Assembly: GCF_022811645.1 (NCBI RefSeq)
Contig: NZ_CP094536.1
Coordinates: 1 to 64,000, forward strand
DNA length: 64,000 nt
Origin: Hymenobacter monticola
Lineage (GTDB): Bacteria; Bacteroidota; Bacteroidia; Cytophagales; Hymenobacteraceae
Reading direction: 5' to 3'
The notes below the pieces were generated by a model, which worked only from the letters and a program-made list of their open reading frames with translations, was not told where the DNA came from and did not search any database. The position numbers and the translations under genes are program-made. Positions within the stretch are counted from its first letter, which is position 1. The number at the start of each line of letters is the position of its first letter. Positions 1 through 64,000 of the stretch are shown piece by piece.

Positions 1-338
1 CAGAACCCGCCCGGGTCCAGCGACACCACGGCGCCAAGCACCCCGCCGCGCCGGGCCAACTCCAGGACTAACCGGGCACCCATGGAGCTGCCCACCGCGT
101 CGATGCCCAGCAGGCCCTGCTCGGCCAGAAAGGCCGTCAGCGCATCGGCCAGCGTGCCGATGGTGTGCGGCCCCGCCAGCGGCGGCGACGCCCCGTGCCC
201 GGGCAAGTCCACGGCGATGACCTCGTGCTCGGCCGCCAGGGCGTCGAGAATCGTGCTCCAGGAGCGGCCGCTGCCGCCAATGCCGTGAACCAGGAGCAGG
301 GGCGGGCCGGAGCCCCGCCGGATGAAATGAAGTGCCAT
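1..338 (-). CDS. alpha/beta hydrolase, partial (C-terminus outside window)
   Basis: The minus strand reads from an ATG at 338 to the window edge without a stop. The start MALHFIRRGSGPPLLLVHG gives the HG oxyanion-hole motif of alpha/beta hydrolases. The sequence GSSMG further on is the nucleophile elbow (GxSxG). The overall pattern matches small esterases or proline-iminopeptidase-like hydrolases. The acid and histidine of the triad lie outside the window, so substrate cannot be suggested. It is transcribed in the same direction as the dehydrogenase upstream of it, about 85 bp away. Confidence 0.8.
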   Translation of the reverse strand, partial: MALHFIRRGSGPPLLLVHGIGGSGRSWSTILDALAAEHEVIAVDLPGHGASPPLAGPHTIGTLADALTAFLAEQGLLGIDAVGSSMGARLVLELARRGGVLGAVVSLDPGGF

Positions 339-422
339 AGCAAAAGAGAACAAGCTGCCCGGCCGCCACACGGGCCGCCAGGCTTTAACGTGAAGGGCCG
401 CCGAACGGCCTAAATCGGCTGG

Positions 423-1589
423 CTACGCGCCGGGCGTGAGCACCACCTTGGTGCAGTTATCCTTTTTGTGGCGGAAAATGTCGTAGCCGTGGGGGGCCTG
501 CGAGAGGGGCAGGCGGTGGGAGATGATGTCGTCGAGGCGCACGTCACCGTTGGCCACGTGTTGCAACAGCTTGTCGATGTGCTTGTGCGCGGGGGCCTGC
601 CCGCCCTGCATGATGATGCCCTTGTCGAAGAACTGGTGGATGGGAAAGTTGTCGAAGGGCGAGGAGTATACGCCCAGCACCGACACGAAGCCGCCACGGC
701 GCACGGCGCTCATGCAGGCCAGCAAGACCTTGTCGGAGCCTTTCTCCAGGTTCACAACGGCCTTGGCCCGGTCGAGCAGGCTGCGGTCGGGCTCGAAGCC
801 CACGGCTTCCACGCATACGTGCGCCCCGTAGCCGCCCGACATGCTGCGAATAGCGTCGACCACCTGCTGGTGGTCTTCCCACAAAATGCCCTCGGCGTTA
901 GCGGCTTTCTTGGCCAAATCCAGCCGGTACTGCTGGGTGTCGACTATAATAACGCGGCTGGCCCCGCGCAGCCAGGCCGACTTGGCGGCCATGATGCCCA
1001 CCGGACCGGAGCCGAAGATGGCCACGATTTCGCCGCCTTTCACATTAGCCCAGTCAATGCCGGAGTAGCCGGTGGGGAAAATGTCGGTCAGAAACAGCAC
1101 CTGCTCGTCGGTGAGGTTGTCGGGCACTTTGCGGGGCCCGAAATCGGCGTAGGGCACACGGGCGTACTCGGCCTGGCCACCGTCGTAGCCGCCGTACAAG
1201 TCGGTATAGCCGAACAGGGCACCGCCCTTCTCCGTGAGCAGGCCGCCTTCGGGGCCGTAGTGCTCGGGGTTGGAGTTTTCGCAGTGGCCGGGCAGGTCGT
1301 GGTTACAGAACAGGCAGTGCCCGCAGGCAATGGGGAAGGGTACCACTACCCGGTCACCGCGCTTGAGGTTGGTCACGCCCTTGCCCACTTCCTCCACGAT
1401 GCCCATGAACTCGTGGCCCAGGGTCATGGGGCGGGGCTGGGGGATGCTGCCGTTGTAGATGTGCAAATCAGAGCCGCAGATGGCCGTGCTCGTGACGCGG
1501 ATGATGGCGTCGCGGTCGTCCTGGATAGTGGGGTCATCGACCGTGTCAACGCGCACGTCGCGCATGCCGTGAATTCGGAGGGCTTTCAT
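423..1589 (-). CDS. zinc-dependent alcohol dehydrogenase, formaldehyde-dehydrogenase-like
   Basis: Medium-chain Zn dehydrogenase of 388 residues. The ATG at 1589 (MKALRIHGMRDV) is chosen because the 61 codons upstream in the same frame show no family similarity. Visible are the catalytic Zn site (C38, then GHE at 58-60), the four-Cys structural Zn site (C89, C92, C95, C103) and the Rossmann GSGPVG. The long insert after the structural Zn (NPEHYGPEGG to the TGYSGIDWA segment) is typical of glutathione-independent formaldehyde dehydrogenase and related enzymes. It should be cytosolic and NAD(P)-dependent. Substrate is not certain; detoxification of aldehydes is the best guess. Confidence 0.85.
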   Translation of the reverse strand: MKALRIHGMRDVRVDTVDDPTIQDDRDAIIRVTSTAICGSDLHIYNGSIPQPRPMTLGHEFMGIVEEVGKGVTNLKRGDRVVVPFPIACGHCLFCNHDLPGHCENSNPEHYGPEGGLLTEKGGALFGYTDLYGGYDGGQAEYARVPYADFGPRKVPDNLTDEQVLFLTDIFPTGYSGIDWANVKGGEIVAIFGSGPVGIMAAKSAWLRGASRVIIVDTQQYRLDLAKKAANAEGILWEDHQQVVDAIRSMSGGYGAHVCVEAVGFEPDRSLLDRAKAVVNLEKGSDKVLLACMSAVRRGGFVSVLGVYSSPFDNFPIHQFFDKGIIMQGGQAPAHKHIDKLLQHVANGDVRLDDIISHRLPLSQAPHGYDIFRHKKDNCTKVVLTPGA

Positions 1590-1671
1590 GGAAAAAGTGG
1601 GTTGAAGATGAGAAGTAAGGGCTGATGGGCAAGAGGCTGTTTGGGCAAGGTGAAGCTTGCCAGGGCACACT

Positions 1672-1704
1672 AAAAAAAGTCGGACCCTGCACGCAGGGCC
1701 GGAC
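1672..1704 (-). terminator. rho-independent terminator of the hydrolase gene
   Basis: On the minus strand a GC-rich hairpin (12-bp arms with two imperfect pairs, loop GTG, 1679-1704) is followed by seven T residues (complement of 1672-1678). It lies just past the stop of the hydrolase gene at 1726 and separates it from the dehydrogenase gene. Confidence 0.85.
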
Positions 1705-1725
1705 CTGGGGAGCAGCGCCGAGCCG

Positions 1726-2589
1726 TTAGCTGACTTGGCCGCCGCGCACCTGCGTGCTGGTGACAAAGTCAATCAGGTCGCGGTTGAGCTTGTCCTTCTC
1801 GGTGATGAACAGGCCGTGCGGGGCGTCGCTGTAGGCGATGTAGGTGGCGTGGGACAGGTGGTCCTTCATCCGGTCGCCGCTGTTTTTGATGGGCACCGTC
1901 TTGTCGTCTTCGCCATGAATCACCAGCGCGGGCACCCGGATGCCGGCCAAGTCCTGGCGGAAGTCCGTTTCGGCAAAGGCGTGGGCGCAGGCCACCGTGG
2001 CCTGGTGCGAGCCGAGCGAGGCCATGTTGAACGACCAGTCCAGCACAGCCTGGCTGACGGGCTTGCTCAGCGCCCCTTCGCCGTAGAACTGCTTGCCGAA
2101 GGTCTGTAGGAAGTCGAACCGGTCCTTGGCCAGGTTCTGCTGGATGTCGTCGAAGGTGGACTTGTCCACGCCGTCGGGGTTGTCTTCGGTTTTAAGCAGG
2201 TAGGGCGTCACCGAGGAAACGAACACGACCTTGGCCACGCGGGCTCCGCCGTGGCGGCTCATGTAGCGGGCCACCTCGCCGCCGCCCATGGAAAAGCCCA
2301 CCAGCGTCACGTTCTGCAGGTTCAGCGTGTCGAGCACGGCCTTGAGGTCATCGGCGAACGTGTCGTAGTCGTAGCCCTCGAAGGGCTGGGAGGAGTTGCC
2401 GAAGCCGCGGCGGGTGTAGGCAATGGCGCGAATGCCGTGCTTGGGCAGCTCGCCCAGTTGGTAAGCCCAGGCCTCGTGGCTCTGGGGCCAGCCGTGGATA
2501 AGTACCACCGGGGCGCCCTGGCCCTGGTCGGTGTAGTGCAGCTTGATGTCTTCGCCGTTGGCGTCCTGGCCGACTTTGATGTAGCTCAT
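1726..2589 (-). CDS. alpha/beta hydrolase, non-heme chloroperoxidase-like
   Basis: Protein of 287 residues with a complete alpha/beta-hydrolase pattern: HGWPQ at 32-36 (oxyanion hole), GFSMGG with the nucleophile Ser at about residue 100, and a late DAPHGLF carrying the catalytic His. The conserved YTRRGFG and HGEDDKTVP stretches are those of cofactor-free haloperoxidases/arylesterases. No signal peptide is seen, so it is probably cytosolic. It has its own terminator downstream and a long hairpin upstream, suggesting a single-gene unit. Physiological substrate unknown. Confidence 0.85.
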   Translation of the reverse strand: MSYIKVGQDANGEDIKLHYTDQGQGAPVVLIHGWPQSHEAWAYQLGELPKHGIRAIAYTRRGFGNSSQPFEGYDYDTFADDLKAVLDTLNLQNVTLVGFSMGGGEVARYMSRHGGARVAKVVFVSSVTPYLLKTEDNPDGVDKSTFDDIQQNLAKDRFDFLQTFGKQFYGEGALSKPVSQAVLDWSFNMASLGSHQATVACAHAFAETDFRQDLAGIRVPALVIHGEDDKTVPIKNSGDRMKDHLSHATYIAYSDAPHGLFITEKDKLNRDLIDFVTSTQVRGGQVS

Positions 2590-2635
2590 GCGGGAAAGAG
2601 GTTGTAAAGGTGAACGAAAGAATATAGGTACCTAC

Positions 2636-2666
2636 GTCGGGCGTAAACCCCTAGTTTACGCCCGAC
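2636..2666. terminator. perfect 13-bp inverted repeat, probable terminator
   Basis: Arms GTCGGGCGTAAAC and GTTTACGCCCGAC are perfectly complementary around a CCCTA loop. The element sits 34 bp past the end of the esterase gene (2700) and 47 bp before the start of the next gene (2589), both on the minus strand. There is no T-run, so it could also be an operator of the downstream hydrolase. Confidence 0.55.
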
Positions 2667-2699
2667 AATATCTTGTTAGTGAGGCGCCAGCAGCGGGGC

Positions 2700-3848
2700 T
2701 TACTGGAAAGCGGCCTTGAGTCGCGACGCTGCGAAGTCCAGGGCCTCGGTAGCCTTGGGCACCACGTCGTGGGTGCCAAAAAACTCGTGGGTGGTGCCGG
2801 TGTAGAGCATGTATTGGTTGGCCACGCCCACCTGCGTGAGCTTATCCGAGAGTTGCTTGCCTTCGGTTTGCAGCGGGTCGATTTCGGCGGCTACGATGGT
2901 GGTGGCTGGCAGGCCGCGCAGGTCGGCCACGTCCGTCAGCGAAATGAGCCGGTCGTCGCCGTCGGCCATGGTGCGGAAATAGTTCGCGGTGAAGTACTGC
3001 ACGTTGGGCCGGTTCAGGGGCTGGGCGTTGGCGTACTGGTTGTAGGAAGCCGTATTCAGGTCGTTGTTGGCCACTGGGTACACCGAGAGAATGTGCGTGG
3101 GCAAGGTGAGGGTGCGCTCCTTCGCCAGCAAAGCCACGGCCACGGCCATGTTGCCGCCGGCCGATTCGCCGGCCGTGGCCACCTTGGCCGGGTTCCCGCC
3201 GAAGGAAGCGGCGTTGTCACGGGCCCATTTGTAGGCAGCATAGGCATCCTCGTGGGCGGCGGGGAACTTGGCTTCGGGCGAGAGGCGGTAGTCCACGTTC
3301 ACCACGATGGCGCCGGTTTTCTCGGCCAGGGCCTTGGCCGACGGCTCGTACACGTCCAGCAAGCCAATCACCCAGCCCCCGCCGTGGTAGTACACGATGA
3401 CCGGAAACGGGCCGGTGCCGCTGGTAGGCGTGTAGAGGCGCACCAGAATGCCATCGGGGGCGGACTGGGGCGTGTATGCGCCGGGAATTAGGCGCTGCGT
3501 GGTAGTCACGGCCGCGGCCTTGGGCGAGCGGTTGTTCTTTTTCAGCAAGTCCCGCACCGCGTCGGTCACGGACGGGGCCATGCGCGCCTGCCGGGGCGTG
3601 AGCGTGGGCAGCGGCGGCGTGCTATAGCTCACGAACTGCTCGATGACGGCGCGCATCTGCGCGTCCATGGCCTCGCCGAAGGGCACGGTGGGGGTGCCGG
3701 TGGGCTGAATCAGGCCGGGCGCGGGCTCGTCGTTGTCGTCGTTGTTGCAGGCGGGCAGCGTGGCGCCGAGCAGCAGCAGGCAGATGCCCAGGCGGCCCCA
3801 GCGGGTGGCCGGGTGCCAGAGGCGTAGAGAAGAGGGATGTTTCATCAC
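2700..3848 (-). CDS. lipoprotein esterase/lipase of the HSL (GDXG) family
   Basis: Protein of 382 residues. The N-terminus has a hydrophobic segment ending in a lipobox (LPAC, C34) followed by an Asn/Asp-rich linker, so it is a predicted lipoprotein exported across the inner membrane. The catalytic domain has HGGGW at 155-159 (oxyanion hole) and GESAGG with Ser229 as nucleophile, both hallmarks of the hormone-sensitive-lipase family. A late HEFFG supplies the likely catalytic His. Expected to hydrolyse short acyl esters in the envelope. No operon partner; the sigma-factor gene lies upstream on the same strand. Confidence 0.88.
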   Translation of the reverse strand: MMKHPSSLRLWHPATRWGRLGICLLLLGATLPACNNDDNDEPAPGLIQPTGTPTVPFGEAMDAQMRAVIEQFVSYSTPPLPTLTPRQARMAPSVTDAVRDLLKKNNRSPKAAAVTTTQRLIPGAYTPQSAPDGILVRLYTPTSGTGPFPVIVYYHGGGWVIGLLDVYEPSAKALAEKTGAIVVNVDYRLSPEAKFPAAHEDAYAAYKWARDNAASFGGNPAKVATAGESAGGNMAVAVALLAKERTLTLPTHILSVYPVANNDLNTASYNQYANAQPLNRPNVQYFTANYFRTMADGDDRLISLTDVADLRGLPATTIVAAEIDPLQTEGKQLSDKLTQVGVANQYMLYTGTTHEFFGTHDVVPKATEALDFAASRLKAAFQ

Positions 3849-3892
3849 GGGTTGTGGGTAGGTAACTAATTAAGAATAAGCAGCAAAGGGGT

Positions 3893-4441
3893 TCAGGCCG
3901 CCTGCAGCCGCTTCACGAGAAGCTTCAGCCCCTGCCGCGCACGGGTCTTGACCGTGCCCAGCGGCAAACCCAGCTCCTCGGCGACTTCCTCCTGCGTGCA
4001 GCCCCCGAAATAGAGCAGGTCGAGCACGCACTGGTAGTGCGGGCGCAGCTGTCCGGGCCAGTCAGCCACGCCGATGTGCTCGGGCCGGAAACCCGGGGCG
4101 CTCAGCAGGTGCGCTTCCAGGCTTTCGTGCAGGGAATCGGTGCGCTGGCTGCGGCCGCGCTGCACGCGCACGTGGTCGATGGCGGCGTGCTTGCACACGT
4201 TCAGGGCCCAGGTGTAGAGGCGGCCCCGGGCGGGGTTGTACTGCGCGAAGGCAAACCAGATTTTAATCATGCTCTCCTGCAACACGTCTTCGGCCGCCGC
4301 CTGGTGCCGTACCAGGCGGTGAATGACGTGGAACAGGCTCAGCGCGTACCGGTCGTAGAACAGGGCCATGGCCGCTTCGTCGCGGCCGCGCAGGCGCTGG
4401 ACCAGGTCCTGCTCCGTGTCAGCATAAGTAGAAGTTGGCAT
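3893..4441 (-). CDS. ECF-type RNA polymerase sigma factor
   Basis: A sigma-70 family protein of 182 residues with region 2 (ALFYDRYA, then EDVLQESMIKIW) and region 4 (YFGGCTQEEVAEELGLPLGTVKTRARQGL, the helix-turn-helix) and no regions 1 or 3, as in ECF sigma factors. The ATG at 4441 is preferred over a TTG two codons upstream. No anti-sigma factor gene follows. The next gene on the strand encodes an envelope esterase 45 bp away, which could be a target or co-transcribed; that is inference. Confidence 0.88.
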   Translation of the reverse strand: MPTSTYADTEQDLVQRLRGRDEAAMALFYDRYALSLFHVIHRLVRHQAAAEDVLQESMIKIWFAFAQYNPARGRLYTWALNVCKHAAIDHVRVQRGRSQRTDSLHESLEAHLLSAPGFRPEHIGVADWPGQLRPHYQCVLDLLYFGGCTQEEVAEELGLPLGTVKTRARQGLKLLVKRLQAA

Positions 4442-4634
4442 GCGCAAAACGGTAGTGGCAAACGGGTAAGGCCACTACCGGCTGTTTCCCTTCGCCTGGG
4501 TTGAGTCGCGGCCGTTTGGCCCGGACATGCCCGTGCATACGCCGGATGGGCCGGCGCGTGGGCTGTTGTGGGACGAATAGGACTATTTGCGGGGTGAATG
4601 GTACGCCCTTCGCTCGCGAAAAGCTTCACTCAGC

Positions 4635-5369
4635 TTAGAGCGCAAACCCCTTCAGAAAGCGCTGGATGTTCTCGGCGTAGCCGCGCGAGGAAGTCAGGTG
4701 GGTGCCGTCGTGCAGGGTCAGCAAGTACTCGCCGCGGGTCCAGGGACGCAGGTCCTTGAGGTAGCGCGTGTTGACAACCAGCGAGCGGTGCACGCGCAGA
4801 AAGCTGTTGGGGTCGAGGCGGCTTTCGAGTTGGCCGAGCGTGGCGCGCAACTGGTGCTGCCGCCCGTCGGCGTGCAGGGTGACGTAGTTGCCGCTGGCTT
4901 CCAGGTACTGCACCTGCTCGGCCGCCACGAAGTAGTAGTGCCCGGGCTGCTTGACAAGCAGCTGCTCGGCCGGCGGCGCGGGATGTGGCCGGCGCTGGGC
5001 TAGCAGGCGCCGTAGGTGGGCCAGGCACTCGTGGAACCGCTCCTCGTCCAGAGGCTTGAGCAGGTAGTCCACGGCGTGGGTTTCGAAGGCCTGCAGGGTG
5101 TACTGGTCGTAGGCCGTCACGAACACAACCAGCGGCCAGGGCCCGTCGCCCTCCAGCTGGCGCAGCACCTGCACTCCGCTCAGGTCGGGCATCTGCACAT
5201 CCAGGAACACCACGTCCACGGCCGGGCCCTGCTGCAGGGCGGCCAGTGCTTCCGCGCCGTTGCGGCACTCCCCGCGTACGGCAAAGTCGGTCGTCTCGCC
5301 CAGCAGCTGGGCCAGGCGCCGGCGGGCCAGGGGTTCATCGTCAACGAGCAGGGCACGGAAGGGTTCCAA
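4635..5369 (-). CDS. LytTR-family response regulator
   Basis: A two-domain regulator of 244 residues. The N-terminal receiver domain has the acidic pocket (VDDEP, residues 9-13) and phospho-acceptor Asp57 (VVFLDVQMPD). The C-terminal LytTR DNA-binding domain (about 140-244) includes YLEASGNYVTLH and FLRVHRSLVVN. The only start in frame is a TTG at 5369. It starts 17 bp after the kinase gene ends, so the two form an operon. Such pairs in Bacteroidota control envelope or quorum-like functions; the target here is unknown. Confidence 0.9.
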   Translation of the reverse strand: MEPFRALLVDDEPLARRRLAQLLGETTDFAVRGECRNGAEALAALQQGPAVDVVFLDVQMPDLSGVQVLRQLEGDGPWPLVVFVTAYDQYTLQAFETHAVDYLLKPLDEERFHECLAHLRRLLAQRRPHPAPPAEQLLVKQPGHYYFVAAEQVQYLEASGNYVTLHADGRQHQLRATLGQLESRLDPNSFLRVHRSLVVNTRYLKDLRPWTRGEYLLTLHDGTHLTSSRGYAENIQRFLKGFAL

Positions 5370-5386
5370 AGGCGAAGCGGGTAAGG

Positions 5387-6469
5387 TTAGGCAGTAGTAA
5401 TGAAGGGCAAATCCAGCCAGACGGTGAAGCCCTGGCCCGCAGACGTGTCGATGCGCAGGCTGGCCCCGGCTCCGTGCAGGGCGCGCAGCCGGTCCTCGGT
5501 GTTGCGCAGGCCGATACCCCAGGCGCCGTCAAAGCCGGGTGCGCCCGGCCCATCGTCGTACACGCCCAGCTGCAGCCGCTCGCCTTGCCGCGTCGCCCGC
5601 AGGCACACGGTGCCGCCGTCGGGGTTGCGGGCAATGCCGTGGCGCACGGCGTTTTCCACCAGCGGCTGCAGCAGCAGGCTCGGCACCAGCGCGGGGCGGG
5701 TTTCCTGGTCCACCTCGTAGCAGAGCGTGAGCCGGTCGCTGAAGCGAATCTGTTCGATTTCCAGGTACAGGGCCGTGAACTGCAGTTCCTGCTCCAGGGT
5801 GACCTGCTGGGCGTCGGAGTGGTCGAGCACCACGCGCAGGAACTGGCCCAGCTTGCCCATCATCCGCTGCCCGGCCTTGGCGTCGTCGCCGGTCAGGGCG
5901 GCAATGGCGTTGAGGGCGTTGAAGAGAAAGTGGGGCTTGAGCTGCATCTTCAGCGCCTGCAGCTGGGCCTGCACCAGCTGGGTTTCCAGGCGGGCCGCTT
6001 CCAGGCTGCGGTTGCGGTACCGGTCGGAGTACTCCAGGGCGTAGGCCGCCAGCAGCAGCATCCAGTACATGGGCACCCACACGTTGAGCGAGGCCACGAT
6101 GGCGGTCCAGCTCACCTCTGTGCCGGGCACGGCCAGCAGCCGCAGCATCAGCACATACACGGCCCGGTAGCCCACCGTCAGCGCGACCCCGGCCGCGACG
6201 TGCACCAGGAGCTTGACCAGTAAGCCGCGGCGGCCAGCGGTCAGGTCGAAGCGGGACGCCAGGGCAAACACCACCGGCGTGAGCAGCGCCCAGAGCAGGC
6301 TGTGCAGCAAGGGGCTCAGCACCACGGTGCGCCAGTGCACGGCCGCGCCCCGGCTAACCGCCTGGCCGTAGACAAGCCCCATCATGAACAAGGCAAACAA
6401 CAGCCAGGCCAGCGCGATGCGTCCCCATTTCATGCGTTCCAGGTGCAGCATAACCGACAGGTGAGGCAA
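5387..6469 (-). CDS. LytS-type sensor histidine kinase
   Basis: Protein of up to 360 residues with four predicted transmembrane helices in the first half (for example IALAWLLFALFMMGLVYG and VLSPLLHSLLWALLTPVVFALA). The His_kinase motif LKPHFLFNALNAI holds the phosphorylated His. The HATPase domain has LVENAVRHGI (N box) and GIGLRNTEDRLRALHG (G box). Alternative ATG starts lie at 6451 and 6433; 6433 puts the start closest to the first helix. It is upstream of and co-directional with its LytTR partner. Confidence 0.9.
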   Translation of the reverse strand: MPHLSVMLHLERMKWGRIALAWLLFALFMMGLVYGQAVSRGAAVHWRTVVLSPLLHSLLWALLTPVVFALASRFDLTAGRRGLLVKLLVHVAAGVALTVGYRAVYVLMLRLLAVPGTEVSWTAIVASLNVWVPMYWMLLLAAYALEYSDRYRNRSLEAARLETQLVQAQLQALKMQLKPHFLFNALNAIAALTGDDAKAGQRMMGKLGQFLRVVLDHSDAQQVTLEQELQFTALYLEIEQIRFSDRLTLCYEVDQETRPALVPSLLLQPLVENAVRHGIARNPDGGTVCLRATRQGERLQLGVYDDGPGAPGFDGAWGIGLRNTEDRLRALHGAGASLRIDTSAGQGFTVWLDLPFITTA

Positions 6470-6591
6470 CTCGGAGTTGCCAAAAGGTGAATCAACGGCC
6501 CGCCCCCGGCCAGGGTTGGCCAGCCCGGGGGCACGCGGCAGGCAGCGCCCCCGGTTGGCTTCCGGTCTGCTACTGCCCTGACGGCGCGAGC

Positions 6592-7698
6592 TTAGTCCGG
6601 CAGCTCATTGATGTCGCGGGGCTCCAGGCGGGGCTGGGCGTTCATGCGGTGGCGGTAGGCCGTGGAGGTTTCGTAGGCCTGGATGCGGGCCCGGTTGATG
6701 GAGCCCAGCGGCAGGTGCTCGGGCAGGCAGTGAAACGGATTAAACGAGAGCACATCATCGGCAAAGGCCCGGCGGGCTGGGCTGAAGGCCTCCTGGGCCG
6801 GAATAACGATTTTGCCCAGGGGCTGATAGGGGCTCTGGTCCTGGGGCCAGTCCACGGCGGCGTCTTCCACGGGCATGGCCTGCAGGTCGGTACAAAGTTG
6901 GGCGCGCAGCTCGTACTCGGCGCCCTGGGCGCGGAAGAAGTCCACCACCAGGTCGCGCCAGCCGGCTTGGTCGGTAATTTTCACCTGCTCGCCGGCCAGC
7001 GCCTGCACGTTGGCTGAGAGCGGGGCCACGCTGATTTTAGAGACGTAGTCGCCGAAGCGGATGGCGCCGAGCGTGGTGAAGGTTTCGCCCAGGATGTGGT
7101 TGTGCGGGTGGGGCGGCACCACCAGCGGAATTTCCTTCTTGATGCCCACGGCGTCGAGAGCTTGATTTACCAACGTGCCGGCCTCGGTCAGGAGCGTAGT
7201 GACCACCTCTGGAGCATGGATAAACACCTTTTCCTGGCGCAGCTGCATGTCGTGGTAGCTCTTGATGTCGCCGGTCGGAATGATGGTGTCGTTGACCAGC
7301 AGGAAGTCCTGGGTGACTTCGTCGGTCTGGTCGGGCAGGAACTTCCTGCCTTCCACCCCGATGATTTTCACGGCCATGCCCTTTACCGCCGATTGGGTAT
7401 CGGAGTCGATGGAGCCGGGGGCCGAAGACAAGCGGATAATGACCGGGTACACTCGGGGCTGCCGGAACATGCCCTGGGCCAGGTGCGCGGGCAGGTTGGG
7501 GTAGACGTGCAGTTCGCCGCGCAGAATCCCGTGGCTTTTGGCGTGGGCGTCGCGGATGGCGTGGCGGTGCTTCTCAAACATGAAGCGGTTGACCCGGGCC
7601 ATCGACTCGACGGTTTCGTCGATAAGCTGCTGCTCGTTGGGTTGAATTTCTTCCACTCCGGAATCGAAGCGGACGTAGGCGGTAGTGGGAAGGGACAT
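6592..7698 (-). CDS. catalase-family (SrpA-like) heme protein
   Basis: Protein of 368 residues related to the catalase superfamily but shorter than classical catalases. Catalase-like segments are HGILRGELHVYPNLPAHLAQGMF, split around the distal His, a RLSSAPGS stretch, and GMAVKIIGVEG with QDFLLVND. The C-terminus has the conserved AFNPFHCLP-type segment (here LSFNPFHCLPEHLPLGS). No signal peptide is visible. Family members may have peroxidase or catalase activity, but activity cannot be assumed. A second fragment of this C-terminal motif lies immediately upstream (7877-8329). Confidence 0.82.
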   Translation of the reverse strand: MSLPTTAYVRFDSGVEEIQPNEQQLIDETVESMARVNRFMFEKHRHAIRDAHAKSHGILRGELHVYPNLPAHLAQGMFRQPRVYPVIIRLSSAPGSIDSDTQSAVKGMAVKIIGVEGRKFLPDQTDEVTQDFLLVNDTIIPTGDIKSYHDMQLRQEKVFIHAPEVVTTLLTEAGTLVNQALDAVGIKKEIPLVVPPHPHNHILGETFTTLGAIRFGDYVSKISVAPLSANVQALAGEQVKITDQAGWRDLVVDFFRAQGAEYELRAQLCTDLQAMPVEDAAVDWPQDQSPYQPLGKIVIPAQEAFSPARRAFADDVLSFNPFHCLPEHLPLGSINRARIQAYETSTAYRHRMNAQPRLEPRDINELPD

Positions 7699-7876
7699 AA
7701 ACTGGGGGTTAAGTGGCTATGTCTTACCATACGCGCAGTATTGCCGTTTGGGATTGCTGCCCTGCTAAAGTGTGGGAGAGAGTTTACTTCATGGGTTCAC
7801 CACTCCAACTCTTGCGTAGCTTGTTTGCTCACCTGGCTCTGATGAGCGGCCTGCTGCCGCTGCCGTGCTCCAGCAC

Positions 7877-8329
7877 CTAGTTGCCACGTTGCTGGGCCAC
7901 GGCGTCCAGCGCCTGGCTCACCTGGGCTATTTCGGGCTGGTCGGTGCGGTACGATACCTTCATTTCGGAGTGGCGCACGCCTTGCTCGTCGACGGTGCTC
8001 TGCAGCTCGCCAGCTTTGGCGCCGCTGGCAGTGATGGCCGCTTGCACGGCATCCGCCTGGCCCCGCTCACCCGCGGCGGTAACTGGCTCGTCCACCCGGA
8101 TAATTACCTGCTTCTCGCTGCCGGGGCGGCCGGCGCTGACTTCTTCCTTTGCGGCCATGTCCAGGCTACGGTCCCAGTTCTGAGGCTGAATGGCTGCGGC
8201 TTCGGCAGCTAGCTGACGGGCGCTGCGGACAACATCGGGCAAGCAGTGAAACGAGTTGAATGGAAGTATGGCGTCGGCGAAGGCGCGGTGGGTGGGGTTG
8301 AATGCACTGAGATAAATGTCGGCTCCCAT
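7877..8329 (-). pseudogene. fragment with catalase-family C-terminal motif
   Basis: The 150-residue reading frame begins with a piece closely resembling the C-terminal part of the neighbouring catalase-family protein (NPTHRAFADAILPFNSFHCLP here; SPARRAFADDVLSFNPFHCLP there). It then continues into an unrelated Ala/Gln-rich tail with VIIRVDEPV and KVSYRTDQPE. All upstream catalase sequence is missing. It may be the remnant of a second catalase-family gene or of a longer fusion, cut at its 5' side near the partition operon. It could still be translated from the ATG at 8329, so it may instead be a small hypothetical protein. Confidence 0.5.
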
Positions 8330-8339
8330 AGCCCCTCCC

Positions 8340-8822
8340 CTACTTGCCTTTAGCGGGCGGTCCGTGCTGCAAATAGTAGTTTACCGCTTCATCCACCAGC
8401 TCCTTCAAGTACACTCGGCGGCTGTGCAACATCAACTCCTCGTGGATGTAGGCCAGCGCAGCTCGTTGCGTTTCCCCTTCCAAGCGAATCAGCGACGGCT
8501 GCAGCCCGGACGGAGCCGCTTCGGCGGCTGGTGATTCTGCTTTGGGCGGTCGGCCCCGGCCCCGCTTTACTGCCTGCGTTGCGGGAGCAGTTGGCTTAGG
8601 AGTTGCTACTGCTGCAGCAACAGGCGCTGGAGCAGCAGCCTCTACTACTGGCGGAGCTATTGGGGCTGTTTCGGGTAACGGTACGGGCGCAAGCTCAGGA
8701 TGCGGTGCAACTGCGGTAGTGGGCTCCGGGGCGGCTGGTGCGGCCGGCATATGGCCCGGCTGCCCGCGCAGCATGGACATCTTCTCGTCCGTGGAGATTT
8801 TCAAGCGTTGAATCTTGGCCAT
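8340..8822 (-). CDS. partition-operon second gene (ParB-like small protein)
   Basis: Protein of 160 residues whose ATG overlaps the parA stop codon (TAATG), so the two are translationally coupled. It has an N-terminal basic segment, a low-complexity Pro/Ala-rich linker (about 25-90), a GRGRPPK AT-hook-like motif and a C-terminal helical segment (LAYIHEELMLHSRRVYLKEL) that could be a ribbon-helix-helix-like DNA-binding or dimerization unit. It is not a classical ParB. Position and AT-hook argue for the centromere-binding partner of ParA. Confidence 0.65.
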   Translation of the reverse strand: MAKIQRLKISTDEKMSMLRGQPGHMPAAPAAPEPTTAVAPHPELAPVPLPETAPIAPPVVEAAAPAPVAAAVATPKPTAPATQAVKRGRGRPPKAESPAAEAAPSGLQPSLIRLEGETQRAALAYIHEELMLHSRRVYLKELVDEAVNYYLQHGPPAKGK

Positions 8823-9550
8823 TACGCTACGAGTTCAGAGGTGAGTTGGGCCCGGGCAATCAGTTCGTCGCACAGGGCGCGCACTTCCGCTTCCACGGAA
8901 GCATCGGCCCCCACCGCCCGCCGATAGGCCGGGTTGAGGTAGCTGTAGCGGGTCGACAGGCGCTTGTAGCAGCCGAGCTGGCGCAGCGACGCCTGCAGGC
9001 GCGGCAAGCCCAGGGCGTCGGTGAATTCGTCCATGTCCTTTTCCTCTTTCAGGTTGGTGCGGTGCGAGTGCACACCAAAGAACTGGAAGTCCAGGCCCTG
9101 CTCCCGCGAGAGCCGGGAGATTTCCTGCAGCAATTGCATGAAAGAGATGGTGGCCAGACGCTCGGCGTCGGAGGCACCCACGGGCACGAGCACCACGTTG
9201 GCGCCGCTGAGCACATCAATCATGGCCGTGTCATCCGAGCGGCCCGGCACGTCGATGAATACCACGTCGTAATCGTCGCTGACCTCGTCGAGCCGGTCAT
9301 ACACTTGCCCCATGCCTACGGACTCCAGCGCATAGGGAAAGGCGGGCTCAGCCAGCGTGCCGGCTTCACGCTCCAACTCCACACTGGGCTGGTCGTTGGT
9401 GAGGCGCACCCCGGCCAGGGTTTGCTGGGAGTCGGCATCGACCACGAGCACACGGTAGCCATAGTCAGCGGCCAGCGCACCAGCCAGCACCGTGATGAGG
9501 GTACTCTTACCAATGCCGCCTTTCTGGTTGGCAACGCAAATGATTTTCAT
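8822..9550 (-). CDS. parA: ParA-family partition ATPase
   Basis: Protein of 242 residues starting MKIICVANQKGGIGKST, with the deviant Walker A box (KGGIGKST, residues 10-17) that defines ParA/MinD ATPases. VLVVDADSQ is the A' box and DVVFIDVPGR the Walker B region. It lacks an N-terminal HTH, as in type Ib plasmid ParA proteins. It would segregate the plasmid together with the overlapping small partner gene. The upstream AT-rich palindromes are candidate centromere or operator sites. Confidence 0.92.
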   Translation of the reverse strand: MKIICVANQKGGIGKSTLITVLAGALAADYGYRVLVVDADSQQTLAGVRLTNDQPSVELEREAGTLAEPAFPYALESVGMGQVYDRLDEVSDDYDVVFIDVPGRSDDTAMIDVLSGANVVLVPVGASDAERLATISFMQLLQEISRLSREQGLDFQFFGVHSHRTNLKEEKDMDEFTDALGLPRLQASLRQLGCYKRLSTRYSYLNPAYRRAVGADASVEAEVRALCDELIARAQLTSELVA

Positions 9551-9900
9551 AAAGCGAGAGAACTAACAGGTAAAGCCGCAGCGGGCGTAAGCAGGTTGCA
9601 AAATAAGCACCTTGTTTCTCAATTTTCAAACTTACTTGTAAACTTGTTTTTTTATTTCCTAGAAAATAAGGTTATCAACTTCTAAATAAACAAACTGCTT
9701 ATTTTCTTAAGTTACTTGTTTCTAATTTTACATGAAATATAATTTACAAGTTTCTCAATAAATGTTAATCAAAAGTTCTTAAGAAACTTATTTCCTGAAA
9801 TACTAAGAAACAAAGCGCATTACGAGGCGTAATGCCTCCCGGATGCAGGCCTATCTTCTTTTCTGTTTACTTATTTCCTGAGAAATAAAAAATACAAAGT
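9551..9900. promoter_or_regulatory. AT-rich palindrome region upstream of parA (candidate parS/operator)
   Basis: No gene is seen here. Three copies of an imperfect palindrome around TTATTTCCTrrGAAATAA occur at 9652-9670, 9787-9807 and 9870-9890. A related TTCTTAAGAA palindrome lies at 9775-9785 and a perfect 8-bp hairpin (GCATTACG-AGG-CGTAATGC) at 9817-9835. Repeated palindromes next to a type Ib parA operon are the usual form of a plasmid centromere and of the autoregulatory operator. Confidence 0.55.
9627..9634 (-). promoter_or_regulatory. -7 box of the parA promoter
   Basis: The minus strand reads TAAGTTTG, a perfect match to the Bacteroidota -7 consensus TAnnTTTG, 77 bp upstream of the parA start. 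Confidence 0.55.
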
Positions 9901-10096
9901 CTGACTTGCTACGCGGTCTGCTAGAGGCGCTACTGACCCTTTGCAATCAGACCATGGCTTCCAAGACATAGAAGACACCTAGTCAATGCCAGATAGTAAC
10001 CGTGCTGGCTTTCTCGCTGCACTATCCCACAACGCGAACCGAATGACCCATCCCAGACACACGCAAAGGAGCACCTCACGGGTAGTTAGCAAGAAG

Positions 10097-10159
10097 ACTA
10101 CCATTTAATTGCGCTAACGCACTGATTAAATGGTAGTTATTTATCAACAGAGTTGATAA
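10097..10159. other. candidate oriT: two hairpins upstream of the mobilization operon
   Basis: A perfect 13-bp inverted repeat (ACTACCATTTAAT at 10097-10109 and ATTAAATGGTAGT at 10125-10137) encloses a smaller TGCG-CTAA-CGCA hairpin. Three bases further on, TTATCAAC-AGA-GTTGATAA (10141-10159) forms a second perfect hairpin. The mobilization genes begin 58 bp downstream. Paired inverted repeats directly upstream of a relaxase operon are typical of oriT, though they could also be operators for the ribbon-helix-helix protein. The rest of 9900-10217 shows no gene. Confidence 0.55.
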
Positions 10160-10217
10160 AGCATAAAATGAAGCTCTAAAACATTAATAGACAGCAGATA
10201 ACAGTTAAAAATTAGCT

Positions 10218-10706
10218 ATGCAGGACCAAAAACAACCATTGTTTTCACCGGCAGGCATTGGCCCGGCCGTGAAGCACCTTACAGTAAGCGGCCCGGCGCA
10301 CCGGCTGGTAGGAGCGGAGTCGGCCCGGCTGGGCCTAACCCGCACGGAATACGCCGACGCGGCCATCCGCTACTTCGCGGAAAGGAGCCTGAACCCGGTG
10401 GAAGCCCAGGCCCGGGAAGGGCAGCTCATCATGGCGGAAGTGAAGCGGCTGGGCGACCGGGTGTTCTCCTACCTGCAGGAGCAGGAGCGGGGCTTGCTGT
10501 TGGAAATGGTGCGCTCCCAGCTGCGGCAGCAGGCCGTGCAGGAGCAAACGCTGCGGGTAGTGGAGAATTTATTGGCCCCGGAAGGAGGGGAGCCCTTGCA
10601 TAAAATCCAGCGCAAAAATCAGGAGAGAATTGCGGAAGCTACCGCCGCTGGGTTGGCGGCCCTGAACATTAAGTCGCTGACTAAACAGCCTGGTAACGGG
10701 AAATAA
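10218..10706 (+). CDS. mobilization accessory protein, ribbon-helix-helix type
   Basis: Protein of 162 residues at the head of the mobilization operon, ending 4 bp before the relaxase. The segment KHLTVSGPAHRLVG, then GLTRTEYADAAIRYFAE (residues about 20-60), fits a ribbon-helix-helix fold with a beta strand followed by two helices. The C-terminal half is a predicted coiled coil. Proteins of this kind (BfmC/MbpC/MobC-like in Bacteroidota) bind oriT and help the relaxase nick DNA; they often repress their own operon. Assignment is by position and fold pattern. Confidence 0.75.
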   Translation: MQDQKQPLFSPAGIGPAVKHLTVSGPAHRLVGAESARLGLTRTEYADAAIRYFAERSLNPVEAQAREGQLIMAEVKRLGDRVFSYLQEQERGLLLEMVRSQLRQQAVQEQTLRVVENLLAPEGGEPLHKIQRKNQERIAEATAAGLAALNIKSLTKQPGNGK

Positions 10707-10710
10707 TGCC

Positions 10711-11736
10711 ATGCACGCCAAGCTAATTAACCCCAAATCCAGTGGCAAGAAAGCCTATAATAACCAGGGTAGTGCGGCGCAGGCCTTGAATTACTTGACC
10801 CACGAGGCCCGGCAAAATGGTCAGGAAGCGCACTTCTTTGACGGGCAGCGGGAGGCACTGGACCGGGAATCCGTATTGGCAGCGCTCGATAACAACGTGA
10901 AGGGACTGCGGGCCAACGAGGCCAAGTTCTACTCCCTGGTTCTAAGTCCCAGTCCGGAAGAGCTGGCCCACATCGGGGGCGGTGATGAGGCGAAGCTGCG
11001 CGCCTACACCCGGGAGGTGATGGCTGCCTACGCGGCGAACTTTCGTCTGAAAGACGGCGGGGCAGTAGGGAAAGACGACCTGGTATGGGGTGCCATCATC
11101 CACCAGGAGCGCACGCACCGCGGCACCGACCCGGCCGTGAAGGAAGGGGAGGCCAAAGCGGGGCAGCCGCGCCCCGGCCTGCAGGCGCATATCCACGTGG
11201 TGGTCTCGGCCCGGGACCGGAACCAGCGCGTCACGCTCAACCCCGGCGGGCGCGTGAGCCGGTTCAGTCTGCGCGACTGGCAGGAGGAAGCCCGGGTGCA
11301 ATTCGAGCAGCAGTTTCAGTACCAGGGCCAAGCCCCAAAACGAAAGGAAGCCCCCACCGTTTCCGCACCCAACCCGAAGCGCAACGCACGGATTGCCGAG
11401 CGCGTCGAGCAACTAAACCTGCAGGCGGACCCGAGCCAGCGCTTGGAGGCGGAGCGGGTGCAGCGCATCGCGCAGGCCCGGGGCTACGACCCCATTTTCT
11501 ACGACCGGCTGCGACGGCTGGAAGACCGGGCCCGGCAGGGGCAGCCGCTGGACAACGCCTACCACCTGCTGGCCACGGGGCGCGAGGAGCCGGCCCGCGC
11601 CAATACCGGGCACCATGTGCGGCAGGCCCTGCACAGCCTGCAGCAAGTCGTGCGCGCCAACAGAGGCCCCGAGCACGTGGTGACCGAGGACATTGGCGAG
11701 CCGCGCCGGCGCGGACAGTGGGAAGCCGAGCTGTGA
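10711..11736 (+). CDS. relaxase (DUF5712-type mobilization nuclease)
   Basis: Protein of 341 residues starting MHAKLINPKSSGKKAYNNQGS, typical of the Bacteroidota relaxases annotated as DUF5712. Possible metal-binding histidines are in IIHQERTHRG (about residue 130) and in AHIHVVVSARD (about residue 155, an HUH-like HxH). The Tyr nucleophile is probably one of the N-terminal tyrosines (Y16 or Y29). The C-terminal third is charged and helical. It would nick oriT and pilot the strand to the coupling protein encoded next. The coupling gene begins 34 bp after its stop. Confidence 0.85.
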   Translation: MHAKLINPKSSGKKAYNNQGSAAQALNYLTHEARQNGQEAHFFDGQREALDRESVLAALDNNVKGLRANEAKFYSLVLSPSPEELAHIGGGDEAKLRAYTREVMAAYAANFRLKDGGAVGKDDLVWGAIIHQERTHRGTDPAVKEGEAKAGQPRPGLQAHIHVVVSARDRNQRVTLNPGGRVSRFSLRDWQEEARVQFEQQFQYQGQAPKRKEAPTVSAPNPKRNARIAERVEQLNLQADPSQRLEAERVQRIAQARGYDPIFYDRLRRLEDRARQGQPLDNAYHLLATGREEPARANTGHHVRQALHSLQQVVRANRGPEHVVTEDIGEPRRRGQWEAEL

Positions 11737-11770
11737 TTCAATCAAATCCTACCCTTTAGATAAACCCTGC

Positions 11771-13915
11771 ATGAGCATGATGAGCGCCCCCCGGCAGCCG
11801 GGCAACCAACGCCTGACCGGCTTCTACGTCGGCCTGACCTTCCTCCTGATGGTGCTGGCCGGCGGCGAGTACTACTTGCTGACCCACCCGGACCTGGTGG
11901 CGGGGGCCGCGTCCGCTGCGGGCCCGAAAGCGAGCTTGGGCACCTCAATTACAACCCGTCTGCTGAGCGGCCTGGGGCGCTTCTACCAGCGCTACGGCCT
12001 ACTGGTTCGCGGTGCGGTACTGGTAGGAGGGGGGCTGCTGGCCGTGCTGCTGAAAATGCCCCCCGCCCGGCCCGGGCAGCGGCGCTGGCAGCCCACGCAG
12101 CTGCAGCTGCGGCGCGTACAGCTGGCGGCCGCGGGGGTGGGCTCACTCAGCGGGGCGCTGCTGCTGGCCCTGGCCCCGTTTTCGGCGGGCATCATTGCTT
12201 GGCTCTACCCCACGGCGGCCGGGCTGGTTCTGGGCGCGGGTCTGGTTGCGGGTGTGGTACGGGCCCTGCACAAGACGGAGCGGTTTGGGCTGCGCACCGA
12301 GCGCCAGCAGCAGCAGTCCGAGCACGGCTTTAGCTTGGCCACGACCGATGGGGGCTGGATTAACATTCCCAACCCGTTCCGGGGCACGCTGGTGCTGGGC
12401 GGCGCCGGGGCGGGCAAGTCGTATTCCATCGGGGAGCCTTTGATTGAGCAGTTCACTGAGAAGGGCTTTGCCGGCCTCATCTACGACTTTAAGTTTCCGG
12501 TGCTGGCCGAAGCCGCGCAGAAGGCTTTTGTGCTGGCCGACGCCAAAGCCCGGGCGGCCGGGCAGGAGCCCGCTCAAGTGCAGCTGCACATCATCAACTT
12601 TAAAGACCTGGAACGCAGCGAGCGGGTGAACCCCCTGCGGGCCGACAAGATGCCGGTGGTGGCGTACGCCAACGAATACGCCCGCGCCATCATGGCCAAT
12701 CTGAACCCGGAGAGCATCAAAAAGATGGATTTCTTTGACACCAGCGCCAACGCCTTTCTGACGGCCATCATCTGGTTTTACAAGAAGAACTTCCCCACGT
12801 TCTGCACCCTGCCCCACGTGGTAAACACGGCCCTTCACCCGGACTTTACCCACGTGCTGAGCATGCTCGACTCGGACCCCGAGTGCGGGGACATGGTGCG
12901 CTCCATCACCACGGCTGTCAAGCAGCGGGCCGAGAAGCAGGTGGCCGGCGTCATTGCCTCGCTGCAGATTGTTCTCACGCGCATCAACTCGCCGGAAATT
13001 GCCTGGGTGCTCACCCCGGACGAGGCAAGAGGGGAGGGGTTTAGCCTGGAGCTGAACGACAAGAAAGCCCCCAAGGTGCTGGTGGTGGGCAACGACCCCA
13101 CGCTCAAGGAAACCTTCTCGCCGGTTATCAGCTGCATCGTAGCCGTGGCCCTGAAGCTGATGAACCAGCAGCACAAGCACCCGAGCTACGTGTTCCTCGA
13201 CGAGGCCGCCACCATCTACGTGCCCAACCTGGAGGTGATACCGGCCACGGCGCGCAGCAACAAGGTGGCCATGATTTACATGACCCAGGACCTGAGTCAG
13301 ATGATTGACGCCTACGGCCGGGAGAAAATGCAGGTGATGGTGAGCAACCTCAACAACCAATTTTTCGGCAAGGTCAATTCGCTGGAGACGGCCAAGTTCG
13401 TGTCCGAACTCGTGGGCAAGGAGGACCGGGAAATGGTGTCAGCCAGCCTGGGCCGTAGCCAGAGCGGCGGCGCCCGTGGCGCGGGCAGCAGCAGCAACCA
13501 GAGCGTGAGCTGGCAGGAGCGCAACTTGGTGCGGCTGCAGGATACCATCACGCTCGAAACCGGCGAATTCATCGGCCAGACCGTGGAAACGGAGCAGCCC
13601 TTTTTTCAGGGGAAGGTAGCGCGTCAGGCCACGCCGGGTAATTACCCGCTACACCCCTTGGCCACGTTCGAAGGCGGTCCGGCACCGGTACTGGAAGCGG
13701 CGCCGGCAGGGGAGGAGCCCAGCCGGGACTGGCTAAGCCAGCGCCGGGCGGCGCGGCAGGCCGGGAGCCAGCCCGCGGCCGAGGTCGTCGGTGCCCAGCA
13801 GGCCGTCATTCAGGCCAACTTTGCCTTGATACGCGAGGACGTGGCCGGCATTGTCGGGCAGTACGCCAACACCCTCAAGCCGGGCCAGATGCCGGACAAT
13901 GAACCCATGCTTTAG
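11771..13915 (+). CDS. VirD4/TraG-like type IV coupling protein
   Basis: Protein of 714 residues from the ATG at 11771; the 26 codons upstream in frame overlap the relaxase and are not used. The N-terminus has several predicted transmembrane helices (for example GFYVGLTFLLMVLAGGEYYLL). The soluble domain carries Walker A (GGAGAGKSYS), YDFKFP, and Walker B (YVFLDEAATIYVP) with a following MIYMTQDLSQM. This is the FtsK/VirD4 pump that hands the relaxase-DNA complex to a secretion channel. No type IV secretion channel genes are in the window, so a helper element may be needed. Confidence 0.9.
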   Translation: MSMMSAPRQPGNQRLTGFYVGLTFLLMVLAGGEYYLLTHPDLVAGAASAAGPKASLGTSITTRLLSGLGRFYQRYGLLVRGAVLVGGGLLAVLLKMPPARPGQRRWQPTQLQLRRVQLAAAGVGSLSGALLLALAPFSAGIIAWLYPTAAGLVLGAGLVAGVVRALHKTERFGLRTERQQQQSEHGFSLATTDGGWINIPNPFRGTLVLGGAGAGKSYSIGEPLIEQFTEKGFAGLIYDFKFPVLAEAAQKAFVLADAKARAAGQEPAQVQLHIINFKDLERSERVNPLRADKMPVVAYANEYARAIMANLNPESIKKMDFFDTSANAFLTAIIWFYKKNFPTFCTLPHVVNTALHPDFTHVLSMLDSDPECGDMVRSITTAVKQRAEKQVAGVIASLQIVLTRINSPEIAWVLTPDEARGEGFSLELNDKKAPKVLVVGNDPTLKETFSPVISCIVAVALKLMNQQHKHPSYVFLDEAATIYVPNLEVIPATARSNKVAMIYMTQDLSQMIDAYGREKMQVMVSNLNNQFFGKVNSLETAKFVSELVGKEDREMVSASLGRSQSGGARGAGSSSNQSVSWQERNLVRLQDTITLETGEFIGQTVETEQPFFQGKVARQATPGNYPLHPLATFEGGPAPVLEAAPAGEEPSRDWLSQRRAARQAGSQPAAEVVGAQQAVIQANFALIREDVAGIVGQYANTLKPGQMPDNEPML

Positions 13916-13958
13916 GCGGCATTTGAGGCACCTTCAGTGCCGGTTTCTTGTTAACTAA

Positions 13959-14249
13959 ATGCCTCCAGCTCCTCCCATTTACGTATTTTGCATGATGGAA
14001 ACGCCCGCCTATCCGACCCCGCAGTTTGGCCCCCGTGAGCAGACCCGCGAGCAGCGGCAGTTCATCATCAGCCAGTCGCTGGGCATCACCCGCAGCCAGG
14101 GCCCCTATGAAGTGCCTGAGTGGCAGGCCGCGCTACACGAGCAGTACATAGATGGGTTGGTTGACCTGGACTATGTGGGGGCGCGCCACGACGAATACCG
14201 CGCTCAGTTCATTGCGGGCCAGGCGTCTGCCGCCGCGGTAACCAAGTAA
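13959..14249 (+). CDS. VbhA-like candidate antitoxin of the Fic enzyme
   Basis: Small protein (96 residues, or 85 from the ATG at 13992) immediately upstream of a Fic gene, the usual position of VbhA-type Fic inhibitors. Its pattern FIISQSLGITRS, then EYIDG-like and DLDYVGA segments resembles the three-helix VbhA fold by eye. The canonical inhibitory motif (S/T)xxxE(G/N) is not intact: the best-aligned site reads SQSLGI, so the inhibitory Glu seems to be lacking. Assignment relies mainly on context. Confidence 0.55.
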   Translation: MPPAPPIYVFCMMETPAYPTPQFGPREQTREQRQFIISQSLGITRSQGPYEVPEWQAALHEQYIDGLVDLDYVGARHDEYRAQFIAGQASAAAVTK

Positions 14250-14340
14250 TTCTTCTTCGCGACACTTCAGCCCGGCCACCAGCGCCGCGCGGTTTTGCCC
14301 CGGCGTTTCTCGGTTATCGAGCGCTGGGCACTGCACGCCT

Positions 14341-15681
14341 ATGACTGACCGCTTCACCAATCCGGAAACCGGCGTTTTTTATAACCGACTTGGCCTAACC
14401 GATGCCGAAGAGCTGGACCGGGAAACCAAGCGCCTGTCCCTGCGCCGGCTTGCGGAGTTGGCAGCCGGCCGCGGCCCGCAGGGCGACAGCTTCGATGCCG
14501 CGCGGCTGCGCGCCACGCACCAGTACCTGTTCCAGGATACGTTTGAGTGGGCCGGTCAGACCCGCCGGGAGGGTGCTTTTCAAGGAGTCAAAGCGGCCGA
14601 CCTGCCGGGCATGGAGCGTCCCATGCACTTCGCACCCTTTGAGCGCATCGACGAGCGCCTGAACGCGCTGGGCGAGCAGCTCAAGCAGGAAAACAATCTC
14701 AAGGGCTTGACTACCCCGGCCGCGTTTGCCGAGCGGGCGGCCTACTATTTTGACCACTACAACCACGTGCACGCCTTCCGCGAGGGCAACGGGCGCACGC
14801 TGCAAGCTGCTTTCAGTGAGTTGGCGCAGCAGGGGGGCTACCGGGTTGACTTTAGCCGGGAGCACGAGCAACTCAACCCCGCCCGGGACCAGGGCATCGT
14901 TAGCCTGCACGGGGCGCCGCACCGCGAGAAGGACTTACAGGCCCTGCGTGACTTGTTTGCCCGCAACACCACGCCGCTGCCCGGACCGGAAGCCGAGGCG
15001 GCCCGCCACCCCAGCCAGGCCCGAGCCTTGGCAGACGGGCCTTTACCCGCGGTCCGGCAGATAGAGCAGCTCCGCGAGTTGGTGGCGGCCACCCCGGCCG
15101 TGCAGCAGCTGGTAGCCGGTGTGGACTACCGCCGCAACCAGCGCGCCGACGCCCTACTGAGCCAGGTGCTCGACATCGACCGCAACCCGCAGACGGGCGT
15201 GCCCCAGCACGGAACCGAATTGCGGCAGCTGCTGCAGGAGGCCGCGCAGGACAAACGCTTCCAGGACCCGCAATCCCAGCGGGAGGCGACGCGGTTCGGG
15301 GCCGCGCTGGCGGTCTTGCAGCCCCCGGAGCCAATGAAAGCCCTGGGGACTTCGCCGGCTTTACCTGCCACCGGGCCATCGACTGCGGGAACGGCCGCGT
15401 TTGTGCAAGCCGCCAAGCGGTTGGCCGAGGGATTGGAGGAGCAGGGCTACCCCGGGCCGGCTGATTCCTTGTCGCGGGCAGCCAAGGCCGTGGAGAAATC
15501 CGCTTATCTGGGCGGTGCCAACCTGCAGGCAGTGGGAGAGGCATTGACTCGGGCGGAGAAGATACCCGCGCTGGCCGATGACGCAGCCGCCTTGCGCGGT
15601 GCCGGGCGCAGTTTGCAGCAAGCCCAGCGGAGTATGGCCCCACCGACGCCGGGCCGGGAGAATGACGGTCTTGAACGGTAA
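14341..15681 (+). CDS. Fic-domain AMP transferase (toxin/effector candidate)
   Basis: Protein of 446 residues. The Fic domain (about 1-200) includes QYLFQDTFEWAGQTR and the active-site loop HAFREGNGRT (His144 to Arg152), which fits HxFx(D/E)GNGR. The following position is Q rather than the common R. Fic enzymes transfer AMP from ATP to target hydroxyls. The C-terminal half (about 210-446) is Ala/Gln-rich and helical and could be a translocation signal, as in Bartonella VbhT where a Fic domain precedes a BID domain. It follows the coupling-protein gene, so a conjugation-delivered toxin is a reasonable hypothesis. Confidence 0.85.
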   Translation: MTDRFTNPETGVFYNRLGLTDAEELDRETKRLSLRRLAELAAGRGPQGDSFDAARLRATHQYLFQDTFEWAGQTRREGAFQGVKAADLPGMERPMHFAPFERIDERLNALGEQLKQENNLKGLTTPAAFAERAAYYFDHYNHVHAFREGNGRTLQAAFSELAQQGGYRVDFSREHEQLNPARDQGIVSLHGAPHREKDLQALRDLFARNTTPLPGPEAEAARHPSQARALADGPLPAVRQIEQLRELVAATPAVQQLVAGVDYRRNQRADALLSQVLDIDRNPQTGVPQHGTELRQLLQEAAQDKRFQDPQSQREATRFGAALAVLQPPEPMKALGTSPALPATGPSTAGTAAFVQAAKRLAEGLEEQGYPGPADSLSRAAKAVEKSAYLGGANLQAVGEALTRAEKIPALADDAAALRGAGRSLQQAQRSMAPPTPGRENDGLER

Positions 15682-15716
15682 GCACCCCCTTTTTCCATAT
15701 TCTTCACGACCCGTTC

Positions 15717-16028
15717 ATGAATCTATACATCGAAGCCGAGTACGAAGCTGCCAGCTGGGAGCTGGAGCAGTTGCTAGACCAGTGGCCGCAGCAAACCGAG
15801 CGCACGCTCACGCTACTGGCGGCGATTGAGGAATTCTCTCGGCAGGGCGCTTGCCACTGGCCGGCGCCGTTGCCGCCGCGCCTGCCTGAAGGTCCCATTG
15901 ATGAAGCGCGTCGGGCGAGGGCATGGGCCCACCGGGTAAATCCTGCCTTGGCCCGGCAGTACCTGCTCAACCTGGCCCTAGCCAAGGAAGCCTTAGCTGT
16001 CCGGGAAAACCAGTCGCAGAATGGGTAG
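15717..16028 (+). CDS. hypothetical protein
   Basis: Protein of 103 residues, acidic and mostly helical (MNLYIEAEYEAASWELEQLL). I do not recognise a family. It starts 35 bp after the Fic gene on the same strand and is followed by another small protein gene, so it is probably part of the mobilization/Fic transcription unit. No membrane segment or metal-binding motif is visible. Confidence 0.6.
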   Translation: MNLYIEAEYEAASWELEQLLDQWPQQTERTLTLLAAIEEFSRQGACHWPAPLPPRLPEGPIDEARRARAWAHRVNPALARQYLLNLALAKEALAVRENQSQNG

Positions 16029-16066
16029 TCCACAACTGACCGAAGTATAGGGCTACCTTGGTACCG

Positions 16067-16264
16067 ATGAAGGACGATGAACTCCAGTTTCTGCAGGAAC
16101 AGCTTGAGGCGACCGAGTTGCTGCCCTGTGCCACCTGCCGGCAGGAGACGCTACACGCCCACGTGGAGGTGCTGGAGCGGTATGCATATGCCACGGAGTT
16201 GTTGATGGAATGCACCGCCTGTGGCACCCGGCGCACGTGGATGCAGTTGGAAACGCCGCAATAA
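16067..16264 (+). CDS. small zinc-ribbon-like protein
   Basis: A 65-residue protein from the ATG at 16067 (a TTG three codons upstream is less likely). It has two CxxC pairs (LPCATCRQE and MECTACGTRR) separated by about 30 residues, the layout of a four-Cys zinc ribbon. Function unknown. Last gene of the block that follows the mobilization operon. Confidence 0.6.
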   Translation: MKDDELQFLQEQLEATELLPCATCRQETLHAHVEVLERYAYATELLMECTACGTRRTWMQLETPQ

Positions 16265-16342
16265 CCTGAATCGGAAATTCTGCCACCTCACAGATTGACG
16301 AAGCCAGCGGTAAAGGAGTGAACACGCATTTCCTGCATCATT

Positions 16343-16380
16343 ACTTTAGCGTTTGCTTAAATACTAAAGTCTTATCTTTG
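16343..16380 (+). promoter_or_regulatory. promoter and operator of the ArsR-merTP operon
   Basis: A perfect 7-bp inverted repeat ACTTTAG (16343-16349) and CTAAAGT (16364-16370) with a 14-bp spacer is the likely ArsR/SmtB operator. TATCTTTG at 16373-16380 matches the -7 consensus TAnnTTTG, with a TTTG at 16352-16355 as possible -33 element. The start codon at 16388 is only 7 bp past the -7 box, so the mRNA is nearly leaderless. Confidence 0.7.
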
Positions 16381-16387
16381 TACCACG

Positions 16388-16765
16388 ATGAAAGCACAAT
16401 CCACTTGCGTCCGGGTCTTTGCCGATACTGCGCACATTGAACGCAGCACCCAACGGCTGGCTGCAGCTGAGGCTGGCTTGGAGGCACTTGCCCAGGTGCT
16501 GGCCCTGACCGGCAACGAAGTCCGCCTGAAGATGCTGTTTCTGCTGCTCGACCAGCAGCAGCTGTGCGTGTGCGACCTAGCCGACGTGCTGCATATGAAC
16601 GTGTCAGCCATCTCCCAGCACCTGCGTAAGCTCAAAGATGGGGGCGTGGTGCAAGCCCGCAAAGTCGGACAGACTGTTTTTTACACGCTGACGCCTGCCC
16701 TGCGGCCTCTGGTGCAGCCCCTGCTTGCATCCGTTTCCACTTCTTTCACTGCCTCCGTAGCATGA
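16388..16765 (+). CDS. ArsR/SmtB-family metalloregulator
   Basis: Protein of 125 residues with a winged-helix ArsR fold (LTGNEVRLKMLFLLL, then ISQHLRKLKDGGVVQARKVGQTVFYTL). LCVCDLADVL places a CxC metal-sensing pair (C60, C62) in the alpha3 helix, with an additional C7 near the N-terminus; this is the site used for thiophilic ions such as As(III), Cd(II), Pb(II) or Hg(II). Its stop overlaps the merTP start (ATGA). It probably represses its own operon through the adjacent inverted repeat and responds to mercury, judging from the downstream genes. Confidence 0.88.
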   Translation: MKAQSTCVRVFADTAHIERSTQRLAAAEAGLEALAQVLALTGNEVRLKMLFLLLDQQQLCVCDLADVLHMNVSAISQHLRKLKDGGVVQARKVGQTVFYTLTPALRPLVQPLLASVSTSFTASVA

Positions 16766-17391
16766 GCCAATCCGCTTCCACTCCCACCAAGTCCCTGGCC
16801 GGAACGGGCCTGGTGGCCGCGCTGGCCGCCTCGCTGTGCTGCATTACCCCGCTGCTGGCCATCGTGGGAGGGCTGGGCGGCGTGGCTTCCACCTTCTCGT
16901 GGCTGGAGCCACTACGTCCCTACCTGATAGCCCTGACCGTGGGCGTGCTTGGCTTTGCCTGGTATCAGCAGCTCCGGCCCGCGCCGGTGGCGGCCGACAA
17001 CTGCGGCTGCCCCGTGCCGGTCAAGCCTTCCCTAATGCAGTCGCGCGGCTTTCTGGCCAGCGTGACGGTACTAGCCGGGCTGCTGCTAACCTTTCCCTAT
17101 TACGGTGCCCGGTTCTACCCAACGGTGGCGCCCAAACCGGTGGCTGCTACCATTGCGGCTCCGGTGTGGCAAACGAGCTCTTATCGCATCGGGGGCATGA
17201 CGTGCGAGGCCTGCGCTCGCCACGTCGAGCACGACGTGCAGCAGCTGCCTGGCGTGCAGAGCGTGCAGGTGTCCTACGACCAGGGCACAGCCCAGGTACG
17301 CTTTAACCCGGCTGTCACGCCGGCAGCCCAGGTAGAGAAAGCCATTAACGGCACCGGCTACTCGGTAATGAACCCCACCACATCCCGCTAA
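16762..17391 (+). CDS. merTP: mercuric ion transporter MerTP (MerT-MerP fusion)
   Basis: Protein of 209 residues. The first 110 residues form a MerT-like membrane part with the paired cysteines in the first helix (SLCCITP, C26-C27) and a second Cys pair at C81/C83 (NCGCPV). The C-terminal domain is a MerP-like HMA fold with GGMTCEAC (C148, C151). It binds Hg(II) outside and moves it into the cell, normally to supply mercuric reductase. No intact merA is in the window, which would make import risky unless a reductase is encoded elsewhere. Confidence 0.9.
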   Translation: MSQSASTPTKSLAGTGLVAALAASLCCITPLLAIVGGLGGVASTFSWLEPLRPYLIALTVGVLGFAWYQQLRPAPVAADNCGCPVPVKPSLMQSRGFLASVTVLAGLLLTFPYYGARFYPTVAPKPVAATIAAPVWQTSSYRIGGMTCEACARHVEHDVQQLPGVQSVQVSYDQGTAQVRFNPAVTPAAQVEKAINGTGYSVMNPTTSR

Positions 17392-17403
17392 CCGTTCCCG
17401 GCT

Positions 17404-17649
17404 ATGATTCCCCTTACGTCCCCTACAACTGCGACCGCTGAACTGACCTCGGTACTCACTTGCCCGGTGTGCCAACACGCGCAAGCCGAGCAGATGCCCA
17501 CCGATGCCTGCCAGTGGTTTTACGAGTGCACCAGCTGCCACACAGTACTCAAGCCCCTGGCCGGCGATTGCTGCGTCTACTGCTCGTACGGCACGGTGCC
17601 CTGCCCGCCCATTCAGGAGCAGGGCAAAGGCGCCTGCGGCTGCTGCTAG
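17404..17649 (+). CDS. GDCCVxC-domain small metal-binding protein
   Basis: Protein of 81 residues with the signature GDCCVYCSYG that names the GDCCVxC family. Further cysteines are TCPVC, ECTSCH and a C-terminal CGCC, giving a strongly thiol-rich protein. Family members commonly accompany mer genes. It lies 12 bp after merTP in the same operon. A mercury-buffering or delivery role is inferred. Confidence 0.82.
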   Translation: MIPLTSPTTATAELTSVLTCPVCQHAQAEQMPTDACQWFYECTSCHTVLKPLAGDCCVYCSYGTVPCPPIQEQGKGACGCC

Positions 17650-17656
17650 GCCCACT

Positions 17657-17983
17657 ATGTCTACTTCGCCCTTTGCTGACGCGACCACTGAGCTGGCCGC
17701 ACTAGCCAAAGCCCTCGGTCACCCGGCGCGGGTGGCCATAGTGCGCCAGCTGCAAGCCCGTACCTGCTGCACATGCGGCGGGTTGGTGGCCGTGCTGCCC
17801 CTTTCCCAAAGCACCGTTTCGCAGCACCTGAAGGCGCTGAGCGTCGCTGGCCTCGTGCGCCCCGAAACTCAAGGCGCCCGCGCTAGCTACCAGCTCGACC
17901 CCGCCCGCTGGGCCCGGGTGCAGGAACTACTCGGCGGGTTGTTCGCCGAATTAAACCGGCGTGCCGACCAAGCCAGCGGCTAG
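17657..17983 (+). CDS. arsR: ArsR-family arsenic/metal regulator
   Basis: Protein of 108 residues from the ATG at 17657, 7 bp after the previous stop. It has the winged-helix core ([26 protein letters not shown]) and a cysteine cluster RTCCTCGG (C37, C38, C40) suited to As(III) sensing. Last gene of the plus-strand operon; its 3' end overlaps the convergent ArsO-like gene by 33 bp. Confidence 0.85.
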
Positions 17984-19018
17984 GAAAACTTGAATTTCCT
18001 CGGCCGTTGCCCGGGCTGAGCGGCCCACGCCAATAAGCGTTGCAGAGGCAAACCCCGTCCAGCTACCGTACCCAACCAACCACAAACCCGGCCGCTTGGT
18101 GGCCCGCGTGCCCGTAGTGGCCACCCGTCCATCGGCCTCCAGCACGTCCAGCCCTTCCATAAACGAAAGCGCCGGCCGGAAGCCCGTGCACCAAATCACC
18201 GCGTCCACGGCTTCTTCCCGGCCGTCGGCCCACACCACGCCCGTGCGGGTGAACCGCGCAAAGGGCCGCACACTGCCAAGCGCGCTCCGCTCGCGGGCCT
18301 CCTTCACGGAGTCCACCATCACCACGTCGCCGAGCGAAGGCGGCGGAGCCGGCGCCTGACCGGCCTGCGCGTGATAGCGTTGCGTTGCTTGGGTGAACAG
18401 CACCCGGCCGTCCACGTCGTCTGGCAGAAAGCGGGGCTCTTTTTCCGTCACCCACGTCGTCTGGGCGACCCGCGACACTTCAGCCAGTATTTGTGCGCCT
18501 GAGTTGCCACCGCCCACCACCAGCACCCGCTGCCCGGCAAAGGGCGCCGCCTCCCGGTAGTGAGCCGAGTGTAGCTGCACACCGCCAAAATCCGACTGGC
18601 CGGCATACGTCGGCACGAAGGGGTTGCGCCAGCTGCCGGTCGCGCACACCACCGCCCGGGCCTGCCACGTCCCGGCATCGGTTTGCACGGCGTAGCCTTC
18701 TCCTAACTGCTGCACCCCGACCACCCGCACAGGCCGTCGCACCGGCAGGGCGTAGCGCTGCTCGTACTGCGTGAGGTAGTCAATAACGGCATCCCGGGCG
18801 GGAAAGCCGTTGTCCAGCGGGCGCGGCATCAGCCAGCCCGGCAGCGAGCTGGCATCGGCCGGCGAGAACAGCCGCAGCGAATCCCAGCCGTGCGGCCAGG
18901 CCCCGCCCGGTTCGGCTTGGTCGTCGAGCAGCACAAAGGTCAGGCCCGCCCGCCGCAGGTAGTAGCCCACGGCCAGCCCGCTCTGGCCGGCCCCAATCAC
19001 GAGTACATCCACTTCCAT
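17951..19018 (-). CDS. arsO: flavin-dependent monooxygenase of the ArsO type
   Basis: Protein of 355 residues with two Rossmann motifs: VIGAGQSG near the N-terminus for FAD and [11 protein letters not shown] near 165 for NAD(P)H. The segments [17 protein letters not shown] and [10 protein letters not shown] fit the ArsO group within flavin-containing monooxygenases. ArsO genes are found in arsenic operons and are thought to act on organoarsenicals, but their reaction is not fully established. It is the last gene on the minus-strand arsenic cluster. Confidence 0.82.
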
Positions 19019-19077
19019 CGCCGTGCTTACGGGCGCAGCCGCACCGCGACGGCCAACGAAACCTCAATGCTGTCCGG

Positions 19078-19674
19078 TCACCGCCGGTCCACAACCGCCC
19101 GCAGGCCTTCGCTCGGGGAAGCCCCATCCAAGTACTGCACGGGGGTGGCGCCCAACACCAAGCCTTGGCCCAACGCCGTCAACAGCGCGAGCCGCGGCGT
19201 GGGCTGCCAGCGCACCCCCACCCGCAGGCGGGCCACGGTGCAGGGACGCAGGCGAATGCGAGCCGTTTCCCGTTGACCCGCACGGTCTTCATCCGTCTGC
19301 ACCAGGATTTCCTGCTGCCCGCCGGAGTACGCCAGGTTGACGCCCGCAAACGTGGTGGCCTTGCGTTCGGTCAGCATATCGACCCGCAAGCCAACCCCGG
19401 CCTTCACGCCGCTTCCGTCGTAGCCCCCGCCCACGGTGGCATCCACGCGCCGGCTCAGGCGGTAGCCCACGTCCAGCCCGTTGCCGTAGGGGGCACCCAG
19501 GCCCCCGGTCAGGGTCAGCACCACGGCCGGAGCAGCAGCGGGCATCGTGGGGGGAGCCACGGCGCTGGTATCCGTTTGCGCTCGACAGGGCAGGGCCAGC
19601 GGGCCGCTGAGAAGTAGCCCGAGCAGCGCGGTAGACTGCGTACCGACTCCCAAAGAACCCGGGCGCTTAGTCAT
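19078..19674 (-). CDS. secreted hypothetical protein, possible outer-membrane strand protein
   Basis: Protein of 198 residues with an N-terminal signal peptide (LLGLLLSGPLALPCRAQ). The mature part alternates hydrophobic and polar residues in short Gly-punctuated strands (VVLTLTGGLGAPYG, DATVGGGYDGSGV), as in small outer-membrane barrels. Its ATG overlaps the arsC stop (ATGA), so it belongs to the arsenic operon. Function unknown. Confidence 0.6.
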   Translation of the reverse strand: MTKRPGSLGVGTQSTALLGLLLSGPLALPCRAQTDTSAVAPPTMPAAAPAVVLTLTGGLGAPYGNGLDVGYRLSRRVDATVGGGYDGSGVKAGVGLRVDMLTERKATTFAGVNLAYSGGQQEILVQTDEDRAGQRETARIRLRPCTVARLRVGVRWQPTPRLALLTALGQGLVLGATPVQYLDGASPSEGLRAVVDRR

Positions 19675-20105
19675 CAGGCAGTTTGGAATTCGCGCTGCAC
19701 AAACTCGTGGGCGTAGGCCTTCACCTGGTCGCGCACGCTGTCAAACTGCTGCCTGATTTCATCCTCGGTGCCTTTGGCTTTGGCCGGGTCGGGGAAGTTG
19801 TGGTGCAGCTTTTTGGCCGAGGAAGGGAATACGGGGCACACTTCGTTGGCGTGGTCGCACACGGTCAGCACGTAGTCAAACGGCACCTGGGCGTACTCGT
19901 CCATGTGGTTGCTGGTGTGGTGGGATATGTCCACCCCGTCCGCCGCCATGGTCTGTACGGCCCGGGGGTTGAGGCCGTGCACTTCCACGCCGGCGCTGTA
20001 TACCGAGGCCCGGTCACCGAGTTCTTGCTCCAGGTAGCCGTGCAGCAGTTGGCTGCGGCAGGAATTGCCGGTGCAGAGCACCAGCACGTTTTTCTTGTCA
20101 GACAT
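19674..20105 (-). CDS. arsC: arsenate reductase, low-molecular-weight phosphatase type
   Basis: Protein of 143 residues starting MSDKKNVLVLCTGNSCRSQ, with the P-loop CxxxxCRS containing C11 (nucleophile) and the adjacent C16. The catalytic Asp is in FPDPAKAKG. VCPVFP carries a further Cys of the thioredoxin-coupled redox relay. It converts arsenate to arsenite in the cytosol for export by the ACR3 pump encoded 27 bp upstream. Confidence 0.93.
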   Translation of the reverse strand: MSDKKNVLVLCTGNSCRSQLLHGYLEQELGDRASVYSAGVEVHGLNPRAVQTMAADGVDISHHTSNHMDEYAQVPFDYVLTVCDHANEVCPVFPSSAKKLHHNFPDPAKAKGTEDEIRQQFDSVRDQVKAYAHEFVQREFQTA

Positions 20106-20132
20106 GGTCAGGGGATAGTTTATGCTTCAGAA

Positions 20133-21242
20133 TTACGCTTGCGTGGTCACGCTCTTGCCGCCGTACCAGCGGCGCCGGAACCAGAAAGCCACGTTCACCA
20201 GCGCAATCAGGGCCGGCACCTCAATCAGCGGCCCAATCACACCAGCAAAGGCCTGCCCGGAGTTGAGCCCAAACACCCCAATGGCTACCGCAATGGCCAA
20301 CTCGAAGTTGTTACCGGTAGCTGTGAAGGCAATGGAAGCATTTTCTGCATAATCCGCCCCCAGCCACTTGCCTGCGGCGAAGCTGAGCACGAACATGATG
20401 CCGAAGTACAGAGCCAGCGGCAAGGCAATGCGCAGCACGTCCAGCGGCACCTGCACAATGGTTTCGCCCTTGAGGCTGAACATGACCACAATGGTGAGCA
20501 GCAGGGCAATCAGCGTGATGGGGCTGATGGCCGGGATGTACACCTTCTCGTACCACTCGTTGCCTTTCAGCCGGCGCAGGATGGTGCGCGACAGGAAGCC
20601 GGCCGCAAACGGGATGCCCAGGTAGATGAGCACGCTCTGGGCAATGTCCCCGATGCCAATATTGACCTCGTAGCCTTTCAGACCGAAGTAGGGCGGTAGC
20701 ACGGAGATAAACAGCCAGGCCAGCAGGGAGTAGAACAGCACCTGAAAAATGGAATTAAGCGCCACCAGCCCGGCCGCGTATTCCCGCGAGCCGTCGGCCA
20801 AGTCGTTCCACACCAGCACCATGGCAATGCAACGCGCAATGCCAATCAGAATCAGGCCCATCATGTACTCAGGCTTGTCGGGCAGCAGCCAGATGGCCAG
20901 GAAAAACATGAGCAGCGGGCCCAGTATCCAGTTCAGGAACAAGGACAATCCGATGATGCGCGTGTTCTTGAAGACCTTGGGCAGTTCTTCGTACTTGACC
21001 TTGGCCAGCGGCGGGTACATCATCAGAATCAGGCCAATGGCGAGCGGCACGTTCACGGTGCCCACCGAGAAGTAGTTCACCGCGTCGTTCATGCCTGGCA
21101 CGAAGTGGCCCAGGGCCACGCCCAGCGCCATAGCCAGGAATATCCAGAGCGTGAGGCCCCGGTCCAGGCCCGAGAGTTTCTTTTCGGCCAGGGCGGCGGG
21201 AGCCGGCGCCGCGAGCGGGGCCGAAGGGTTAAGCGTTGACAT
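20133..21242 (-). CDS. acr3: ACR3-family arsenite efflux permease
   Basis: Protein of 369 residues from the ATG at 21242 (MSTLNPSAP). Ten hydrophobic segments are visible. [19 protein letters not shown] holds the conserved ACR3 Cys in helix 4, and [19 protein letters not shown] is the conserved helix 9 region. It exports As(III) using the membrane potential. Its start overlaps the end of the ArsN1 gene by 14 bp, so the two are coupled. Confidence 0.93.
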
Positions 21243-21792
21243 GCGTAGAGGATAATTCGGATTCGTTGATAGGAGATGTGGGTGTGGGTAGCACGCCCAC
21301 CACGGCGCTGCGGCGCTCCAGCAGCAGGGTGTCGCGCCACACGCCGTGCAGCTGACCAATCCGCTCGCGCCGGCCCACCTCGCGGAAGCCTTCGCCAGCG
21401 TGGATGCTCACGCTGGTGGTGTTCTCGGGAAAGATGCCCGCCTGCAGCGTCCAGATGCCGTTGGCTTCGGAATCGGCCACCAGGGCGGCCAGCAGCTGCC
21501 GGCCCACGCCGCGCCCGCGGGCCGCGCCGGCCACGTACACGCTGACTTCGGCCACGCCGCCGTACACGCAGCGGCTCGACACCGGCGAGAGGGCCGCCCA
21601 GCCCAGCACCTGCCCGGTGTGGCCGTAGCCCGCGTCCACGGCCACCAGGCGGCTATGGGGCAGATGGCTGAGGTCCCAGTCCTCCCAGGTCGGGGCCGCG
21701 GTGGTGAACGTGGCGTTGCCGGTGGCAATGCCCTGCTCGTAGATGGCGCGCACCTCGGGCCAGTGCGCAGCGGTCAGGGGTTGCAGTTTCAT
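21229..21792 (-). CDS. arsN1: ArsN1-like GNAT N-acetyltransferase
   Basis: Protein of 187 residues with a GNAT fold. [14 protein letters not shown] is the acetyl-CoA loop, and [15 protein letters not shown] with [16 protein letters not shown] matches phosphinothricin acetyltransferases. In arsenic operons such enzymes (ArsN1) acetylate the antibiotic arsinothricin; the immediate coupling to the ACR3 pump supports that reading. A general phosphinothricin-type activity is an alternative. Confidence 0.82.
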
Positions 21793-21822
21793 CAGGTAGT
21801 CAGTTGAAAGGGGTGAAAAGAC

Positions 21823-22266
21823 TTATTTGCGGTTGAGCAAGTAGGCCCCGGCGACAAGCAGCAGTGCCCCAGCTAGTCGGCTCAACGTGAGGGGATTGCG
21901 CGTTAGGCCAAGCAGCCCGAGTTGGTCGAAGAGTAGGGCCGTGAGCAGCTGCCCGGTCACAACCAGGGTGAAGAGCGGGGCCGCGCCCACGCGTTGCAGG
22001 GAAAAGGTGATGGCCGCGATGTAGACCATGCCCAAGGCGCCGCCCGTCCACTGGTACCACCGCACCCCCTGCACGGCAGCCAGGGTGGGCAGCGGCGTCT
22101 GGGTGCTGGCCAGCACCGCCGCCGCCGCCAGGGTGCCTACCAGGTAAGAGGCCAGCACGGCCCACATCACGCTCTGCAAGCCCCCGCGCAGCTGGCTGTT
22201 CACGGCCGACTGCGTGGTCAGGGCCGCCCCGGCCAGCACCAGCACGAGGAAGGGTAGGTATTTCAT
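21823..22266 (-). CDS. DMT-superfamily transporter, YdcZ (DUF606) type
   Basis: Protein of 147 residues with five predicted transmembrane helices, the short half-size form of drug/metabolite transporters. It begins MKYLPFLVLVLAGAALTTQSAVNSQLR, with the Gln-Ser-Asn pattern common at the start of YdcZ proteins. It lies 30 bp upstream of the ArsN1 gene. Substrate unknown; a role in exporting a product of the arsenic operon is inference. Confidence 0.78.
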   Translation of the reverse strand: MKYLPFLVLVLAGAALTTQSAVNSQLRGGLQSVMWAVLASYLVGTLAAAAVLASTQTPLPTLAAVQGVRWYQWTGGALGMVYIAAITFSLQRVGAAPLFTLVVTGQLLTALLFDQLGLLGLTRNPLTLSRLAGALLLVAGAYLLNRK

Positions 22267-22301
22267 GGCATAAGCAAAACCAGCAGCGCCGCCCGCGGCC
22301 C

Positions 22302-23075
22302 TTAGTAGGCCTTGCGCAACATGTCTGCGTACTCGTTGGGCAGCGCCGAGGCTTCCACCGCCTGCGCGGCCTTTTCCACGTCGTATTCCACACGAATCAA
22401 CTCCGAGCGCACGCTGTTGGGGTCCGTTAGCTTCGTGTTCTCGTCCAGGTGCAGCAGTTGGTAGGCCGCGCGCGGGTCGCCGTCCTTGGGCTTGCCCACT
22501 GAGCCGATGTTGAGCGCGTGCCGGTAGCGGGTTTCGCCCTCGTGCTCGTAGGCAAACGTGCGGTGGTAGGGCTTGTGGGTGTGCCCAAACAGCAGGATGT
22601 CGGCGTTGGCCTCTTGCAGGATGCGCAAAAAGCTGCTCTCCGGCCGGTCCTCGAACAGGTACTCGTTGATTTTGCGCGGCGAGCCGTGCACCATCAGCAG
22701 GCTCAGCGTGCAGGGCTCCTCCTGAAAGTCCAGCCGCATGTGCTTGGGCAGGTAGCGCAGGTAGCGGCGCTCCTCTTGGCCCACCACTTGATTGGTGTAG
22801 GCAATACTCTGGGCGCCCAGGTCTTTTTCCGTGTCCGTTTTGTAGGCGCAGCCGCAGTTTTCGCTGGCCATCCCGATGCCCTGGTCGTAGTTGCCGGCCA
22901 GTGTGGGGATGCCCCGCCGCCGCACTTCGTTGACCACCTCGTTGGGCCAGGGGGCGTAGCCCACCAGGTCGCCCAGGCAGAAAATCATGTCGGGCCGGCG
23001 CTGCTCCATGTCGGCCAGCACCGCTTCCAGGGCCGGCAGGTTGCCGTGCACGTCAGAGAAAAAAGCAATTGTCAT
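22302..23075 (-). CDS. metallophosphoesterase, YfcE/calcineurin-like
   Basis: Protein of 257 residues from the ATG at 23075. The metal-site motifs are all present: FFSDVHGN (DxH), GDLVGY (GD), GNYDQ (GNxD), MVHGSP and FGHTHKPY (GHTH). Cytosolic. Its job in arsenic operons is not known to me. It sits between the DMT transporter and the DUF6428 gene. Confidence 0.88.
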   Translation of the reverse strand: MTIAFFSDVHGNLPALEAVLADMEQRRPDMIFCLGDLVGYAPWPNEVVNEVRRRGIPTLAGNYDQGIGMASENCGCAYKTDTEKDLGAQSIAYTNQVVGQEERRYLRYLPKHMRLDFQEEPCTLSLLMVHGSPRKINEYLFEDRPESSFLRILQEANADILLFGHTHKPYHRTFAYEHEGETRYRHALNIGSVGKPKDGDPRAAYQLLHLDENTKLTDPNSVRSELIRVEYDVEKAAQAVEASALPNEYADMLRKAY

Positions 23076-23107
23076 CAGAAGGCGAAGAGGTAAGATGAGT
23101 AGGTAGC

Positions 23108-23142
23108 AAAACGGCGCCACCCAGGGAGGGCAGCGCCGTTTA
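23108..23142 (-). terminator. hairpin between DUF6428 gene and metallophosphoesterase gene
   Basis: Arms AAACGGCGC (23109-23117) and GCGCCGTTT (23133-23141) are perfectly complementary around a 15-nt loop. It lies 10 bp past the DUF6428 stop on the minus strand. It may be a partial terminator or an mRNA-processing site that lowers expression of the rest of the arsenic operon. Confidence 0.55.
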
Positions 23143-23150
23143 GGTCGCGT

Positions 23151-23609
23151 TTAGCAGCACCCGCCGCCGGGCGTGCAGGCCATTTGCAGCTGGGGCAGGG
23201 CAAACTGCTGGGCATCGGGGATGCCGCAGGCATCCTGGGCCAGGCAAGCCGTCTGCTTCGGCATCAGCACGAAGTCGGTGCCGTCGAAGGTGAGGCCGAA
23301 CTTGCCGATGGTGGCCTGCTGGTACTCCACTTCGATGTCCAGGTCTTCGCTGCCCAGAATCTTTTTCGACAGGTTGAGGATGTGCAGGAATTTCTGCGGG
23401 GCCAAGCGGTGGTCGTAGTCACCGGCTTCCCAGAGTTGGAAGTTGGCCACGGTTTCCTTGCGCTCCACGCCGCCGCAGTCGATGAAGTGCTTGCTCACCA
23501 AGCCGACTTCCGTCACGTGGAAGTGCGCGGGCAGGTGCTCGCCCGAAGGCAGGCGGAAATTGACGGCTTCGAGACCTGCGAGGGTCTGCTTCATTTCGGA
23601 GATTTTCAT
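23151..23609 (-). CDS. DUF6428-family arsenic-operon protein
   Basis: Protein of 152 residues from the ATG at 23609 (MKISEMKQTLAGLEAVNFRL). The pattern LPAHFHVTEVGLVSKHFIDCGG is characteristic of DUF6428 proteins, small Bacteroidota proteins that go with ArsR regulators. It has a C-terminal CTPGGGCC. The histidines and cysteines suggest metal(loid) binding, but function is not established. It follows the ArsR gene directly. Confidence 0.8.
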   Translation of the reverse strand: MKISEMKQTLAGLEAVNFRLPSGEHLPAHFHVTEVGLVSKHFIDCGGVERKETVANFQLWEAGDYDHRLAPQKFLHILNLSKKILGSEDLDIEVEYQQATIGKFGLTFDGTDFVLMPKQTACLAQDACGIPDAQQFALPQLQMACTPGGGCC

Positions 23610-23638
23610 AGTCAGAAAGGCTAGAGTGGGAAGATGAA

Positions 23639-23989
23639 TTAGCAACCGCAGGCATCGGCCGGTCCGCAGGCCGGGCTGGTGGTGGCTTCGATGAAAAAGG
23701 CGGTGAAGTGCTGGTGGACTTGCTTGAGCAGCTCGGTGTTGAGGCAGTAGCAGACGGTGAGCCCGTCAATCTCGCCACGAATCAAATCCAGGGCTTTGAG
23801 CTCCTGCAGGTGCTGCGAGACGGTGGTGCGCGAGAGCGGCAGCTCGGCGGCGATGTCGCCGGAGATGCAGGTTTGCTTGGAAGCCAGGAACTGGATGATG
23901 GCCACCCGGGCCGGGTGCGCCAGGGCCTTGGCCACGCGGGCCAGCTGCTGTTGCTCTTGGGTGAAGGCGGCGGTCTTGGCGTAGGTCAT
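23639..23989 (-). CDS. arsR: ArsR-family arsenic regulator
   Basis: Protein of 116 residues from the ATG at 23989; upstream in-frame codons would run into the operator and are not used. It shows the ArsR winged helix ([38 protein letters not shown]). C-terminal cysteines ([11 protein letters not shown]) are unusual and may form the As(III) site together with the alpha-helix Cys in KQTCISG. It heads the large minus-strand arsenic operon and should repress it through the adjacent palindrome. Confidence 0.88.
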
Positions 23990-24004
23990 AACGAAGCTGT
24001 GAAG

Positions 24005-24049
24005 TATGTCGCAAATATACGACATTAAATGACGTAAGTTTGCGACATA
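24005..24049. promoter_or_regulatory. ArsR operator with divergent promoters
   Basis: A perfect 11-bp inverted repeat (TATGTCGCAAA at 24005-24015, TTTGCGACATA at 24039-24049) surrounds an inner palindrome ACGACATTAAATGACGT. Each arm contributes to a -7 box facing outward: TATATTTG on the minus strand (complement of 24012-24019) toward arsR, and TAAGTTTG on the plus strand (24035-24042) toward the gene at 24094. A repressor bound here would cover both promoters. Confidence 0.75.
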
Positions 24050-24093
24050 GATTATTTTCTTGTTATCCTTCGCCTTCTGGCCGCTTCGTTGCC

Positions 24094-24738
24094 ATGAAAA
24101 GCCCCTTGCTGATTCTGCTTGCGCTGCTGGGGTGCTTGCCCCTGTTCGCGCAGTCCGGGGCGTCGGTGCCGTTTCAGGGCCCGACCCCGGGCTTTCATCA
24201 GACCCACACCGGTCAGATACTCTTCAGTTCCACCACCATTCCCGAGGACGGCTACCCGGGCGCGGCCTACATCGGTTTGCGCACCTACGCCCTAACTCCC
24301 CAAAGCGGCTTGTACTTCACGGCCTTTCTCGGTTCCTCTCTCACCCAGGCCCTGCACCGCCTGGCGCCCCGCCTGCCGCTAGAGGAGTTGGTCCGCACGG
24401 GCACCTACCAATTCAGCTTTTACGTCGACGGGCAACTAGTATACCTCACCAACCTGCCCCCGGATGCGGTTTTCCAGGAAGTCAAGATTAACGAGACGGT
24501 ATTACCCCAGCCGTTGCGAAAGCCCGGTGAGGCGGCGGCCGAGTGGGGTCAGCTGCTGTGGGAACGGTTCCTGGCTAATGGCGGCGTCAGAGCCCTGGCC
24601 CCGGGGCAGCACCTGCTGCGCATCGAAATCCGGCCTTACTTCCAGGACCCCGCGCTGCGGGACGCGCCGGTGCTGGCCGCGGGGCAAGTAGCCCTCGATG
24701 TGACGCAGCCGCTTGCGCCCCTCAGCCGGACGCGTTAA
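24094..24738 (+). CDS. secreted hypothetical protein divergent from arsR
   Basis: Protein of 214 residues from the ATG at 24094 with a signal peptide ([16 protein letters not shown]). The mature domain is rich in beta-type sequence ([29 protein letters not shown]). I do not recognise a family. It is driven by a promoter inside the ArsR operator, so it is probably arsenic-inducible, which suggests a periplasmic role in the response. Confidence 0.65.
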
Positions 24739-24778
24739 GTTGCGGCGGCCCCCACGTGCATCCCATGAGCTACCTGCA

Positions 24779-24784
24779 AGTCAT
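24779..24784. repeat. left target-site duplication AGTCAT
   Basis: AGTCAT directly abuts the left inverted repeat and recurs directly abutting the right one at 35615-35620. Confidence 0.8.
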
Positions 24785-24824
24785 GGCCTTGGTTAAAAGT
24801 TTGGTACAAAGGTTAAACGAACAA
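24785..24824 (+). repeat. left 40-bp terminal inverted repeat
   Basis: Differs from the right copy at two positions only. Begins GGCCTTGGTTAAAAGTTTGG. The element boundary is set by the AGTCAT duplication. Confidence 0.82.
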
Positions 24825-24908
24825 CCACTTGATGGGTATGTCAACGCCCGCGTCTCGGCCAAAGACTAACATCTCATTACCCATTTCAGCAAAAAATCAG
24901 CGGCACCA

Positions 24909-24980
24909 TCACACAGCGGCCGCAGTGTAGCCGCCGGGGCCGGAGTCGATGATGAGAACGTCTTAGGAAGAATCGGACAT
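24909..24980 (-). pseudogene. relic of a lipoamide-dehydrogenase/MerA-type flavoprotein N-terminus
   Basis: On the minus strand an ATG at 24980 is followed by codons for MSDSS, a stop, then DVLIIDSGPGGYTAAAV and another stop. This is the FAD-binding start of pyridine-nucleotide disulfide oxidoreductases, where the usual text is DVLIIGSGPGGYTAA. Two in-frame stops and the absence of any continuation show that it is a decayed fragment. No other gene is seen between the left repeat and the CDF gene. Confidence 0.6.
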
Positions 24981-25021
24981 GAGCCGGAGCAGCTTAAGGG
25001 TGAAAAATAGCCAGGCAGTTC

Positions 25022-25918
25022 TTACAGGTGGGTTTCGTGTTTAGCGAAGTCGCCGCGCTCCACCTGAATGGTGGCGTGCTGCACGGCGTGCTTCCCCGTC
25101 ACGTAGGCATGGGCGCGGGCCAGCACGTCATCGTGCTGGGCACCGTCGGCCAACACGACGTGGACGCTGAGGGCGTTGACCCCGGACGTGAGTACCCAGG
25201 CGTGCAGGTCGTGCACGGCCGCCACGCCCGGCTCGGCCAGCAGGCCTTGGCGCAGGGCTTCCAGGTTCACATCGGCCGGGGTGCCTTCCAGCAGCACGTT
25301 CACCGATTCTTTGAGCAGCGCCCAGGTGCGGGGCAGAATGAACAGGCCGATGCCGGCCGAGAGCAGCGGGTCGGCGTAGTACCACTTGGTGGTGAGCATA
25401 ATGACGCCGGCAATCAGCACCCCTACGGAAGTAAGCAGGTCGCTGAGCACCTCGAAGTAGGCCCCTTTCATGTTCAGGCTTTCGCCCGAGCTTTTGCGCA
25501 GCAGGTACACCCCGTAGAGGTTGACCAGCATCCCCACCCCGGCCACCCACATCATGGTGGTGCTTTCCACCTTGGGCGGATTCAGGAAGCGGAAATAGGC
25601 CTCGTAGAGGATATAGAGCGAAATCAGAATCAGCACCACCGCGTTGGTAAGGGCGGCCAGAATCTCGAAGCGGTAGTAGCCGTAGGTGCGCTCGGGGGTG
25701 GCGGGCTTTTCGCCGAAGCGGATGGCGAGCAGGGCCAGCCCCACCCCGGCCACATCGGTGAGCATGTGGCCGGCATCGGCCAGCAGGGCCAGGCTGCCGG
25801 TCCAGAAGCCGCCGATGACCTCGGCCACCAGGTAGGACAGGGTCGTAAAAAAGACGATGGTCAGGGCGCGTTTGTTGCGCGAAGCGGCGCTGCCGCTCAT
25901 GCCGTGGGACTCGCTCAT
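25022..25918 (-). CDS. czcD: cation diffusion facilitator (Zn/Cd/Co efflux)
   Basis: Protein of 298 residues from the ATG at 25918, which overlaps the P-type ATPase stop (ATGA). Six transmembrane helices are visible. SLALLADAGHMLTDVAGVGLAL carries the HxxxD metal site in helix 2 and FEVLSDLLTSVGVLIAG the DxxxS site in helix 5. The C-terminal cytosolic domain has VHDLHAWVLTSG. It exchanges cytosolic divalent metals for protons. The His-rich loop usual between helices 4 and 5 is short here. Confidence 0.92.
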   Translation of the reverse strand: MSESHGMSGSAASRNKRALTIVFFTTLSYLVAEVIGGFWTGSLALLADAGHMLTDVAGVGLALLAIRFGEKPATPERTYGYYRFEILAALTNAVVLILISLYILYEAYFRFLNPPKVESTTMMWVAGVGMLVNLYGVYLLRKSSGESLNMKGAYFEVLSDLLTSVGVLIAGVIMLTTKWYYADPLLSAGIGLFILPRTWALLKESVNVLLEGTPADVNLEALRQGLLAEPGVAAVHDLHAWVLTSGVNALSVHVVLADGAQHDDVLARAHAYVTGKHAVQHATIQVERGDFAKHETHL

Positions 25919-28167
25919 GACTGGTTTCCGGCATGGTGGTGGGGGCCTTCGCGCAGTTCGCGGGGCATGGGCTCGACCACTGACAGGTGCTCTTTTACCT
26001 GCGGGGCGGGGGGAACAGCCGGCGGCGTGCTGCCCGTGCCCGGCGTGGTGTAGTCCATGCGCTGGATGCGCACCGCGTTCAATATTGCCAGCAGAGCCAC
26101 CCCCACGTCGGCAAATACGGCTTCCCACATGGTGGCCAGGCCACCGGCCCCGAGAACAAGCACGATGCCCTTCACGATGAAGGCCAGCCAGATGTTTTGC
26201 CACACCACCGAGTGCGTGGCGCGGGCAATGCGCCGGGCCGTGGCAATCTTGCTGGGGTGGTCGGTCTGAATCACCACGTCGGCTGTTTCGATGGTGGCGT
26301 CGGAGCCGAGGCCGCCCATGGCAATGCCCACGTCGGCCAGGGCTACCACGGGGGCGTCGTTCACGCCGTCGCCCACGAAGGCCAGCTTGCGGCCCGCGTC
26401 CTTGTACTCCTGCACGTAGCGGGCCTTGTCTTCGGGCAGCAGCCCGCCGTGGGCCTCGTCAATGCCCAACTCCTTGGCCACGCGCTGGGTGATGCTGTCC
26501 TTGTCGCCGGAGAGCATGACGATTTTGGTAATGCCGTCGGCCCGCAACTCCTGCACGGTTTGCAGGGCGTCGGCTTTCGGCGCGTCGGCCACGGTCAGGT
26601 AGCCGGCGTACTGGCCATCAATGGCGGCCACCACAATGCTGTCGAACACCTGGTCTACTTCGGCCGGGTAAGCCACATTGAATTTGGTGAGCAGCTTGGT
26701 GTTGCCCGCCAGCACGTCGCGGCCCTCGACCCGGCCGCGCAGGCCGTGGCCGCTGATTTCCTCTACGTTCTCTACGGGCACCCCGGCCGCCGCCGCGCCG
26801 ACGTGCAGCACCACGGCCTTGGCGATAGGATGGGTGGATTTTACTTCCAGTGCCCCAACCAGGCGCAGCATCTGGGCCGCGTCCATGCCGGGGGCGGGCT
26901 GCACCTGCTGCACGGCAAATACGCCCTGGGTGAGCGTACCGGTTTTGTCCATCACCACCGTGTCCAGTTCGCGCATTACGTCCAGGAAGTTGGAGCCCTT
27001 GAAGAGGATACCCGCTTTCGAGGCCGCGCCGATGCCGCCGAAGTAGCCCAGCGGAATGCTGATGACCAGTGCGCAGGGGCAGGAAATAACCAGAAACACC
27101 AGGGCCCGGTAGAGCCAGGTGCGGAACACGTAGTCATCGACCATGAAGTAGGGCACCAGCACCAGCAGCACGGCCAGCAGCACGACAATGGGCGTGTAGA
27201 TTTTGGCAAACTTGGTGATGAACTGCTGGGTTTTGGCCTTGCGGCCCACCGCGTCCTGCACCATCGCCAGAATTTTGGCCAGCTTGGTATCCTGGTAGAT
27301 GGCTGTTACCAGCACCTGCACCAGGCTTTCCTGGTTTATCATGCCGGCCAGCACCACCTCGCCCGTTTGCTTGGTTTGCGGAGCCGACTCGCCGGTGAGG
27401 GCGGCCGTGTTGAACGAGGCCGGGCCTTTGGCCAGCGTTCCGTCGAGGGCCACTTTCTCGCCCGGCCGCACCTCAATCACGTCGCCCAGCTGCACGGCTT
27501 TCGGGTCGAGCACCAGCGACTGACCCCCGCGCACGACCGTTACCTCCGTCGCCTGAATTTCGAGCAGCGCCCGGATGCTGCGCTTGGCGCGGTTCACGGC
27601 CGCGTCCTGAAACAGCTCACCCACGGTGTAGAACAGCATCACGGCCACGCCCTCGGGGTATTCGCCGATGGCAAAGGCTCCGAGCGTGGCAATGCTCATG
27701 AGCAGGAACTCGTTGAACACGTTGCCGGACGGAATGCTGAGCACGGCGGCTTTCAGCACTTTCCAGCCGACCAGCAGAAAGGCCACGCCGTACCAGACCA
27801 AGCGCACGTAGCCGGTAAAAAAGCCCACGTTGTAGTAATCAAGGGCGATGCCGCCCAGCAGCAGGGCCAAACTCACGCCGGGCCAGAGGTAGGGGTTCGC
27901 GCCGGCCGGGCCGTGGTCGTGGTCGTCGCCGCTGGCGTGGTCGTGGCCGGCGTGCTCGTCGACGGCCTTGCCCGCCAGGTCCACCACCTTTTTGCCAACG
28001 GGGTGGTCGTGGCCGGCGTGGTCATGGCCGGGTACGTCGTGGCCTTCGGGGTCGGCGGCGGCTTCAGGCGTGAGCTGGTCGCGGTTGAGGGCGCCCACGT
28101 TTTCGAGCTGCACCTGCTTGGCGGTGTTCAGCTCTTCGTCGGTATTGGGGGAAGTAGGGTCAGGCAT
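25915..28167 (-). CDS. cadA: heavy-metal P1B-type ATPase (Zn/Cd/Pb exporter)
   Basis: Protein of 750 residues. The first 95 residues form a His/Asp-rich metal-binding tail (GHDVPGHDHAGHDH) instead of an HMA domain. Core motifs are SCPCALV (CPC ion site in helix 6), DKTGTLTQG (phosphorylated Asp), HPIAKAV (HP motif) and GDGVNDAPV (hinge). It pumps Zn(II), Cd(II) or related ions to the periplasm, from where the RND system can remove them. First gene of an operon with the CDF gene. Confidence 0.93.
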   Translation of the reverse strand: MPDPTSPNTDEELNTAKQVQLENVGALNRDQLTPEAAADPEGHDVPGHDHAGHDHPVGKKVVDLAGKAVDEHAGHDHASGDDHDHGPAGANPYLWPGVSLALLLGGIALDYYNVGFFTGYVRLVWYGVAFLLVGWKVLKAAVLSIPSGNVFNEFLLMSIATLGAFAIGEYPEGVAVMLFYTVGELFQDAAVNRAKRSIRALLEIQATEVTVVRGGQSLVLDPKAVQLGDVIEVRPGEKVALDGTLAKGPASFNTAALTGESAPQTKQTGEVVLAGMINQESLVQVLVTAIYQDTKLAKILAMVQDAVGRKAKTQQFITKFAKIYTPIVVLLAVLLVLVPYFMVDDYVFRTWLYRALVFLVISCPCALVISIPLGYFGGIGAASKAGILFKGSNFLDVMRELDTVVMDKTGTLTQGVFAVQQVQPAPGMDAAQMLRLVGALEVKSTHPIAKAVVLHVGAAAAGVPVENVEEISGHGLRGRVEGRDVLAGNTKLLTKFNVAYPAEVDQVFDSIVVAAIDGQYAGYLTVADAPKADALQTVQELRADGITKIVMLSGDKDSITQRVAKELGIDEAHGGLLPEDKARYVQEYKDAGRKLAFVGDGVNDAPVVALADVGIAMGGLGSDATIETADVVIQTDHPSKIATARRIARATHSVVWQNIWLAFIVKGIVLVLGAGGLATMWEAVFADVGVALLAILNAVRIQRMDYTTPGTGSTPPAVPPAPQVKEHLSVVEPMPRELREGPHHHAGNQS

Positions 28168-28216
28168 AAGAAAAAAAAGTGTCAGGTTAGAGGATAAAGC
28201 GGCGGTCAGCCAGGGG

Positions 28217-28831
28217 CTACCAGTCCACGAAAAAGCCGGCTACGCCCACCAGCACGAGCACCGCGCCGGTCAGTCGGCGCTCGTGCCGGGCCAGCCCGTC
28301 GAGGTTCAGGCGCTGCAGGCTGCGGTGGGCCAGGGCCACCAGCGCGCACATGGCCGACACGGAGGCCAGCAGGTACACGCTCATGAGCAGGGCCAGGGCG
28401 GCCGGGCCGTGGGTGCCGGCGGCCAGGAAAAAGGTTTGGATTTCCAGGCAGGGGGCCAGAAACATGGTGGCCGCCAACACTGGCACCACGCGCCGGCGCG
28501 GCGTGCGCTGGCTGAGGGGCCGGGGGTCGGGGTGGGTGTGGCCGGTGCCGGAAAAGGCATAGAGCAGCCCGATGCCGATGAGCAGCAGCGGAGCCACCCA
28601 GCCGGCAAACTGCGCGAAGCGGGCCGAAAGCCGCCAGCCGAGCAAACCCAGGGCTAAGCCGATACCCACGGTACTCAGGACGTGGGCGAGTCCGGCCACC
28701 AGCGTCACCCCCACCGCCCGCCGCAGCGGCCAGCCTTCGGCCCGCGCCACGGCCAGCACCGGGGCCCAATGGTTGGGAATGGCGGCGTGCAGCAGGCTGA
28801 GCACCAAAGCACCGGTGAGTAGTTCCAGCAT
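28217..28831 (-). CDS. UreH/TauE-like membrane protein, metal transport candidate
   Basis: Protein of 204 residues from the ATG at 28831, hydrophobic throughout with about six helices. It has an early HAAIPNHWAPVLAVARAEGW motif and a late RRLTGAVLVLVGVAGF. The HAAIPNHW segment with two His is typical of a UreH/nickel-transporter-like group. It begins 9 bp after the YnfA gene ends. A role in metal movement is inferred from context. Longer frames that overlap it (28217-29191, 28206-28949) are shadows. Confidence 0.72.
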   Translation of the reverse strand: MLELLTGALVLSLLHAAIPNHWAPVLAVARAEGWPLRRAVGVTLVAGLAHVLSTVGIGLALGLLGWRLSARFAQFAGWVAPLLLIGIGLLYAFSGTGHTHPDPRPLSQRTPRRRVVPVLAATMFLAPCLEIQTFFLAAGTHGPAALALLMSVYLLASVSAMCALVALAHRSLQRLNLDGLARHERRLTGAVLVLVGVAGFFVDW

Positions 28832-28839
28832 AGGACGGC

Positions 28840-29169
28840 TTACGAACGGGGCCAGAACAAGATGACGGCCAGTCCCAGCAGCACGATGGTTCCGCCCAGC
28901 ACATCGAACCGGTCGGGCCGGAAGCCATCGAAGTACCAGGCCCAGGCAATCGACATGACGACGAAAACGCCCCCGTACACGGCGTAGGTTTTGCCGAAGG
29001 ACGTGGACTGCCAGGTGGCGACCCACCCGTACACGACGAGCAGCACGGCCCCCAGCAGCCCCATCCAGGCCGGACGGTCGGCCTTGAGCCACTGCCACAT
29101 CAGGTAGCCGCCGCCGATTTCGCAGAGGCCGGCGATAAAGAAAAGGAACAAGGGCTGGAGGTAGCTCAT
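28840..29169 (-). CDS. YnfA/UPF0060-family small membrane protein
   Basis: Protein of 109 residues with four helices and the family sequence LCEIGGGYLMWQWLK, then YGWVATWQSTSFGKTYAVYGGVFVVMS divided across helices 2 and 3. It belongs to the small-multidrug-resistance-like UPF0060 group. Often found with metal-resistance genes; function not established. Confidence 0.88.
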   Translation of the reverse strand: MSYLQPLFLFFIAGLCEIGGGYLMWQWLKADRPAWMGLLGAVLLVVYGWVATWQSTSFGKTYAVYGGVFVVMSIAWAWYFDGFRPDRFDVLGGTIVLLGLAVILFWPRS

Positions 29170-29221
29170 GAACTGGGTCGCGGTGAAACAATGGGGTTGA
29201 ACGGCGTTTGCCGGCCGGGGG

Positions 29222-30403
29222 CTATTCCTCTTCCTCGGCGTTTTTCATCTTGGCCAGCAGGGAATAAGCCCCATCCGTGACGAAGCTGCTTGTGGCCGGT
29301 ACTCCTTCCGGCAGGGTGATTTCCGTGAAGCTGTCTTCGCTGCGGCCCAGCGTCACGGGCACCATACGGTAGCGCCCGGCGGCTACCACGGCGAAGGCGT
29401 AATTCTTGCCCTCGAAGCGCACCAGGGCGGCATCGGGCAGCGTGGGGGCCTGGGTGCGGCCGGTTTCAATCATGGCCCGCACGTAGAGTCCGGGCAATAG
29501 CGTGGGGTCGTTTTCCTGGTCGAGGTGGCCGTGCACGCGCACGGTGCGGTCTTCGCCAATGGCTTTGCCGACCAGGTACACCCGGGCCGTGCGCTCCCGG
29601 CGGGTGCCGGTGGAGTCGCTGGCCAGAGTAAAGCGAATCAGCTGGCCTTTCTGCACGCGGGCCACGTCGCGCTCGAACACCGTCAGTTCGACGTGCAGGT
29701 GGTCAGGGTCTACAATCTCAAACAGGGCGTCGGTGGCCGTCACGGCTTGGCCCACAGTCACGTTCACGGCCCGCACGAAGCCGGCCCGGGGGGCGCGAAT
29801 GGCAGCGGTCGTGACCATCTTGCCGCCGACGGGCAGGCCCGCCAGCCGCAGCCGGGCGGCCTGGGCATTGGTCTGCACGCGCAGGGCGTTGTAGTCGGCC
29901 TGGGCACGCTGGTAGTTTTTCTGGGGTGCTACCTCCTGCTCATACAGCTCTTTCTGGCGGGCCAGTTCGGTGCGGGCGTATTCCAGGCGGGCGCGGGTTT
30001 CGAGGTAGTCTTGCTGCAACGTCACAAACTCCGGGTTGCGGATGGTGGCCAACACTTCGCCCTTGCGTACGCGGGCTCCTTGCAGCAATTCGGTGTTGTC
30101 CACGAAGCCGCCCAGTGGGGCTGTGATGGACACGGCGCTTTCCGGGGGCACGTCCAGCGTGCCGGTCACGGCCAGGCCCGCGCCCATGGGCCGGTCGGCC
30201 AGACGGGCGGTTTTCAGGCCGGCGGCCTGCTGCTCGGCCACGGAGAGGGTCACGACATCGGAAGCATCTTCGCCTTCCGCTTCACCGCCGGCTTCCTTGC
30301 CTTCGGTGGCGGCGGTTTCCGCGTCCGCCTCTTCTTTCTTATCGGCACCGCAGCCGGCCAGGGTCAGGCCTAGCAGCAGCACCAGGGATGCAATCTTATT
30401 CAT
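29222..30403 (-). CDS. czcB: RND efflux periplasmic adaptor lipoprotein (CzcB-like)
   Basis: Protein of 393 residues with a lipoprotein signal (LLLGLTLAGCG, Cys18) and an acidic Glu/Ala-rich linker. The membrane-fusion body follows: lipoyl half-motifs (APLGGFVDNTELLQGARVRKGEVLATI and AAIRAPRAGFVRAVNVTVGQAV, each here cut for length), a coiled-coil hairpin (about 130-190) and a beta-barrel domain. It bridges the CzcA pump to the outer-membrane channel. Located 25 bp after the CzcA-CzcC gene in the same operon. Confidence 0.9.
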   Translation of the reverse strand: MNKIASLVLLLGLTLAGCGADKKEEADAETAATEGKEAGGEAEGEDASDVVTLSVAEQQAAGLKTARLADRPMGAGLAVTGTLDVPPESAVSITAPLGGFVDNTELLQGARVRKGEVLATIRNPEFVTLQQDYLETRARLEYARTELARQKELYEQEVAPQKNYQRAQADYNALRVQTNAQAARLRLAGLPVGGKMVTTAAIRAPRAGFVRAVNVTVGQAVTATDALFEIVDPDHLHVELTVFERDVARVQKGQLIRFTLASDSTGTRRERTARVYLVGKAIGEDRTVRVHGHLDQENDPTLLPGLYVRAMIETGRTQAPTLPDAALVRFEGKNYAFAVVAAGRYRMVPVTLGRSEDSFTEITLPEGVPATSSFVTDGAYSLLAKMKNAEEEE

Positions 30404-30427
30404 GGGATTCAGGTCAGGGGGAAGAAA

Positions 30428-33400
30428 TTACTGGGCTGCTGTGCCCAGCAGGTAGTCCAGGTCAATGGCGGTTTGGTTGTGCGCCAGCACGGCATCGAGG
30501 TAGGCCGTGCGCACAGTCAGGGCGCGTTCCAGGTTCAGCAGCAACTCGGAATAGGTGGTTTCACCAGCTTTATAGGCCAGTTGGCTCAGGCGCACGATAA
30601 CGGCCGCCTGGGGCAGGCCGGTTTGCTCGTAGAACTGCACCCGGCGCTGCTGCTCCAGCAGGCGTAGGCGCAGCTCATCGAGCTGGGCGGCGGCTTCGGC
30701 CTGGTAGCGCTGATACGTCGTCGTAGCAACCTGCTCCTGCAATTTGGCCGCCTGTACCCGTGCCTTCTGCGGGCCGCGCAGCAGCGGAATGGCCACCCCG
30801 GCCTGCACGCTCTGGAACCGGTCGCCGGTGCCGTAGGTCGTAGCCTGCCCGTCCACCTCGTAGGTGCCCCGCAGCGACTGATTGGTATAGCCCACCGTCA
30901 CTTGCGGCAGCCCTTGGGCCTGCTCCACGCGGGTTTCGGCCCGGCGCTCGGCAATCTGCTGCTGCAATACCCGGGCTTGGGGCGTAGCGGCCAGTACCGA
31001 CGTGTCAGCCGCGGCTCCGGAGGCAGGCAGCAGGCGCAGGATACTATCGGCAATGGCGACCGGCTGCGTGGTTTGCAGCAGGGCCTGTAGCTGGCGCTGG
31101 GCAATGGCGTAGTCGGCCCGGGCCTGGGTGAGCAGGTTTTGCGTCTCTCCCTGCTGAATCAGGGCGTTGGCCGGCTCCAGGCGGGCGACTTCCCCGGCTT
31201 TGAAGCGCAGCTGCGCGGCGCGCAGGAATTCGGTGTAGATGCTGTCCTGCCCGCGCAGCGTGCGCAGCCGGTGGCGGGCGTGTACGGCCCGCTCGTAGCT
31301 CAGGCGCACCTGCCGGCGCAGCTCGGCCTGCACTTGCGCCAACTGCTGCTCCCGGCCCCCAATCTGGGCCTGGCTCAACCCCGCCTGGGCTTTGTAGTAG
31401 CCCGGCAACGCCAGCGACTGGCCGATGCTAAACACGTTGTCGGACAGCGGGGAGTTGACTTGCCCGTAGGTGCCCAGAATCGTGGTGCGGCCTACGTCAA
31501 AGGAAGTTCGGCGCAGGGCCTGTTGGGCTTCCAGGGAGCGTTGGGCCGCCTGCACCGTGCCGTTGGCCTGCAACGCCTGCCCTACGGCCTGGGTGGCGGT
31601 AAGCGCACCCTGCGCCCGGGCGGGCACGGCGGCAAGCAAGCCCCCCAGCACGAGCAGCAGCACCGAAACCGGTACGGCAGCCGTCGGCCGCGGCTTCTCT
31701 TCTCCCTTCGGTTCGGACTTGCGCTCGGACAGGGCGTAGAGCACCGGCAGCACCAGCAGGGTGAGCAGCGTGGCCGTTACCAGCCCGCCGATGACGACGG
31801 TGGCCAGCGGGCGCTGCACTTCGGCCCCCGCTGACTGCGACAGGGCCATTGGCAGGAAGCCCAATGAGGCCACGGTAGCCGTCATCAGCACCGGCCGCAG
31901 GCGTACCTGCGTGCCTTCCAGAATGCGCCGGTAAAGGTCGGTGTGGCCTTCCTCTTTGAGTTGGTTGAAGTAGCCGATGAGCACGATGCCGTTGAGCACG
32001 GCCACCCCGAAGAGGGCAATGAAGCCCACGCCGGCCGAGATGCTGAAGGGCATGCCCCGCAGCCACAGGGCCAGCACCCCGCCGATGGCCGACAATGGAA
32101 TGGCCGTGAAAATGAGCACTGACTGTTTCAGTGACTTGAAGGTGAAAAACAGGAGCACGAAAATCAGTAGCAGGGCCACCGGCACGGCAATGCTGAGCCG
32201 CTCGGAGGCCTGGCGCAGGTTCTCGAACTGGCCGCCGTAGGTGGTGTAGTAGCCGGGCGCGAACTTCAGCTGCCGGTCCACTTTGCCCTGCAGCTCGGTC
32301 ACAACGCTTTCCACGTCGCGGCCCCGCACGTTGAAGGCCACCGTGATGCGGCGCTTGGCGTCGTCGCGCTGAATCTGGTTGGGGCCTTCTTGCAGCTCCA
32401 CCGTGGCAACCTGCTCCAGGGGAATCTGCTCGCCGGTGGGCGTGGCCACCAGCAGCTGGCGCACGTTACCGATGTTCTGGCGCAGCTCCGGAGCCAAGCG
32501 CAGCACCACATCAAAGCGGCGCTCCTGCTCGAAGAGCTGCCCGGCGGTCTGGCCGGCAAAGGCCGTTTGCACCGTGCGGTTCACGTCCTCCGCATTCAAG
32601 CCAAAGCGGGCCAGGCGGTTGCGGTCGAGCTTGACCACGATTTGCGGCAGGCCCGTGACCTGCTCCACGTACACGTCTTCGGCCCCTTCCACCTGGCGCA
32701 CCAGGCGGGCGGCCCGCTCGGCGTAGGAAGCCAGCTGGGTGAGGTCTTCGCCGTAGATTTTCAGGACCACATCCTGCTTAGCCCCCGAAATCAGCTCGTT
32801 GAAACGCATCTGTATAGGCTGCTGAAAGCCGAAGGTTACGCCCGGAATCACGCTCAGCGCTTCGGCCATCTTGCCGGCCAGCTCTTCCTGCGTTTTGGCG
32901 GAAGTCCACTTGCCCTGGTCTTTTTCTAGGATAACCATCACGTCGGCCGCTTCCACAGGCATGGGGTCGGTGGGTATCTCGGCCGCCCCGATTTTGGCCA
33001 CCACCTCCTTGACTTCGGGAAACTGCTTCTGCAGGATTGTTCCGGCCTGCAGGCTCCGGTCCACGGTGTAGCTCAAGGAGGAGCCGGTGAGCGTGCGCAG
33101 TTCAATGGCAAAATCTCCTTCGGCCAGCTGCGGGATAAACTCCCCGCCCAGGGTGCGGAACAGCAGCAGCGCCCCGACGAACAGGGCCACGGCCGAGGTC
33201 AGTACCACCGCTTTGCGGCGCAGCGCCCATTCCAGCACCGGGCGGTAACGGGCTTCGAGCCAACTCATCATCCGGTCGGAGAAGTTGCGCTTCACTTCCG
33301 TCGAGCGGCTCAAGGCCAGGGCCGACATCATGGGCACGTAGGTCAGACTCAGGATGAACGCCCCGATAATGGCGAAGGCCACGGTCTGGGCCATCGGCCG

Positions 33401-34831
33401 GAACATCTTGCCCTCAATGCCCACCAGCGCCAGCAGAGGCAGGTACACAATCAGGATGATGATTTCGCCAAAGGCGGCCGAGGAGCGGATTTTACTGGCC
33501 GCGTGGTAGGTTTCCTCGTTCATCTGCTCGGTGCTGAGCCGGTTGCCCGGGACCCGCAGCTGCCCGCCGTGCAGGCGGTGCACGATGGCTTCGACGATAA
33601 TCACGGCCCCGTCCACGACCAGCCCGAAGTCGATGGCTCCCAGGCTGAGCAGGTTGCCCGACACGCCGAACAGGCGCATCATGCTGATGGCAAACAGCAT
33701 GGCCAGCGGAATAACGGAGGCTACTACCAGCCCGGCCCGCCAGTTGCCCAGAAACAGCACCAGTACGAACAGCACAATCAAAGCGCCCTCAATCAGGTTG
33801 GTTTTCACCGTGCCGATAGCGCGGCCTACCAACTCGGAGCGGTCCAGGTACACGTCGATGGCCACGCCCTCCGGTAAGGATTTCTCCACCGTCAGCATCC
33901 GGGTTTTCACGTCCTTAATCACGTCGTTGGCGTTGGCTCCTTTCAGCATGAGCACGATGCCGCCGGTCACTTCGCCCTCCCCGTTGCGGGTCATGGCCCC
34001 GTAGCGCACGGCCGAGCCCGGGCGCACGTCGGCCACGTCGCGCACCAGCACCGGCATACCGCCCGCCGTGCTGCGCACCACGATGTTGCCCAGGTCGGCG
34101 GCGTTTTCAGCCAGCCCTTCGGTGCGGATAAAGTAGGCCGTGGGCTTCTGGTCGAGGTAAGCGCCGCCCGCGTTCTGGTTGTTGCGCGAAACGGCCTGAT
34201 ATACCTGTTCCGTGGTGACGTTCAACGAGCGCAGGCGGGTCGGGTCCAGCCGGATTTCAAACTGCTTGAGCTGGCCGCCGAAGCTGGCCACGTCGGCCAC
34301 GCCGGGGGTGCCCAGCAGCTGCCGGCGCACTATCCAGTCCTGAATCGTGCGCAGCTCGCGGGCGTCGTACTTCTTCTCGAAGCCGGGCTTGGCGCGTACC
34401 AGGTACTGGTAGACTTCGCCCAGACCAGTACTGACCGGAGCCATTTCGGGCCGGCCGATGCTGGCCGGGATTTGGCTTTCGGCTTCGCGCAGGCGCTCCC
34501 CGACCTGCTGGCGGGCCCAGTAAATGTCAACTTTATCCTCGAAGACGATGGTAACCACCGAGAGGCCAAAGCGGGAAAAGGAGCGCACTTCCTCCCGGCC
34601 GGGAATGGTAGCCAGGCTCTGCTCGACGGGGAAGGACACGAGGCGCTCAATGTCGCTGGCAGCCAGCGAAGGAGCCACCGTATAAACGACAATCTGGTTG
34701 GTGGTAATATCGGGCACCGCGTCAATCGGCAGCCGGCTCAACGAGTAGCTGCCCCAGGCCACCAGGGCCAGGGTCAGAATCCCGATAATGAGCTTGTTGT
34801 GAATGGAAAAATGAATCAGCCGGTCAAACAT
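30428..34831 (-). CDS. czcA: CzcA-type RND metal pump fused to a CzcC/TolC outer-membrane factor
   Basis: Protein of 1,467 residues. Residues 1 to about 1,030 are a heavy-metal RND pump: N-terminal helix (LIIGILTLALVAWGSYSLSRLP), VVDGAVIIVEA with the proton-relay acidic residue in helix 4, and the C-terminal helix set ending LPVLYALSERK. After a charged linker a new hydrophobic segment ending in ARAQ acts as an internal signal or transmembrane anchor. About 1,060-1,467 is an OMF (TolC-like) domain with repeated coiled-coil stretches. The fusion joins inner- and outer-membrane parts of one tripartite pump. Confidence 0.93.
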   Translation of the reverse strand: MFDRLIHFSIHNKLIIGILTLALVAWGSYSLSRLPIDAVPDITTNQIVVYTVAPSLAASDIERLVSFPVEQSLATIPGREEVRSFSRFGLSVVTIVFEDKVDIYWARQQVGERLREAESQIPASIGRPEMAPVSTGLGEVYQYLVRAKPGFEKKYDARELRTIQDWIVRRQLLGTPGVADVASFGGQLKQFEIRLDPTRLRSLNVTTEQVYQAVSRNNQNAGGAYLDQKPTAYFIRTEGLAENAADLGNIVVRSTAGGMPVLVRDVADVRPGSAVRYGAMTRNGEGEVTGGIVLMLKGANANDVIKDVKTRMLTVEKSLPEGVAIDVYLDRSELVGRAIGTVKTNLIEGALIVLFVLVLFLGNWRAGLVVASVIPLAMLFAISMMRLFGVSGNLLSLGAIDFGLVVDGAVIIVEAIVHRLHGGQLRVPGNRLSTEQMNEETYHAASKIRSSAAFGEIIILIVYLPLLALVGIEGKMFRPMAQTVAFAIIGAFILSLTYVPMMSALALSRSTEVKRNFSDRMMSWLEARYRPVLEWALRRKAVVLTSAVALFVGALLLFRTLGGEFIPQLAEGDFAIELRTLTGSSLSYTVDRSLQAGTILQKQFPEVKEVVAKIGAAEIPTDPMPVEAADVMVILEKDQGKWTSAKTQEELAGKMAEALSVIPGVTFGFQQPIQMRFNELISGAKQDVVLKIYGEDLTQLASYAERAARLVRQVEGAEDVYVEQVTGLPQIVVKLDRNRLARFGLNAEDVNRTVQTAFAGQTAGQLFEQERRFDVVLRLAPELRQNIGNVRQLLVATPTGEQIPLEQVATVELQEGPNQIQRDDAKRRITVAFNVRGRDVESVVTELQGKVDRQLKFAPGYYTTYGGQFENLRQASERLSIAVPVALLLIFVLLFFTFKSLKQSVLIFTAIPLSAIGGVLALWLRGMPFSISAGVGFIALFGVAVLNGIVLIGYFNQLKEEGHTDLYRRILEGTQVRLRPVLMTATVASLGFLPMALSQSAGAEVQRPLATVVIGGLVTATLLTLLVLPVLYALSERKSEPKGEEKPRPTAAVPVSVLLLVLGGLLAAVPARAQGALTATQAVGQALQANGTVQAAQRSLEAQQALRRTSFDVGRTTILGTYGQVNSPLSDNVFSIGQSLALPGYYKAQAGLSQAQIGGREQQLAQVQAELRRQVRLSYERAVHARHRLRTLRGQDSIYTEFLRAAQLRFKAGEVARLEPANALIQQGETQNLLTQARADYAIAQRQLQALLQTTQPVAIADSILRLLPASGAAADTSVLAATPQARVLQQQIAERRAETRVEQAQGLPQVTVGYTNQSLRGTYEVDGQATTYGTGDRFQSVQAGVAIPLLRGPQKARVQAAKLQEQVATTTYQRYQAEAAAQLDELRLRLLEQQRRVQFYEQTGLPQAAVIVRLSQLAYKAGETTYSELLLNLERALTVRTAYLDAVLAHNQTAIDLDYLLGTAAQ

Positions 34832-35029
34832 CCGTTGCTGTGGGGGTTAGGTCTAACACTTTCAGTGAATAGCCTGCTCACCCGGCGGTTCCGGCTACTG
34901 AGCGCGGGAACGGCGGGGATGGAACGCACTTCTGGGGCCAACGCCACGCGTTAGCAAGCTCCGACCAGCCGGCTCCACAAGGAAGCAGGCCGCCCGGACA
35001 GGGTGGTTAGCAGGAAAAAGAGGAAAGTA

Positions 35030-35359
35030 TTAGGCCTGGGGCGGCTGCCACACAGAACCGAGGGCCCGCGTCGGGGCACCCACTATCAGCCGGCCGTGCT
35101 GGGGGCTGGTGCCCCACTCCACCAACTGGGGGTAAGCAGCTACGGCCATGCCTGGCAGTGTAACCACCACCCCGCCGCAGCAGTGGCACTGGCAGAGCGG
35201 CGAACACCAGTCACCCAAGGCGTCGGAGCTGCAGTCCGAATGCGTAGCCGCTGCCACCGTTGTCTGGGCCTGGTCCTGGCACACGGCTACCTCGTCCGTG
35301 CAGGTCATGCAGGAGAGGAACGCGAAGTAGCAGGCGAAAAACAGGCTGAGCAGGCGCAT
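35030..35359 (-). CDS. DUF6660-family small secreted protein
   Basis: Protein of 109 residues from the ATG at 35359. MRLLSLFFACYFAFLSCMTCTDEV is a signal or lipoprotein leader with clustered cysteines. Further cysteines and histidines occur in CSPLCQCHCCGG. The pattern matches DUF6660 proteins, which in Bacteroidota sit before metal-efflux operons. It is upstream of the CzcA-CzcC gene on the same strand with a 200-bp gap. A periplasmic metal-binding or sensing role is plausible but not shown. Confidence 0.72.
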   Translation of the reverse strand: MRLLSLFFACYFAFLSCMTCTDEVAVCQDQAQTTVAAATHSDCSSDALGDWCSPLCQCHCCGGVVVTLPGMAVAAYPQLVEWGTSPQHGRLIVGAPTRALGSVWQPPQA

Positions 35360-35574
35360 GAAGCGGCAAAGGTAGTGAATCCCGGGGGCCGGAGCTGCTT
35401 TTACCGCTAAAGTCCGGTGAAGGTTCCCCGACCGAACAACTAGCCCGGTAGGGCTGCCCCCGGGTGAAGTTCCGGGCGGGTACTCCTTGTTTGCTGAAAA
35501 GCGGTCAGGGCATTTTCCCAGCGCGAAGTCCTGCAAGAAAGCCTTTTTGCCTTCCGTTGTTGGTGCTAGTTAAC

Positions 35575-35614
35575 TTGCTCGTTTAACCTTTGTACCGAAC
35601 TTTTAACCAAGGCC
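35575..35614 (-). repeat. right 40-bp terminal inverted repeat
   Basis: Reverse complement of the left repeat with two mismatches; followed directly by AGTCAT (35615-35620), the right target-site duplication. The 215 bp between the DUF6660 start and this repeat hold no gene that I can see. Confidence 0.82.
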
Positions 35615-35620
35615 AGTCAT

Positions 35621-35945
35621 CCGGCACCTCGAGCAAGTTTTGAACGGCTGTGGGGACCCGGTTCGGTTCACGCCCACCGGCCGGAAGCTGCTGAACGCGA
35701 CCGGCACCCTGATGGCCGTGGAAGTGATGCGGGTAGATGTGCTGGCGCACAACGACTGCTTTGCCGTGCCGCCGCCCGTGCCGGCCTACGCGCATAATCG
35801 CAAAGGCTGCTACACGGTAAACATCGTGCACATCCCACCCCTGCTGGCCGAGGCTTATTCCACCGGCCGCCGCTACACCGAGGCCGAAATAGAAGGGTTG
35901 ATTCGGACCAGTACGTCCCTTTTCTCATGTTACCTGCTGGCCTGA
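35621..35945 (+). pseudogene. 3' part of the 114-residue gene split by the 10.8-kb element
   Basis: The frame continues from the 20-bp 5' part at 24765-24784 and codes IRHLEQVLNGCGDPVRF to the stop at 35945. The whole restored protein would be 114 residues. It has GRKLLNATGTLMAVEV and a C-terminal half with RRYTEAEIEGLIRTS. I do not recognise a family; no signal peptide is seen. As it stands the piece lacks a proper start (only a TTG at 35640), so it is probably not made. Confidence 0.78.
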
Positions 35946-35972
35946 GCACGAGGTGCCGCGCCGTGAAGTCAC

Positions 35973-36010
35973 AAAAAAGGCCGGTCTACTGATAGGGACC
36001 GGCCTTTGTG
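35973..36010. terminator. bidirectional terminator
   Basis: A perfect 11-bp stem AAAGGCCGGTC (35976-35986) and GACCGGCCTTT (35997-36007) with a 10-nt loop. The minus strand leaves six T residues after the stem, ideal for ending the 37042-36025 gene cluster. The converging plus-strand gene ends at 35945. Confidence 0.85.
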
Positions 36011-36024
36011 CAGGCGTGTTGTGC

Positions 36025-36228
36025 TTACTTTTTCGCGCAGCAAGCGGGTACGCCGGCTAGGGTGCAGGCGGCCGTGCCTTTATCCGGGCAGTTTTTCACC
36101 AGGGGGCACTCGGGGGTGCCTTTCAAGGGGCAGTCGGCCGCAGTCGTGGCAGCCGGGTTGGTGAAGCCGAACAGGGCCCCGCCGGAGAGCAGCGCCGCAG
36201 CGCCGAACATCATCATTTTGCGTTTCAT
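36025..36228 (-). CDS. small secreted cysteine-rich protein
   Basis: Protein of 67 residues with a signal peptide (MFGAAALLSGGALFGFTNPA) and a mature part with evenly spaced cysteines: DCPLKG, ECPLVKNCPDKG, ACTLAGVPACCAKK. It looks like a periplasmic metal-binding peptide. Last gene before the strong terminator. Family not recognised. Confidence 0.68.
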   Translation of the reverse strand: MKRKMMMFGAAALLSGGALFGFTNPAATTAADCPLKGTPECPLVKNCPDKGTAACTLAGVPACCAKK

Positions 36229-36313
36229 ACAACAAAGAATTGGGGTGAGCCGGCCGGGTACGGCAACCGGGTTGATGAAGATACGCAGGCCGTGCCCTGC
36301 AATAAGCGAAGGG

Positions 36314-36586
36314 CTAGGCCGCTTGGCCGATGCCGGCGGCTGCTAATGCTTCTTTGGTGATGCCGGCGCCCTGGCAGCAGGCAAGCAGGGTGCCGTTCAC
36401 GGCCACGGCGGGCAGGGATTGCACGCCCAGCAGCCGGGCCCGGCGCAGAGCAGGGTTGCCGGCCTCGGTTTCGGTGAGGTTGTGGGTGATGACGTCGCAG
36501 CTGCTGCAGGCCGTGCTTTTCACCAATTCCACCACGGGACTGCACAGCGGGCAGCCAGCGGTAAATACTTCTACGATGCGCTTCAT
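36314..36586 (-). CDS. thioredoxin-like small redox protein
   Basis: Protein of 90 residues starting MKRIVEVFTAGCPLCSPVVE. The CPLC active-site motif (C12, C15) lies after strand 1 as in the thioredoxin/glutaredoxin fold, and SLPAVAVNG provides the cis-Pro. Further cysteines (ACSSCD, LACCQ) are unusual and fit metal or thiol chemistry. It lies between the CsoR-like regulator and the secreted Cys-rich protein. Confidence 0.8.
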   Translation of the reverse strand: MKRIVEVFTAGCPLCSPVVELVKSTACSSCDVITHNLTETEAGNPALRRARLLGVQSLPAVAVNGTLLACCQGAGITKEALAAAGIGQAA

Positions 36587-36649
36587 GGGGCAGGGAATAG
36601 GTTTATCAAAAACAACGAGGCAAAGCTCCGCTCAACCCCCGGGTGTCCG

Positions 36650-37042
36650 TCAAGCTTTTTCCTCGCTTATTTTATCCCGGCCCGCGTTGTGCTGCTCCAG
36701 CCGCCCGCCAATCTCGCGCAACTCCTGCATTTTCTGCGTTAACTCGCCTTCGCTGAGGGTAGGAAACTGCTGCCGCAGCTCCTCAATGCGCCCGGCGTCC
36801 TGGCAGTCGCCGGGGCAGGCCCCCACCACGTCCACGATTTGCAAGGCCAGGCCCTTGCGGAACACTTCGTCCAGCAGCAGGTGCTCAGCGCTACTCAACC
36901 CGTTAGTCACGGCCTTAAACTGCACCAGCACCTGGTCGGGCTCGATGTTTTCCGCGTCCAGCATTTTGCCGATGCCCTGCAGCTGGCCGGCGAGCATGTT
37001 CAGGCGGCTTTTCAGGTCGCGGGTAAGGTCTTTGGGGAGCAT
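36650..37042 (-). CDS. CsoR/FrmR-family metal-sensing regulator with atypical ligands
   Basis: Protein of 130 residues from the ATG at 37042; a longer TTG start at 37090 is less likely. The CsoR/FrmR helical core is visible: DLKSRLNMLAGQLQGIGKML, then VLVQFKAVTNGLSSAEHLLLDEV. The usual Cys before VLxQ is absent (IEPDQVLVQ) and the usual HxxxC near helix 2 is replaced (DEVFRKG), while GACPGDCQD adds a new Cys pair. It heads the three-gene cluster and may respond to a different thiophilic cue. Confidence 0.72.
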   Translation of the reverse strand: MLPKDLTRDLKSRLNMLAGQLQGIGKMLDAENIEPDQVLVQFKAVTNGLSSAEHLLLDEVFRKGLALQIVDVVGACPGDCQDAGRIEELRQQFPTLSEGELTQKMQELREIGGRLEQHNAGRDKISEEKA

Positions 37043-37205
37043 AGAGCTATGGTTTTCCGCAATAACGGAGCCGCCCGGGGTGTCGGTCAAGCAGAAATTC
37101 AGTAAATTCTGCAGTTGCTCTGAGATGTGGAATGCAGCATCATGAGCGGGCTTGCGGTCTTCAGCACGCTGGTGCAGGCGTACTTTCCGTCGGGCAGTTT
37201 CGCGT

Positions 37206-38135
37206 CTATCGCAGGCCCTGCATTTTCAGGAACAGGCCCCCGGGATTCTTGGTGGCCTTAATTTTATCGGTCTTCAGCTTGTAGATGAAGGCAAACAAAG
37301 CATCCACGTGCTTAGGAGACTGCAAAATGTCCTGCACCAGCTTGGGCTCCTGAACGCCCAGGGTTTCAAGGTGCTTGCGGGCCAGCTGCACCTTGGCATC
37401 ATCGGCCTCCAGCTCGAAGGGGATGGGCAGCTGCTGCGGCACCTGGGTGTTGACGTAGAACTTAATGCTTTGGAAGGAGCGTCCCTTCTTCAGCAGCTCG
37501 TACTTGATGCGCAGGTCGGTGTGCTCGTTTATCTGCGTCGTGGCCACGTCGAGCACGTACTTCTGCAGCGAGGAAATCTGGGCGTACTGCTCGGGCTCTT
37601 TACCCGCCGGGTCCTTGAGCTTGAGCATGCCCTTGAACTCATCCAGGGAGTAGGTCTTGGTTTCCCCGATGTCCTTCCACTGCGAGGCCAACTGGTAGAT
37701 GCGCTTGGCATACTTGCTCGACAGGCTGAAAGCCGCCTGTAGGCGGTAAGACGTGAAGTTGCTCTTCAGGTCAATCAGGAAGGGCCGCATGCGCTCGGAT
37801 ATCTCCAGCTCGATAGTGCCCTCACCCTTGCGGTACAGGGCCGAAGCCAGTAGGCTCACCTGCAGCAGGGTTTTGCCGGTCTCGATGTGGTAGACGCGGC
37901 TGTTGAGGTTCTCGGTGGATTCGAGCAGCTGCTTGTAGTTCCAGGTCCGGCCCGTCATCTCCATGAGCTCCTGCACCCGGATTTCATAAATGGTACCGGC
38001 CTTATCCTGCTTGGTGAGCTTGGAAAGCAGCGAAAATACGATGTCCATCTCGCAGGCACTCATCTCGTAGCGGGCCGTCGTCAGCGCATTATGCTGCCGA
38101 ATTTCTATCGGGACGGTGGATTCGGGCGCGGCCAT
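37206..38135 (-). CDS. repB: plasmid replication initiator, Rep_3 type
   Basis: Protein of 309 residues with the two winged-helix layout of Rep_3/RepB initiators: NALTTARYEMSACEMDIVFSLL near the N-terminus, then SLSSKYAKRIYQLASQWKD and TYSLDEFKGMLKL in the second domain. It binds iterons to open the origin and represses its own promoter. The iteron array begins 104 bp upstream of its start. This is the strongest evidence that the window is plasmid DNA. Confidence 0.92.
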   Translation of the reverse strand: MAAPESTVPIEIRQHNALTTARYEMSACEMDIVFSLLSKLTKQDKAGTIYEIRVQELMEMTGRTWNYKQLLESTENLNSRVYHIETGKTLLQVSLLASALYRKGEGTIELEISERMRPFLIDLKSNFTSYRLQAAFSLSSKYAKRIYQLASQWKDIGETKTYSLDEFKGMLKLKDPAGKEPEQYAQISSLQKYVLDVATTQINEHTDLRIKYELLKKGRSFQSIKFYVNTQVPQQLPIPFELEADDAKVQLARKHLETLGVQEPKLVQDILQSPKHVDALFAFIYKLKTDKIKATKNPGGLFLKMQGLR

Positions 38136-38160
38136 ACGCAGCTACTGTGGTGATACAAAG

Positions 38161-38195
38161 CAAACATACGGCTTAAATCGGAAACTAATAGAGCC
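38161..38195 (-). promoter_or_regulatory. rep promoter overlapped by an inverted half-iteron
   Basis: The minus strand has TATGTTTG (complement of 38161-38168), a perfect TAnnTTTG -7 box 26 bp before the rep start. Just upstream, the complement of 38182-38191 reads CTATTAGTTT, the right half of the iteron. This is the arrangement expected for autorepression by Rep. Confidence 0.6.
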
Positions 38196-38238
38196 AAATC
38201 CTGAATCTATGAGTAAGCGGCAAGGTGCCAGTCTCGGT

Positions 38239-38567
38239 GGCTTATAAAAGCTATTAATTAGACTTATAAAACCTATTAGTTAGCTGACCGCGAGTTTTTG
38301 CCGAGGCTTATAAAAGCTATTAGTTAGACTTATAAAACCTATTAGTTCGCGGCCTGCCAGCAGAGAGCCTCAGAAGTCGTGACCCACCCGTGACTTATAA
38401 AATCTATTAGTTCGCAGGCAGCGAGTCTTACGATAGGCCTGCGATTTGACTCTATTAATTAGCTTATCAAACCTATTAGTTTGGCTTATGAAAGCTATTA
38501 GTCAGCTTATAAAACCTATTACCCCGCTTATTAAACCTATTAGTTGGCTTATAAAACCTATTACTGA
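38239..38567 (+). other. oriV: replication origin: 22-bp iteron array
   Basis: About ten copies of a 22-bp unit close to GGCTTATAAAACCTATTAG plus TTA. Units start near 38239, 38261, 38305, 38327, 38392, 38440 (degenerate), 38461, 38483, 38504, 38525 and 38546. Adjacent copies often alternate AAAGCTATTA and AAACCTATTA, and many are spaced exactly 22 bp, so Rep would bind on one helix face. Two breaks (38349-38391, 38414-38439) split the array in three. Confidence 0.88.
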
Positions 38568-39315
38568 AGACGCTTAAGTTGCTGAGGTACAAAAAGTTGC
38601 GAGCCCTGCAAATACCTTAAATACTTAAAATACTCACAAGCTTGTTGAAGCTGGAGTACAAAAGCTTATAAAGTGGTGGTTTAGGGCGATACCCGAACGA
38701 AAACAACAAAAAAGAGAGTCTAAACAAGCACAAAATGGGATTGCACTTTTTAAATATTTTTTTACCTTTTTCTACTATTTAGAACATTCTTGTATACCTC
38801 GAAGGTAGCTTGAATACTACGCTCAAAGCTAATAGAAGGCTCATTAATAGATTTTATAAGTCTCACAAGGGACTCTTAGCAGCTTCTTCAGCAGCGTCCG
38901 AAACAGCCCAAGGAGAGCCACCTGAGCATGATAGCACTGCCAACAGCACCCTTCGGGCTTATAAAACCTATTTTTTAGCAGGCTTGGCAGCCTACAGTTC
39001 AGCTCAGCTGATAAGTGAACTAATAGGTTTTATAAGCCAAAATGCGGGGTAGCGCCATCTGGCAGTAGGTTATGCAAGGCTACAGGAGAGCTCAGCGAGG
39101 CATTGCCTAATTTCTTGGACTGCAACGGACCGGCAGCAAGCGTATCAGGACTAACAAGTGGCTTCTACGTACCCATGAAGGGCAGTGGGACGCAGGTGGA
39201 ACCGCTCGGACTCGTTTCCTTTGCGCCAAATGCACCTCACGATTACCCTCCTGACTGACCTTAACAGTTGCTCTTGAGCCCAGCATGGGGTAGCCAGGAA
39301 GAAGATACACCACAC
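38568..39315. other. AT-rich origin flank with a second, inverted iteron cluster
   Basis: No convincing gene. An AT-rich tract at 38741-38790 is a likely unwinding element. Further iteron copies occur as a reverse copy at 38841-38862, a forward copy at about 38955-38976 and a perfect reverse copy at 39018-39038. The last two form an inverted pair about 42 bp apart. An 80-codon TTG frame (38810-39052) spans them and is not credible. 39053-39315 shows nothing further. Confidence 0.65.
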
Positions 39316-39684
39316 ATGACTGAAGAAGTAACCTCCCAGGCCGACGTTGTCCCTCTGCCATTCCCAGACCTGAGTCTGACCGTTTCCTATGCCGATGCGC
39401 TGCTCTATGGCCAGGCAAGGTTAAAAATGCTGGGCAGTGGGGAATTGAAGCCTTTTTGTGAGACGCATCAACTCACCTACACCAACATCGTCAACCTGAA
39501 AAATGGCAAGCTCAAGCGCGAGGAGCCGCGCCTGTTGCAGCGCGTGCTCAGTAGCTTAGGCCTACCCGCGCAGCAATTGCGCTTTCCCCTTACAAGTAAG
39601 ACCATGTGGTTTGTGTTGCCCAATGCCCAGGCGCTGGCGTCCTTTCAGGCGCAGCTCCATTTCCTCACATCATCGAAGGCTTAA
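39316..39684 (+). CDS. hypothetical protein, HTH-like
   Basis: Protein of 122 residues from the ATG at 39316. The middle part (ETHQLTYTNIVNLKNGKLKREEPRLLQRVLSSLG) looks like a Cro/CI-type helix-turn-helix by eye, with the recognition helix in YTNIVNLKNGK. It could be a plasmid copy-number or operon regulator. No family assigned; same strand as no close neighbour. Confidence 0.55.
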   Translation: MTEEVTSQADVVPLPFPDLSLTVSYADALLYGQARLKMLGSGELKPFCETHQLTYTNIVNLKNGKLKREEPRLLQRVLSSLGLPAQQLRFPLTSKTMWFVLPNAQALASFQAQLHFLTSSKA

Positions 39685-39770
39685 GGAACCGTAGATAGTT
39701 GGTGAGAGGAACATACTGCAACTGCCTGCGCAGCACATGAACCACGTATTAAACGGCCGGGCTACGGCAA

Positions 39771-40340
39771 CTAAACTGGCCCAGGTCCCCGTAATACCCA
39801 TACATCGTGCGTCACAGCCACTATGGCTTCACCTCGTTGCGCCATGCCTGCCATCGCCAGTAGATAGCCGAGTCGATTATGACCTTCGATTAACTGGTGA
39901 GGCACTACCAACTCTTTATCCGGTGGCAACTGGCCTAGCGAGACCACATCCAGCACTACGGGTGGGGTGCGCCATGTGCCATGTGCCTTCCAGTGGACTA
40001 GGTCCCGGTTAGTGCAGCAAAACTCCTCGAAGTCCTGGCACCGCTCTCGGGTCTGGACACAATCTCGATATTCTTCCACCACGTACAAGTTCAGCAGACC
40101 CTGCGTCGGCCACTGCTCTAAGCTAAAGAGTGAGTGGTCGTAATCCAGCCAGGCATAGTTTCGCATTGTAACGTATTCGCCTTGCAACCCATGAATCCAT
40201 TGCTTTAGCACCGCTCTGGGTACGTTGGGCACCAAGGGATGAACACGCTGATAGTATGCGTCAAACTCCCACATCGTCCGTTCATCCGTCAAAGCAGTCA
40301 AGCGTTTCCAGGAAGGGGAGAAATCAGCTGGTTGTTTCAT
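39771..40340 (-). CDS. hypothetical protein with ParB-like EGHNRL motif
   Basis: Protein of 189 residues. The C-terminal part ELVVPHQLIEGHNRLGYLLA resembles the (I/V)xxGxxRL core of the ParB/Srx-like nuclease fold, often found in small proteins of mobile regions. The N-terminal two thirds (WKRLTALTDERTMWEFDAYY) are not recognised. It is 9 bp downstream of the exonuclease-BRCT gene on the same strand and probably co-transcribed. Confidence 0.6.
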   Translation of the reverse strand: MKQPADFSPSWKRLTALTDERTMWEFDAYYQRVHPLVPNVPRAVLKQWIHGLQGEYVTMRNYAWLDYDHSLFSLEQWPTQGLLNLYVVEEYRDCVQTRERCQDFEEFCCTNRDLVHWKAHGTWRTPPVVLDVVSLGQLPPDKELVVPHQLIEGHNRLGYLLAMAGMAQRGEAIVAVTHDVWVLRGPGPV

Positions 40341-40349
40341 CTAGGCTTT

Positions 40350-41264
40350 CTACAGATTACGAAGGAAGTCTACTTCAGATAGTATTTCCAACCCAGCGCC
40401 TTTTTCGATGAGCTTAACGGCTTTCTCCTGCTTGCTGCTCATACCGTCATCACCGACGATGCGATAATCCTGCTGCCCAACTACCAGAAAGCACGTGTCC
40501 TTCGTGACACCATTGCTGTTAATCCCGCCGATGTCGGCAATAAGCTGCTGCGCACTGGCGCGCTGCATGGACGAGAGCGTGCCGGTGAACACCACGCTGC
40601 GGCCATAGAACAGGTTGTCGGGCTTATGCTTGGCTGGGTCCCCCTTAATCAGGCTTAAGTCTTTAGAAGGGTAGATGCGCCGCGTTACGCAAGGGTTGTA
40701 GCCGTCTGAATGTAGCTGCCCGATGTTGGTTAGCAGCTTTTCAGCAAAGTCGTCTTGACACGTTACGCCGGCGTGAGCAAAGGTTTTCAATGCCAGCTGC
40801 GCGCAAGCTTGTGCATCGCTGGCTGCGCGGTGATGCTGCAAGGGGATGCCGTGAAATTTACAGAGCGTATGCAGGTCATAGGCGGGTAGCCCAGTCCATA
40901 CTTTTTTAGAGAAAATATAGCTGCAGACATAATGCAGCGAAGGAAAAGGCAGTTCGTACGCTTCCAACGTCCGGCGCATCACGCTGAAATCGAAGCCCGC
41001 ATTGTGCGCCACCAACAGCTGCCCTTCCAGTAGCGGCTGCAATTCGGGCCACAGCTCGGCCCAGGTAGGCTGGTCAGCTACATCGGCGGGGTGGATGCCG
41101 TGGATGGAGATGTTAAATGAGTCGAAATAGGGATAAGAGGGAGGCTTTACCAACCACGACCTAGTATCGGTTACCTGACCGTCTTCCACGAAAGCTAGGC
41201 CTATTTCGCACGCGCTGTCGCGGTCAGCCGTAGCGGTTTCAAAATCAATAGCAATGAACTTCAT
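40350..41264 (-). CDS. DEDDh 3'-5' exonuclease with C-terminal BRCT domain
   Basis: Protein of 304 residues. The exonuclease domain (1 to about 170) has IDFETATA (D7, E9), HNAGFDFSVM and HHRAASDAQAC, the DEDDh metal-binding set of the DnaQ family. After a linker, residues about 215-304 form a BRCT domain (FYGRSVVFTGTLSSMQRASAQQ, then KLIEKGAGLEILSEVDFL). Similar to the DnaQ-BRCT proteins common in genomic islands. It may act in DNA repair or degrade foreign nucleic acid. Confidence 0.9.
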   Translation of the reverse strand: MKFIAIDFETATADRDSACEIGLAFVEDGQVTDTRSWLVKPPSYPYFDSFNISIHGIHPADVADQPTWAELWPELQPLLEGQLLVAHNAGFDFSVMRRTLEAYELPFPSLHYVCSYIFSKKVWTGLPAYDLHTLCKFHGIPLQHHRAASDAQACAQLALKTFAHAGVTCQDDFAEKLLTNIGQLHSDGYNPCVTRRIYPSKDLSLIKGDPAKHKPDNLFYGRSVVFTGTLSSMQRASAQQLIADIGGINSNGVTKDTCFLVVGQQDYRIVGDDGMSSKQEKAVKLIEKGAGLEILSEVDFLRNL

Positions 41265-41336
41265 GAGATGTGAAATAGTAAAGCCGCTACAGGTTGAGTT
41301 ATTAACTCAGAATAATTACCCTAATGCTACTGAATT

Positions 41337-42344
41337 CTACTCATAATTTAAGGCAGCCTTCCTGAGCAGCCTTTTCATGGATGAACGCAAAGTGCTAGGT
41401 TCCAAAACTCGCAAGTCTGGGCCGAAGCTAAGCAGCAGGGTTTTCAATTCCTGATTGATAATCAAGCGTAACTCTATCTCAAGTCCTGCCGCCGTGTCAT
41501 GAAGAATGACTTGGCTGGCATGCAGCGCTTTGGTTCGCACGTAAGGTGCCCGTCCCGCAGCAATATGAAGGCGAATGGTTTCAACGCCGGCAGACTGCTC
41601 TGGTATTGTCACTCCGATGATAGACTCATAGTAGGTACTGAAATCAACATCAGAAGTGCGGAATGCCGCCTGACTACCGGTCAGCTGTTTAATTCGGTCA
41701 AGGGCATAGTTCTGCAGGTGGGGCCCTTTAGCTTCGTTAAACCCAATCAGATACCAGCGTCCATTGTATGCCTTGAGTAAATAGGGGTGGACTTCCTCGG
41801 GCGTAGTCTGCGCTGCTCGGTAAGACTGGTAGTGCACCACCAGCGGAGTCTTATCCCGAATGGCTAGGTATAAGGGTTTCAAATAGGGCGTTCCAGTGTA
41901 ATCAGGGGCCGCCTCAAGTTGGAGAATAGGGCTCGCCGCGGCGCTGATACTGGGCAGTTGTCGCTCCAACCGCTGAATCAATTCGTCTAAATCATCAGTT
42001 AACCCCAAGCCTCGTAACGCCTTTAGTGTATGCAGACTTTGATGGAGAAGCACAAGGTCTTCACTCGTAAGCGAGCTTTTGAAAATAGAGTATTCAGGGT
42101 CGGAATAATGATAGCCTAGTCGGCGTGTGTACTTTATAGGAGCATTGTAATGCGTGGGTAAACGCATGTTATGCAAATCTTCTTTGAGGGTACGCATACA
42201 AACGCCGCTCCCGGCCGCTGTCGTCTCGACATAATCGTCACTTACTGCCTGCAGTAGGTCTTCAATAGTCCAGACGCGGTTACGACGCCGCAGGCAAGTA
42301 TCAATGATGATGTATCGGTTCTGGGCGTTCTTATTGGTCGGCAT
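41337..42344 (-). CDS. WYL-domain transcriptional regulator
   Basis: Protein of 335 residues. The N-terminal winged HTH includes YIIIDTCLRRRNRVWTIEDL and MRTLKEDLHNMR. The WYL domain has LVVHYQSYR and VHPYLLKAYNGRWYLIGF (the namesake motif). A WCX-like C-terminus follows. WYL regulators such as CapW and BrxR repress anti-phage operons and are released by a ligand, thought to be nucleic acid. It is divergent from the MBL/E2-E1-JAB operon with twin palindromes between them. Confidence 0.9.
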   Translation of the reverse strand: MPTNKNAQNRYIIIDTCLRRRNRVWTIEDLLQAVSDDYVETTAAGSGVCMRTLKEDLHNMRLPTHYNAPIKYTRRLGYHYSDPEYSIFKSSLTSEDLVLLHQSLHTLKALRGLGLTDDLDELIQRLERQLPSISAAASPILQLEAAPDYTGTPYLKPLYLAIRDKTPLVVHYQSYRAAQTTPEEVHPYLLKAYNGRWYLIGFNEAKGPHLQNYALDRIKQLTGSQAAFRTSDVDFSTYYESIIGVTIPEQSAGVETIRLHIAAGRAPYVRTKALHASQVILHDTAAGLEIELRLIINQELKTLLLSFGPDLRVLEPSTLRSSMKRLLRKAALNYE

Positions 42345-42822
42345 ACATCATTCTAGCAACCTCAAGCCGTACAAAACGGCCATTCAGGTCGGATATCTTA
42401 AGTATTTGTTAAGCTGCTCGCTGGAGACTCAGATGCGTGATAGCATCATTATTTCCGGCAGCGTACTTCAAAAGGGGCTCATTGCTGGCTGCCCTGTGTG
42501 CAGTCAGATTGCACAATTGCTTTGAACAAAGAAAACAGGAGGGCAAACATTATTGCTATAGTGAAAATTATTCATTTGTAAATCAGTCAGTTAATATGAT
42601 TTGCCAAGCATTAGATGAAAAAATATGCGTGTAATATAAACTGTGCAGATAGACTGCACAGTAGAGTATTTGCTTTGCCATGGCAACAGAGTAAATCCTT
42701 GCTCAGTCGTAGCCGGACATCGGTTGAGTAAGGAGGGTAAGTTTGTTGCTACCCATTTTTTGGCTGAAACTAGAAACAGCGGAGTAGCTGGTGAACGGTT
42801 TCAAAAACTTGAATTCAGAGGA
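42345..42822. promoter_or_regulatory. divergent control region with two identical operators
   Basis: 478 bp without a convincing gene. It contains two copies of TGTGCA-N7-TGCACA, at 42497-42515 (spacer GTCAGAT) and 42642-42660 (spacer GATAGAC; extended to CTGTGCA/TGCACAG). Identical half-sites and spacer length, between a WYL regulator and a divergent effector operon, mark them as its operators. A 60-codon in-frame extension of the MBL gene runs back to 42643 but begins inside the second operator and is not favoured. Confidence 0.78.
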
Positions 42823-43968
42823 ATGCATAAAATCACAATCTATAACCTAGGCAATGCCGATACCTCGCGCATTGACCTCGCGAACGGCAAGAAGCTTCTG
42901 ATTGACTACGCCGACATGCGGTGCGCTACCGACCCCAAGGATAAGCGCACGGACTTGCCAGTGCAGTTGCGGGCCGATTTAAAAACTGCCAAGCGCAATT
43001 ACTACGACGTCGTAGCATTCACCCACTTAGACGAAGACCACACGTATGGGGCTTCCAGCTTTTTCGAACTGTTGCACGCGGCCAAATACCAGGGAGCAGA
43101 CCGAGTGGTTATCAACGAATTGTGGGTGCCCGCAGCGGTAATCTTAGAGGATGGCTGCGAGGATGAAACCCGTATTCTGCGCCAGGAAGCCCGTTATCGA
43201 CTGAAGCAGGGCAAAGGCATCCGGGTCTTTTCGGGTCCCGACCAGCTCACCGACTGGCTGGCTGGTGAAGGGTTGACGGTCGCTGACCGGCAAGACCTCA
43301 TCACGGATGCCGGCAACCTGATTCCGGGATTCGGATTGGATACGGATGGGGTGGAGTTCTTCGTGCACTCCCCGTTTGCAAGCCGCACGGCGGGTGGGGG
43401 CCTGGCCGCGATGGACCGCAACAGCGACGCGCTGACCTTTCAGGCAACGTTCCAGGAAGGAAGCCAAAAAACCCGGATGCATTTCTTCTCCGACATCGAC
43501 TGGGAGGTGATAAAGTCAATCGTGAAGGTAACGGAGTATTACGGCCAGAAGGACCCTGCCCGTCTGGAGCGCCTGTGGTGGGATATCTTCAAAATTGCCC
43601 ACCATTGCAGCTACAAGTCGTTGAGCAGTGACAAGGGCAGCGAAGTGACAGTGCCCGACGAACATGTGAAAAAGCTGTTCGAAACGTACGGGCAGAATAG
43701 GGCTCGCCTTATTTCAACCAGCAAGCCCATTCCCGGCAACGACGATGACGTGCAACCTCCGCATCGCCAGGCCGCCGCTTACTACAAGGGCCAAGCCAAA
43801 CGGCTAGGTGGAGAGTTTTTGGTGACGATGGAGCACACAAGCATCTTGTATCCCGAGCCCATCGTCATCAAGATTGACCAACTCGGGGCCAGCATCGGTA
43901 AACTAGCTGCGGCCGCCAGTGTAGCGGGCGGCAGCATCCCTCCACCCCGGGCCGGGCGGCCTAGCTAG
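42823..43968 (+). CDS. metallo-beta-lactamase-fold protein, first gene of the E2-E1-JAB operon
   Basis: Protein of 381 residues from the ATG at 42823 (MHKITIYNLG). VVAFTHLDEDHTYG contains the MBL metal motif in the variant HxDxDH form (H68, D70, D72, H73). FKIAHHCSYKSL supplies later ligands. The architecture resembles ComEC/Rec2-type MBL hydrolases, which act on nucleic acids or small esters. Its stop overlaps the GTG start of the E2-E1-JAB gene, so the two are tightly coupled. MBL genes are known companions of bacterial E2-E1-JAB cassettes. Confidence 0.85.
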   Translation: MHKITIYNLGNADTSRIDLANGKKLLIDYADMRCATDPKDKRTDLPVQLRADLKTAKRNYYDVVAFTHLDEDHTYGASSFFELLHAAKYQGADRVVINELWVPAAVILEDGCEDETRILRQEARYRLKQGKGIRVFSGPDQLTDWLAGEGLTVADRQDLITDAGNLIPGFGLDTDGVEFFVHSPFASRTAGGGLAAMDRNSDALTFQATFQEGSQKTRMHFFSDIDWEVIKSIVKVTEYYGQKDPARLERLWWDIFKIAHHCSYKSLSSDKGSEVTVPDEHVKKLFETYGQNRARLISTSKPIPGNDDDVQPPHRQAAAYYKGQAKRLGGEFLVTMEHTSILYPEPIVIKIDQLGASIGKLAAAASVAGGSIPPPRAGRPS

Positions 43969-45275
43969 TGGATTCTCCGATGAACGCACGCGAATCAGAA
44001 TTTTATCCGTTGCTAGGGGACGCAGTAGAAGCTGTGACTCTGACAATACCGAAAGCCGTTGAATTGGTGCAAGCCCTGCAAAGTCAGGGCTTGCCCTATA
44101 TGCGGCTGGTGAATTGTCTACGTTTCGAAGACCACGAGGTAGTCGTAGTTGATGTCGAGCCCGAGGTGCCCCAGCATCCGGTCCACGACGTGCGCAGTGT
44201 TGAGCGAATAGCGATTGTCTATGCTCAGGTGGATACCGACCACCAGACTATTCTGGCGTTACGCCGAGACTTCCCCTTGGTGCCACACCTCCATTTTGGC
44301 GACGAAGGAATGCCTCGCAGCCTGTGCCTGTACCAAACTGCCTACGCCGACCTGAAACCGACTTGGACGGCAGCAGCTCTTCTTCGGCAGCTGCAGCACT
44401 GGTTAACCCAAACGGCACGTGGAGAACTGCACGCCGCTGACCAAGCCCTGGAGCAGGCATTTTATGCACCCAGGGAGCGGCTCGTGTTGCCATCTGCCTT
44501 TTTTGCGCCCGATGCGTCGGCTGTTCTAGAGCCCATCATAGTGCGTTTCGCCAGCAAAGTGCTTGGTCAGATAACGTTGGTAGCGTCGCCTGTATCTGCA
44601 GTTTCAGCCACCGAAGGCCAGCAAGCCCAGTTGGCTAGTTTTGTCTATACAGCCCAGCCGCAGGTGCACGGCCTCATTCACGAACAACCACGTACGCTCG
44701 CCGCGCTCCAAGATTACTTAGCTGAAACCGACGCCGGTTTTACGCACGCGCTGCGGCAGCACCTGTTTGCACTAAAGGGGGCTCCCTCCTTTGATAGTGG
44801 GCTGAAGCTTCTGATTATCATACGGCTTCCCAAGCGGCGGACGGCGACGGGAGCGGTCGAAGCGATGGAGGTGTGGGGATTTGCTTCGTCCAGTACACTA
44901 GCTGAAATCGGTACAGACCTCGGAATTTGGGAAGTATACGAAAACAATCTAGCTCAACTGTTTCCAATCGACTCAGCTAAAACGGGTCAGGAGAGCACCC
45001 TGATTTTACTTAACCCGGTTTGTGCACTGACCCGTAAGCTGGCAGCTGCCTATAATGGCCTGCGGCCCACCGAGACCCGTTTCGTAGCTATTGGAGCGGG
45101 TAGTTTGGGGTCGCAAGTAGTGAATAACTTGGTGCGCGCCGGGCAGGGCAATTGGGTTTGGCTGGATGAGGACCAGTATTTACCTCATAATGCAGCTCGT
45201 CACTACCTGCCAGGTAATCTGGTTGGTCATGGCAAAGCACAGGCGATGGTGTCGCTGTTGAAGGGGTCGCACTAG
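43968..45275 (+). pseudogene. E2-E1-JAB polypeptide, 5' part (disrupted by Tn3 transposon)
   Basis: Codes for residues 1-432 of a restored 757-residue protein, then three codons of transposon end and a stop. Start is the GTG overlapping the MBL stop; an ATG lies at 43980. Residues 1 to about 165 are E2-like: MPRSLCLYQTAY has the candidate catalytic Cys120, followed by a Trp and the LLRQLQHWLTQ helix. About 170-365 is an unassigned middle domain. At 370 the E1/ThiF Rossmann fold begins (FVAIGAGSLGSQ, then LDEDQYLPHNAARH). The truncated product keeps E2 but loses most of E1. Confidence 0.88.
45258..45262. repeat. left 5-bp target duplication TTGAA
   Basis: TTGAA abuts IRL and is repeated abutting IRR at 53631-53635. 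Five bp is the standard Tn3-family duplication. Confidence 0.95.
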
Positions 45276-45301
45276 AGTAGGAACGGAAAACAACGCTAAG
45301 G
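45263..45301 (+). repeat. Tn3 IRL, 39 bp
   Basis: Perfect inverse of IRR. The transposase stop codon (complement of 45296-45298) lies inside it. Confidence 0.95.
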
Positions 45302-48300
45302 AAATTCGGCCAGCCGTTCTTCCCAGCTGGCGGGGTTGCGCAACGGGCGCATTTCGCCGGCGGCAATGTCTTCGGGCAAGCTGAAATCGTAGCGGCCCAG
45401 CATGTTGACGTGCTCGTGCAGCAAGGGCGAGAGGCGCGCCACGTCGTCCGGGTTCAGCACGCCTTCCGTCTGCTGCCACCGTTCCAGGGCGTGCTGCAGA
45501 TAGCGGGTGTTCCACAGCACCAGGGCGTTGACCACGAGTCCAAGGGCGCCCAACTGGTCCTCCATGCCCTCGCGGTAGCGCTGGCGTAGCTCGCCTTTTT
45601 TGCCGTGGAAGACCGCCCGGGCCACGGCGTGCCGTCCCTCGCCCCGGTTGAGCTGGACCAGGATGCGCCGGCGGTAGGCCTCGTCCTGCACGTAGGCCAG
45701 CAGGTACAGCGTTTTTTCGACGCGGCCCAACTCCGCGACGGCCCGCCCCAGGCCCGAGAGGGAGCCCGCCCGTTGCAGGGTGCGCATGACGGCCGTGGCC
45801 TTGACTTTGCCGAGTTTCAGGGAGCCGGCCAGGCCCAGCATGTCGTCCCAGTGGTCGTGAATCAGGCGGGCGTTGACCACGTGGCGGCCCAACTCGTTGA
45901 GCGGACCGTAGTCGTCCTCTTTTTCCAGCCGCCAGAAGCGCTGGTCCGCCAAGTCGGCCAGGCGGGGGCTGAAGCGGTAGCCCAGCAGCGAAAACAGGCC
46001 AAATACCACGTCGCTGTAGCCGTGGGTATCGGCCATGATTTCGCGCGGGTCCAGGCGGGTTTGTTGTTCCAGCAACCCGGCCAGGATGAACAAAGAGTCG
46101 CGCAGCGTACCCGGAATGACGATGCCGTGGAAGCCCGTGAACTGGTCGCTGGTGAAGTTATAATACGTCACCCCACGCTGGGACCCGAAGTATTTGCGGT
46201 TCCAGCCGGCGTGCAGCGTACGCACGGGCACGACGAAGCGCATGCCATCGGCCGAGGCCACCTCCCCGCCGCCCCAGGCCTGCGCCAGGGGCAGCCCCGC
46301 TTGAGCATCCACCAGGCGGGCATTGGCGGCGGTGAGCGTTTCGGCGCGCAGGTAGTTTTGCTGCACCCACGCCAAGCGCGCCAGCGTCAGGGCCGGCACG
46401 TCAGCCCGGGCGACGGTTTTCAGCCCCAGGTTGCACGCCTGGGCTAGTAGCACGGCACAGATACTGAGCGGCAGGTCGGCGGCTGCGGGCTGCCCGTCGG
46501 CCACGTGGGTAAAGGCGGCGGCAAAGCCGGTAAACGCGTCCACCTCCCGCAACAGGGCCGCTACTTCGACCTGGGGCAGGGCAGCCGCCAGCTGCTCGCG
46601 CACGTGCGCCAGCAAATCTGACTCGTCTTGTGCCGGCAAGGCGCTGAGCGTGACGACCGGCTGGCCGTCTTGCTCGACCACCTGCAGGGCGGTGTTCTGC
46701 GCTAGGTGCTCCCCGACCTCGGCATACGCCGTGCGCAGCAGCTGCCCCAGACGGGCCAGTTCCACCGCCGGGTTCAGGGAACGGTCCAGGGCCCGGGCCA
46801 CCGAGTCCCGCGCCGCCTCCCAGGCCGCACCGCGCAACAGCTCGGCCCGCGGGTCGGCGTGGCGCTCGCTGGTCGGCACAAACACGTCGCGGCGGCGCAC
46901 GGCCTGCTGCAGCCGTTCCAGCACGCAAAGGGTGTAGGCCTGCGGATTCACTTCTCCTTTGGCCGGGAACACCCGCCGGGCCCACCCCTTTGGGACCACC
47001 GTGCGGGGCGCGGCCGACCACTTCGGGCGGCCCCGGCCGCCGGCTTCCTGCCCCTGCAAAAAGGCCCAGGCCTCCAGCAGGGGCCTGGCGGTGGGCGTTC
47101 CCTCGAAGGCGATGCCGGTCAGCAGCGCGGGCAAAAACCGGCGCACCGTGGCATAACTGCCGCTCAGCGCTTCCGCCAACGGGTCCTCCGGTGGACTGGC
47201 CAATGCCTGCACGGTGGCCGCCGCGGCACGCAAGGGCGCCTGGCCCAGGCGGTCGAACACCTGCTGGCGCACCTGCCCGGCTGGTACGGCCTCGTCGAGG
47301 AGCAGCTCGACGGCCTGCTGGAGCAGCAGCGCGGCCTGGTCCAGGTCCTTGAGCGAGCGCAGGCGTTCGCGCCGGCGCTTGGTTTCGCCCCGCAGGGCCA
47401 GCGACGTGAGCAGACTGTCGAAGAGGTCGAGCACGTCGTCCGTGGCCGTGCGCTCCAAGGTCTGGGCGAAGACCAGCAGCGTGGCCAGCCGGCGTTCCTC
47501 GCCCATGCGCACCAGCGTCTGCGCCCAGGCCAGCTGGGCGTGGCGGGCCAAGCGCGCCAACCGGGCTTCGGGTAAGTCGGCTACGGGCACGGCGCTCACA
47601 CCCAGGGCGCGGATTTCGTCCACCCGGCGCAAGGCAGCGGCCAGCGCCGGGGCGGACACGCGGGTGGGCGGGGTGCGCAGGCGCTCCAGGTGGGTGAGCC
47701 GCTCCCCGGCCGGTACAGTCAACAGGGTTTCCAGCGCCGCTTGCTGGGGCGGGTTCAGGCGCGTGCGCAGCTGGCGGTAGAGGTGGCGGCCGGTGCGCTC
47801 GCGGACCCGCGCAATCAGGCGGGCCAGCAGCGAGACGCCGGGCAAGACGACCCGCTGCGCGACCAGGTGGGCCGTGGTCAAGTCAAACAGCACGCTGGGC
47901 CGGACGGTGCTCGTCAGCACCTGCGCGTAGAGCCAGCGGGTGAGCCGAAACGCCTGCCGCCCGTCAAACGGGGTGTACCCGAGGTGGGCCACAATCCGGG
48001 CCTGGTGGTCGTACCACGTGTTCGGCCGGGTCCGGTACGCGGCCAAGGCGTCCGCGGGCAGGTGCAGCTGCTCGGCCAGCGTCTGCACCACCACGGTCGG
48101 CACCCGCAACGGGTCGGTCAGGAAGGTGCCCAGAAAGCGCAGGGTGCAGAGCTGCACGGCACACCCGAGTTTGTTGGCGGGGCGTCGGCGCGCGGCCAGG
48201 AGGTGGCCATCGGCTGCGCTCAGGTAAAAGAACCGGGCCAGCTGTTCGGGGCTGGGCTCGTCGGCATAGCAGCCGAAGCGGGCGGCCTGCTCGTCACTGA

Positions 48301-48316
48301 GGAATTCTACGGGCAT
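45296..48316 (-). CDS. tnpA: Tn3-family transposase
   Basis: Protein of 1,006 residues from the ATG at 48316 (MPVEFLSDEQAARFG), the usual Tn3 transposase start; a GTG or ATG further up at 48355 is less likely. DTHGYSDVVFGLFSLLGYRF contains the first catalytic Asp and LSPLLHEHVNMLGRYDF the catalytic Glu near the C-terminus. Full family length with no frameshift. It cuts at the 39-bp ends and performs replicative transposition. Confidence 0.95.
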   Translation of the reverse strand: MPVEFLSDEQAARFGCYADEPSPEQLARFFYLSAADGHLLAARRRPANKLGCAVQLCTLRFLGTFLTDPLRVPTVVVQTLAEQLHLPADALAAYRTRPNTWYDHQARIVAHLGYTPFDGRQAFRLTRWLYAQVLTSTVRPSVLFDLTTAHLVAQRVVLPGVSLLARLIARVRERTGRHLYRQLRTRLNPPQQAALETLLTVPAGERLTHLERLRTPPTRVSAPALAAALRRVDEIRALGVSAVPVADLPEARLARLARHAQLAWAQTLVRMGEERRLATLLVFAQTLERTATDDVLDLFDSLLTSLALRGETKRRRERLRSLKDLDQAALLLQQAVELLLDEAVPAGQVRQQVFDRLGQAPLRAAAATVQALASPPEDPLAEALSGSYATVRRFLPALLTGIAFEGTPTARPLLEAWAFLQGQEAGGRGRPKWSAAPRTVVPKGWARRVFPAKGEVNPQAYTLCVLERLQQAVRRRDVFVPTSERHADPRAELLRGAAWEAARDSVARALDRSLNPAVELARLGQLLRTAYAEVGEHLAQNTALQVVEQDGQPVVTLSALPAQDESDLLAHVREQLAAALPQVEVAALLREVDAFTGFAAAFTHVADGQPAAADLPLSICAVLLAQACNLGLKTVARADVPALTLARLAWVQQNYLRAETLTAANARLVDAQAGLPLAQAWGGGEVASADGMRFVVPVRTLHAGWNRKYFGSQRGVTYYNFTSDQFTGFHGIVIPGTLRDSLFILAGLLEQQTRLDPREIMADTHGYSDVVFGLFSLLGYRFSPRLADLADQRFWRLEKEDDYGPLNELGRHVVNARLIHDHWDDMLGLAGSLKLGKVKATAVMRTLQRAGSLSGLGRAVAELGRVEKTLYLLAYVQDEAYRRRILVQLNRGEGRHAVARAVFHGKKGELRQRYREGMEDQLGALGLVVNALVLWNTRYLQHALERWQQTEGVLNPDDVARLSPLLHEHVNMLGRYDFSLPEDIAAGEMRPLRNPASWEERLAEFP

Positions 48317-48414
48317 GGGCCGGGAGGCAGCGAGGGAATAGGCCAACCGTCGCATGGCGCCGCTATCAAACCGGAATAGCCTGCCAGAAAGCCCTGAGCC
48401 GCGCTGTTATGGTA

Positions 48415-49809
48415 TTAGAAGTTTTGCCCGATGCCGAAATAGAACAGCCGGTCTTCCTTGGATACGCCGTAATCCGCGTAGAGCATGGTCGAGAGGTTCC
48501 AGGCAATGCGTGCCCCGGCTCCGTACGAAAACCGGACGTCGCGCAGGCCCAGGTCTTGCCACCGGTCGCGCACTGTGCCGGCATCCGCAAACGGGGCCAC
48601 CCCCAGCCCGAAGTTCTGCTTGCCCAGCTTGACATCGGCCAGCCGGATGCGGAGCTCGGCGTTGGCAAACGCCAGCGAGCGGGCCAGGAAGCGGTTGGCC
48701 CGGTAGCCGCGCAGCGACTGCCGCCCCCCCAGCGCGTTGATGCTGCCGTCGGGGCTCCACTGGTCCTGAAACTCAAAGAACGGGGCTTCTTTCCCGAAAA
48801 TGTTGCCCACGCCGAACCGGCCGGCCAGCACCGTGCGCGGGCCCACGGGCAGCTTGCGGTAGGCCCGGCCCTGAAAAAACAGCTTGTTGAAGCGGAACTG
48901 CGAGCCGATGACGGGGCTGGAAAACTCGTTGGCTGCTTCAAAGTACACTCCGCGGGTCGGGTCGGGCTCGAAGTCCCGCGTGTCGTGAATCAGCGCCGTC
49001 TGCAGGATGGATACCCACCCCCCGTCCAGGCCAAAGATGCGCCCCTGCTGCGCATCGCGCTGTAGCAGCGACGTGCCGTTAGGCGCCGTGGTTTCTTCGC
49101 CGTTACAGGTCGCTTCGGCCTTCGTGCCCTGGAACGTGTCGTAGGAGAGGTGTTGAATCTCGTAGCCGCCCATCACGCGCCAGCGACCTTTGCCCAGGGC
49201 ATAGTCAGCTTTCAGGTTGAGCATAAACTCGGTTTCCCGGAACCGGTTGGACAGGGCATCGGTAACCTCCGCGGCTTCGCCGGCCTGCCCCGGCCGCAGG
49301 GTTTTGCGGGCCGCGTCGTACTGGGCGTAGGTGGCAAACGTCACGTCCGGGTTCGAGGGCAGGCGCAGGCGGCCGAGCGTGGCCTCGGACGAGCCGAAGT
49401 ACAGGTTGGCTGGGTTTTGCTGGGCCTTGAAGTCGACGCGGTAGCGCCAGCGCGTGCCCTTGTAGTAGGGCACGTCCAGGGACAGGGTGAACTCGCGGGC
49501 GTTGGTGGTAAAGTACGCCGCGTTGGCGCGCAGGCGTGTGAGGTAAGGCGTGTAGGCAAACAGCGGATTGTCGCGGGTGCCGTTCCAGATGATGTTGGTT
49601 TTGACCCCCACGCCGAACCCCGTGACCGGGTCGGACGACAGGTCGGGTAGTCCGGTCACGAACAGGCCTTCCCGTTTTTTGGCCAGGTCGGCGTCCGACA
49701 TGCGCTTGGAGCGGATAAAGGAGAGGCTGTCCACTTGCTGGGCAGAGGCCGCGGCGGCGCACAGGCCCAGGGAGGCTGTGAGCCAGGTACGCAACAGGCT
49801 TGTTTTCAT
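48415..49809 (-). CDS. outer-membrane beta-barrel protein (BamA/TamA-like, DUF5982 type)
   Basis: Protein of 464 residues from the ATG at 49809, with signal peptide (LTASLGLCAAAASAQ). The mature N-terminus DADLAKKREGLFVTGLP, then SSDPVTGFGVGVK, is typical of DUF5982 barrels. The C-terminal half carries surface-antigen features: IHDTRDFEPDPTRGVYFE, SLRGYRANRF (the RGY motif) and a terminal aromatic residue (GIGQNF). Cargo of the Tn3 element; it may export lipid or protein or act with the neighbouring phosphatase in envelope remodelling. Confidence 0.82.
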   Translation of the reverse strand: MKTSLLRTWLTASLGLCAAAASAQQVDSLSFIRSKRMSDADLAKKREGLFVTGLPDLSSDPVTGFGVGVKTNIIWNGTRDNPLFAYTPYLTRLRANAAYFTTNAREFTLSLDVPYYKGTRWRYRVDFKAQQNPANLYFGSSEATLGRLRLPSNPDVTFATYAQYDAARKTLRPGQAGEAAEVTDALSNRFRETEFMLNLKADYALGKGRWRVMGGYEIQHLSYDTFQGTKAEATCNGEETTAPNGTSLLQRDAQQGRIFGLDGGWVSILQTALIHDTRDFEPDPTRGVYFEAANEFSSPVIGSQFRFNKLFFQGRAYRKLPVGPRTVLAGRFGVGNIFGKEAPFFEFQDQWSPDGSINALGGRQSLRGYRANRFLARSLAFANAELRIRLADVKLGKQNFGLGVAPFADAGTVRDRWQDLGLRDVRFSYGAGARIAWNLSTMLYADYGVSKEDRLFYFGIGQNF

Positions 49810-49936
49810 GTGTTTTTTGCTGGGCAATGGGAGGGACAGGTGGTGAGGAAACGCATGCGCTGGCTTGTTGGCGTAGGGTAGTCCGACAAAGCTCCCGCAC
49901 GATTCTGAAGTCATTCTGTAGTTTCCTACGCTTGCC

Positions 49937-50719
49937 TTACCACGCCATGACGGCGGTGGCCCCGATGGCCCCCTGCTGGTAGCTGGGCACGACCAGCGCC
50001 CGGTTGCCCAGCACCTTGCGCAGTGGTTTTGTTACCAGCGGGTACAGCCAGTACGCGGCCTGCGTTGACAGAATGCCCACGCCGGCTCCGGCCAGCACAT
50101 CGGAAAACCAATGCACGTCTTTGGCCATGCGAATACCACCTGTGGCCGCTGCTACAGAGTAGCCGCCCACGCTGTACCAGACGCTGCGCCCGCCGTATTC
50201 CTTGTGCAGGAACGTAGCCGAGGCGAAGGCCAGGCTGGTGTGCTGGCTGGGAAAGGAATGGAAGTCGGAACCGTCGGGGCGCTGCACCTGCGTGAGCTTC
50301 TTCAGGTTGCTGGTCACCGCATCGTTGAGGGTGAAGGCCAGCGCCGCCAGCAGCAGCTGGTCCACGGGTTTGTGACGGCCCGGCACCCCGGCTAGGCCCA
50401 GGCCGAGCGTTACGGCCCCTGGCAGGTACCGGAGCTGGTTGTCGAGCGTCGTCGTGGGCCGGCCCATATGCTCGCGGATTTCCTCCCGCAGTTCCTCGTC
50501 CGATTCCAGCGCCTCCACCCGGTGGGTGGTCAGGGCGCCGGCCGTAAGCAGCAGCGTAGGCACCAGCAGCGCCTGCGCCACTGATCGCTGCCAGAGCGGC
50601 GGGCGGGCGGTGGAGTCACACCGGGAAGGCATTACCGAAACAGCAGGCCCCGTCTGGGCCTGGGCCGGGAACAGGGGCAGCAGCCAGCACAGCCAGGGGA
50701 GCAACACAGAGCGGGGCAT
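49937..50719 (-). CDS. PAP2-family phosphatase
   Basis: Protein of 260 residues from the ATG at 50719, with an N-terminal signal or anchor (LLPWLCWLLPLFPAQAQ). The three PAP2 motifs are seen: KKLTQVQRP, FPSQHTSLAF and RMAKDVHWFSDVLAG. Such periplasmic enzymes dephosphorylate lipid A, undecaprenyl pyrophosphate or phosphatidic acid. It is downstream of the transposon's two-component pair on the same strand, so it is probably their target. Confidence 0.88.
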   Translation of the reverse strand: MPRSVLLPWLCWLLPLFPAQAQTGPAVSVMPSRCDSTARPPLWQRSVAQALLVPTLLLTAGALTTHRVEALESDEELREEIREHMGRPTTTLDNQLRYLPGAVTLGLGLAGVPGRHKPVDQLLLAALAFTLNDAVTSNLKKLTQVQRPDGSDFHSFPSQHTSLAFASATFLHKEYGGRSVWYSVGGYSVAAATGGIRMAKDVHWFSDVLAGAGVGILSTQAAYWLYPLVTKPLRKVLGNRALVVPSYQQGAIGATAVMAW

Positions 50720-50780
50720 AGAGAAAAGCAGCAGGTACGCCCCAAACGTAGGGGGCAATTCTGTGCACATTCTGTAATGG

Positions 50781-52055
50781 TCAGGACCGGGGGGACACTG
50801 GGGCGAACCGGACGCGCAGCGTATGCCGCGCCGGGTCCGGGGCGTAGTCGTATGCCACGGTAAAGCCATAGAAGGCAGCAATGCTCTGCACGATGGACAA
50901 GCCCAGGCCGGGCGAGTCCGAAGCGGCATTCTGCTTGCGAAACCGCTCGAAAAACTGTGCGGGTTTCTGCTGCGCCGCCAGGGCGGGGCCGGCATTGGTG
51001 ATGACCAGCTCGGTGGCACTCAGCTGCACCCGCAACAGGCCGCCCGGCAAGTTGTGCCGGATGGCGTTGTGCAGCAGGTTACTGAGCAGCGAATCGGCCA
51101 GCGCGGGGTGCAGCATAAGCAACGGCGCGGCATTTAATTGCACGTCCAGCTGCAACTCCTTCTGCTGGATGAACTCCTCCAGTTGCGCCAGTTTCTCCCG
51201 CAGCAACTCCGCCAGCGGCACCGGCTGGGCGGCGGCAAATTGCTGGTTCTCAATTTTGCTGAGCAGCGTCAGCCCCTGGTGCAGACGGGCCAGCCGCTGC
51301 ACGGCCGCGTACAGGTCGCCCACCAAGGGGCCGGCCGGCGCGGGCAAATCCGGCAGCTGGAGCAGCTGTTCCAGCTTGGCCTGCATGATGGCCAGCGGGG
51401 TGCGGGTTTCGTGAGCCGCGTTTTCCGTGAACTCTTTGAGCAACATGTAGTCGGCCGCGACCCGCTCGCTCAGGTGGGTGAGCGTGTGGTTGAGCTGGGC
51501 GAACTCCTCAATATGGGTATCAGGCAGGTGTAGCACCTGGTGCTGGCGCACGTCGTAGCCGCGCAGCTGGTGGAGGGTCTGCTCAAACGGGGCCCAGAGG
51601 CGGCGGGTCAGCCAGCGGTTGAGCCCCACCACGCCCAGCAGCAGCGTGCCCAGCACCCCCACCAGCAACAGCACAATCAGGCGCTGCACGTCATGGGTTT
51701 CCAGCAGGGCCTTGCTGAGCGATACCCACTGGGTTTGCCCGTTCAGCGGCAGCTGAAACGTGAGCTGGCGGTAGGGCTCCAACTCGTTTTCCAGGGGCTC
51801 CAGCAGCAGGGTATCGCGCAGCCCTTCCGGCTGCGGCTGCGCACTGAGCTGCATGCGGCCCTCAAACGGGGTGCCGGGCAGGTGGCCGATGCGCTGCACC
51901 TGCGCCCGCAAGTAGTCGCGCTGCTGAAACAGGCGCTCCTCCACTTCGCTTTGCAGCGTCCAGCGCACGCCGTAGTAGAGGAACACACTGCCGGCCGTGA
52001 AGAGCACGGTGGCCAGCAGCAGGTAGTAGCGGTTGGTGGCGGCCAGCAGCTTCAT
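50781..52055 (-). CDS. sensor histidine kinase (transposon cargo)
   Basis: Protein of 424 residues with a helix at 11-30 (YYLLLATVLFTAGSVFLYYG), a periplasmic loop and a second helix (LIVLLLVGVLGTLLLGVVGL), then a HAMP-like linker. NAAHETRTPLA holds the phospho-accepting His. The ATPase domain has NLLHNAIRHN (N box) and SPGLGLSIVQSI (G box). Its ATG overlaps the regulator stop (ATGA). It probably senses an envelope or metal signal. Confidence 0.92.
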   Translation of the reverse strand: MKLLAATNRYYLLLATVLFTAGSVFLYYGVRWTLQSEVEERLFQQRDYLRAQVQRIGHLPGTPFEGRMQLSAQPQPEGLRDTLLLEPLENELEPYRQLTFQLPLNGQTQWVSLSKALLETHDVQRLIVLLLVGVLGTLLLGVVGLNRWLTRRLWAPFEQTLHQLRGYDVRQHQVLHLPDTHIEEFAQLNHTLTHLSERVAADYMLLKEFTENAAHETRTPLAIMQAKLEQLLQLPDLPAPAGPLVGDLYAAVQRLARLHQGLTLLSKIENQQFAAAQPVPLAELLREKLAQLEEFIQQKELQLDVQLNAAPLLMLHPALADSLLSNLLHNAIRHNLPGGLLRVQLSATELVITNAGPALAAQQKPAQFFERFRKQNAASDSPGLGLSIVQSIAAFYGFTVAYDYAPDPARHTLRVRFAPVSPRS

Positions 52056-52729
52056 TCCGCGCTAAACTTGTAGCCCACCCCGTACACGGAGCGGATGTAG
52101 TCGCCGGCTCCTTTGTCCTGCAACTTGCGCCGCAGGTTCTTGAGGTGGGTGTAAAGGAAGTCGAAGGAGTCGGCCGCATCGGCCGCGTCGCCCCAGACGT
52201 GCTCGGCAATGGACTCCTTCGTCAGCACGCGGCCGGGGTTGGTGAGCAAATACAGCAGCAAGTCAAATTCCTTGCGCGTAAGCGTTACCGGCTCGCCGTT
52301 GACCAGTACCCGGGCCTGGTCGGGAAACACGGTCAACTCCTGAAACAGTAGGTGGCGCTGCCCCTGAAACTGCCGCCGCCGGATGATGGCTTTCAGCCGG
52401 GCGCTCAGCTCCGAGAGGTGAAACGGCTTGGCCAGGTAGTCGTCGGCCCCCAGCTCCAAGCCCAGCACCTTGTCGTCGAGCGCGCCCCGGGCCGAGACGA
52501 TGAGCACGCCGGCCGGGGAGCGGTCGGCCTTGAGCGTGCGCACCACGTCCAGCCCGTTGCCGTCGGGCAGCGTCAAATCCAGCAGCACGCAGTCGTACTG
52601 GTAGAGCTTGATTTTCTCGTGCGCCTGTTCGTAGCTGGCCGCTGCTTCCACCACATAGCCGTCCTGGCGCAGGTACTCCACCAGGGAAGTGCGCAGGGCC
52701 GGCTCGTCTTCTACAATCAGCAGCTTCAC
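52052..52729 (-). CDS. OmpR-family response regulator (transposon cargo)
   Basis: Protein of 225 residues from a GTG at 52729 (VKLLIVEDEPALR); an upstream ATG in frame at 52795 would add a non-family leader. The receiver domain has the acidic pair in EDE and the phospho-acceptor Asp in CVLLDLTLPDGNG. The C-terminal winged helix includes LTRKEFDLLLYLLTNPGRVLTKE and SVYGVGYKF. It likely autoregulates the operon and the downstream phosphatase gene. Confidence 0.93.
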   Translation of the reverse strand: MKLLIVEDEPALRTSLVEYLRQDGYVVEAAASYEQAHEKIKLYQYDCVLLDLTLPDGNGLDVVRTLKADRSPAGVLIVSARGALDDKVLGLELGADDYLAKPFHLSELSARLKAIIRRRQFQGQRHLLFQELTVFPDQARVLVNGEPVTLTRKEFDLLLYLLTNPGRVLTKESIAEHVWGDAADAADSFDFLYTHLKNLRRKLQDKGAGDYIRSVYGVGYKFSAE

Positions 52730-52822
52730 GGGAGTGCAAGGTGAGGAACGGCGGAAAGGTAGCCGGCAATTCTGAAGACTTTCTGACGGGGGCACTGGGC
52801 TGTCTGGATAGAAAGGCCGGAA

Positions 52823-53416
52823 CTAGGCCGCTTCCTGCGCTCTTCCGCCGGTTGCTACCCCCAGATAGGCCAGGTAACGGTAAATAGTAGCCCGGCCCAC
52901 GCCCAGCAGTTGCCCGATTTCTGCTACCGTTTTGTCTTGTTGCAGGTAGAGCGTTTTTGCGGCCTGGGCTTTGGAGAGGGCTTCTTTGGATAGACCTTTA
53001 GGCCGGCCGCCCTGGCGCCCCCGTGCCCGGGCCGCCGTCAGGCCCGCCTTGGTGCGCTCCCGAATGATGTCGCGCTCAAACTCAGCCAGCGAGGCAAACA
53101 GGTTAAACATGAGCCGGCCCTGGGCGGTGGTTGTGTCCAGGTGGTCCTGCAGGCTGACAAAGTGAATTCCCTGTTGCTGAAAGCCGCTGACCAGTGTGAC
53201 CAGGTCTTTGAGCGAGCGGCCCAGTCGGTCGAGTTTCCAGACCACGAGCGTATCGCCCGTCCGCAGGCGGGTCAGCAGGTGCTGCAGCGCCGGGCGCTCT
53301 TTCACGGACGATACTTTTTCCTGCGCGACCTCCGCGCAGCCGTAGGCCTGCAAGGCATCGGTTTGCAGGTGCAGCTGCTGGTCGGGGGTACTAACACGGG
53401 CGTAGCCGAAAATCAT
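52823..53416 (-). CDS. tnpR: serine resolvase
   Basis: Protein of 197 residues from the ATG at 53416 (MIFGYARVSTPDQQ). Catalytic Ser9 is in ARVST. LDRLGRSLKDLV and EFERDIIRERTKAGL are the other resolvase signatures. The C-terminal HTH (KTVAEIGQLLGVGRATIYRYL) binds res. It resolves the cointegrates made by the transposase. The res site should lie in the 175 bp between its start and IRR. Confidence 0.95.
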   Translation of the reverse strand: MIFGYARVSTPDQQLHLQTDALQAYGCAEVAQEKVSSVKERPALQHLLTRLRTGDTLVVWKLDRLGRSLKDLVTLVSGFQQQGIHFVSLQDHLDTTTAQGRLMFNLFASLAEFERDIIRERTKAGLTAARARGRQGGRPKGLSKEALSKAQAAKTLYLQQDKTVAEIGQLLGVGRATIYRYLAYLGVATGGRAQEAA

Positions 53417-53591
53417 AGGCGGTATTCTCAGGAAGTCAGCAGGAGCAAAGATAGCGAGCCATTGATTCGTGAGAACAGCATATGAGACAGTTTTTGCCCG
53501 ACTCGTAAGGGGGCCAAACGAGCGCGACCAGCGGAACGGAAAAACGCACGTTTTCTGAGACACCCCGACCCCGCCAAAATCGACTACCCGG
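53417..53591. other. candidate res site of the Tn3 element
   Basis: Non-coding gap between tnpR and IRR. It contains two copies of TGAGACA (53484-53490 and 53556-53562) and a CATATG-centred dyad near 53480. This is the expected position for res sub-sites, but I cannot delimit them. Confidence 0.45.
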
Positions 53592-53630
53592 CCTTAGCGT
53601 TGTTTTCCGTTCCTACTCTAGTGCGACCCC
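53592..53630 (-). repeat. Tn3 IRR, 39 bp
   Basis: Perfect reverse complement of IRL, followed by TTGAA at 53631-53635. Confidence 0.95.
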
Positions 53631-53635
53631 TTGAA

Positions 53636-54614
53636 GAATACGTATGAGCAAGTTGGCTTGCAGGCCATTGCCGTTAATGTATTGCGCCCAGCCCCTGCAC
53701 ACTTAATGACAGCCTATGAAGCCGCTGAGGCGGTAGTAGATATGTCGGCATCGGTGGCAGTGGCACGGCACTTGGCACTGGATGTAGAGAGTCCTGCCCG
53801 CCGCTTGTCGCTTTTTTTGAATCCGTCGGGAACGGACCTCGTGTTGCTGGCGGAGCCCCAGGACCGTGCGGTGCGGCTCGACCACTTGGAGATGGAGTAC
53901 TACCGAGCATTGGTGCGGCAGCCCACCCTGGAGCACCACCTTTTCAAGCGAGGACAGCCTATCCGGTATTCGCATGGGTGCCGTGATGTTTCTGTTCAGT
54001 TACCGCAGGACCAAGTGGCGTTGCACGCCGCCATCGGAGCTCGGGCGGTGCGCACGGCGGTGGCTGAGTCAGGGAGCCGAATCAAAATTTGGCGGGCACA
54101 GCCGGATTTGACCGTAATAGCCCACGAAATCGAGGTGTTTCCTTATGTAGAAATGCGAGTGGGCAGCTGGACGGTAGCGGTATCGCAGCAGCTGCTACGG
54201 GAGATAAGCAAACAGCGGCAGGAGCGCTTGCCCAATGAAACCGGTGGAGTTTTGGTTGGGGTTTTCGATACCCAGCATCGCCGGTTATACATTGTAGACC
54301 ACATTTCCTCTCCCACGGATAGTCAAGAATGGCCAACGGCCTACTACCGGGGTGTGGAAGGCGTACCGGAGGAGTTGACTCGAATCAGCGAATGCACGGG
54401 GCGCCAGGTGGTATACGTCGGCGAATGGCATTCCCATCCGGACCGGTGCAGCGTACGGCCCAGTGAGGATGACAAAGAGTTGTTCGCTTACCTGCAGCAC
54501 GAACGCCTGACAGACGGGTTACCAGCGGTAATGGCCATTGCTGGGGAGCATGGTACTACGGGATGGTACGTAGCCGATATTGCAGCTGGTGCAGAGCATC
54601 GCCTACCAATTTAG
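53636..54614 (+). pseudogene. E2-E1-JAB polypeptide, 3' part (E1 remainder and JAB domain)
   Basis: Codes for residues 433-757 of the restored protein. The E1 part contains YSHGCRDVSVQLPQDQVALH, whose Cys547 is the candidate E1 catalytic cysteine. The JAB/JAMM isopeptidase domain has the acidic residue in NETGGVLVG (E633) and the metal motif EWHSHPDRCSVRPSEDD (H697, H699, S708, D711), fitting HxHx8SxxD. A TTG at 53631 could in principle start a 327-residue product. The last bases overlap the stop of the convergent MBL gene. Confidence 0.88.
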
Positions 54615-56044
54615 GCCGTGATGTGCAGCTCAACCCACAGTCGCTCGGCGCTGGTATCTTCCCGCACCTGGTCCAGGAAAGGCTGCCATTGGCTGGCGGA
54701 TACCCCTTCAGGGCGGGCAGGTATTCCCGTATCTGCCCGTAACAGGCGGCCTTTCGTTTTGGATTGTAGCCGTTCGTAGAGTGGACCGAATGGCATGGCC
54801 CACCGCTTACGGCGAGCCTGTTCCTCGTCGACCGGCACCAGGGCCACTAAGTCCTCTCGCTCCATAAGCTCAAGGCCCTGCACCGATAACGTCGCGTTGT
54901 GGCTACCGTGGTGCCCTACTTTATAGACAGCTACCCGGCGAAGTAAATCAAGCCCACTAACTGATTTACCGCCGTCCTGCCACCGCACATCTGCCCACGA
55001 TAGCCAGTTTCCGGCTTGCGCATCGCCAGGAAACAGCAACACTTTGCCACCCGGCAACTCGAAGGCTAATACCAAGCTGGTATTGTTCGTGTCGCTATCT
55101 AGGTCAAGTGCCAAGTGCTCGGCTGCCCCAAGCCAGTCTTGGTCGATGCGCCGCCAAGCGGGACCACCTTCACTTACGCCCTTAAAGCCGTAGTGGTCAC
55201 GGAAAAAATGGGCGTGCTCTATCTGCTTATGCGAGTCGGCCAAACTGCCAAGGGGCAGCACAAACTGTTGGTTGAAGGGCGCGTCTGTCGCCATATTGTC
55301 TGACAACGCTGCCGCATAAAAGCCGCCGGAGCGTAAGCTGGCCTCCTGGTCCGCAAAGGCTTGTGGTCTGGCTTGCTCGTACACCTGTCCTTTTCGCGGA
55401 TTAGACCGCTTGAGCAGTAGTTCATCTTGTGGTGGACCTAGTACGTAGGTCTGCACAGCAGGGGAATTAGGCAAAGCACGGGGCGGTTGCCCAGGCCAGC
55501 AATAGCGCACGGGTCCAAGAGTCTGCACAAACTGCATCTGCTCGGCCGTACTGGCCATTGCAGCCGCTCCCATTTCGCCGTGAAATGCCAGTACCTCTTG
55601 TAGTTCAACGGCCCGTGGGTCGTTGGCTGCCTGCATGCGTTGGGTGGCCGCTACCAGAGCGGTCAGAGCCTGTTGCCGGTTTTCACGCAGCTGACGCGCC
55701 AGTGGGTTTTGCATGTCTTCGGTCCAAGCGACCCACACTTCGCCGATGTGCAGGCGCTCAAACACTTCCTTGGCAAAGCTGAAGCCCGCAAGGTGGTCCC
55801 AATGCTCATGGGTGGCCACCAGAATATCTAAACGCCCCCCGGTGGAAGCCTCGATGTCGGCGGCAATGAGTTGCATGCGCTGTTGCGCACCAGCAGTTCC
55901 GAAGAAGACGCCACAATCAATTAACACATAGCAGGGAGACTCACCTGGCCCAGCAAAAGCCAGTAAAAAGCAGTCACCTAGCCCGCCTGAGCGATACATT
56001 CGAATAGTAGCTCCCGTTGGTGGGGGCAGTAGTAGTGCAGCCAT
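54611..56044 (-). CDS. MBL-fold hydrolase, ComEC/Rec2-like
   Basis: Protein of 477 residues. The metal motif is canonical: VATHEHWDHLAG (H79, H81, D83, H84). LLFPGDAQAGNW and YKVGHHGSHNA give the later ligands, as in ComEC/Rec2-type MBL domains. No membrane segment. It is last in the minus-strand operon, 12 bp after the metallopeptidase gene. It is distinct from the first MBL protein (42823-43968), which has a variant motif. Confidence 0.88.
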   Translation of the reverse strand: MAALLLPPPTGATIRMYRSGGLGDCFLLAFAGPGESPCYVLIDCGVFFGTAGAQQRMQLIAADIEASTGGRLDILVATHEHWDHLAGFSFAKEVFERLHIGEVWVAWTEDMQNPLARQLRENRQQALTALVAATQRMQAANDPRAVELQEVLAFHGEMGAAAMASTAEQMQFVQTLGPVRYCWPGQPPRALPNSPAVQTYVLGPPQDELLLKRSNPRKGQVYEQARPQAFADQEASLRSGGFYAAALSDNMATDAPFNQQFVLPLGSLADSHKQIEHAHFFRDHYGFKGVSEGGPAWRRIDQDWLGAAEHLALDLDSDTNNTSLVLAFELPGGKVLLFPGDAQAGNWLSWADVRWQDGGKSVSGLDLLRRVAVYKVGHHGSHNATLSVQGLELMEREDLVALVPVDEEQARRKRWAMPFGPLYERLQSKTKGRLLRADTGIPARPEGVSASQWQPFLDQVREDTSAERLWVELHITA

Positions 56045-56056
56045 GGTGTGGTAGAG

Positions 56057-57985
56057 TTATGATTGAGCGCCTTGGCGGTGCAACATCGCAAAAGGCTCTG
56101 GCAGGCCATCCTCTTTTAGCTCGCCGCGACTACCGAAATAGGTGCCGCGCACCGCTGGAATCCACTGTTGTTGTAGGTGCCGTCGCTGTTGTTCGAGCCG
56201 TTGCTCGCTCAGCACATCCTTGCGAATAGCATAGCGCACCGCTCCCGAGTCCAAATCAACGAGTAGGGTGCAGCCCCCGCGAAAAATAAAGTCTGCGGTT
56301 GGCGGCTCCATGAGGCCCTGGTCTACTTTGGCTTGAGTGGCAGCATCGAAGTAGCCGCGCCGGCGCTGCGTTGCTACGATGACTAAGTCGGTGCGTACCT
56401 CCCCGCTCGGACCGATGCGCCTTGCCGGGCGCACCGCATGAATTTCTATGGTCGGGTAGCCCTTAAAAGTAGAACTTGGGAAAAAGGATGCCGGCACCTC
56501 GGGGCCGATGGTGAGACCTAGGGCACGCACAGCGGCCAAATGAGGCGGGTCAAATAATCCATTCTGTAGCTTTTCCTGATTCCTTTGGGCCTGGTCAAAA
56601 ACTGCCCGCCGGTTAGACGACAGCCCCCAGTCCGGGCATAGGCCTCGCAGGACAGCTGCGTCACCCAGCGCATTGGCTAAAGCAGTTGCTTCTTCATCTG
56701 TAGGAGCCTCCCAAAGCAGGCTTTCTTCGGATAGGTTACGAACCCCTTCCGGGTAAATACCCCAACGTCGAAAGGAGTCGATAAGGGCTACGCGGTAATA
56801 AAGCGTATCATCAGCGACCACATCCCGGTCGGCCGTGATAAGTGCCCGTAGGTAGTCACCAAAGGTCAGGTCCACGGGAGGGCAGTAATCGAGTGCCCGT
56901 ATGCACATCCGCAGCATGTGCCGGGCCGCGCTAGCGGCCTCCTGTGCCAGTCGATTAATAAGGTCGGGGTGCAGGGCCCCAGCTGGCAGAATACCCGTGC
57001 CGGCCGTAGCAATACGGAGCAAATCTGCTGTACGAGTCTGATAGATTTGCAGGAAGGCGCCGAAAATCGCCGCTACCAAGATGCTGCCTCTGGCGTGTGG
57101 CTCGGTGGCTTGACTTAAGGCCAGCGGGTCGGGTACCACAGGATGCCAGGCGTTTGTAACCGGGTCGTGCCTGCCGAGAGTGTCACGTAGAGCCCCATGC
57201 GAGCCAATAGCCTGCCCAAATTCTTGGGCCAGCTCGCCAAGTAGATTTTGGCTGGCGAGGTCCCCTCGCGTACGGGCTAGTTGATGACGCAGTACATCCG
57301 GATAAGAAAAGTGCTGCAGCAGTGCCACTAGGTCGGCAAAGGCTTCGTGAAAGGCCAGCACGTCCGGATTGCTCGGCTCGGCGAAGCGGCGATGCATGCC
57401 ATCGAGTAGCGCGTGCGTGACTTCATGCGCAATAACATCGTGCGACAAGCAGGTAAACACCAAACCCCCAGGCAATGCCAAGGCCGCTTGCCGGGGGGTA
57501 GCATTGAAATAGCCGAATAACAGCGCTTTCTTGTCCGGGCTATAGTAGGCGTTGGCCTCGCGCAGTGCATGCGGATAAATGCGGAGCCGCTGCACATACT
57601 GCCATCGGTCAGGCCCGGCGTGGCCTTGCCGGGGGACAGACCAGAGCACCCGCCGACCAAGAGCCTCTTCAAACCGCTGAATGGTAATCATGGCCACGGC
57701 ATACAGCATCTGCTGATGGAAGCGCGGGTCACCTTCTGACGGAGCCAAGCCATCTTGTGCGAGTAGATAGGGGTCGTTTAAGTCTACTGGTGGATAAGCT
57801 GCCCCCGACGCCGGGTCCACATCCACAATCTCCAAGTATTCGCCTACTGGCCCCGGCTCTAGGTTTTCCCAGGCCACCGAAAGCGTGAGCTGGTTGATGG
57901 CAACGGTATCAAGCCTGGTCGTAAGACTCGGGTCAAACGCAAATACCCGCAGGCGGCGCTTAGGTGGTACAGGGTACGAAGCCAT
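56057..57985 (-). CDS. gluzincin metallopeptidase (M4-like)
   Basis: Protein of 642 residues with no signal peptide, so probably cytosolic, unlike secreted thermolysins. SHDVIAHEVTHALLDG holds the zinc HExxH (H187, E188, H191), and AFHEAFADLVAL, 23 residues on, gives the third ligand Glu214 with the following Asp. Residues 230-400 are helical as in M4 peptidases; the last 250 residues are not recognised. A cytosolic protease beside an MBL enzyme and an ATPase suggests an effector or processing role in defence. Confidence 0.82.
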   Translation of the reverse strand: MASYPVPPKRRLRVFAFDPSLTTRLDTVAINQLTLSVAWENLEPGPVGEYLEIVDVDPASGAAYPPVDLNDPYLLAQDGLAPSEGDPRFHQQMLYAVAMITIQRFEEALGRRVLWSVPRQGHAGPDRWQYVQRLRIYPHALREANAYYSPDKKALLFGYFNATPRQAALALPGGLVFTCLSHDVIAHEVTHALLDGMHRRFAEPSNPDVLAFHEAFADLVALLQHFSYPDVLRHQLARTRGDLASQNLLGELAQEFGQAIGSHGALRDTLGRHDPVTNAWHPVVPDPLALSQATEPHARGSILVAAIFGAFLQIYQTRTADLLRIATAGTGILPAGALHPDLINRLAQEAASAARHMLRMCIRALDYCPPVDLTFGDYLRALITADRDVVADDTLYYRVALIDSFRRWGIYPEGVRNLSEESLLWEAPTDEEATALANALGDAAVLRGLCPDWGLSSNRRAVFDQAQRNQEKLQNGLFDPPHLAAVRALGLTIGPEVPASFFPSSTFKGYPTIEIHAVRPARRIGPSGEVRTDLVIVATQRRRGYFDAATQAKVDQGLMEPPTADFIFRGGCTLLVDLDSGAVRYAIRKDVLSEQRLEQQRRHLQQQWIPAVRGTYFGSRGELKEDGLPEPFAMLHRQGAQS

Positions 57986-58009
57986 GGGTAGAAACTGTGC
58001 TAGGTCAAC

Positions 58010-60403
58010 TTAATTAAGGCTTAGCGGAAAGAGGCGCGTTTGGTGCTTGGCGTCGCAACCGCACCCACGGTGGTCAGCACGTAAGTTCTTGGGCATATGT
58101 CCACATTGCTGGCAAGCCAAGGCCTCGGCTAGGTCGTAGGCGGCTTGGCCGAACTCACGCACGTCGTTATCCGACCAGTCGTTGCCCAATGAGTTAAAGT
58201 GAGCACCTACCTCATTGCGGATAAGCTTTATTGCATCGAGCTTTTCGTGGTGCCGTTTCAGCGCAATCTTTATCCAGTTTTCTTCCAGATGGGGTGCTAT
58301 GGGATTCCCCTGAGCATCGCGCCGCACCCGCTGCACTTTGGCTTCTTGAAATAGCTTTTTGGTGGTGCGGAGTAAGTCTCCTAGCGTGTGCCCACGACCA
58401 GGCCTGTATTTCAAGCTGCACTCATAGTAGGCTGCCAAATTATCCAACACATTTTCCAACAGGACGCCGGCTTTAGACGCTACCGCTTGCCGGTCAAATA
58501 TGTCTGCTTCCAATGCCAATGCCAATTCGGCTATCAAGATTTGGTCTTCATGAGGCCGCAAACCACGGGCTAAAGTCCAGCGTTCGAGCTTGAGGAGGTG
58601 CACACCGGCGCCACTTATTTTATAGTAATCGTGCCAGAGTCGGTTGTGCGTGGCCACAATGACTTGTTGGAAATTTGATGCTTGTGCGGCCAACAAGTCG
58701 GATATGCGGCGGAAATGCTGCGCATCAACAGAGGTAAATACGTCGTCGAGCACGAGCACGATCTGCTTCGGGTTGTCGCGCTTGGCTAGCGCTAACCAGA
58801 GGCAAAAACCAAACGTGTCGAGGTGAGATTCGCTAAAATAAGCTTGTGGCACGACGCCGCTTTTATCTTCAAAAGTGGCCTGCTGTTCGAGCGAAGCCCT
58901 TTTGACATCATCCATTTCGAGGCGGTGAAGACCGATTTTTTCACCGGGGTGTATGGCTTGATATAGGGTGTTTACTTCACCGATGATATCATCCAGAATG
59001 GTTTGTACAAATTCACGCCGCTTATTAACGACCAAAGTGCATGCACCGCGCAGCCTTTCTAAGCTGGTGTTTAGCCTAGCCACTTCAGCCGTGCTCTCGT
59101 TCAGCAAACGGGCCTGCGTTTTGATGTTATTATAAACGGTAAGTCGAGTTTGCAGACTCTCGTGTTCGCTTCCTACCGCTTCGCTTATTGCCATTAAACG
59201 CTCACTGAGGGCGACAATAGAAGCGCTTGTGGTATCGCTAGGCTCTGCAACGGCCAATTCGGCTTCATGTGCTTTCCAATCTAGACTCAGTGTCCCTACC
59301 GCTGCTGGTTCGTAACTCGCAAAGTGCGTAGTTAGAACCTTCGCTACCCGGACCGTTTCCCGGTTGCAACGGACATTCTCATCGGCCGCCGTTTTTAGAC
59401 GAATTTGCGCATCACTTAACTTTTGTAGCAGCGAGCGGGAGGTCTGCAGCTGCTCAAGTTGTGACTGAATGCGCAGGCGAAGTTCATCTGCCTGCACTCC
59501 ATTATCACATAATGGACAGGTGCTTGGGTCAGCAGGCAATGCTAAGTAGCGCTCAGCTGAGCTTAGTAGGCTAATCAGGTCAGAGCTGCGTTCATTGGCA
59601 CCTTGGTTCAGGTCCTGTAAAGCAGTCTCAGCTGCATCCAACGTGCTTTTCTCTTTGATGTAATTCGTTTGGGCATTTTGCCACTGGGTAACAATAGCTG
59701 CTACCTGTTGCATGGCGGCATGCCCCTTTGCCAACTTGTCCAGTTGGTCTTGTAGGTCTCCAGTACTTTCCGCCGCTCGATACGTGGCCCAGGCTAGTGG
59801 GTCACTATCTGGCTCTCCCGACTGTTTTTCCTGTTCCCAAAGGGCGCGCAGGGTCTTCTCAGCTTGCGCTCTGGCAGATTCAGCGTTATTAAAAAGCTTT
59901 TCTACAGTATTGCAGTCAGTCCGCAACGCCGCCTCTGCATTGTCCACGCCAGTCACGGCAATAAACTCTTGAATGGCCTCGTAGCGTTTTGCCGGTGTGG
60001 CCTCGATGAGTTGTAGCAAGTCACGCCGCCGCAAAACCCGAATCTCGGGCATAATAGTGTCGGGGCTTCCTGCGGTGAGGACCACTGTTTTACCGCTCAA
60101 TTTAGCCTTGCACGTGTGGCCAGCTTTCGTTGTCAGCTCAACCTCTACTGACTGAGCATCTTTGGTAAGCGAGGCAACGTGCTTTTGGGGGGCTTGGATA
60201 CCAGGACGAAGCAGTGAACCAAAAGAGGCGTTACCGACCACATCAAGTGCATCTACGATGGTTGATTTGCCCGTGCCGTTCTCACCGAAGATGACCACGA
60301 CATTGGTTTTCAACCCGCCCTTTTCAGGTGTGAATTTTACCGTAACCGGCTGCGTCGCCCCACGAAAGTTCGTGAGCTTAAGATGCGTAATGCGTTGTGG
60401 CAT
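58010..60403 (-). CDS. SMC/Rad50-like ATPase with HEPN-like C-terminus
   Basis: Protein of 797 residues from the ATG at 60403. Walker A is GENGTGKST (40-48). A long coiled coil follows, with a zinc-hook-like CPLC (C296, C299) near 290-300. The signature region is SESHLDTFGFCLWLALAK, and Walker B VLVLDDVFTS (about 549-558). The C-terminal 150 residues are helical with RNEVGAH (R729 to H735), fitting the HEPN RNase motif Rx4-6H, and end in a CQQC/CGC cluster. This layout recalls RloC and related ATP-driven RNases. Confidence 0.85.
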   Translation of the reverse strand: MPQRITHLKLTNFRGATQPVTVKFTPEKGGLKTNVVVIFGENGTGKSTIVDALDVVGNASFGSLLRPGIQAPQKHVASLTKDAQSVEVELTTKAGHTCKAKLSGKTVVLTAGSPDTIMPEIRVLRRRDLLQLIEATPAKRYEAIQEFIAVTGVDNAEAALRTDCNTVEKLFNNAESARAQAEKTLRALWEQEKQSGEPDSDPLAWATYRAAESTGDLQDQLDKLAKGHAAMQQVAAIVTQWQNAQTNYIKEKSTLDAAETALQDLNQGANERSSDLISLLSSAERYLALPADPSTCPLCDNGVQADELRLRIQSQLEQLQTSRSLLQKLSDAQIRLKTAADENVRCNRETVRVAKVLTTHFASYEPAAVGTLSLDWKAHEAELAVAEPSDTTSASIVALSERLMAISEAVGSEHESLQTRLTVYNNIKTQARLLNESTAEVARLNTSLERLRGACTLVVNKRREFVQTILDDIIGEVNTLYQAIHPGEKIGLHRLEMDDVKRASLEQQATFEDKSGVVPQAYFSESHLDTFGFCLWLALAKRDNPKQIVLVLDDVFTSVDAQHFRRISDLLAAQASNFQQVIVATHNRLWHDYYKISGAGVHLLKLERWTLARGLRPHEDQILIAELALALEADIFDRQAVASKAGVLLENVLDNLAAYYECSLKYRPGRGHTLGDLLRTTKKLFQEAKVQRVRRDAQGNPIAPHLEENWIKIALKRHHEKLDAIKLIRNEVGAHFNSLGNDWSDNDVREFGQAAYDLAEALACQQCGHMPKNLRADHRGCGCDAKHQTRLFPLSLN

Positions 60404-60623
60404 GGTCGGTATTGGTAGAGGGTGAAGGTGCAGATTGACTCTTTTCGAGCAACCGGTGCCAGTCACCGGCTTTGGCATTCCCAGTCGTAAGTAGCACAGT
60501 AGCTGCCTCCTCGTCTGAAGCACTGATAAACTCGTCAGCACGCAATGCCGACACTATTTGTGCGGCTAATTCTTCGTTGGCGGTAGGCGGCGGGCCCGTT
60601 GCGGCGGATAATGACTGGGGCAT
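60378..60623 (-). CDS. small acidic protein upstream of the SMC-like ATPase
   Basis: Protein of 81 residues whose 3' end overlaps the ATPase start by 26 bp, which suggests translational coupling. It has an acidic helical middle (ELAAQIVSALRADEFI, SASDEEAATVLLTTG). No family recognised. It could be a partner or inhibitor of the ATPase. Alternatively it is a chance frame, but its position at the head of the operon argues for a gene. Confidence 0.5.
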   Translation of the reverse strand: MPQSLSAATGPPPTANEELAAQIVSALRADEFISASDEEAATVLLTTGNAKAGDWHRLLEKSQSAPSPSTNTDHATTHYAS

Positions 60624-60698
60624 TTGCGATTTAGAGGAGAATATAAGTGAATTAAGGTAGGTTACGGCGCACTTTGCCCGAGTTCCTGCAGGTTAAAG

Positions 60699-61724
60699 TT
60701 AAAGCCCTAAATGCTGAGCAGCATTAAAGTCCTCCACATCGTTGAGGCGAGCGTAGCGCTCAATCATCGCATCGGTCTTTTGCTTGGTCTGGTTCTTAAT
60801 GGCCTTGTTGGATTGGCCCTTCTGGACAGCCACCGTCACGAAGGAAGCCCGTAAGGAGTGAGCAGTAAAGTGCGCCCCAAAATGCTTTTGGACCAGCTCA
60901 TTCATGCCCTTTGCTGTCAGCCGATGCTTGCTCAGGCGCGAGGGCTCGCCGGCCGCTCCCCGGGCCAAGCGCACGAACAAGGGGCCAGTATTTCGTCCCA
61001 GTAACTCTTTCCATTCCAGCACCGCCCGCACCGGGCAGAACAACTCGTCCGGGGCGTAGAACACCGCTTTGTTTTCCAGCTCCCCGTACTGGTTGGTTTT
61101 GCTGCTGCCCATGTCGATGAGCAGGGACTTCGAGGTGAGCCGCACGTGGTCGACGTCCAAGGCTTCGAGTTCCGAGCGGCGGAAAGCACCGGCGAATCCC
61201 AGCAACAACAGGGCCCGGTCGCGTAGTCCAGCGGGCGTGGCGCGGTCCAATCCGCGAATCACCTGCTTGAGATGGTCGACCGTGAAGGCCGGCGCCTGCT
61301 TTTGGCGTTTGCCCTTGAGACGGGCGATGCCATCGAGCACCGCGGCCAGTTCGGGTGCCGCGACGGCCGAGTCGTAGCCGCGCAGCTGGTGGTTTTTCTG
61401 AATGGCGGCCAAGTGACGCTTGAGGGTTGCAAACTTGCGCGGAGGCCGGGGTGCCGTGGTGGGCCGGGCATTAGCGCGGGGCTCGGGAGGCGTGTCGGCC
61501 AGGAAGGTCACGTACTCGATGAGCGTCGCCACGTCGGCTGGCAGCGGGCAGCGGTTGTGCTCGGCGCAGAACCGGTCGAACACGCCTAGGTCCGACAGGT
61601 AGGCCCGGCGTGTGTTATCTGCGCCCTGCAGGCCGGCGTCCAGGTAAGCGGACGCGGCCGACGAAACCGTGGAGGACAGGCTGGCTCCGAATGGTTGAGG
61701 AACTGGCGCGGGGAGGTGGAACAT
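60699..61724 (-). CDS. tyrosine-type site-specific recombinase
   Basis: Protein of 341 residues with an N-terminal SAM-like core-binding domain (NTRRAYLSDLGVFDRFC) and a catalytic domain: GAFRRSELEAL (R183), AHSLRASF (H289, R292) and MIERYARL (Tyr324). The usual GH before the Tyr is replaced by a polar NQTKQKT stretch. Similar to plasmid- and island-borne XerC/D-like enzymes. The perfect 16-7-16 palindrome 69 bp upstream is its likely target. Confidence 0.92.
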   Translation of the reverse strand: MFHLPAPVPQPFGASLSSTVSSAASAYLDAGLQGADNTRRAYLSDLGVFDRFCAEHNRCPLPADVATLIEYVTFLADTPPEPRANARPTTAPRPPRKFATLKRHLAAIQKNHQLRGYDSAVAAPELAAVLDGIARLKGKRQKQAPAFTVDHLKQVIRGLDRATPAGLRDRALLLLGFAGAFRRSELEALDVDHVRLTSKSLLIDMGSSKTNQYGELENKAVFYAPDELFCPVRAVLEWKELLGRNTGPLFVRLARGAAGEPSRLSKHRLTAKGMNELVQKHFGAHFTAHSLRASFVTVAVQKGQSNKAIKNQTKQKTDAMIERYARLNDVEDFNAAQHLGL

Positions 61725-61792
61725 ATATATAAGGAGTAGCCACAGCGGAAAGCCCGCGAAAGAAGAAAAATGACTGCTGCTCCAAAAGTAGG

Positions 61793-61831
61793 TAATTACC
61801 GTCGATAAGTCTTAATTATCGACGGTAATTA
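61793..61831. other. lox/dif-like recombination site (16-7-16 perfect palindrome)
   Basis: Arms TAATTACCGTCGATAA (61793-61808) and TTATCGACGGTAATTA (61816-61831) are perfectly complementary around a 7-bp asymmetric spacer GTCTTAA. The size and layout match core sites of tyrosine recombinases. It lies 69 bp upstream of the recombinase start. An operator role is the alternative. Confidence 0.65.
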
Positions 61832-61868
61832 ATGCAAGTTGAAGAGGACTGTGGTAACAGAGAACATA

Positions 61869-62084
61869 ATGGATTCAAATACCAAAATTGGCATAAGCGC
61901 ACAAGACCAATTCAACTTACATTTGAAGGCTGTATTAACGCCTACATTCAAACTTGGATTCGCTGGCTTCAGCTTAGAACTTATCGCAGAGCTACAATCA
62001 AACAGTCTTTTATATGCAGCAGGTGGGCAAAACGCAGCAAGTTTCAGTGTCCGAGCCAACATGGATTACAACTCATTGGAATGA
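61869..62084 (+). CDS. small hypothetical protein
   Basis: A 71-residue frame from the ATG at 61869 (MDSNTKIGISAQDQFNLHL) that ends 71 bp inside the next gene in another frame. TTG and ATG starts upstream (61839, 61832) are less likely. GFAGFSLELIAELQSNSLLYAAGG is moderately hydrophobic. One of the two overlapping starts may be wrong; confidence is low. Confidence 0.4.
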   Translation: MDSNTKIGISAQDQFNLHLKAVLTPTFKLGFAGFSLELIAELQSNSLLYAAGGQNAASFSVRANMDYNSLE

Positions 62085-63033
62085 TACCATTTCTTTCTTC
62101 ACGGAGAACGCTACAGACATAAAAGTCAACGTATTAGGTGCCGCGCTTGGTGCGTTCTTAGGCTTGGTTGCCGCGTATTATGTCTACAAACTGCAGGTAT
62201 GGGCCTCTAACCGAAGTGAAAAGGAAGCTGCACGCCGAAAGCATCAAGAACACCTCAGCTATTTTGCTGGCGTTCTGCAAGACGTTTTAACGTATGCTAC
62301 CGCCCAAGCGGACGCATTGGACAAGTTCGTGTCTGAGATAGCTGCGGCGCCCACAACTATTCAACGACTTGGGCTAGTCGTTAGCGGTTCTGTAGGCCGT
62401 CTGAACAGGGCAGACAGTGAAGCTACCTTCCATGCTTACAATGCCCTATTTGCCGATAACGCTGAGCATGAAAAGAATTATAAACGCATGCTTTCGCTTA
62501 CTGATTCTTTGACCGCTCGCGTTGGCGCAGTGCGAGACTCGTTCGAACGCTATAGAGATAGTGCGTACCAGCGCCATTTGCGCTTCAAAGAACAAGTGCA
62601 AAAGTCATCCAACGATGTGGCTGCTTTATTGGATGAATATGATGCTTCCCGAACGGAGCGTATCATCAAGCGCGCTGACCCTACAGCCCAAATCATTGCA
62701 GAAGCGGAGCTAGGCAAGCTAAATGACTTATTGCTGGATTACGGAAAGCTAAATGCTCGGGTGGTTCCACTTGAATTGTATATGGAACAATATGTACGTC
62801 CCTTGAAAGAGTGGCTCAGTGAAAATAATCGCTTTCTCACTCCCAAAGGCAAAAACCTTCGCGAATTGCTCAAGGATGCTTCCGTCGTCTTCACCGACTT
62901 GAAGAAAGATGCGTTAGATTTTCAAGCAGCTTTTGCTTCTGGTGATATTCGCAAGACCATCAAAGCTTTAAGTGAGTCGCGCGATGCCTTAAGTTCATCT
63001 GTTCCTGAACAGCCAAGCTTGCATAAGGAATAG
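62014..63033 (+). CDS. membrane-anchored helical protein
   Basis: Protein of 339 residues with one predicted transmembrane helix (NVLGAALGAFLGLVAAYYVYKL, about 40-61) followed by a basic stop-transfer and a long helical, coiled-coil-like cytosolic part. Base use is richer in A and T than in neighbouring metal genes, which suggests separate acquisition. No family recognised. Single-helix coiled-coil proteins of this type occur in phage-defence regions, but the function is open. Confidence 0.6.
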   Translation: MQQVGKTQQVSVSEPTWITTHWNDTISFFTENATDIKVNVLGAALGAFLGLVAAYYVYKLQVWASNRSEKEAARRKHQEHLSYFAGVLQDVLTYATAQADALDKFVSEIAAAPTTIQRLGLVVSGSVGRLNRADSEATFHAYNALFADNAEHEKNYKRMLSLTDSLTARVGAVRDSFERYRDSAYQRHLRFKEQVQKSSNDVAALLDEYDASRTERIIKRADPTAQIIAEAELGKLNDLLLDYGKLNARVVPLELYMEQYVRPLKEWLSENNRFLTPKGKNLRELLKDASVVFTDLKKDALDFQAAFASGDIRKTIKALSESRDALSSSVPEQPSLHKE

Positions 63034-63092
63034 CTGGTGTCATGCTTCTAAAGGTTATATATTAATAAAAGGCCCATTTTACTTTCCCATTT

Positions 63093-64000
63093 ATGGCAAA
63101 ACGCTACTTTCTACCCTTTCTACTTCTACTAGTAAGTCTCCCAACGCTGGCCCAGCGGCCCAAGCCTGCCGCCGTTACTCTGCCCCCGGCCGATACGGTC
63201 TACTTTGACCGCGACTGGGAGCGCACCGAAACGCTGGAGGAAGTCAGCTACGCCCGCATTGCCCGCCACGACGCAGCCGGTAAAACCGTGGGCACCGTGC
63301 GGGACTACTTCTACCCCTCGTGGAAAAAGCAGTGGGAGGGCAAAATGGCCAGCGAGTCACCGGACAAGCCGACCGGTCTGTGCTGCGGCTGGCACGAAAA
63401 CGGCCAGGTCAGCTTCCGAGGCACCTACCTGAACGGAGTGCAGCAATCGGATTTTCGCAGCTGGCAGCCCAACGGACGCGAAATCAAGTGCACCTATACA
63501 ACCGAGGATGCCCTGCCCCTGAGCAATGCCACCATCCATTGCAGTACCTGCGTGCATTTGAGTCGGAAAGTGTTTGAAGTGGACGTGCCGGAGGGCACGG
63601 CCGGCATCGTGTACAAGCTCGACATCCGCGACGGCGAAACGGCCCCGTCGTGGTCCACGGCCATCGGGCTGGCCAGCGCGCTGAGCAACCCCGCCACGGG
63701 CACGGTTGCTTTGCTATCCATGGTATCGGCCACGCTCTCCAAGCAGAACACCGGGCCCACGCCGACGGTGAGCACCAAGTGCCGCTGGTACATCACCACG
63801 GACCCGGCGGCGGTGCAGCAGTTCATGGATACGAAAGGCTCAATTACCATCCCCAATTCGTGTTTGCGGGTGGCCAGCAACACGCCCCAGGAAACCCGGC
63901 CTATCACCCTGCCACCGGGCACGCGCCGCCTGTACGTCTGCGTGAACAACGATAATTACCGCGCCGACGCTACCGCTACCTTGAGCGTGACAGCCTTGGT
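63093..64000 (+). CDS. secreted protein with MORN/YwqK-like repeats, partial
   Basis: Frame from the ATG at 63093 to the window edge with no stop (302 codons). Signal peptide FLPFLLLLVSLPTLAQ. Then residues about 85-115 contain GWHENGQVSFRGTYLNG and SWQPNGREI, the YwqK/MORN-type repeat. A cysteine-containing middle (CTYTTEDALP, IHCSTCVHL) and a hydrophobic segment (GLASALSNPATGTVALLSMV) follow. Function unknown; the high-GC base use returns to that of the host-like genes. Confidence 0.7.
   Translation, partial: MAKRYFLPFLLLLVSLPTLAQRPKPAAVTLPPADTVYFDRDWERTETLEEVSYARIARHDAAGKTVGTVRDYFYPSWKKQWEGKMASESPDKPTGLCCGWHENGQVSFRGTYLNGVQQSDFRSWQPNGREIKCTYTTEDALPLSNATIHCSTCVHLSRKVFEVDVPEGTAGIVYKLDIRDGETAPSWSTAIGLASALSNPATGTVALLSMVSATLSKQNTGPTPTVSTKCRWYITTDPAAVQQFMDTKGSITIPNSCLRVASNTPQETRPITLPPGTRRLYVCVNNDNYRADATATLSVTAL

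Follow-up and report, generated by a model that had tools for sequence, protein, structure and literature searches.

The window analysed here, a 64-kb stretch of Hymenobacter DNA, contains a metal-efflux element of 10,830 bp (24785-35614 in window coordinates) that is very probably a Tn3-family derivative of a Hymenobacter lineage, lacking an enzyme of its own. An earlier note on this DNA had left the family of the element unnamed; we identify it as a Tn3-family lineage of Hymenobacter, since ends of the same kind flank near-full-length Tn3 TnpA genes in other elements. We also consider it likely that the copy in the window was itself inserted by a transposase supplied in trans.

The insertion and its empty sites

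The contig that begins with the window is 120,137 bp long and is probably a plasmid, because a Rep3-type initiator is encoded at 37206-38135. The element and the host gene that it interrupts are delimited by the following features:

24765-24784, plus strand: the 20-nt 5' portion of the disrupted host gene (114 codons), which contains the left copy of the target
24779-24784, no strand: target-site duplication AGTCAT, left copy, abutting the left end
24785-24824, plus strand: left terminal inverted repeat, 40 bp, 38/40 identical to the right end
35575-35614, minus strand: right terminal inverted repeat, 40 bp
35615-35620, no strand: target-site duplication AGTCAT, right copy, abutting the right end
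35621-35945, plus strand: 3' part of the interrupted 114-codon gene, assigned from the joined flanks and homologues

Recomputed alignment and coordinates confirm the earlier statement that the ends agree at 38 of 40 positions and that AGTCAT, an exact 6-bp duplication, adjoins both outer edges of the element. Only two such ends are present in the 6,124,749-bp genome (7 contigs) when up to three mismatches are allowed in 37 fixed positions, and the reversed pattern, searched in the same way as a control, gave no match in the whole genome. A shorter 19-base end pattern detects three further sites in this genome, on contigs C4 and C5; the end pair on C5 (4968-5228) is not flanked by a matching duplication, and no second end accompanies the one on C4 in the 20 kb examined.

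When the flanks are joined with one AGTCAT they read through, which restores the 114-codon frame predicted in the earlier note. The encoded peptide finds matches in 4 of 120 Hymenobacter genomes at E <= 0.001. One of these is the element's own genome, in which the match is cut by the element and covers residues 6-114 only. The peptide is uninterrupted over residues 1-114 or 1-113 in the three other genomes, with identities of 82, 75 and 72% and no stops, and in the homologous DNA the target occurs once at the junction, as AGTCAT in two genomes and GGTCAT in one. Since the homologues are uninterrupted, with one target copy at the junction, the insertion is real and the empty form exists. The empty sites with an intact 114-codon gene that the earlier note proposed to look for are thus found in three other Hymenobacter genomes and, together with the exact duplication and the matching ends, they uphold its description of a clean transposition scar. 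One of these three genomes has an additional partial match to the peptide, which contains a stop.

A family of ends in Hymenobacter

The exact 17-mer GGCCTTGGTTAAAAGTT is found in at least 120 genomic stretches, and 112 of the 120 matches listed are titled Hymenobacter. Matches in metagenome-assembled genomes (MAGs) of Saprospiraceae, Bacillota, Campylobacter and Burkholderiaceae (L022, L040, L098, L103 and L106) do not extend and were attributed to chance. With at most one mismatch in 19 fixed bases, ends are present in 85 of 120 Hymenobacter genomes, compared with 0/120 for the reversed pattern, so that the search for further copies proposed in the earlier note is positive in many genomes of the genus. 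In other genera of the family, ends occur in 2 of 84 genomes, both from one genus (87/204 overall).

A survey of loci L003-L122 and L187-L206 together with the window, allowing up to five mismatches to the first 26 bases, yielded 190 unique ends, with 67 unique inward-facing pairs among them; in many of these pairs the two ends cannot belong together. An exact 6-bp duplication is found at 16 of the 67 pairs, the window included, and L099 matches at five of six positions. Exact duplications of 4, 5, 7 or 8 bp are absent from the 67 pairs, and no exact 6-bp duplication was observed in four shifted controls or in the nine divergent pairs. Conservation inside the repeat partly reflects the way in which ends were selected; the flanks are free of this bias. 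Outside 188 unique ends (those of the window being omitted), A is present at position -6 in 141 cases and T at position -1 in 140, a base preference that independently marks a 6-bp target.

The Tn3-type transposase

In Hymenobacter cyanobacteriorum (L071) a 1,044-aa protein ends 28 bp before the outer edge of a family end. It matches PF01526 (E 1.6e-116) and NF033527 (664 bits, against a cut-off of 500), and its gene is adjoined by that for a serine resolvase. Near-full-length TnpA is encoded between two family ends in five elements (L187, L188, L189, L190 and L191, of which L190 is the same place as L071), which provides the relatives with a transposase between such ends that the earlier note had suggested seeking. 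An exact 6-bp duplication flanks L189 and L191; there is no matching duplication at L187, L188 or L190. Closely related TnpR proteins (98-100%) are encoded in L189 and L190, and L187, L188 and L191 contain only a 122-residue resolvase-like match (about 52%) on the strand opposite to tnpA.

Uninterrupted TnpA (identity of 76% or more across almost the full query) was found in 13 of 120 genomes, all of them among the 85 with ends, a count that rests on draft assemblies with up to six candidates per genome scored and that may miss some TnpA genes. Other genomes have only interrupted or partial copies (e.g. G043, G113, G087 and G078). In the genome that carries the window, no close TnpA was found. 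Its two Tn3 TnpA proteins, 37% (the best match) and 27% identical, belong to elements with quite different ends, and neither is likely to have served as the helper: the former lies in the resident Tn3 element of contig C2, and the latter in a second Tn3 element within the window, which has a 5-bp duplication. With no close TnpA found there, the element will probably stay where it is until a plasmid that encodes such an enzyme arrives.

Cargo genes

Seven open reading frames lie between the ends:

25022-26203, minus strand: CDF (cation diffusion facilitator) transporter; PF01545 and TIGR01297 above cut-off
25915-28167, minus strand: Cd/Zn-type heavy-metal P1B ATPase; TIGR01525 and TIGR01512 above cut-off
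28217-29191, minus strand: ORF, hydrophobic by eye, overlapping ynfA; no Pfam or NCBIfam family
28840-29169, minus strand: YnfA/UPF0060 small membrane protein; PF02694 and NF002586 above cut-off
29222-30403, minus strand: CzcB-type periplasmic adaptor; PF16576 and TIGR01730 above cut-off
30428-34831, minus strand: CusA/CzcA RND pump fused to a C-terminal outer-membrane factor domain (1467 aa)
35030-35536, minus strand: DUF6660 protein; PF20365 (E 1.7e-6, barely over cut-off), no NCBIfam match

From the right end, the gene order is DUF6660, the CusA/CzcA fusion, CzcB, YnfA, the ORF without a family, the P1B ATPase and CDF. TIGR00914 covers residues 1-1044 of the fused RND pump, and the best stretch for PF02321 is 1280-1463. 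The true starts of the CDF transporter and of ORF 28217-29191 are probably internal to the frames given. Judged from these gene families, the element may confer or aid metal efflux. The earlier view that all recognised genes are metal-efflux genes applies to most of them, but not to YnfA, the DUF6660 protein or the ORF without a family match.

Many Hymenobacter plasmids carry operons of this kind, Hymenobacter accounting for 24 of the 26 matching records, and parts of the operon match in 119 of 120 Hymenobacter genomes at E <= 0.001. Among the matches listed, the full 10,830 bp was aligned only by the element's own genome, with no second copy of the exact element.

Relics at the ends

Between the cargo and the outer edges lie short pieces derived from a transposon:

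24785-24916, plus strand: left transposon-derived piece, 132 bp; cargo homology begins at 24917
24847-24912, plus strand: tnpR relic (5' part of the resolvase gene), 66 bp, from alignment to L189 tnpR
35538-35614, plus strand: right transposon-derived piece, 77 bp; cargo homology stops at 35537 in L210 and L211

The tnpR relic corresponds to nucleotides 17-53 and 91-119 of L189 tnpR, with 59 of 66 positions identical and a 37-nt internal deletion; its local score of 63 compares with a maximum of 35 in 1000 shuffles. Given this relic at the left end, identified by alignment, the lineage once had its own genes. Of the stretch between the left repeat and tnpR, which is presumed to contain res, the element keeps only the first 63 bases, and at E 0.1 nothing else in the putative res region of L189 matched the element. 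A match between L187 and the element at E 0.07 was taken as chance. There is no TnpA match inside the element at E 1e-4, and the 66-bp relic is all that represents resolvase and res, neither of which is present in an intact copy. The claim that the block contains no transposase, resolvase or integrase therefore stands as regards intact genes, but takes no account of the tnpR relic, which was not visible to that reader.

The right-hand piece is located where the last tnpA codons run into the inverted repeat. Free local alignment of the right end with tnpA tails gave scores of 27 (shuffle maximum 33) and 26 (shuffle maximum 36), neither of them significant. When the alignment was locked in position, none of 2000 shuffles was as good for two of the nine tails compared (two of the nine, L046 and L189, being one place), and between 2 and 55 of 2000 were as good for the remaining seven. 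We regard the 77-bp piece as the probable, decayed remnant of the tnpA 3' end.

In seven of eleven metal-operon relatives (L208-L214), homology to the window begins at element base 133 (24917), with a gap further inside this alignment in L208, L209 and L213. The four later starts are at base 230 (L215), base 1272 (L216 and L217) and base 2562 (L218, at a sequence edge). On the right, homology reaches base 10753 in L210 and L211 and base 10747 in L212, and stops earlier in the other eight relatives. No family end is present in the L208-L218 stretches at up to seven mismatches in 26. Because the metal operon starts at the tnpR relic, its arrival and the loss of the enzymes look like one change. 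From these relics and breakpoints, the simplest history is that an ancestral transposon of the form IR-(res)-tnpR-tnpA-IR would have lost its presumed res, together with the greater part of tnpR and almost the whole of tnpA, and that a metal-efflux operon common on plasmids would have been captured between the two surviving ends.

Movement of elements without a transposase

Members of the family without a transposase span 0.36 to 17 kb, and the cargo of the family includes mercury-type genes, metal efflux, sulfate-exporter genes, hydrolases, regulators and others. A 17-kb member in which tnpA is reduced to a 95-residue tail broken by stops is present in three genomes (L196, L198 and L199), at unrelated sites and with the duplications AAGGCT, AACCGT and AATACT; identity between the copies is 93-97%, and the alignment of the third contains a gap. 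A 10.3-kb member, which retains only an N-terminal fragment of TnpA, has both ends in eight stretches and one end in three among the 11 genomes searched. Six of the eight two-ended stretches show an exact duplication, at four different sites (AGAAGT; ATCTTC twice; AATGGT twice, once on the other strand; ATAAAT). The exceptions are L227, in which the left end has decayed, and L236, which contains an insert and whose flanks differ. Identity among the seven copies of about 10,323 bp is 99.7-100%. Among the matches listed, G059 is the only one of the 11 genomes with a close TnpA free of interruptions; the copy in G043 has two stops.

Because copies that are 93-100% identical occupy several unrelated sites, elements without TnpA still move, and the simplest reading is a helper acting in trans or one that was later lost. 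Movement by TnpA in trans is thus inferred by comparison for these other members. The earlier suggestion that the window element either moves in trans or has lost its enzyme is borne out, and both halves seem to apply, given the tnpR relic and the near-identical relatives without TnpA. In mechanistic terms, a Tn3-type TnpA encoded elsewhere would have bound both 40-bp ends and carried the block into the 114-codon gene, where the insertion with its duplicated 6 bp is directly visible; transposition would have been replicative, and resolution of the cointegrate would have depended on host recombination. It is somewhat more likely than not that Hymenobacter plasmids share a genus-wide system of trans-mobilised cargo, in which a few Tn3 TnpA proteins serve many elements without TnpA, some elements pass between species almost unchanged and genes usually travel in the non-autonomous form.

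Alternative explanations

The element might instead have jumped with its own tnpR and tnpA and lost both later in place, so that trans-mobilisation would not be needed. This would agree with the relics of tnpR, and probably tnpA, at the ends, and with the lack of a second copy of the deleted form among the matches listed. It fits poorly with the 17-kb member, whose copies at three unrelated sites share one tnpA relic but have three different duplications, or with the 10.3-kb member, which is nearly invariant at four sites; moreover, a metal operon that starts at the tnpR relic makes its arrival and the enzyme loss look like one event. We consider later loss in place rather unlikely, and insertion of the window copy by a transposase in trans remains our preferred reading.

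A different mover, an IS1182-family transposase, is suggested by L080, which has 2,056 bp between family ends and an exact duplication and encodes such an enzyme. This is very improbable, and IS1182 was rejected as the mover. Among the eight exact-duplication elements in L003-L122, an IS1182 match falls between the ends in L080 alone; in L088 and L039 it lies outside them, and the resident copies (L123-L125) lack such ends. L080 possesses both end pieces of the miniature elements, which fits IS1182 as an insert or passenger, and Tn3 TnpA is found between such ends in five elements. That the ends and the duplication are due to chance or to an assembly artefact is a negligible prospect, which the family of ends and the empty sites of three genomes have already disproved; it would also leave the 38/40 agreement, the duplication exactly at the edges and the contrast between 85/120 and 0/120 congeneric genomes to coincidence.

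Comparison with known systems

Non-autonomous Tn3 elements with trans-mobilised cargo are already known, and the scale within one genus is the unusual part here. In the literature searched, which lay mostly outside subscription journals, we found no description of this Hymenobacter end family. The analysis names a previously unassigned transposon and supplies a diagnostic end sequence that helps to find other transposase-less cargo in Hymenobacter. Annotation of transposase genes may miss many members of the family, as 14 of the 16 exact-duplication elements contain no full-length TnpA. The genus is also a natural setting in which to study the extent of trans action by Tn3-type transposases and the resolution of cointegrates formed by elements that have no res.

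The closest parallels are TIMEs, TIME-RES and TIME-COMP, non-autonomous Tn3-family elements described in Pseudomonas, the movement of which is ascribed to Tn3-type TnpA in trans (PMC4133298). Like the window element, TIMEs have Tn3-type ends of about 38-40 bp, no transposase, a 5- or 6-bp duplication and cargo; they differ in size, being given in that account as 262 bp, with non-autonomous elements ranging up to 3,892 bp, compared with 10,830 bp here (PMC4133298). This comparison is by description. TIME-COMP carries two TIMEs, whereas the window element has single relic ends (132 and 77 bp) around a 10.6-kb operon. These pieces represent neither a complete miniature element nor a complete insertion sequence at each end, as a TIME-COMP or an IS composite would have: the first 63-67 bp of the left piece match the ends of miniature elements at 88-89%, and the right end of the miniature element L093 matches the window over the repeat only.

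Tn3-type mobile insertion cassettes (MICs) occur in Xanthomonas. MICs are also ascribed to Bacillus cereus (PMC3281130) and are named in PMC4133298. They resemble the window element in having cargo between transposon ends and no transposase, and the window element has a flanking duplication as well; the hosts, transposases and cargo of MICs differ, and here one end family is common to a genus. A 6-bp duplication was dropped as a novel trait, being on record for Tn3434a, Tn6122 and Tn5393 (PMC3281130) and for some TIMEs (PMC4133298).

Compared with the basic anatomy of Tn3 transposons (PMC7157771), the window element has the 40-bp inverted repeats and 6-bp duplication of the family. Relatives with the same ends resemble autonomous Tn3 transposons in encoding a TnpA of about 1,044 aa and, in two cases, a close serine resolvase, whereas the window element has no intact tnpA or tnpR, the DDE transposase of about 1,000 aa being absent. 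Its ends begin GGCC. Tn3 ends usually begin GGGG, as do those of the second Tn3 element in the window.

Other elements with the same ends

A TnpA-less element of 10.3 kb, which by eye carries LysR and sulfate-exporter genes (also found as annotation under overlapping plasmid matches), is present at 99.7-100% identity in seven Hymenobacter genomes and at several sites (loci L227, L228, L230, L231, L233, L234 and L235). Such identity across seven genomes and several sites suggests that it has spread between species very recently.

A 3.2-kb member (L057:4640-7827) has family ends as in the metal-efflux element and an exact duplication, and its cargo appears by eye to be mercury-resistance-like, comprising an ArsR-type regulator, a MerT-like protein and a mercuric-reductase-like protein. 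One side of a 13.1-kb composite (L192:1151-14283) is a miniature element of 368 bp, and the opposite side is a different pair of ends of 1.9 kb; the duplication AACGTT is common to the outermost ends only. In the source genome of the window itself, two other contigs carry family ends: one has a 261-bp miniature pair (G000:C5:4968-5228) that lacks a matching duplication, the other a single end (G000:C4:14994). Within the metal-efflux element, a CzcA-type pump and an outer-membrane factor are fused to form a single reading frame of 1,467 aa (window 30428-34831).

A second Tn3 transposon and its insertion site

The window also contains a second, complete Tn3 transposon of 8,368 bp (45263-53630), with identical 38-bp ends (GGGG...TAAG) and a 5-bp duplication (TTGAA). 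Its cargo, assigned by eye, consists of an outer-membrane protein, a PAP2-like protein and a two-component system.

Features of the second Tn3 transposon and its surroundings (window coordinates)
42643-43968, LmuA, weak match to Lamassu model
43968-45275 and 53631-54614, genes either side of the transposon, E2/ThiF (E1-like) and JAB
45296-48355 (-), TnpA, intact
52823-53563 (-), resolvase
54611-56044, LmuA, weak match to Lamassu model
58010-60541, LmuB, weak match to Lamassu model

Since E2/ThiF and JAB genes flank the transposon and weak Lamassu matches lie close by, it seems to have split a ubiquitin-like defence gene.
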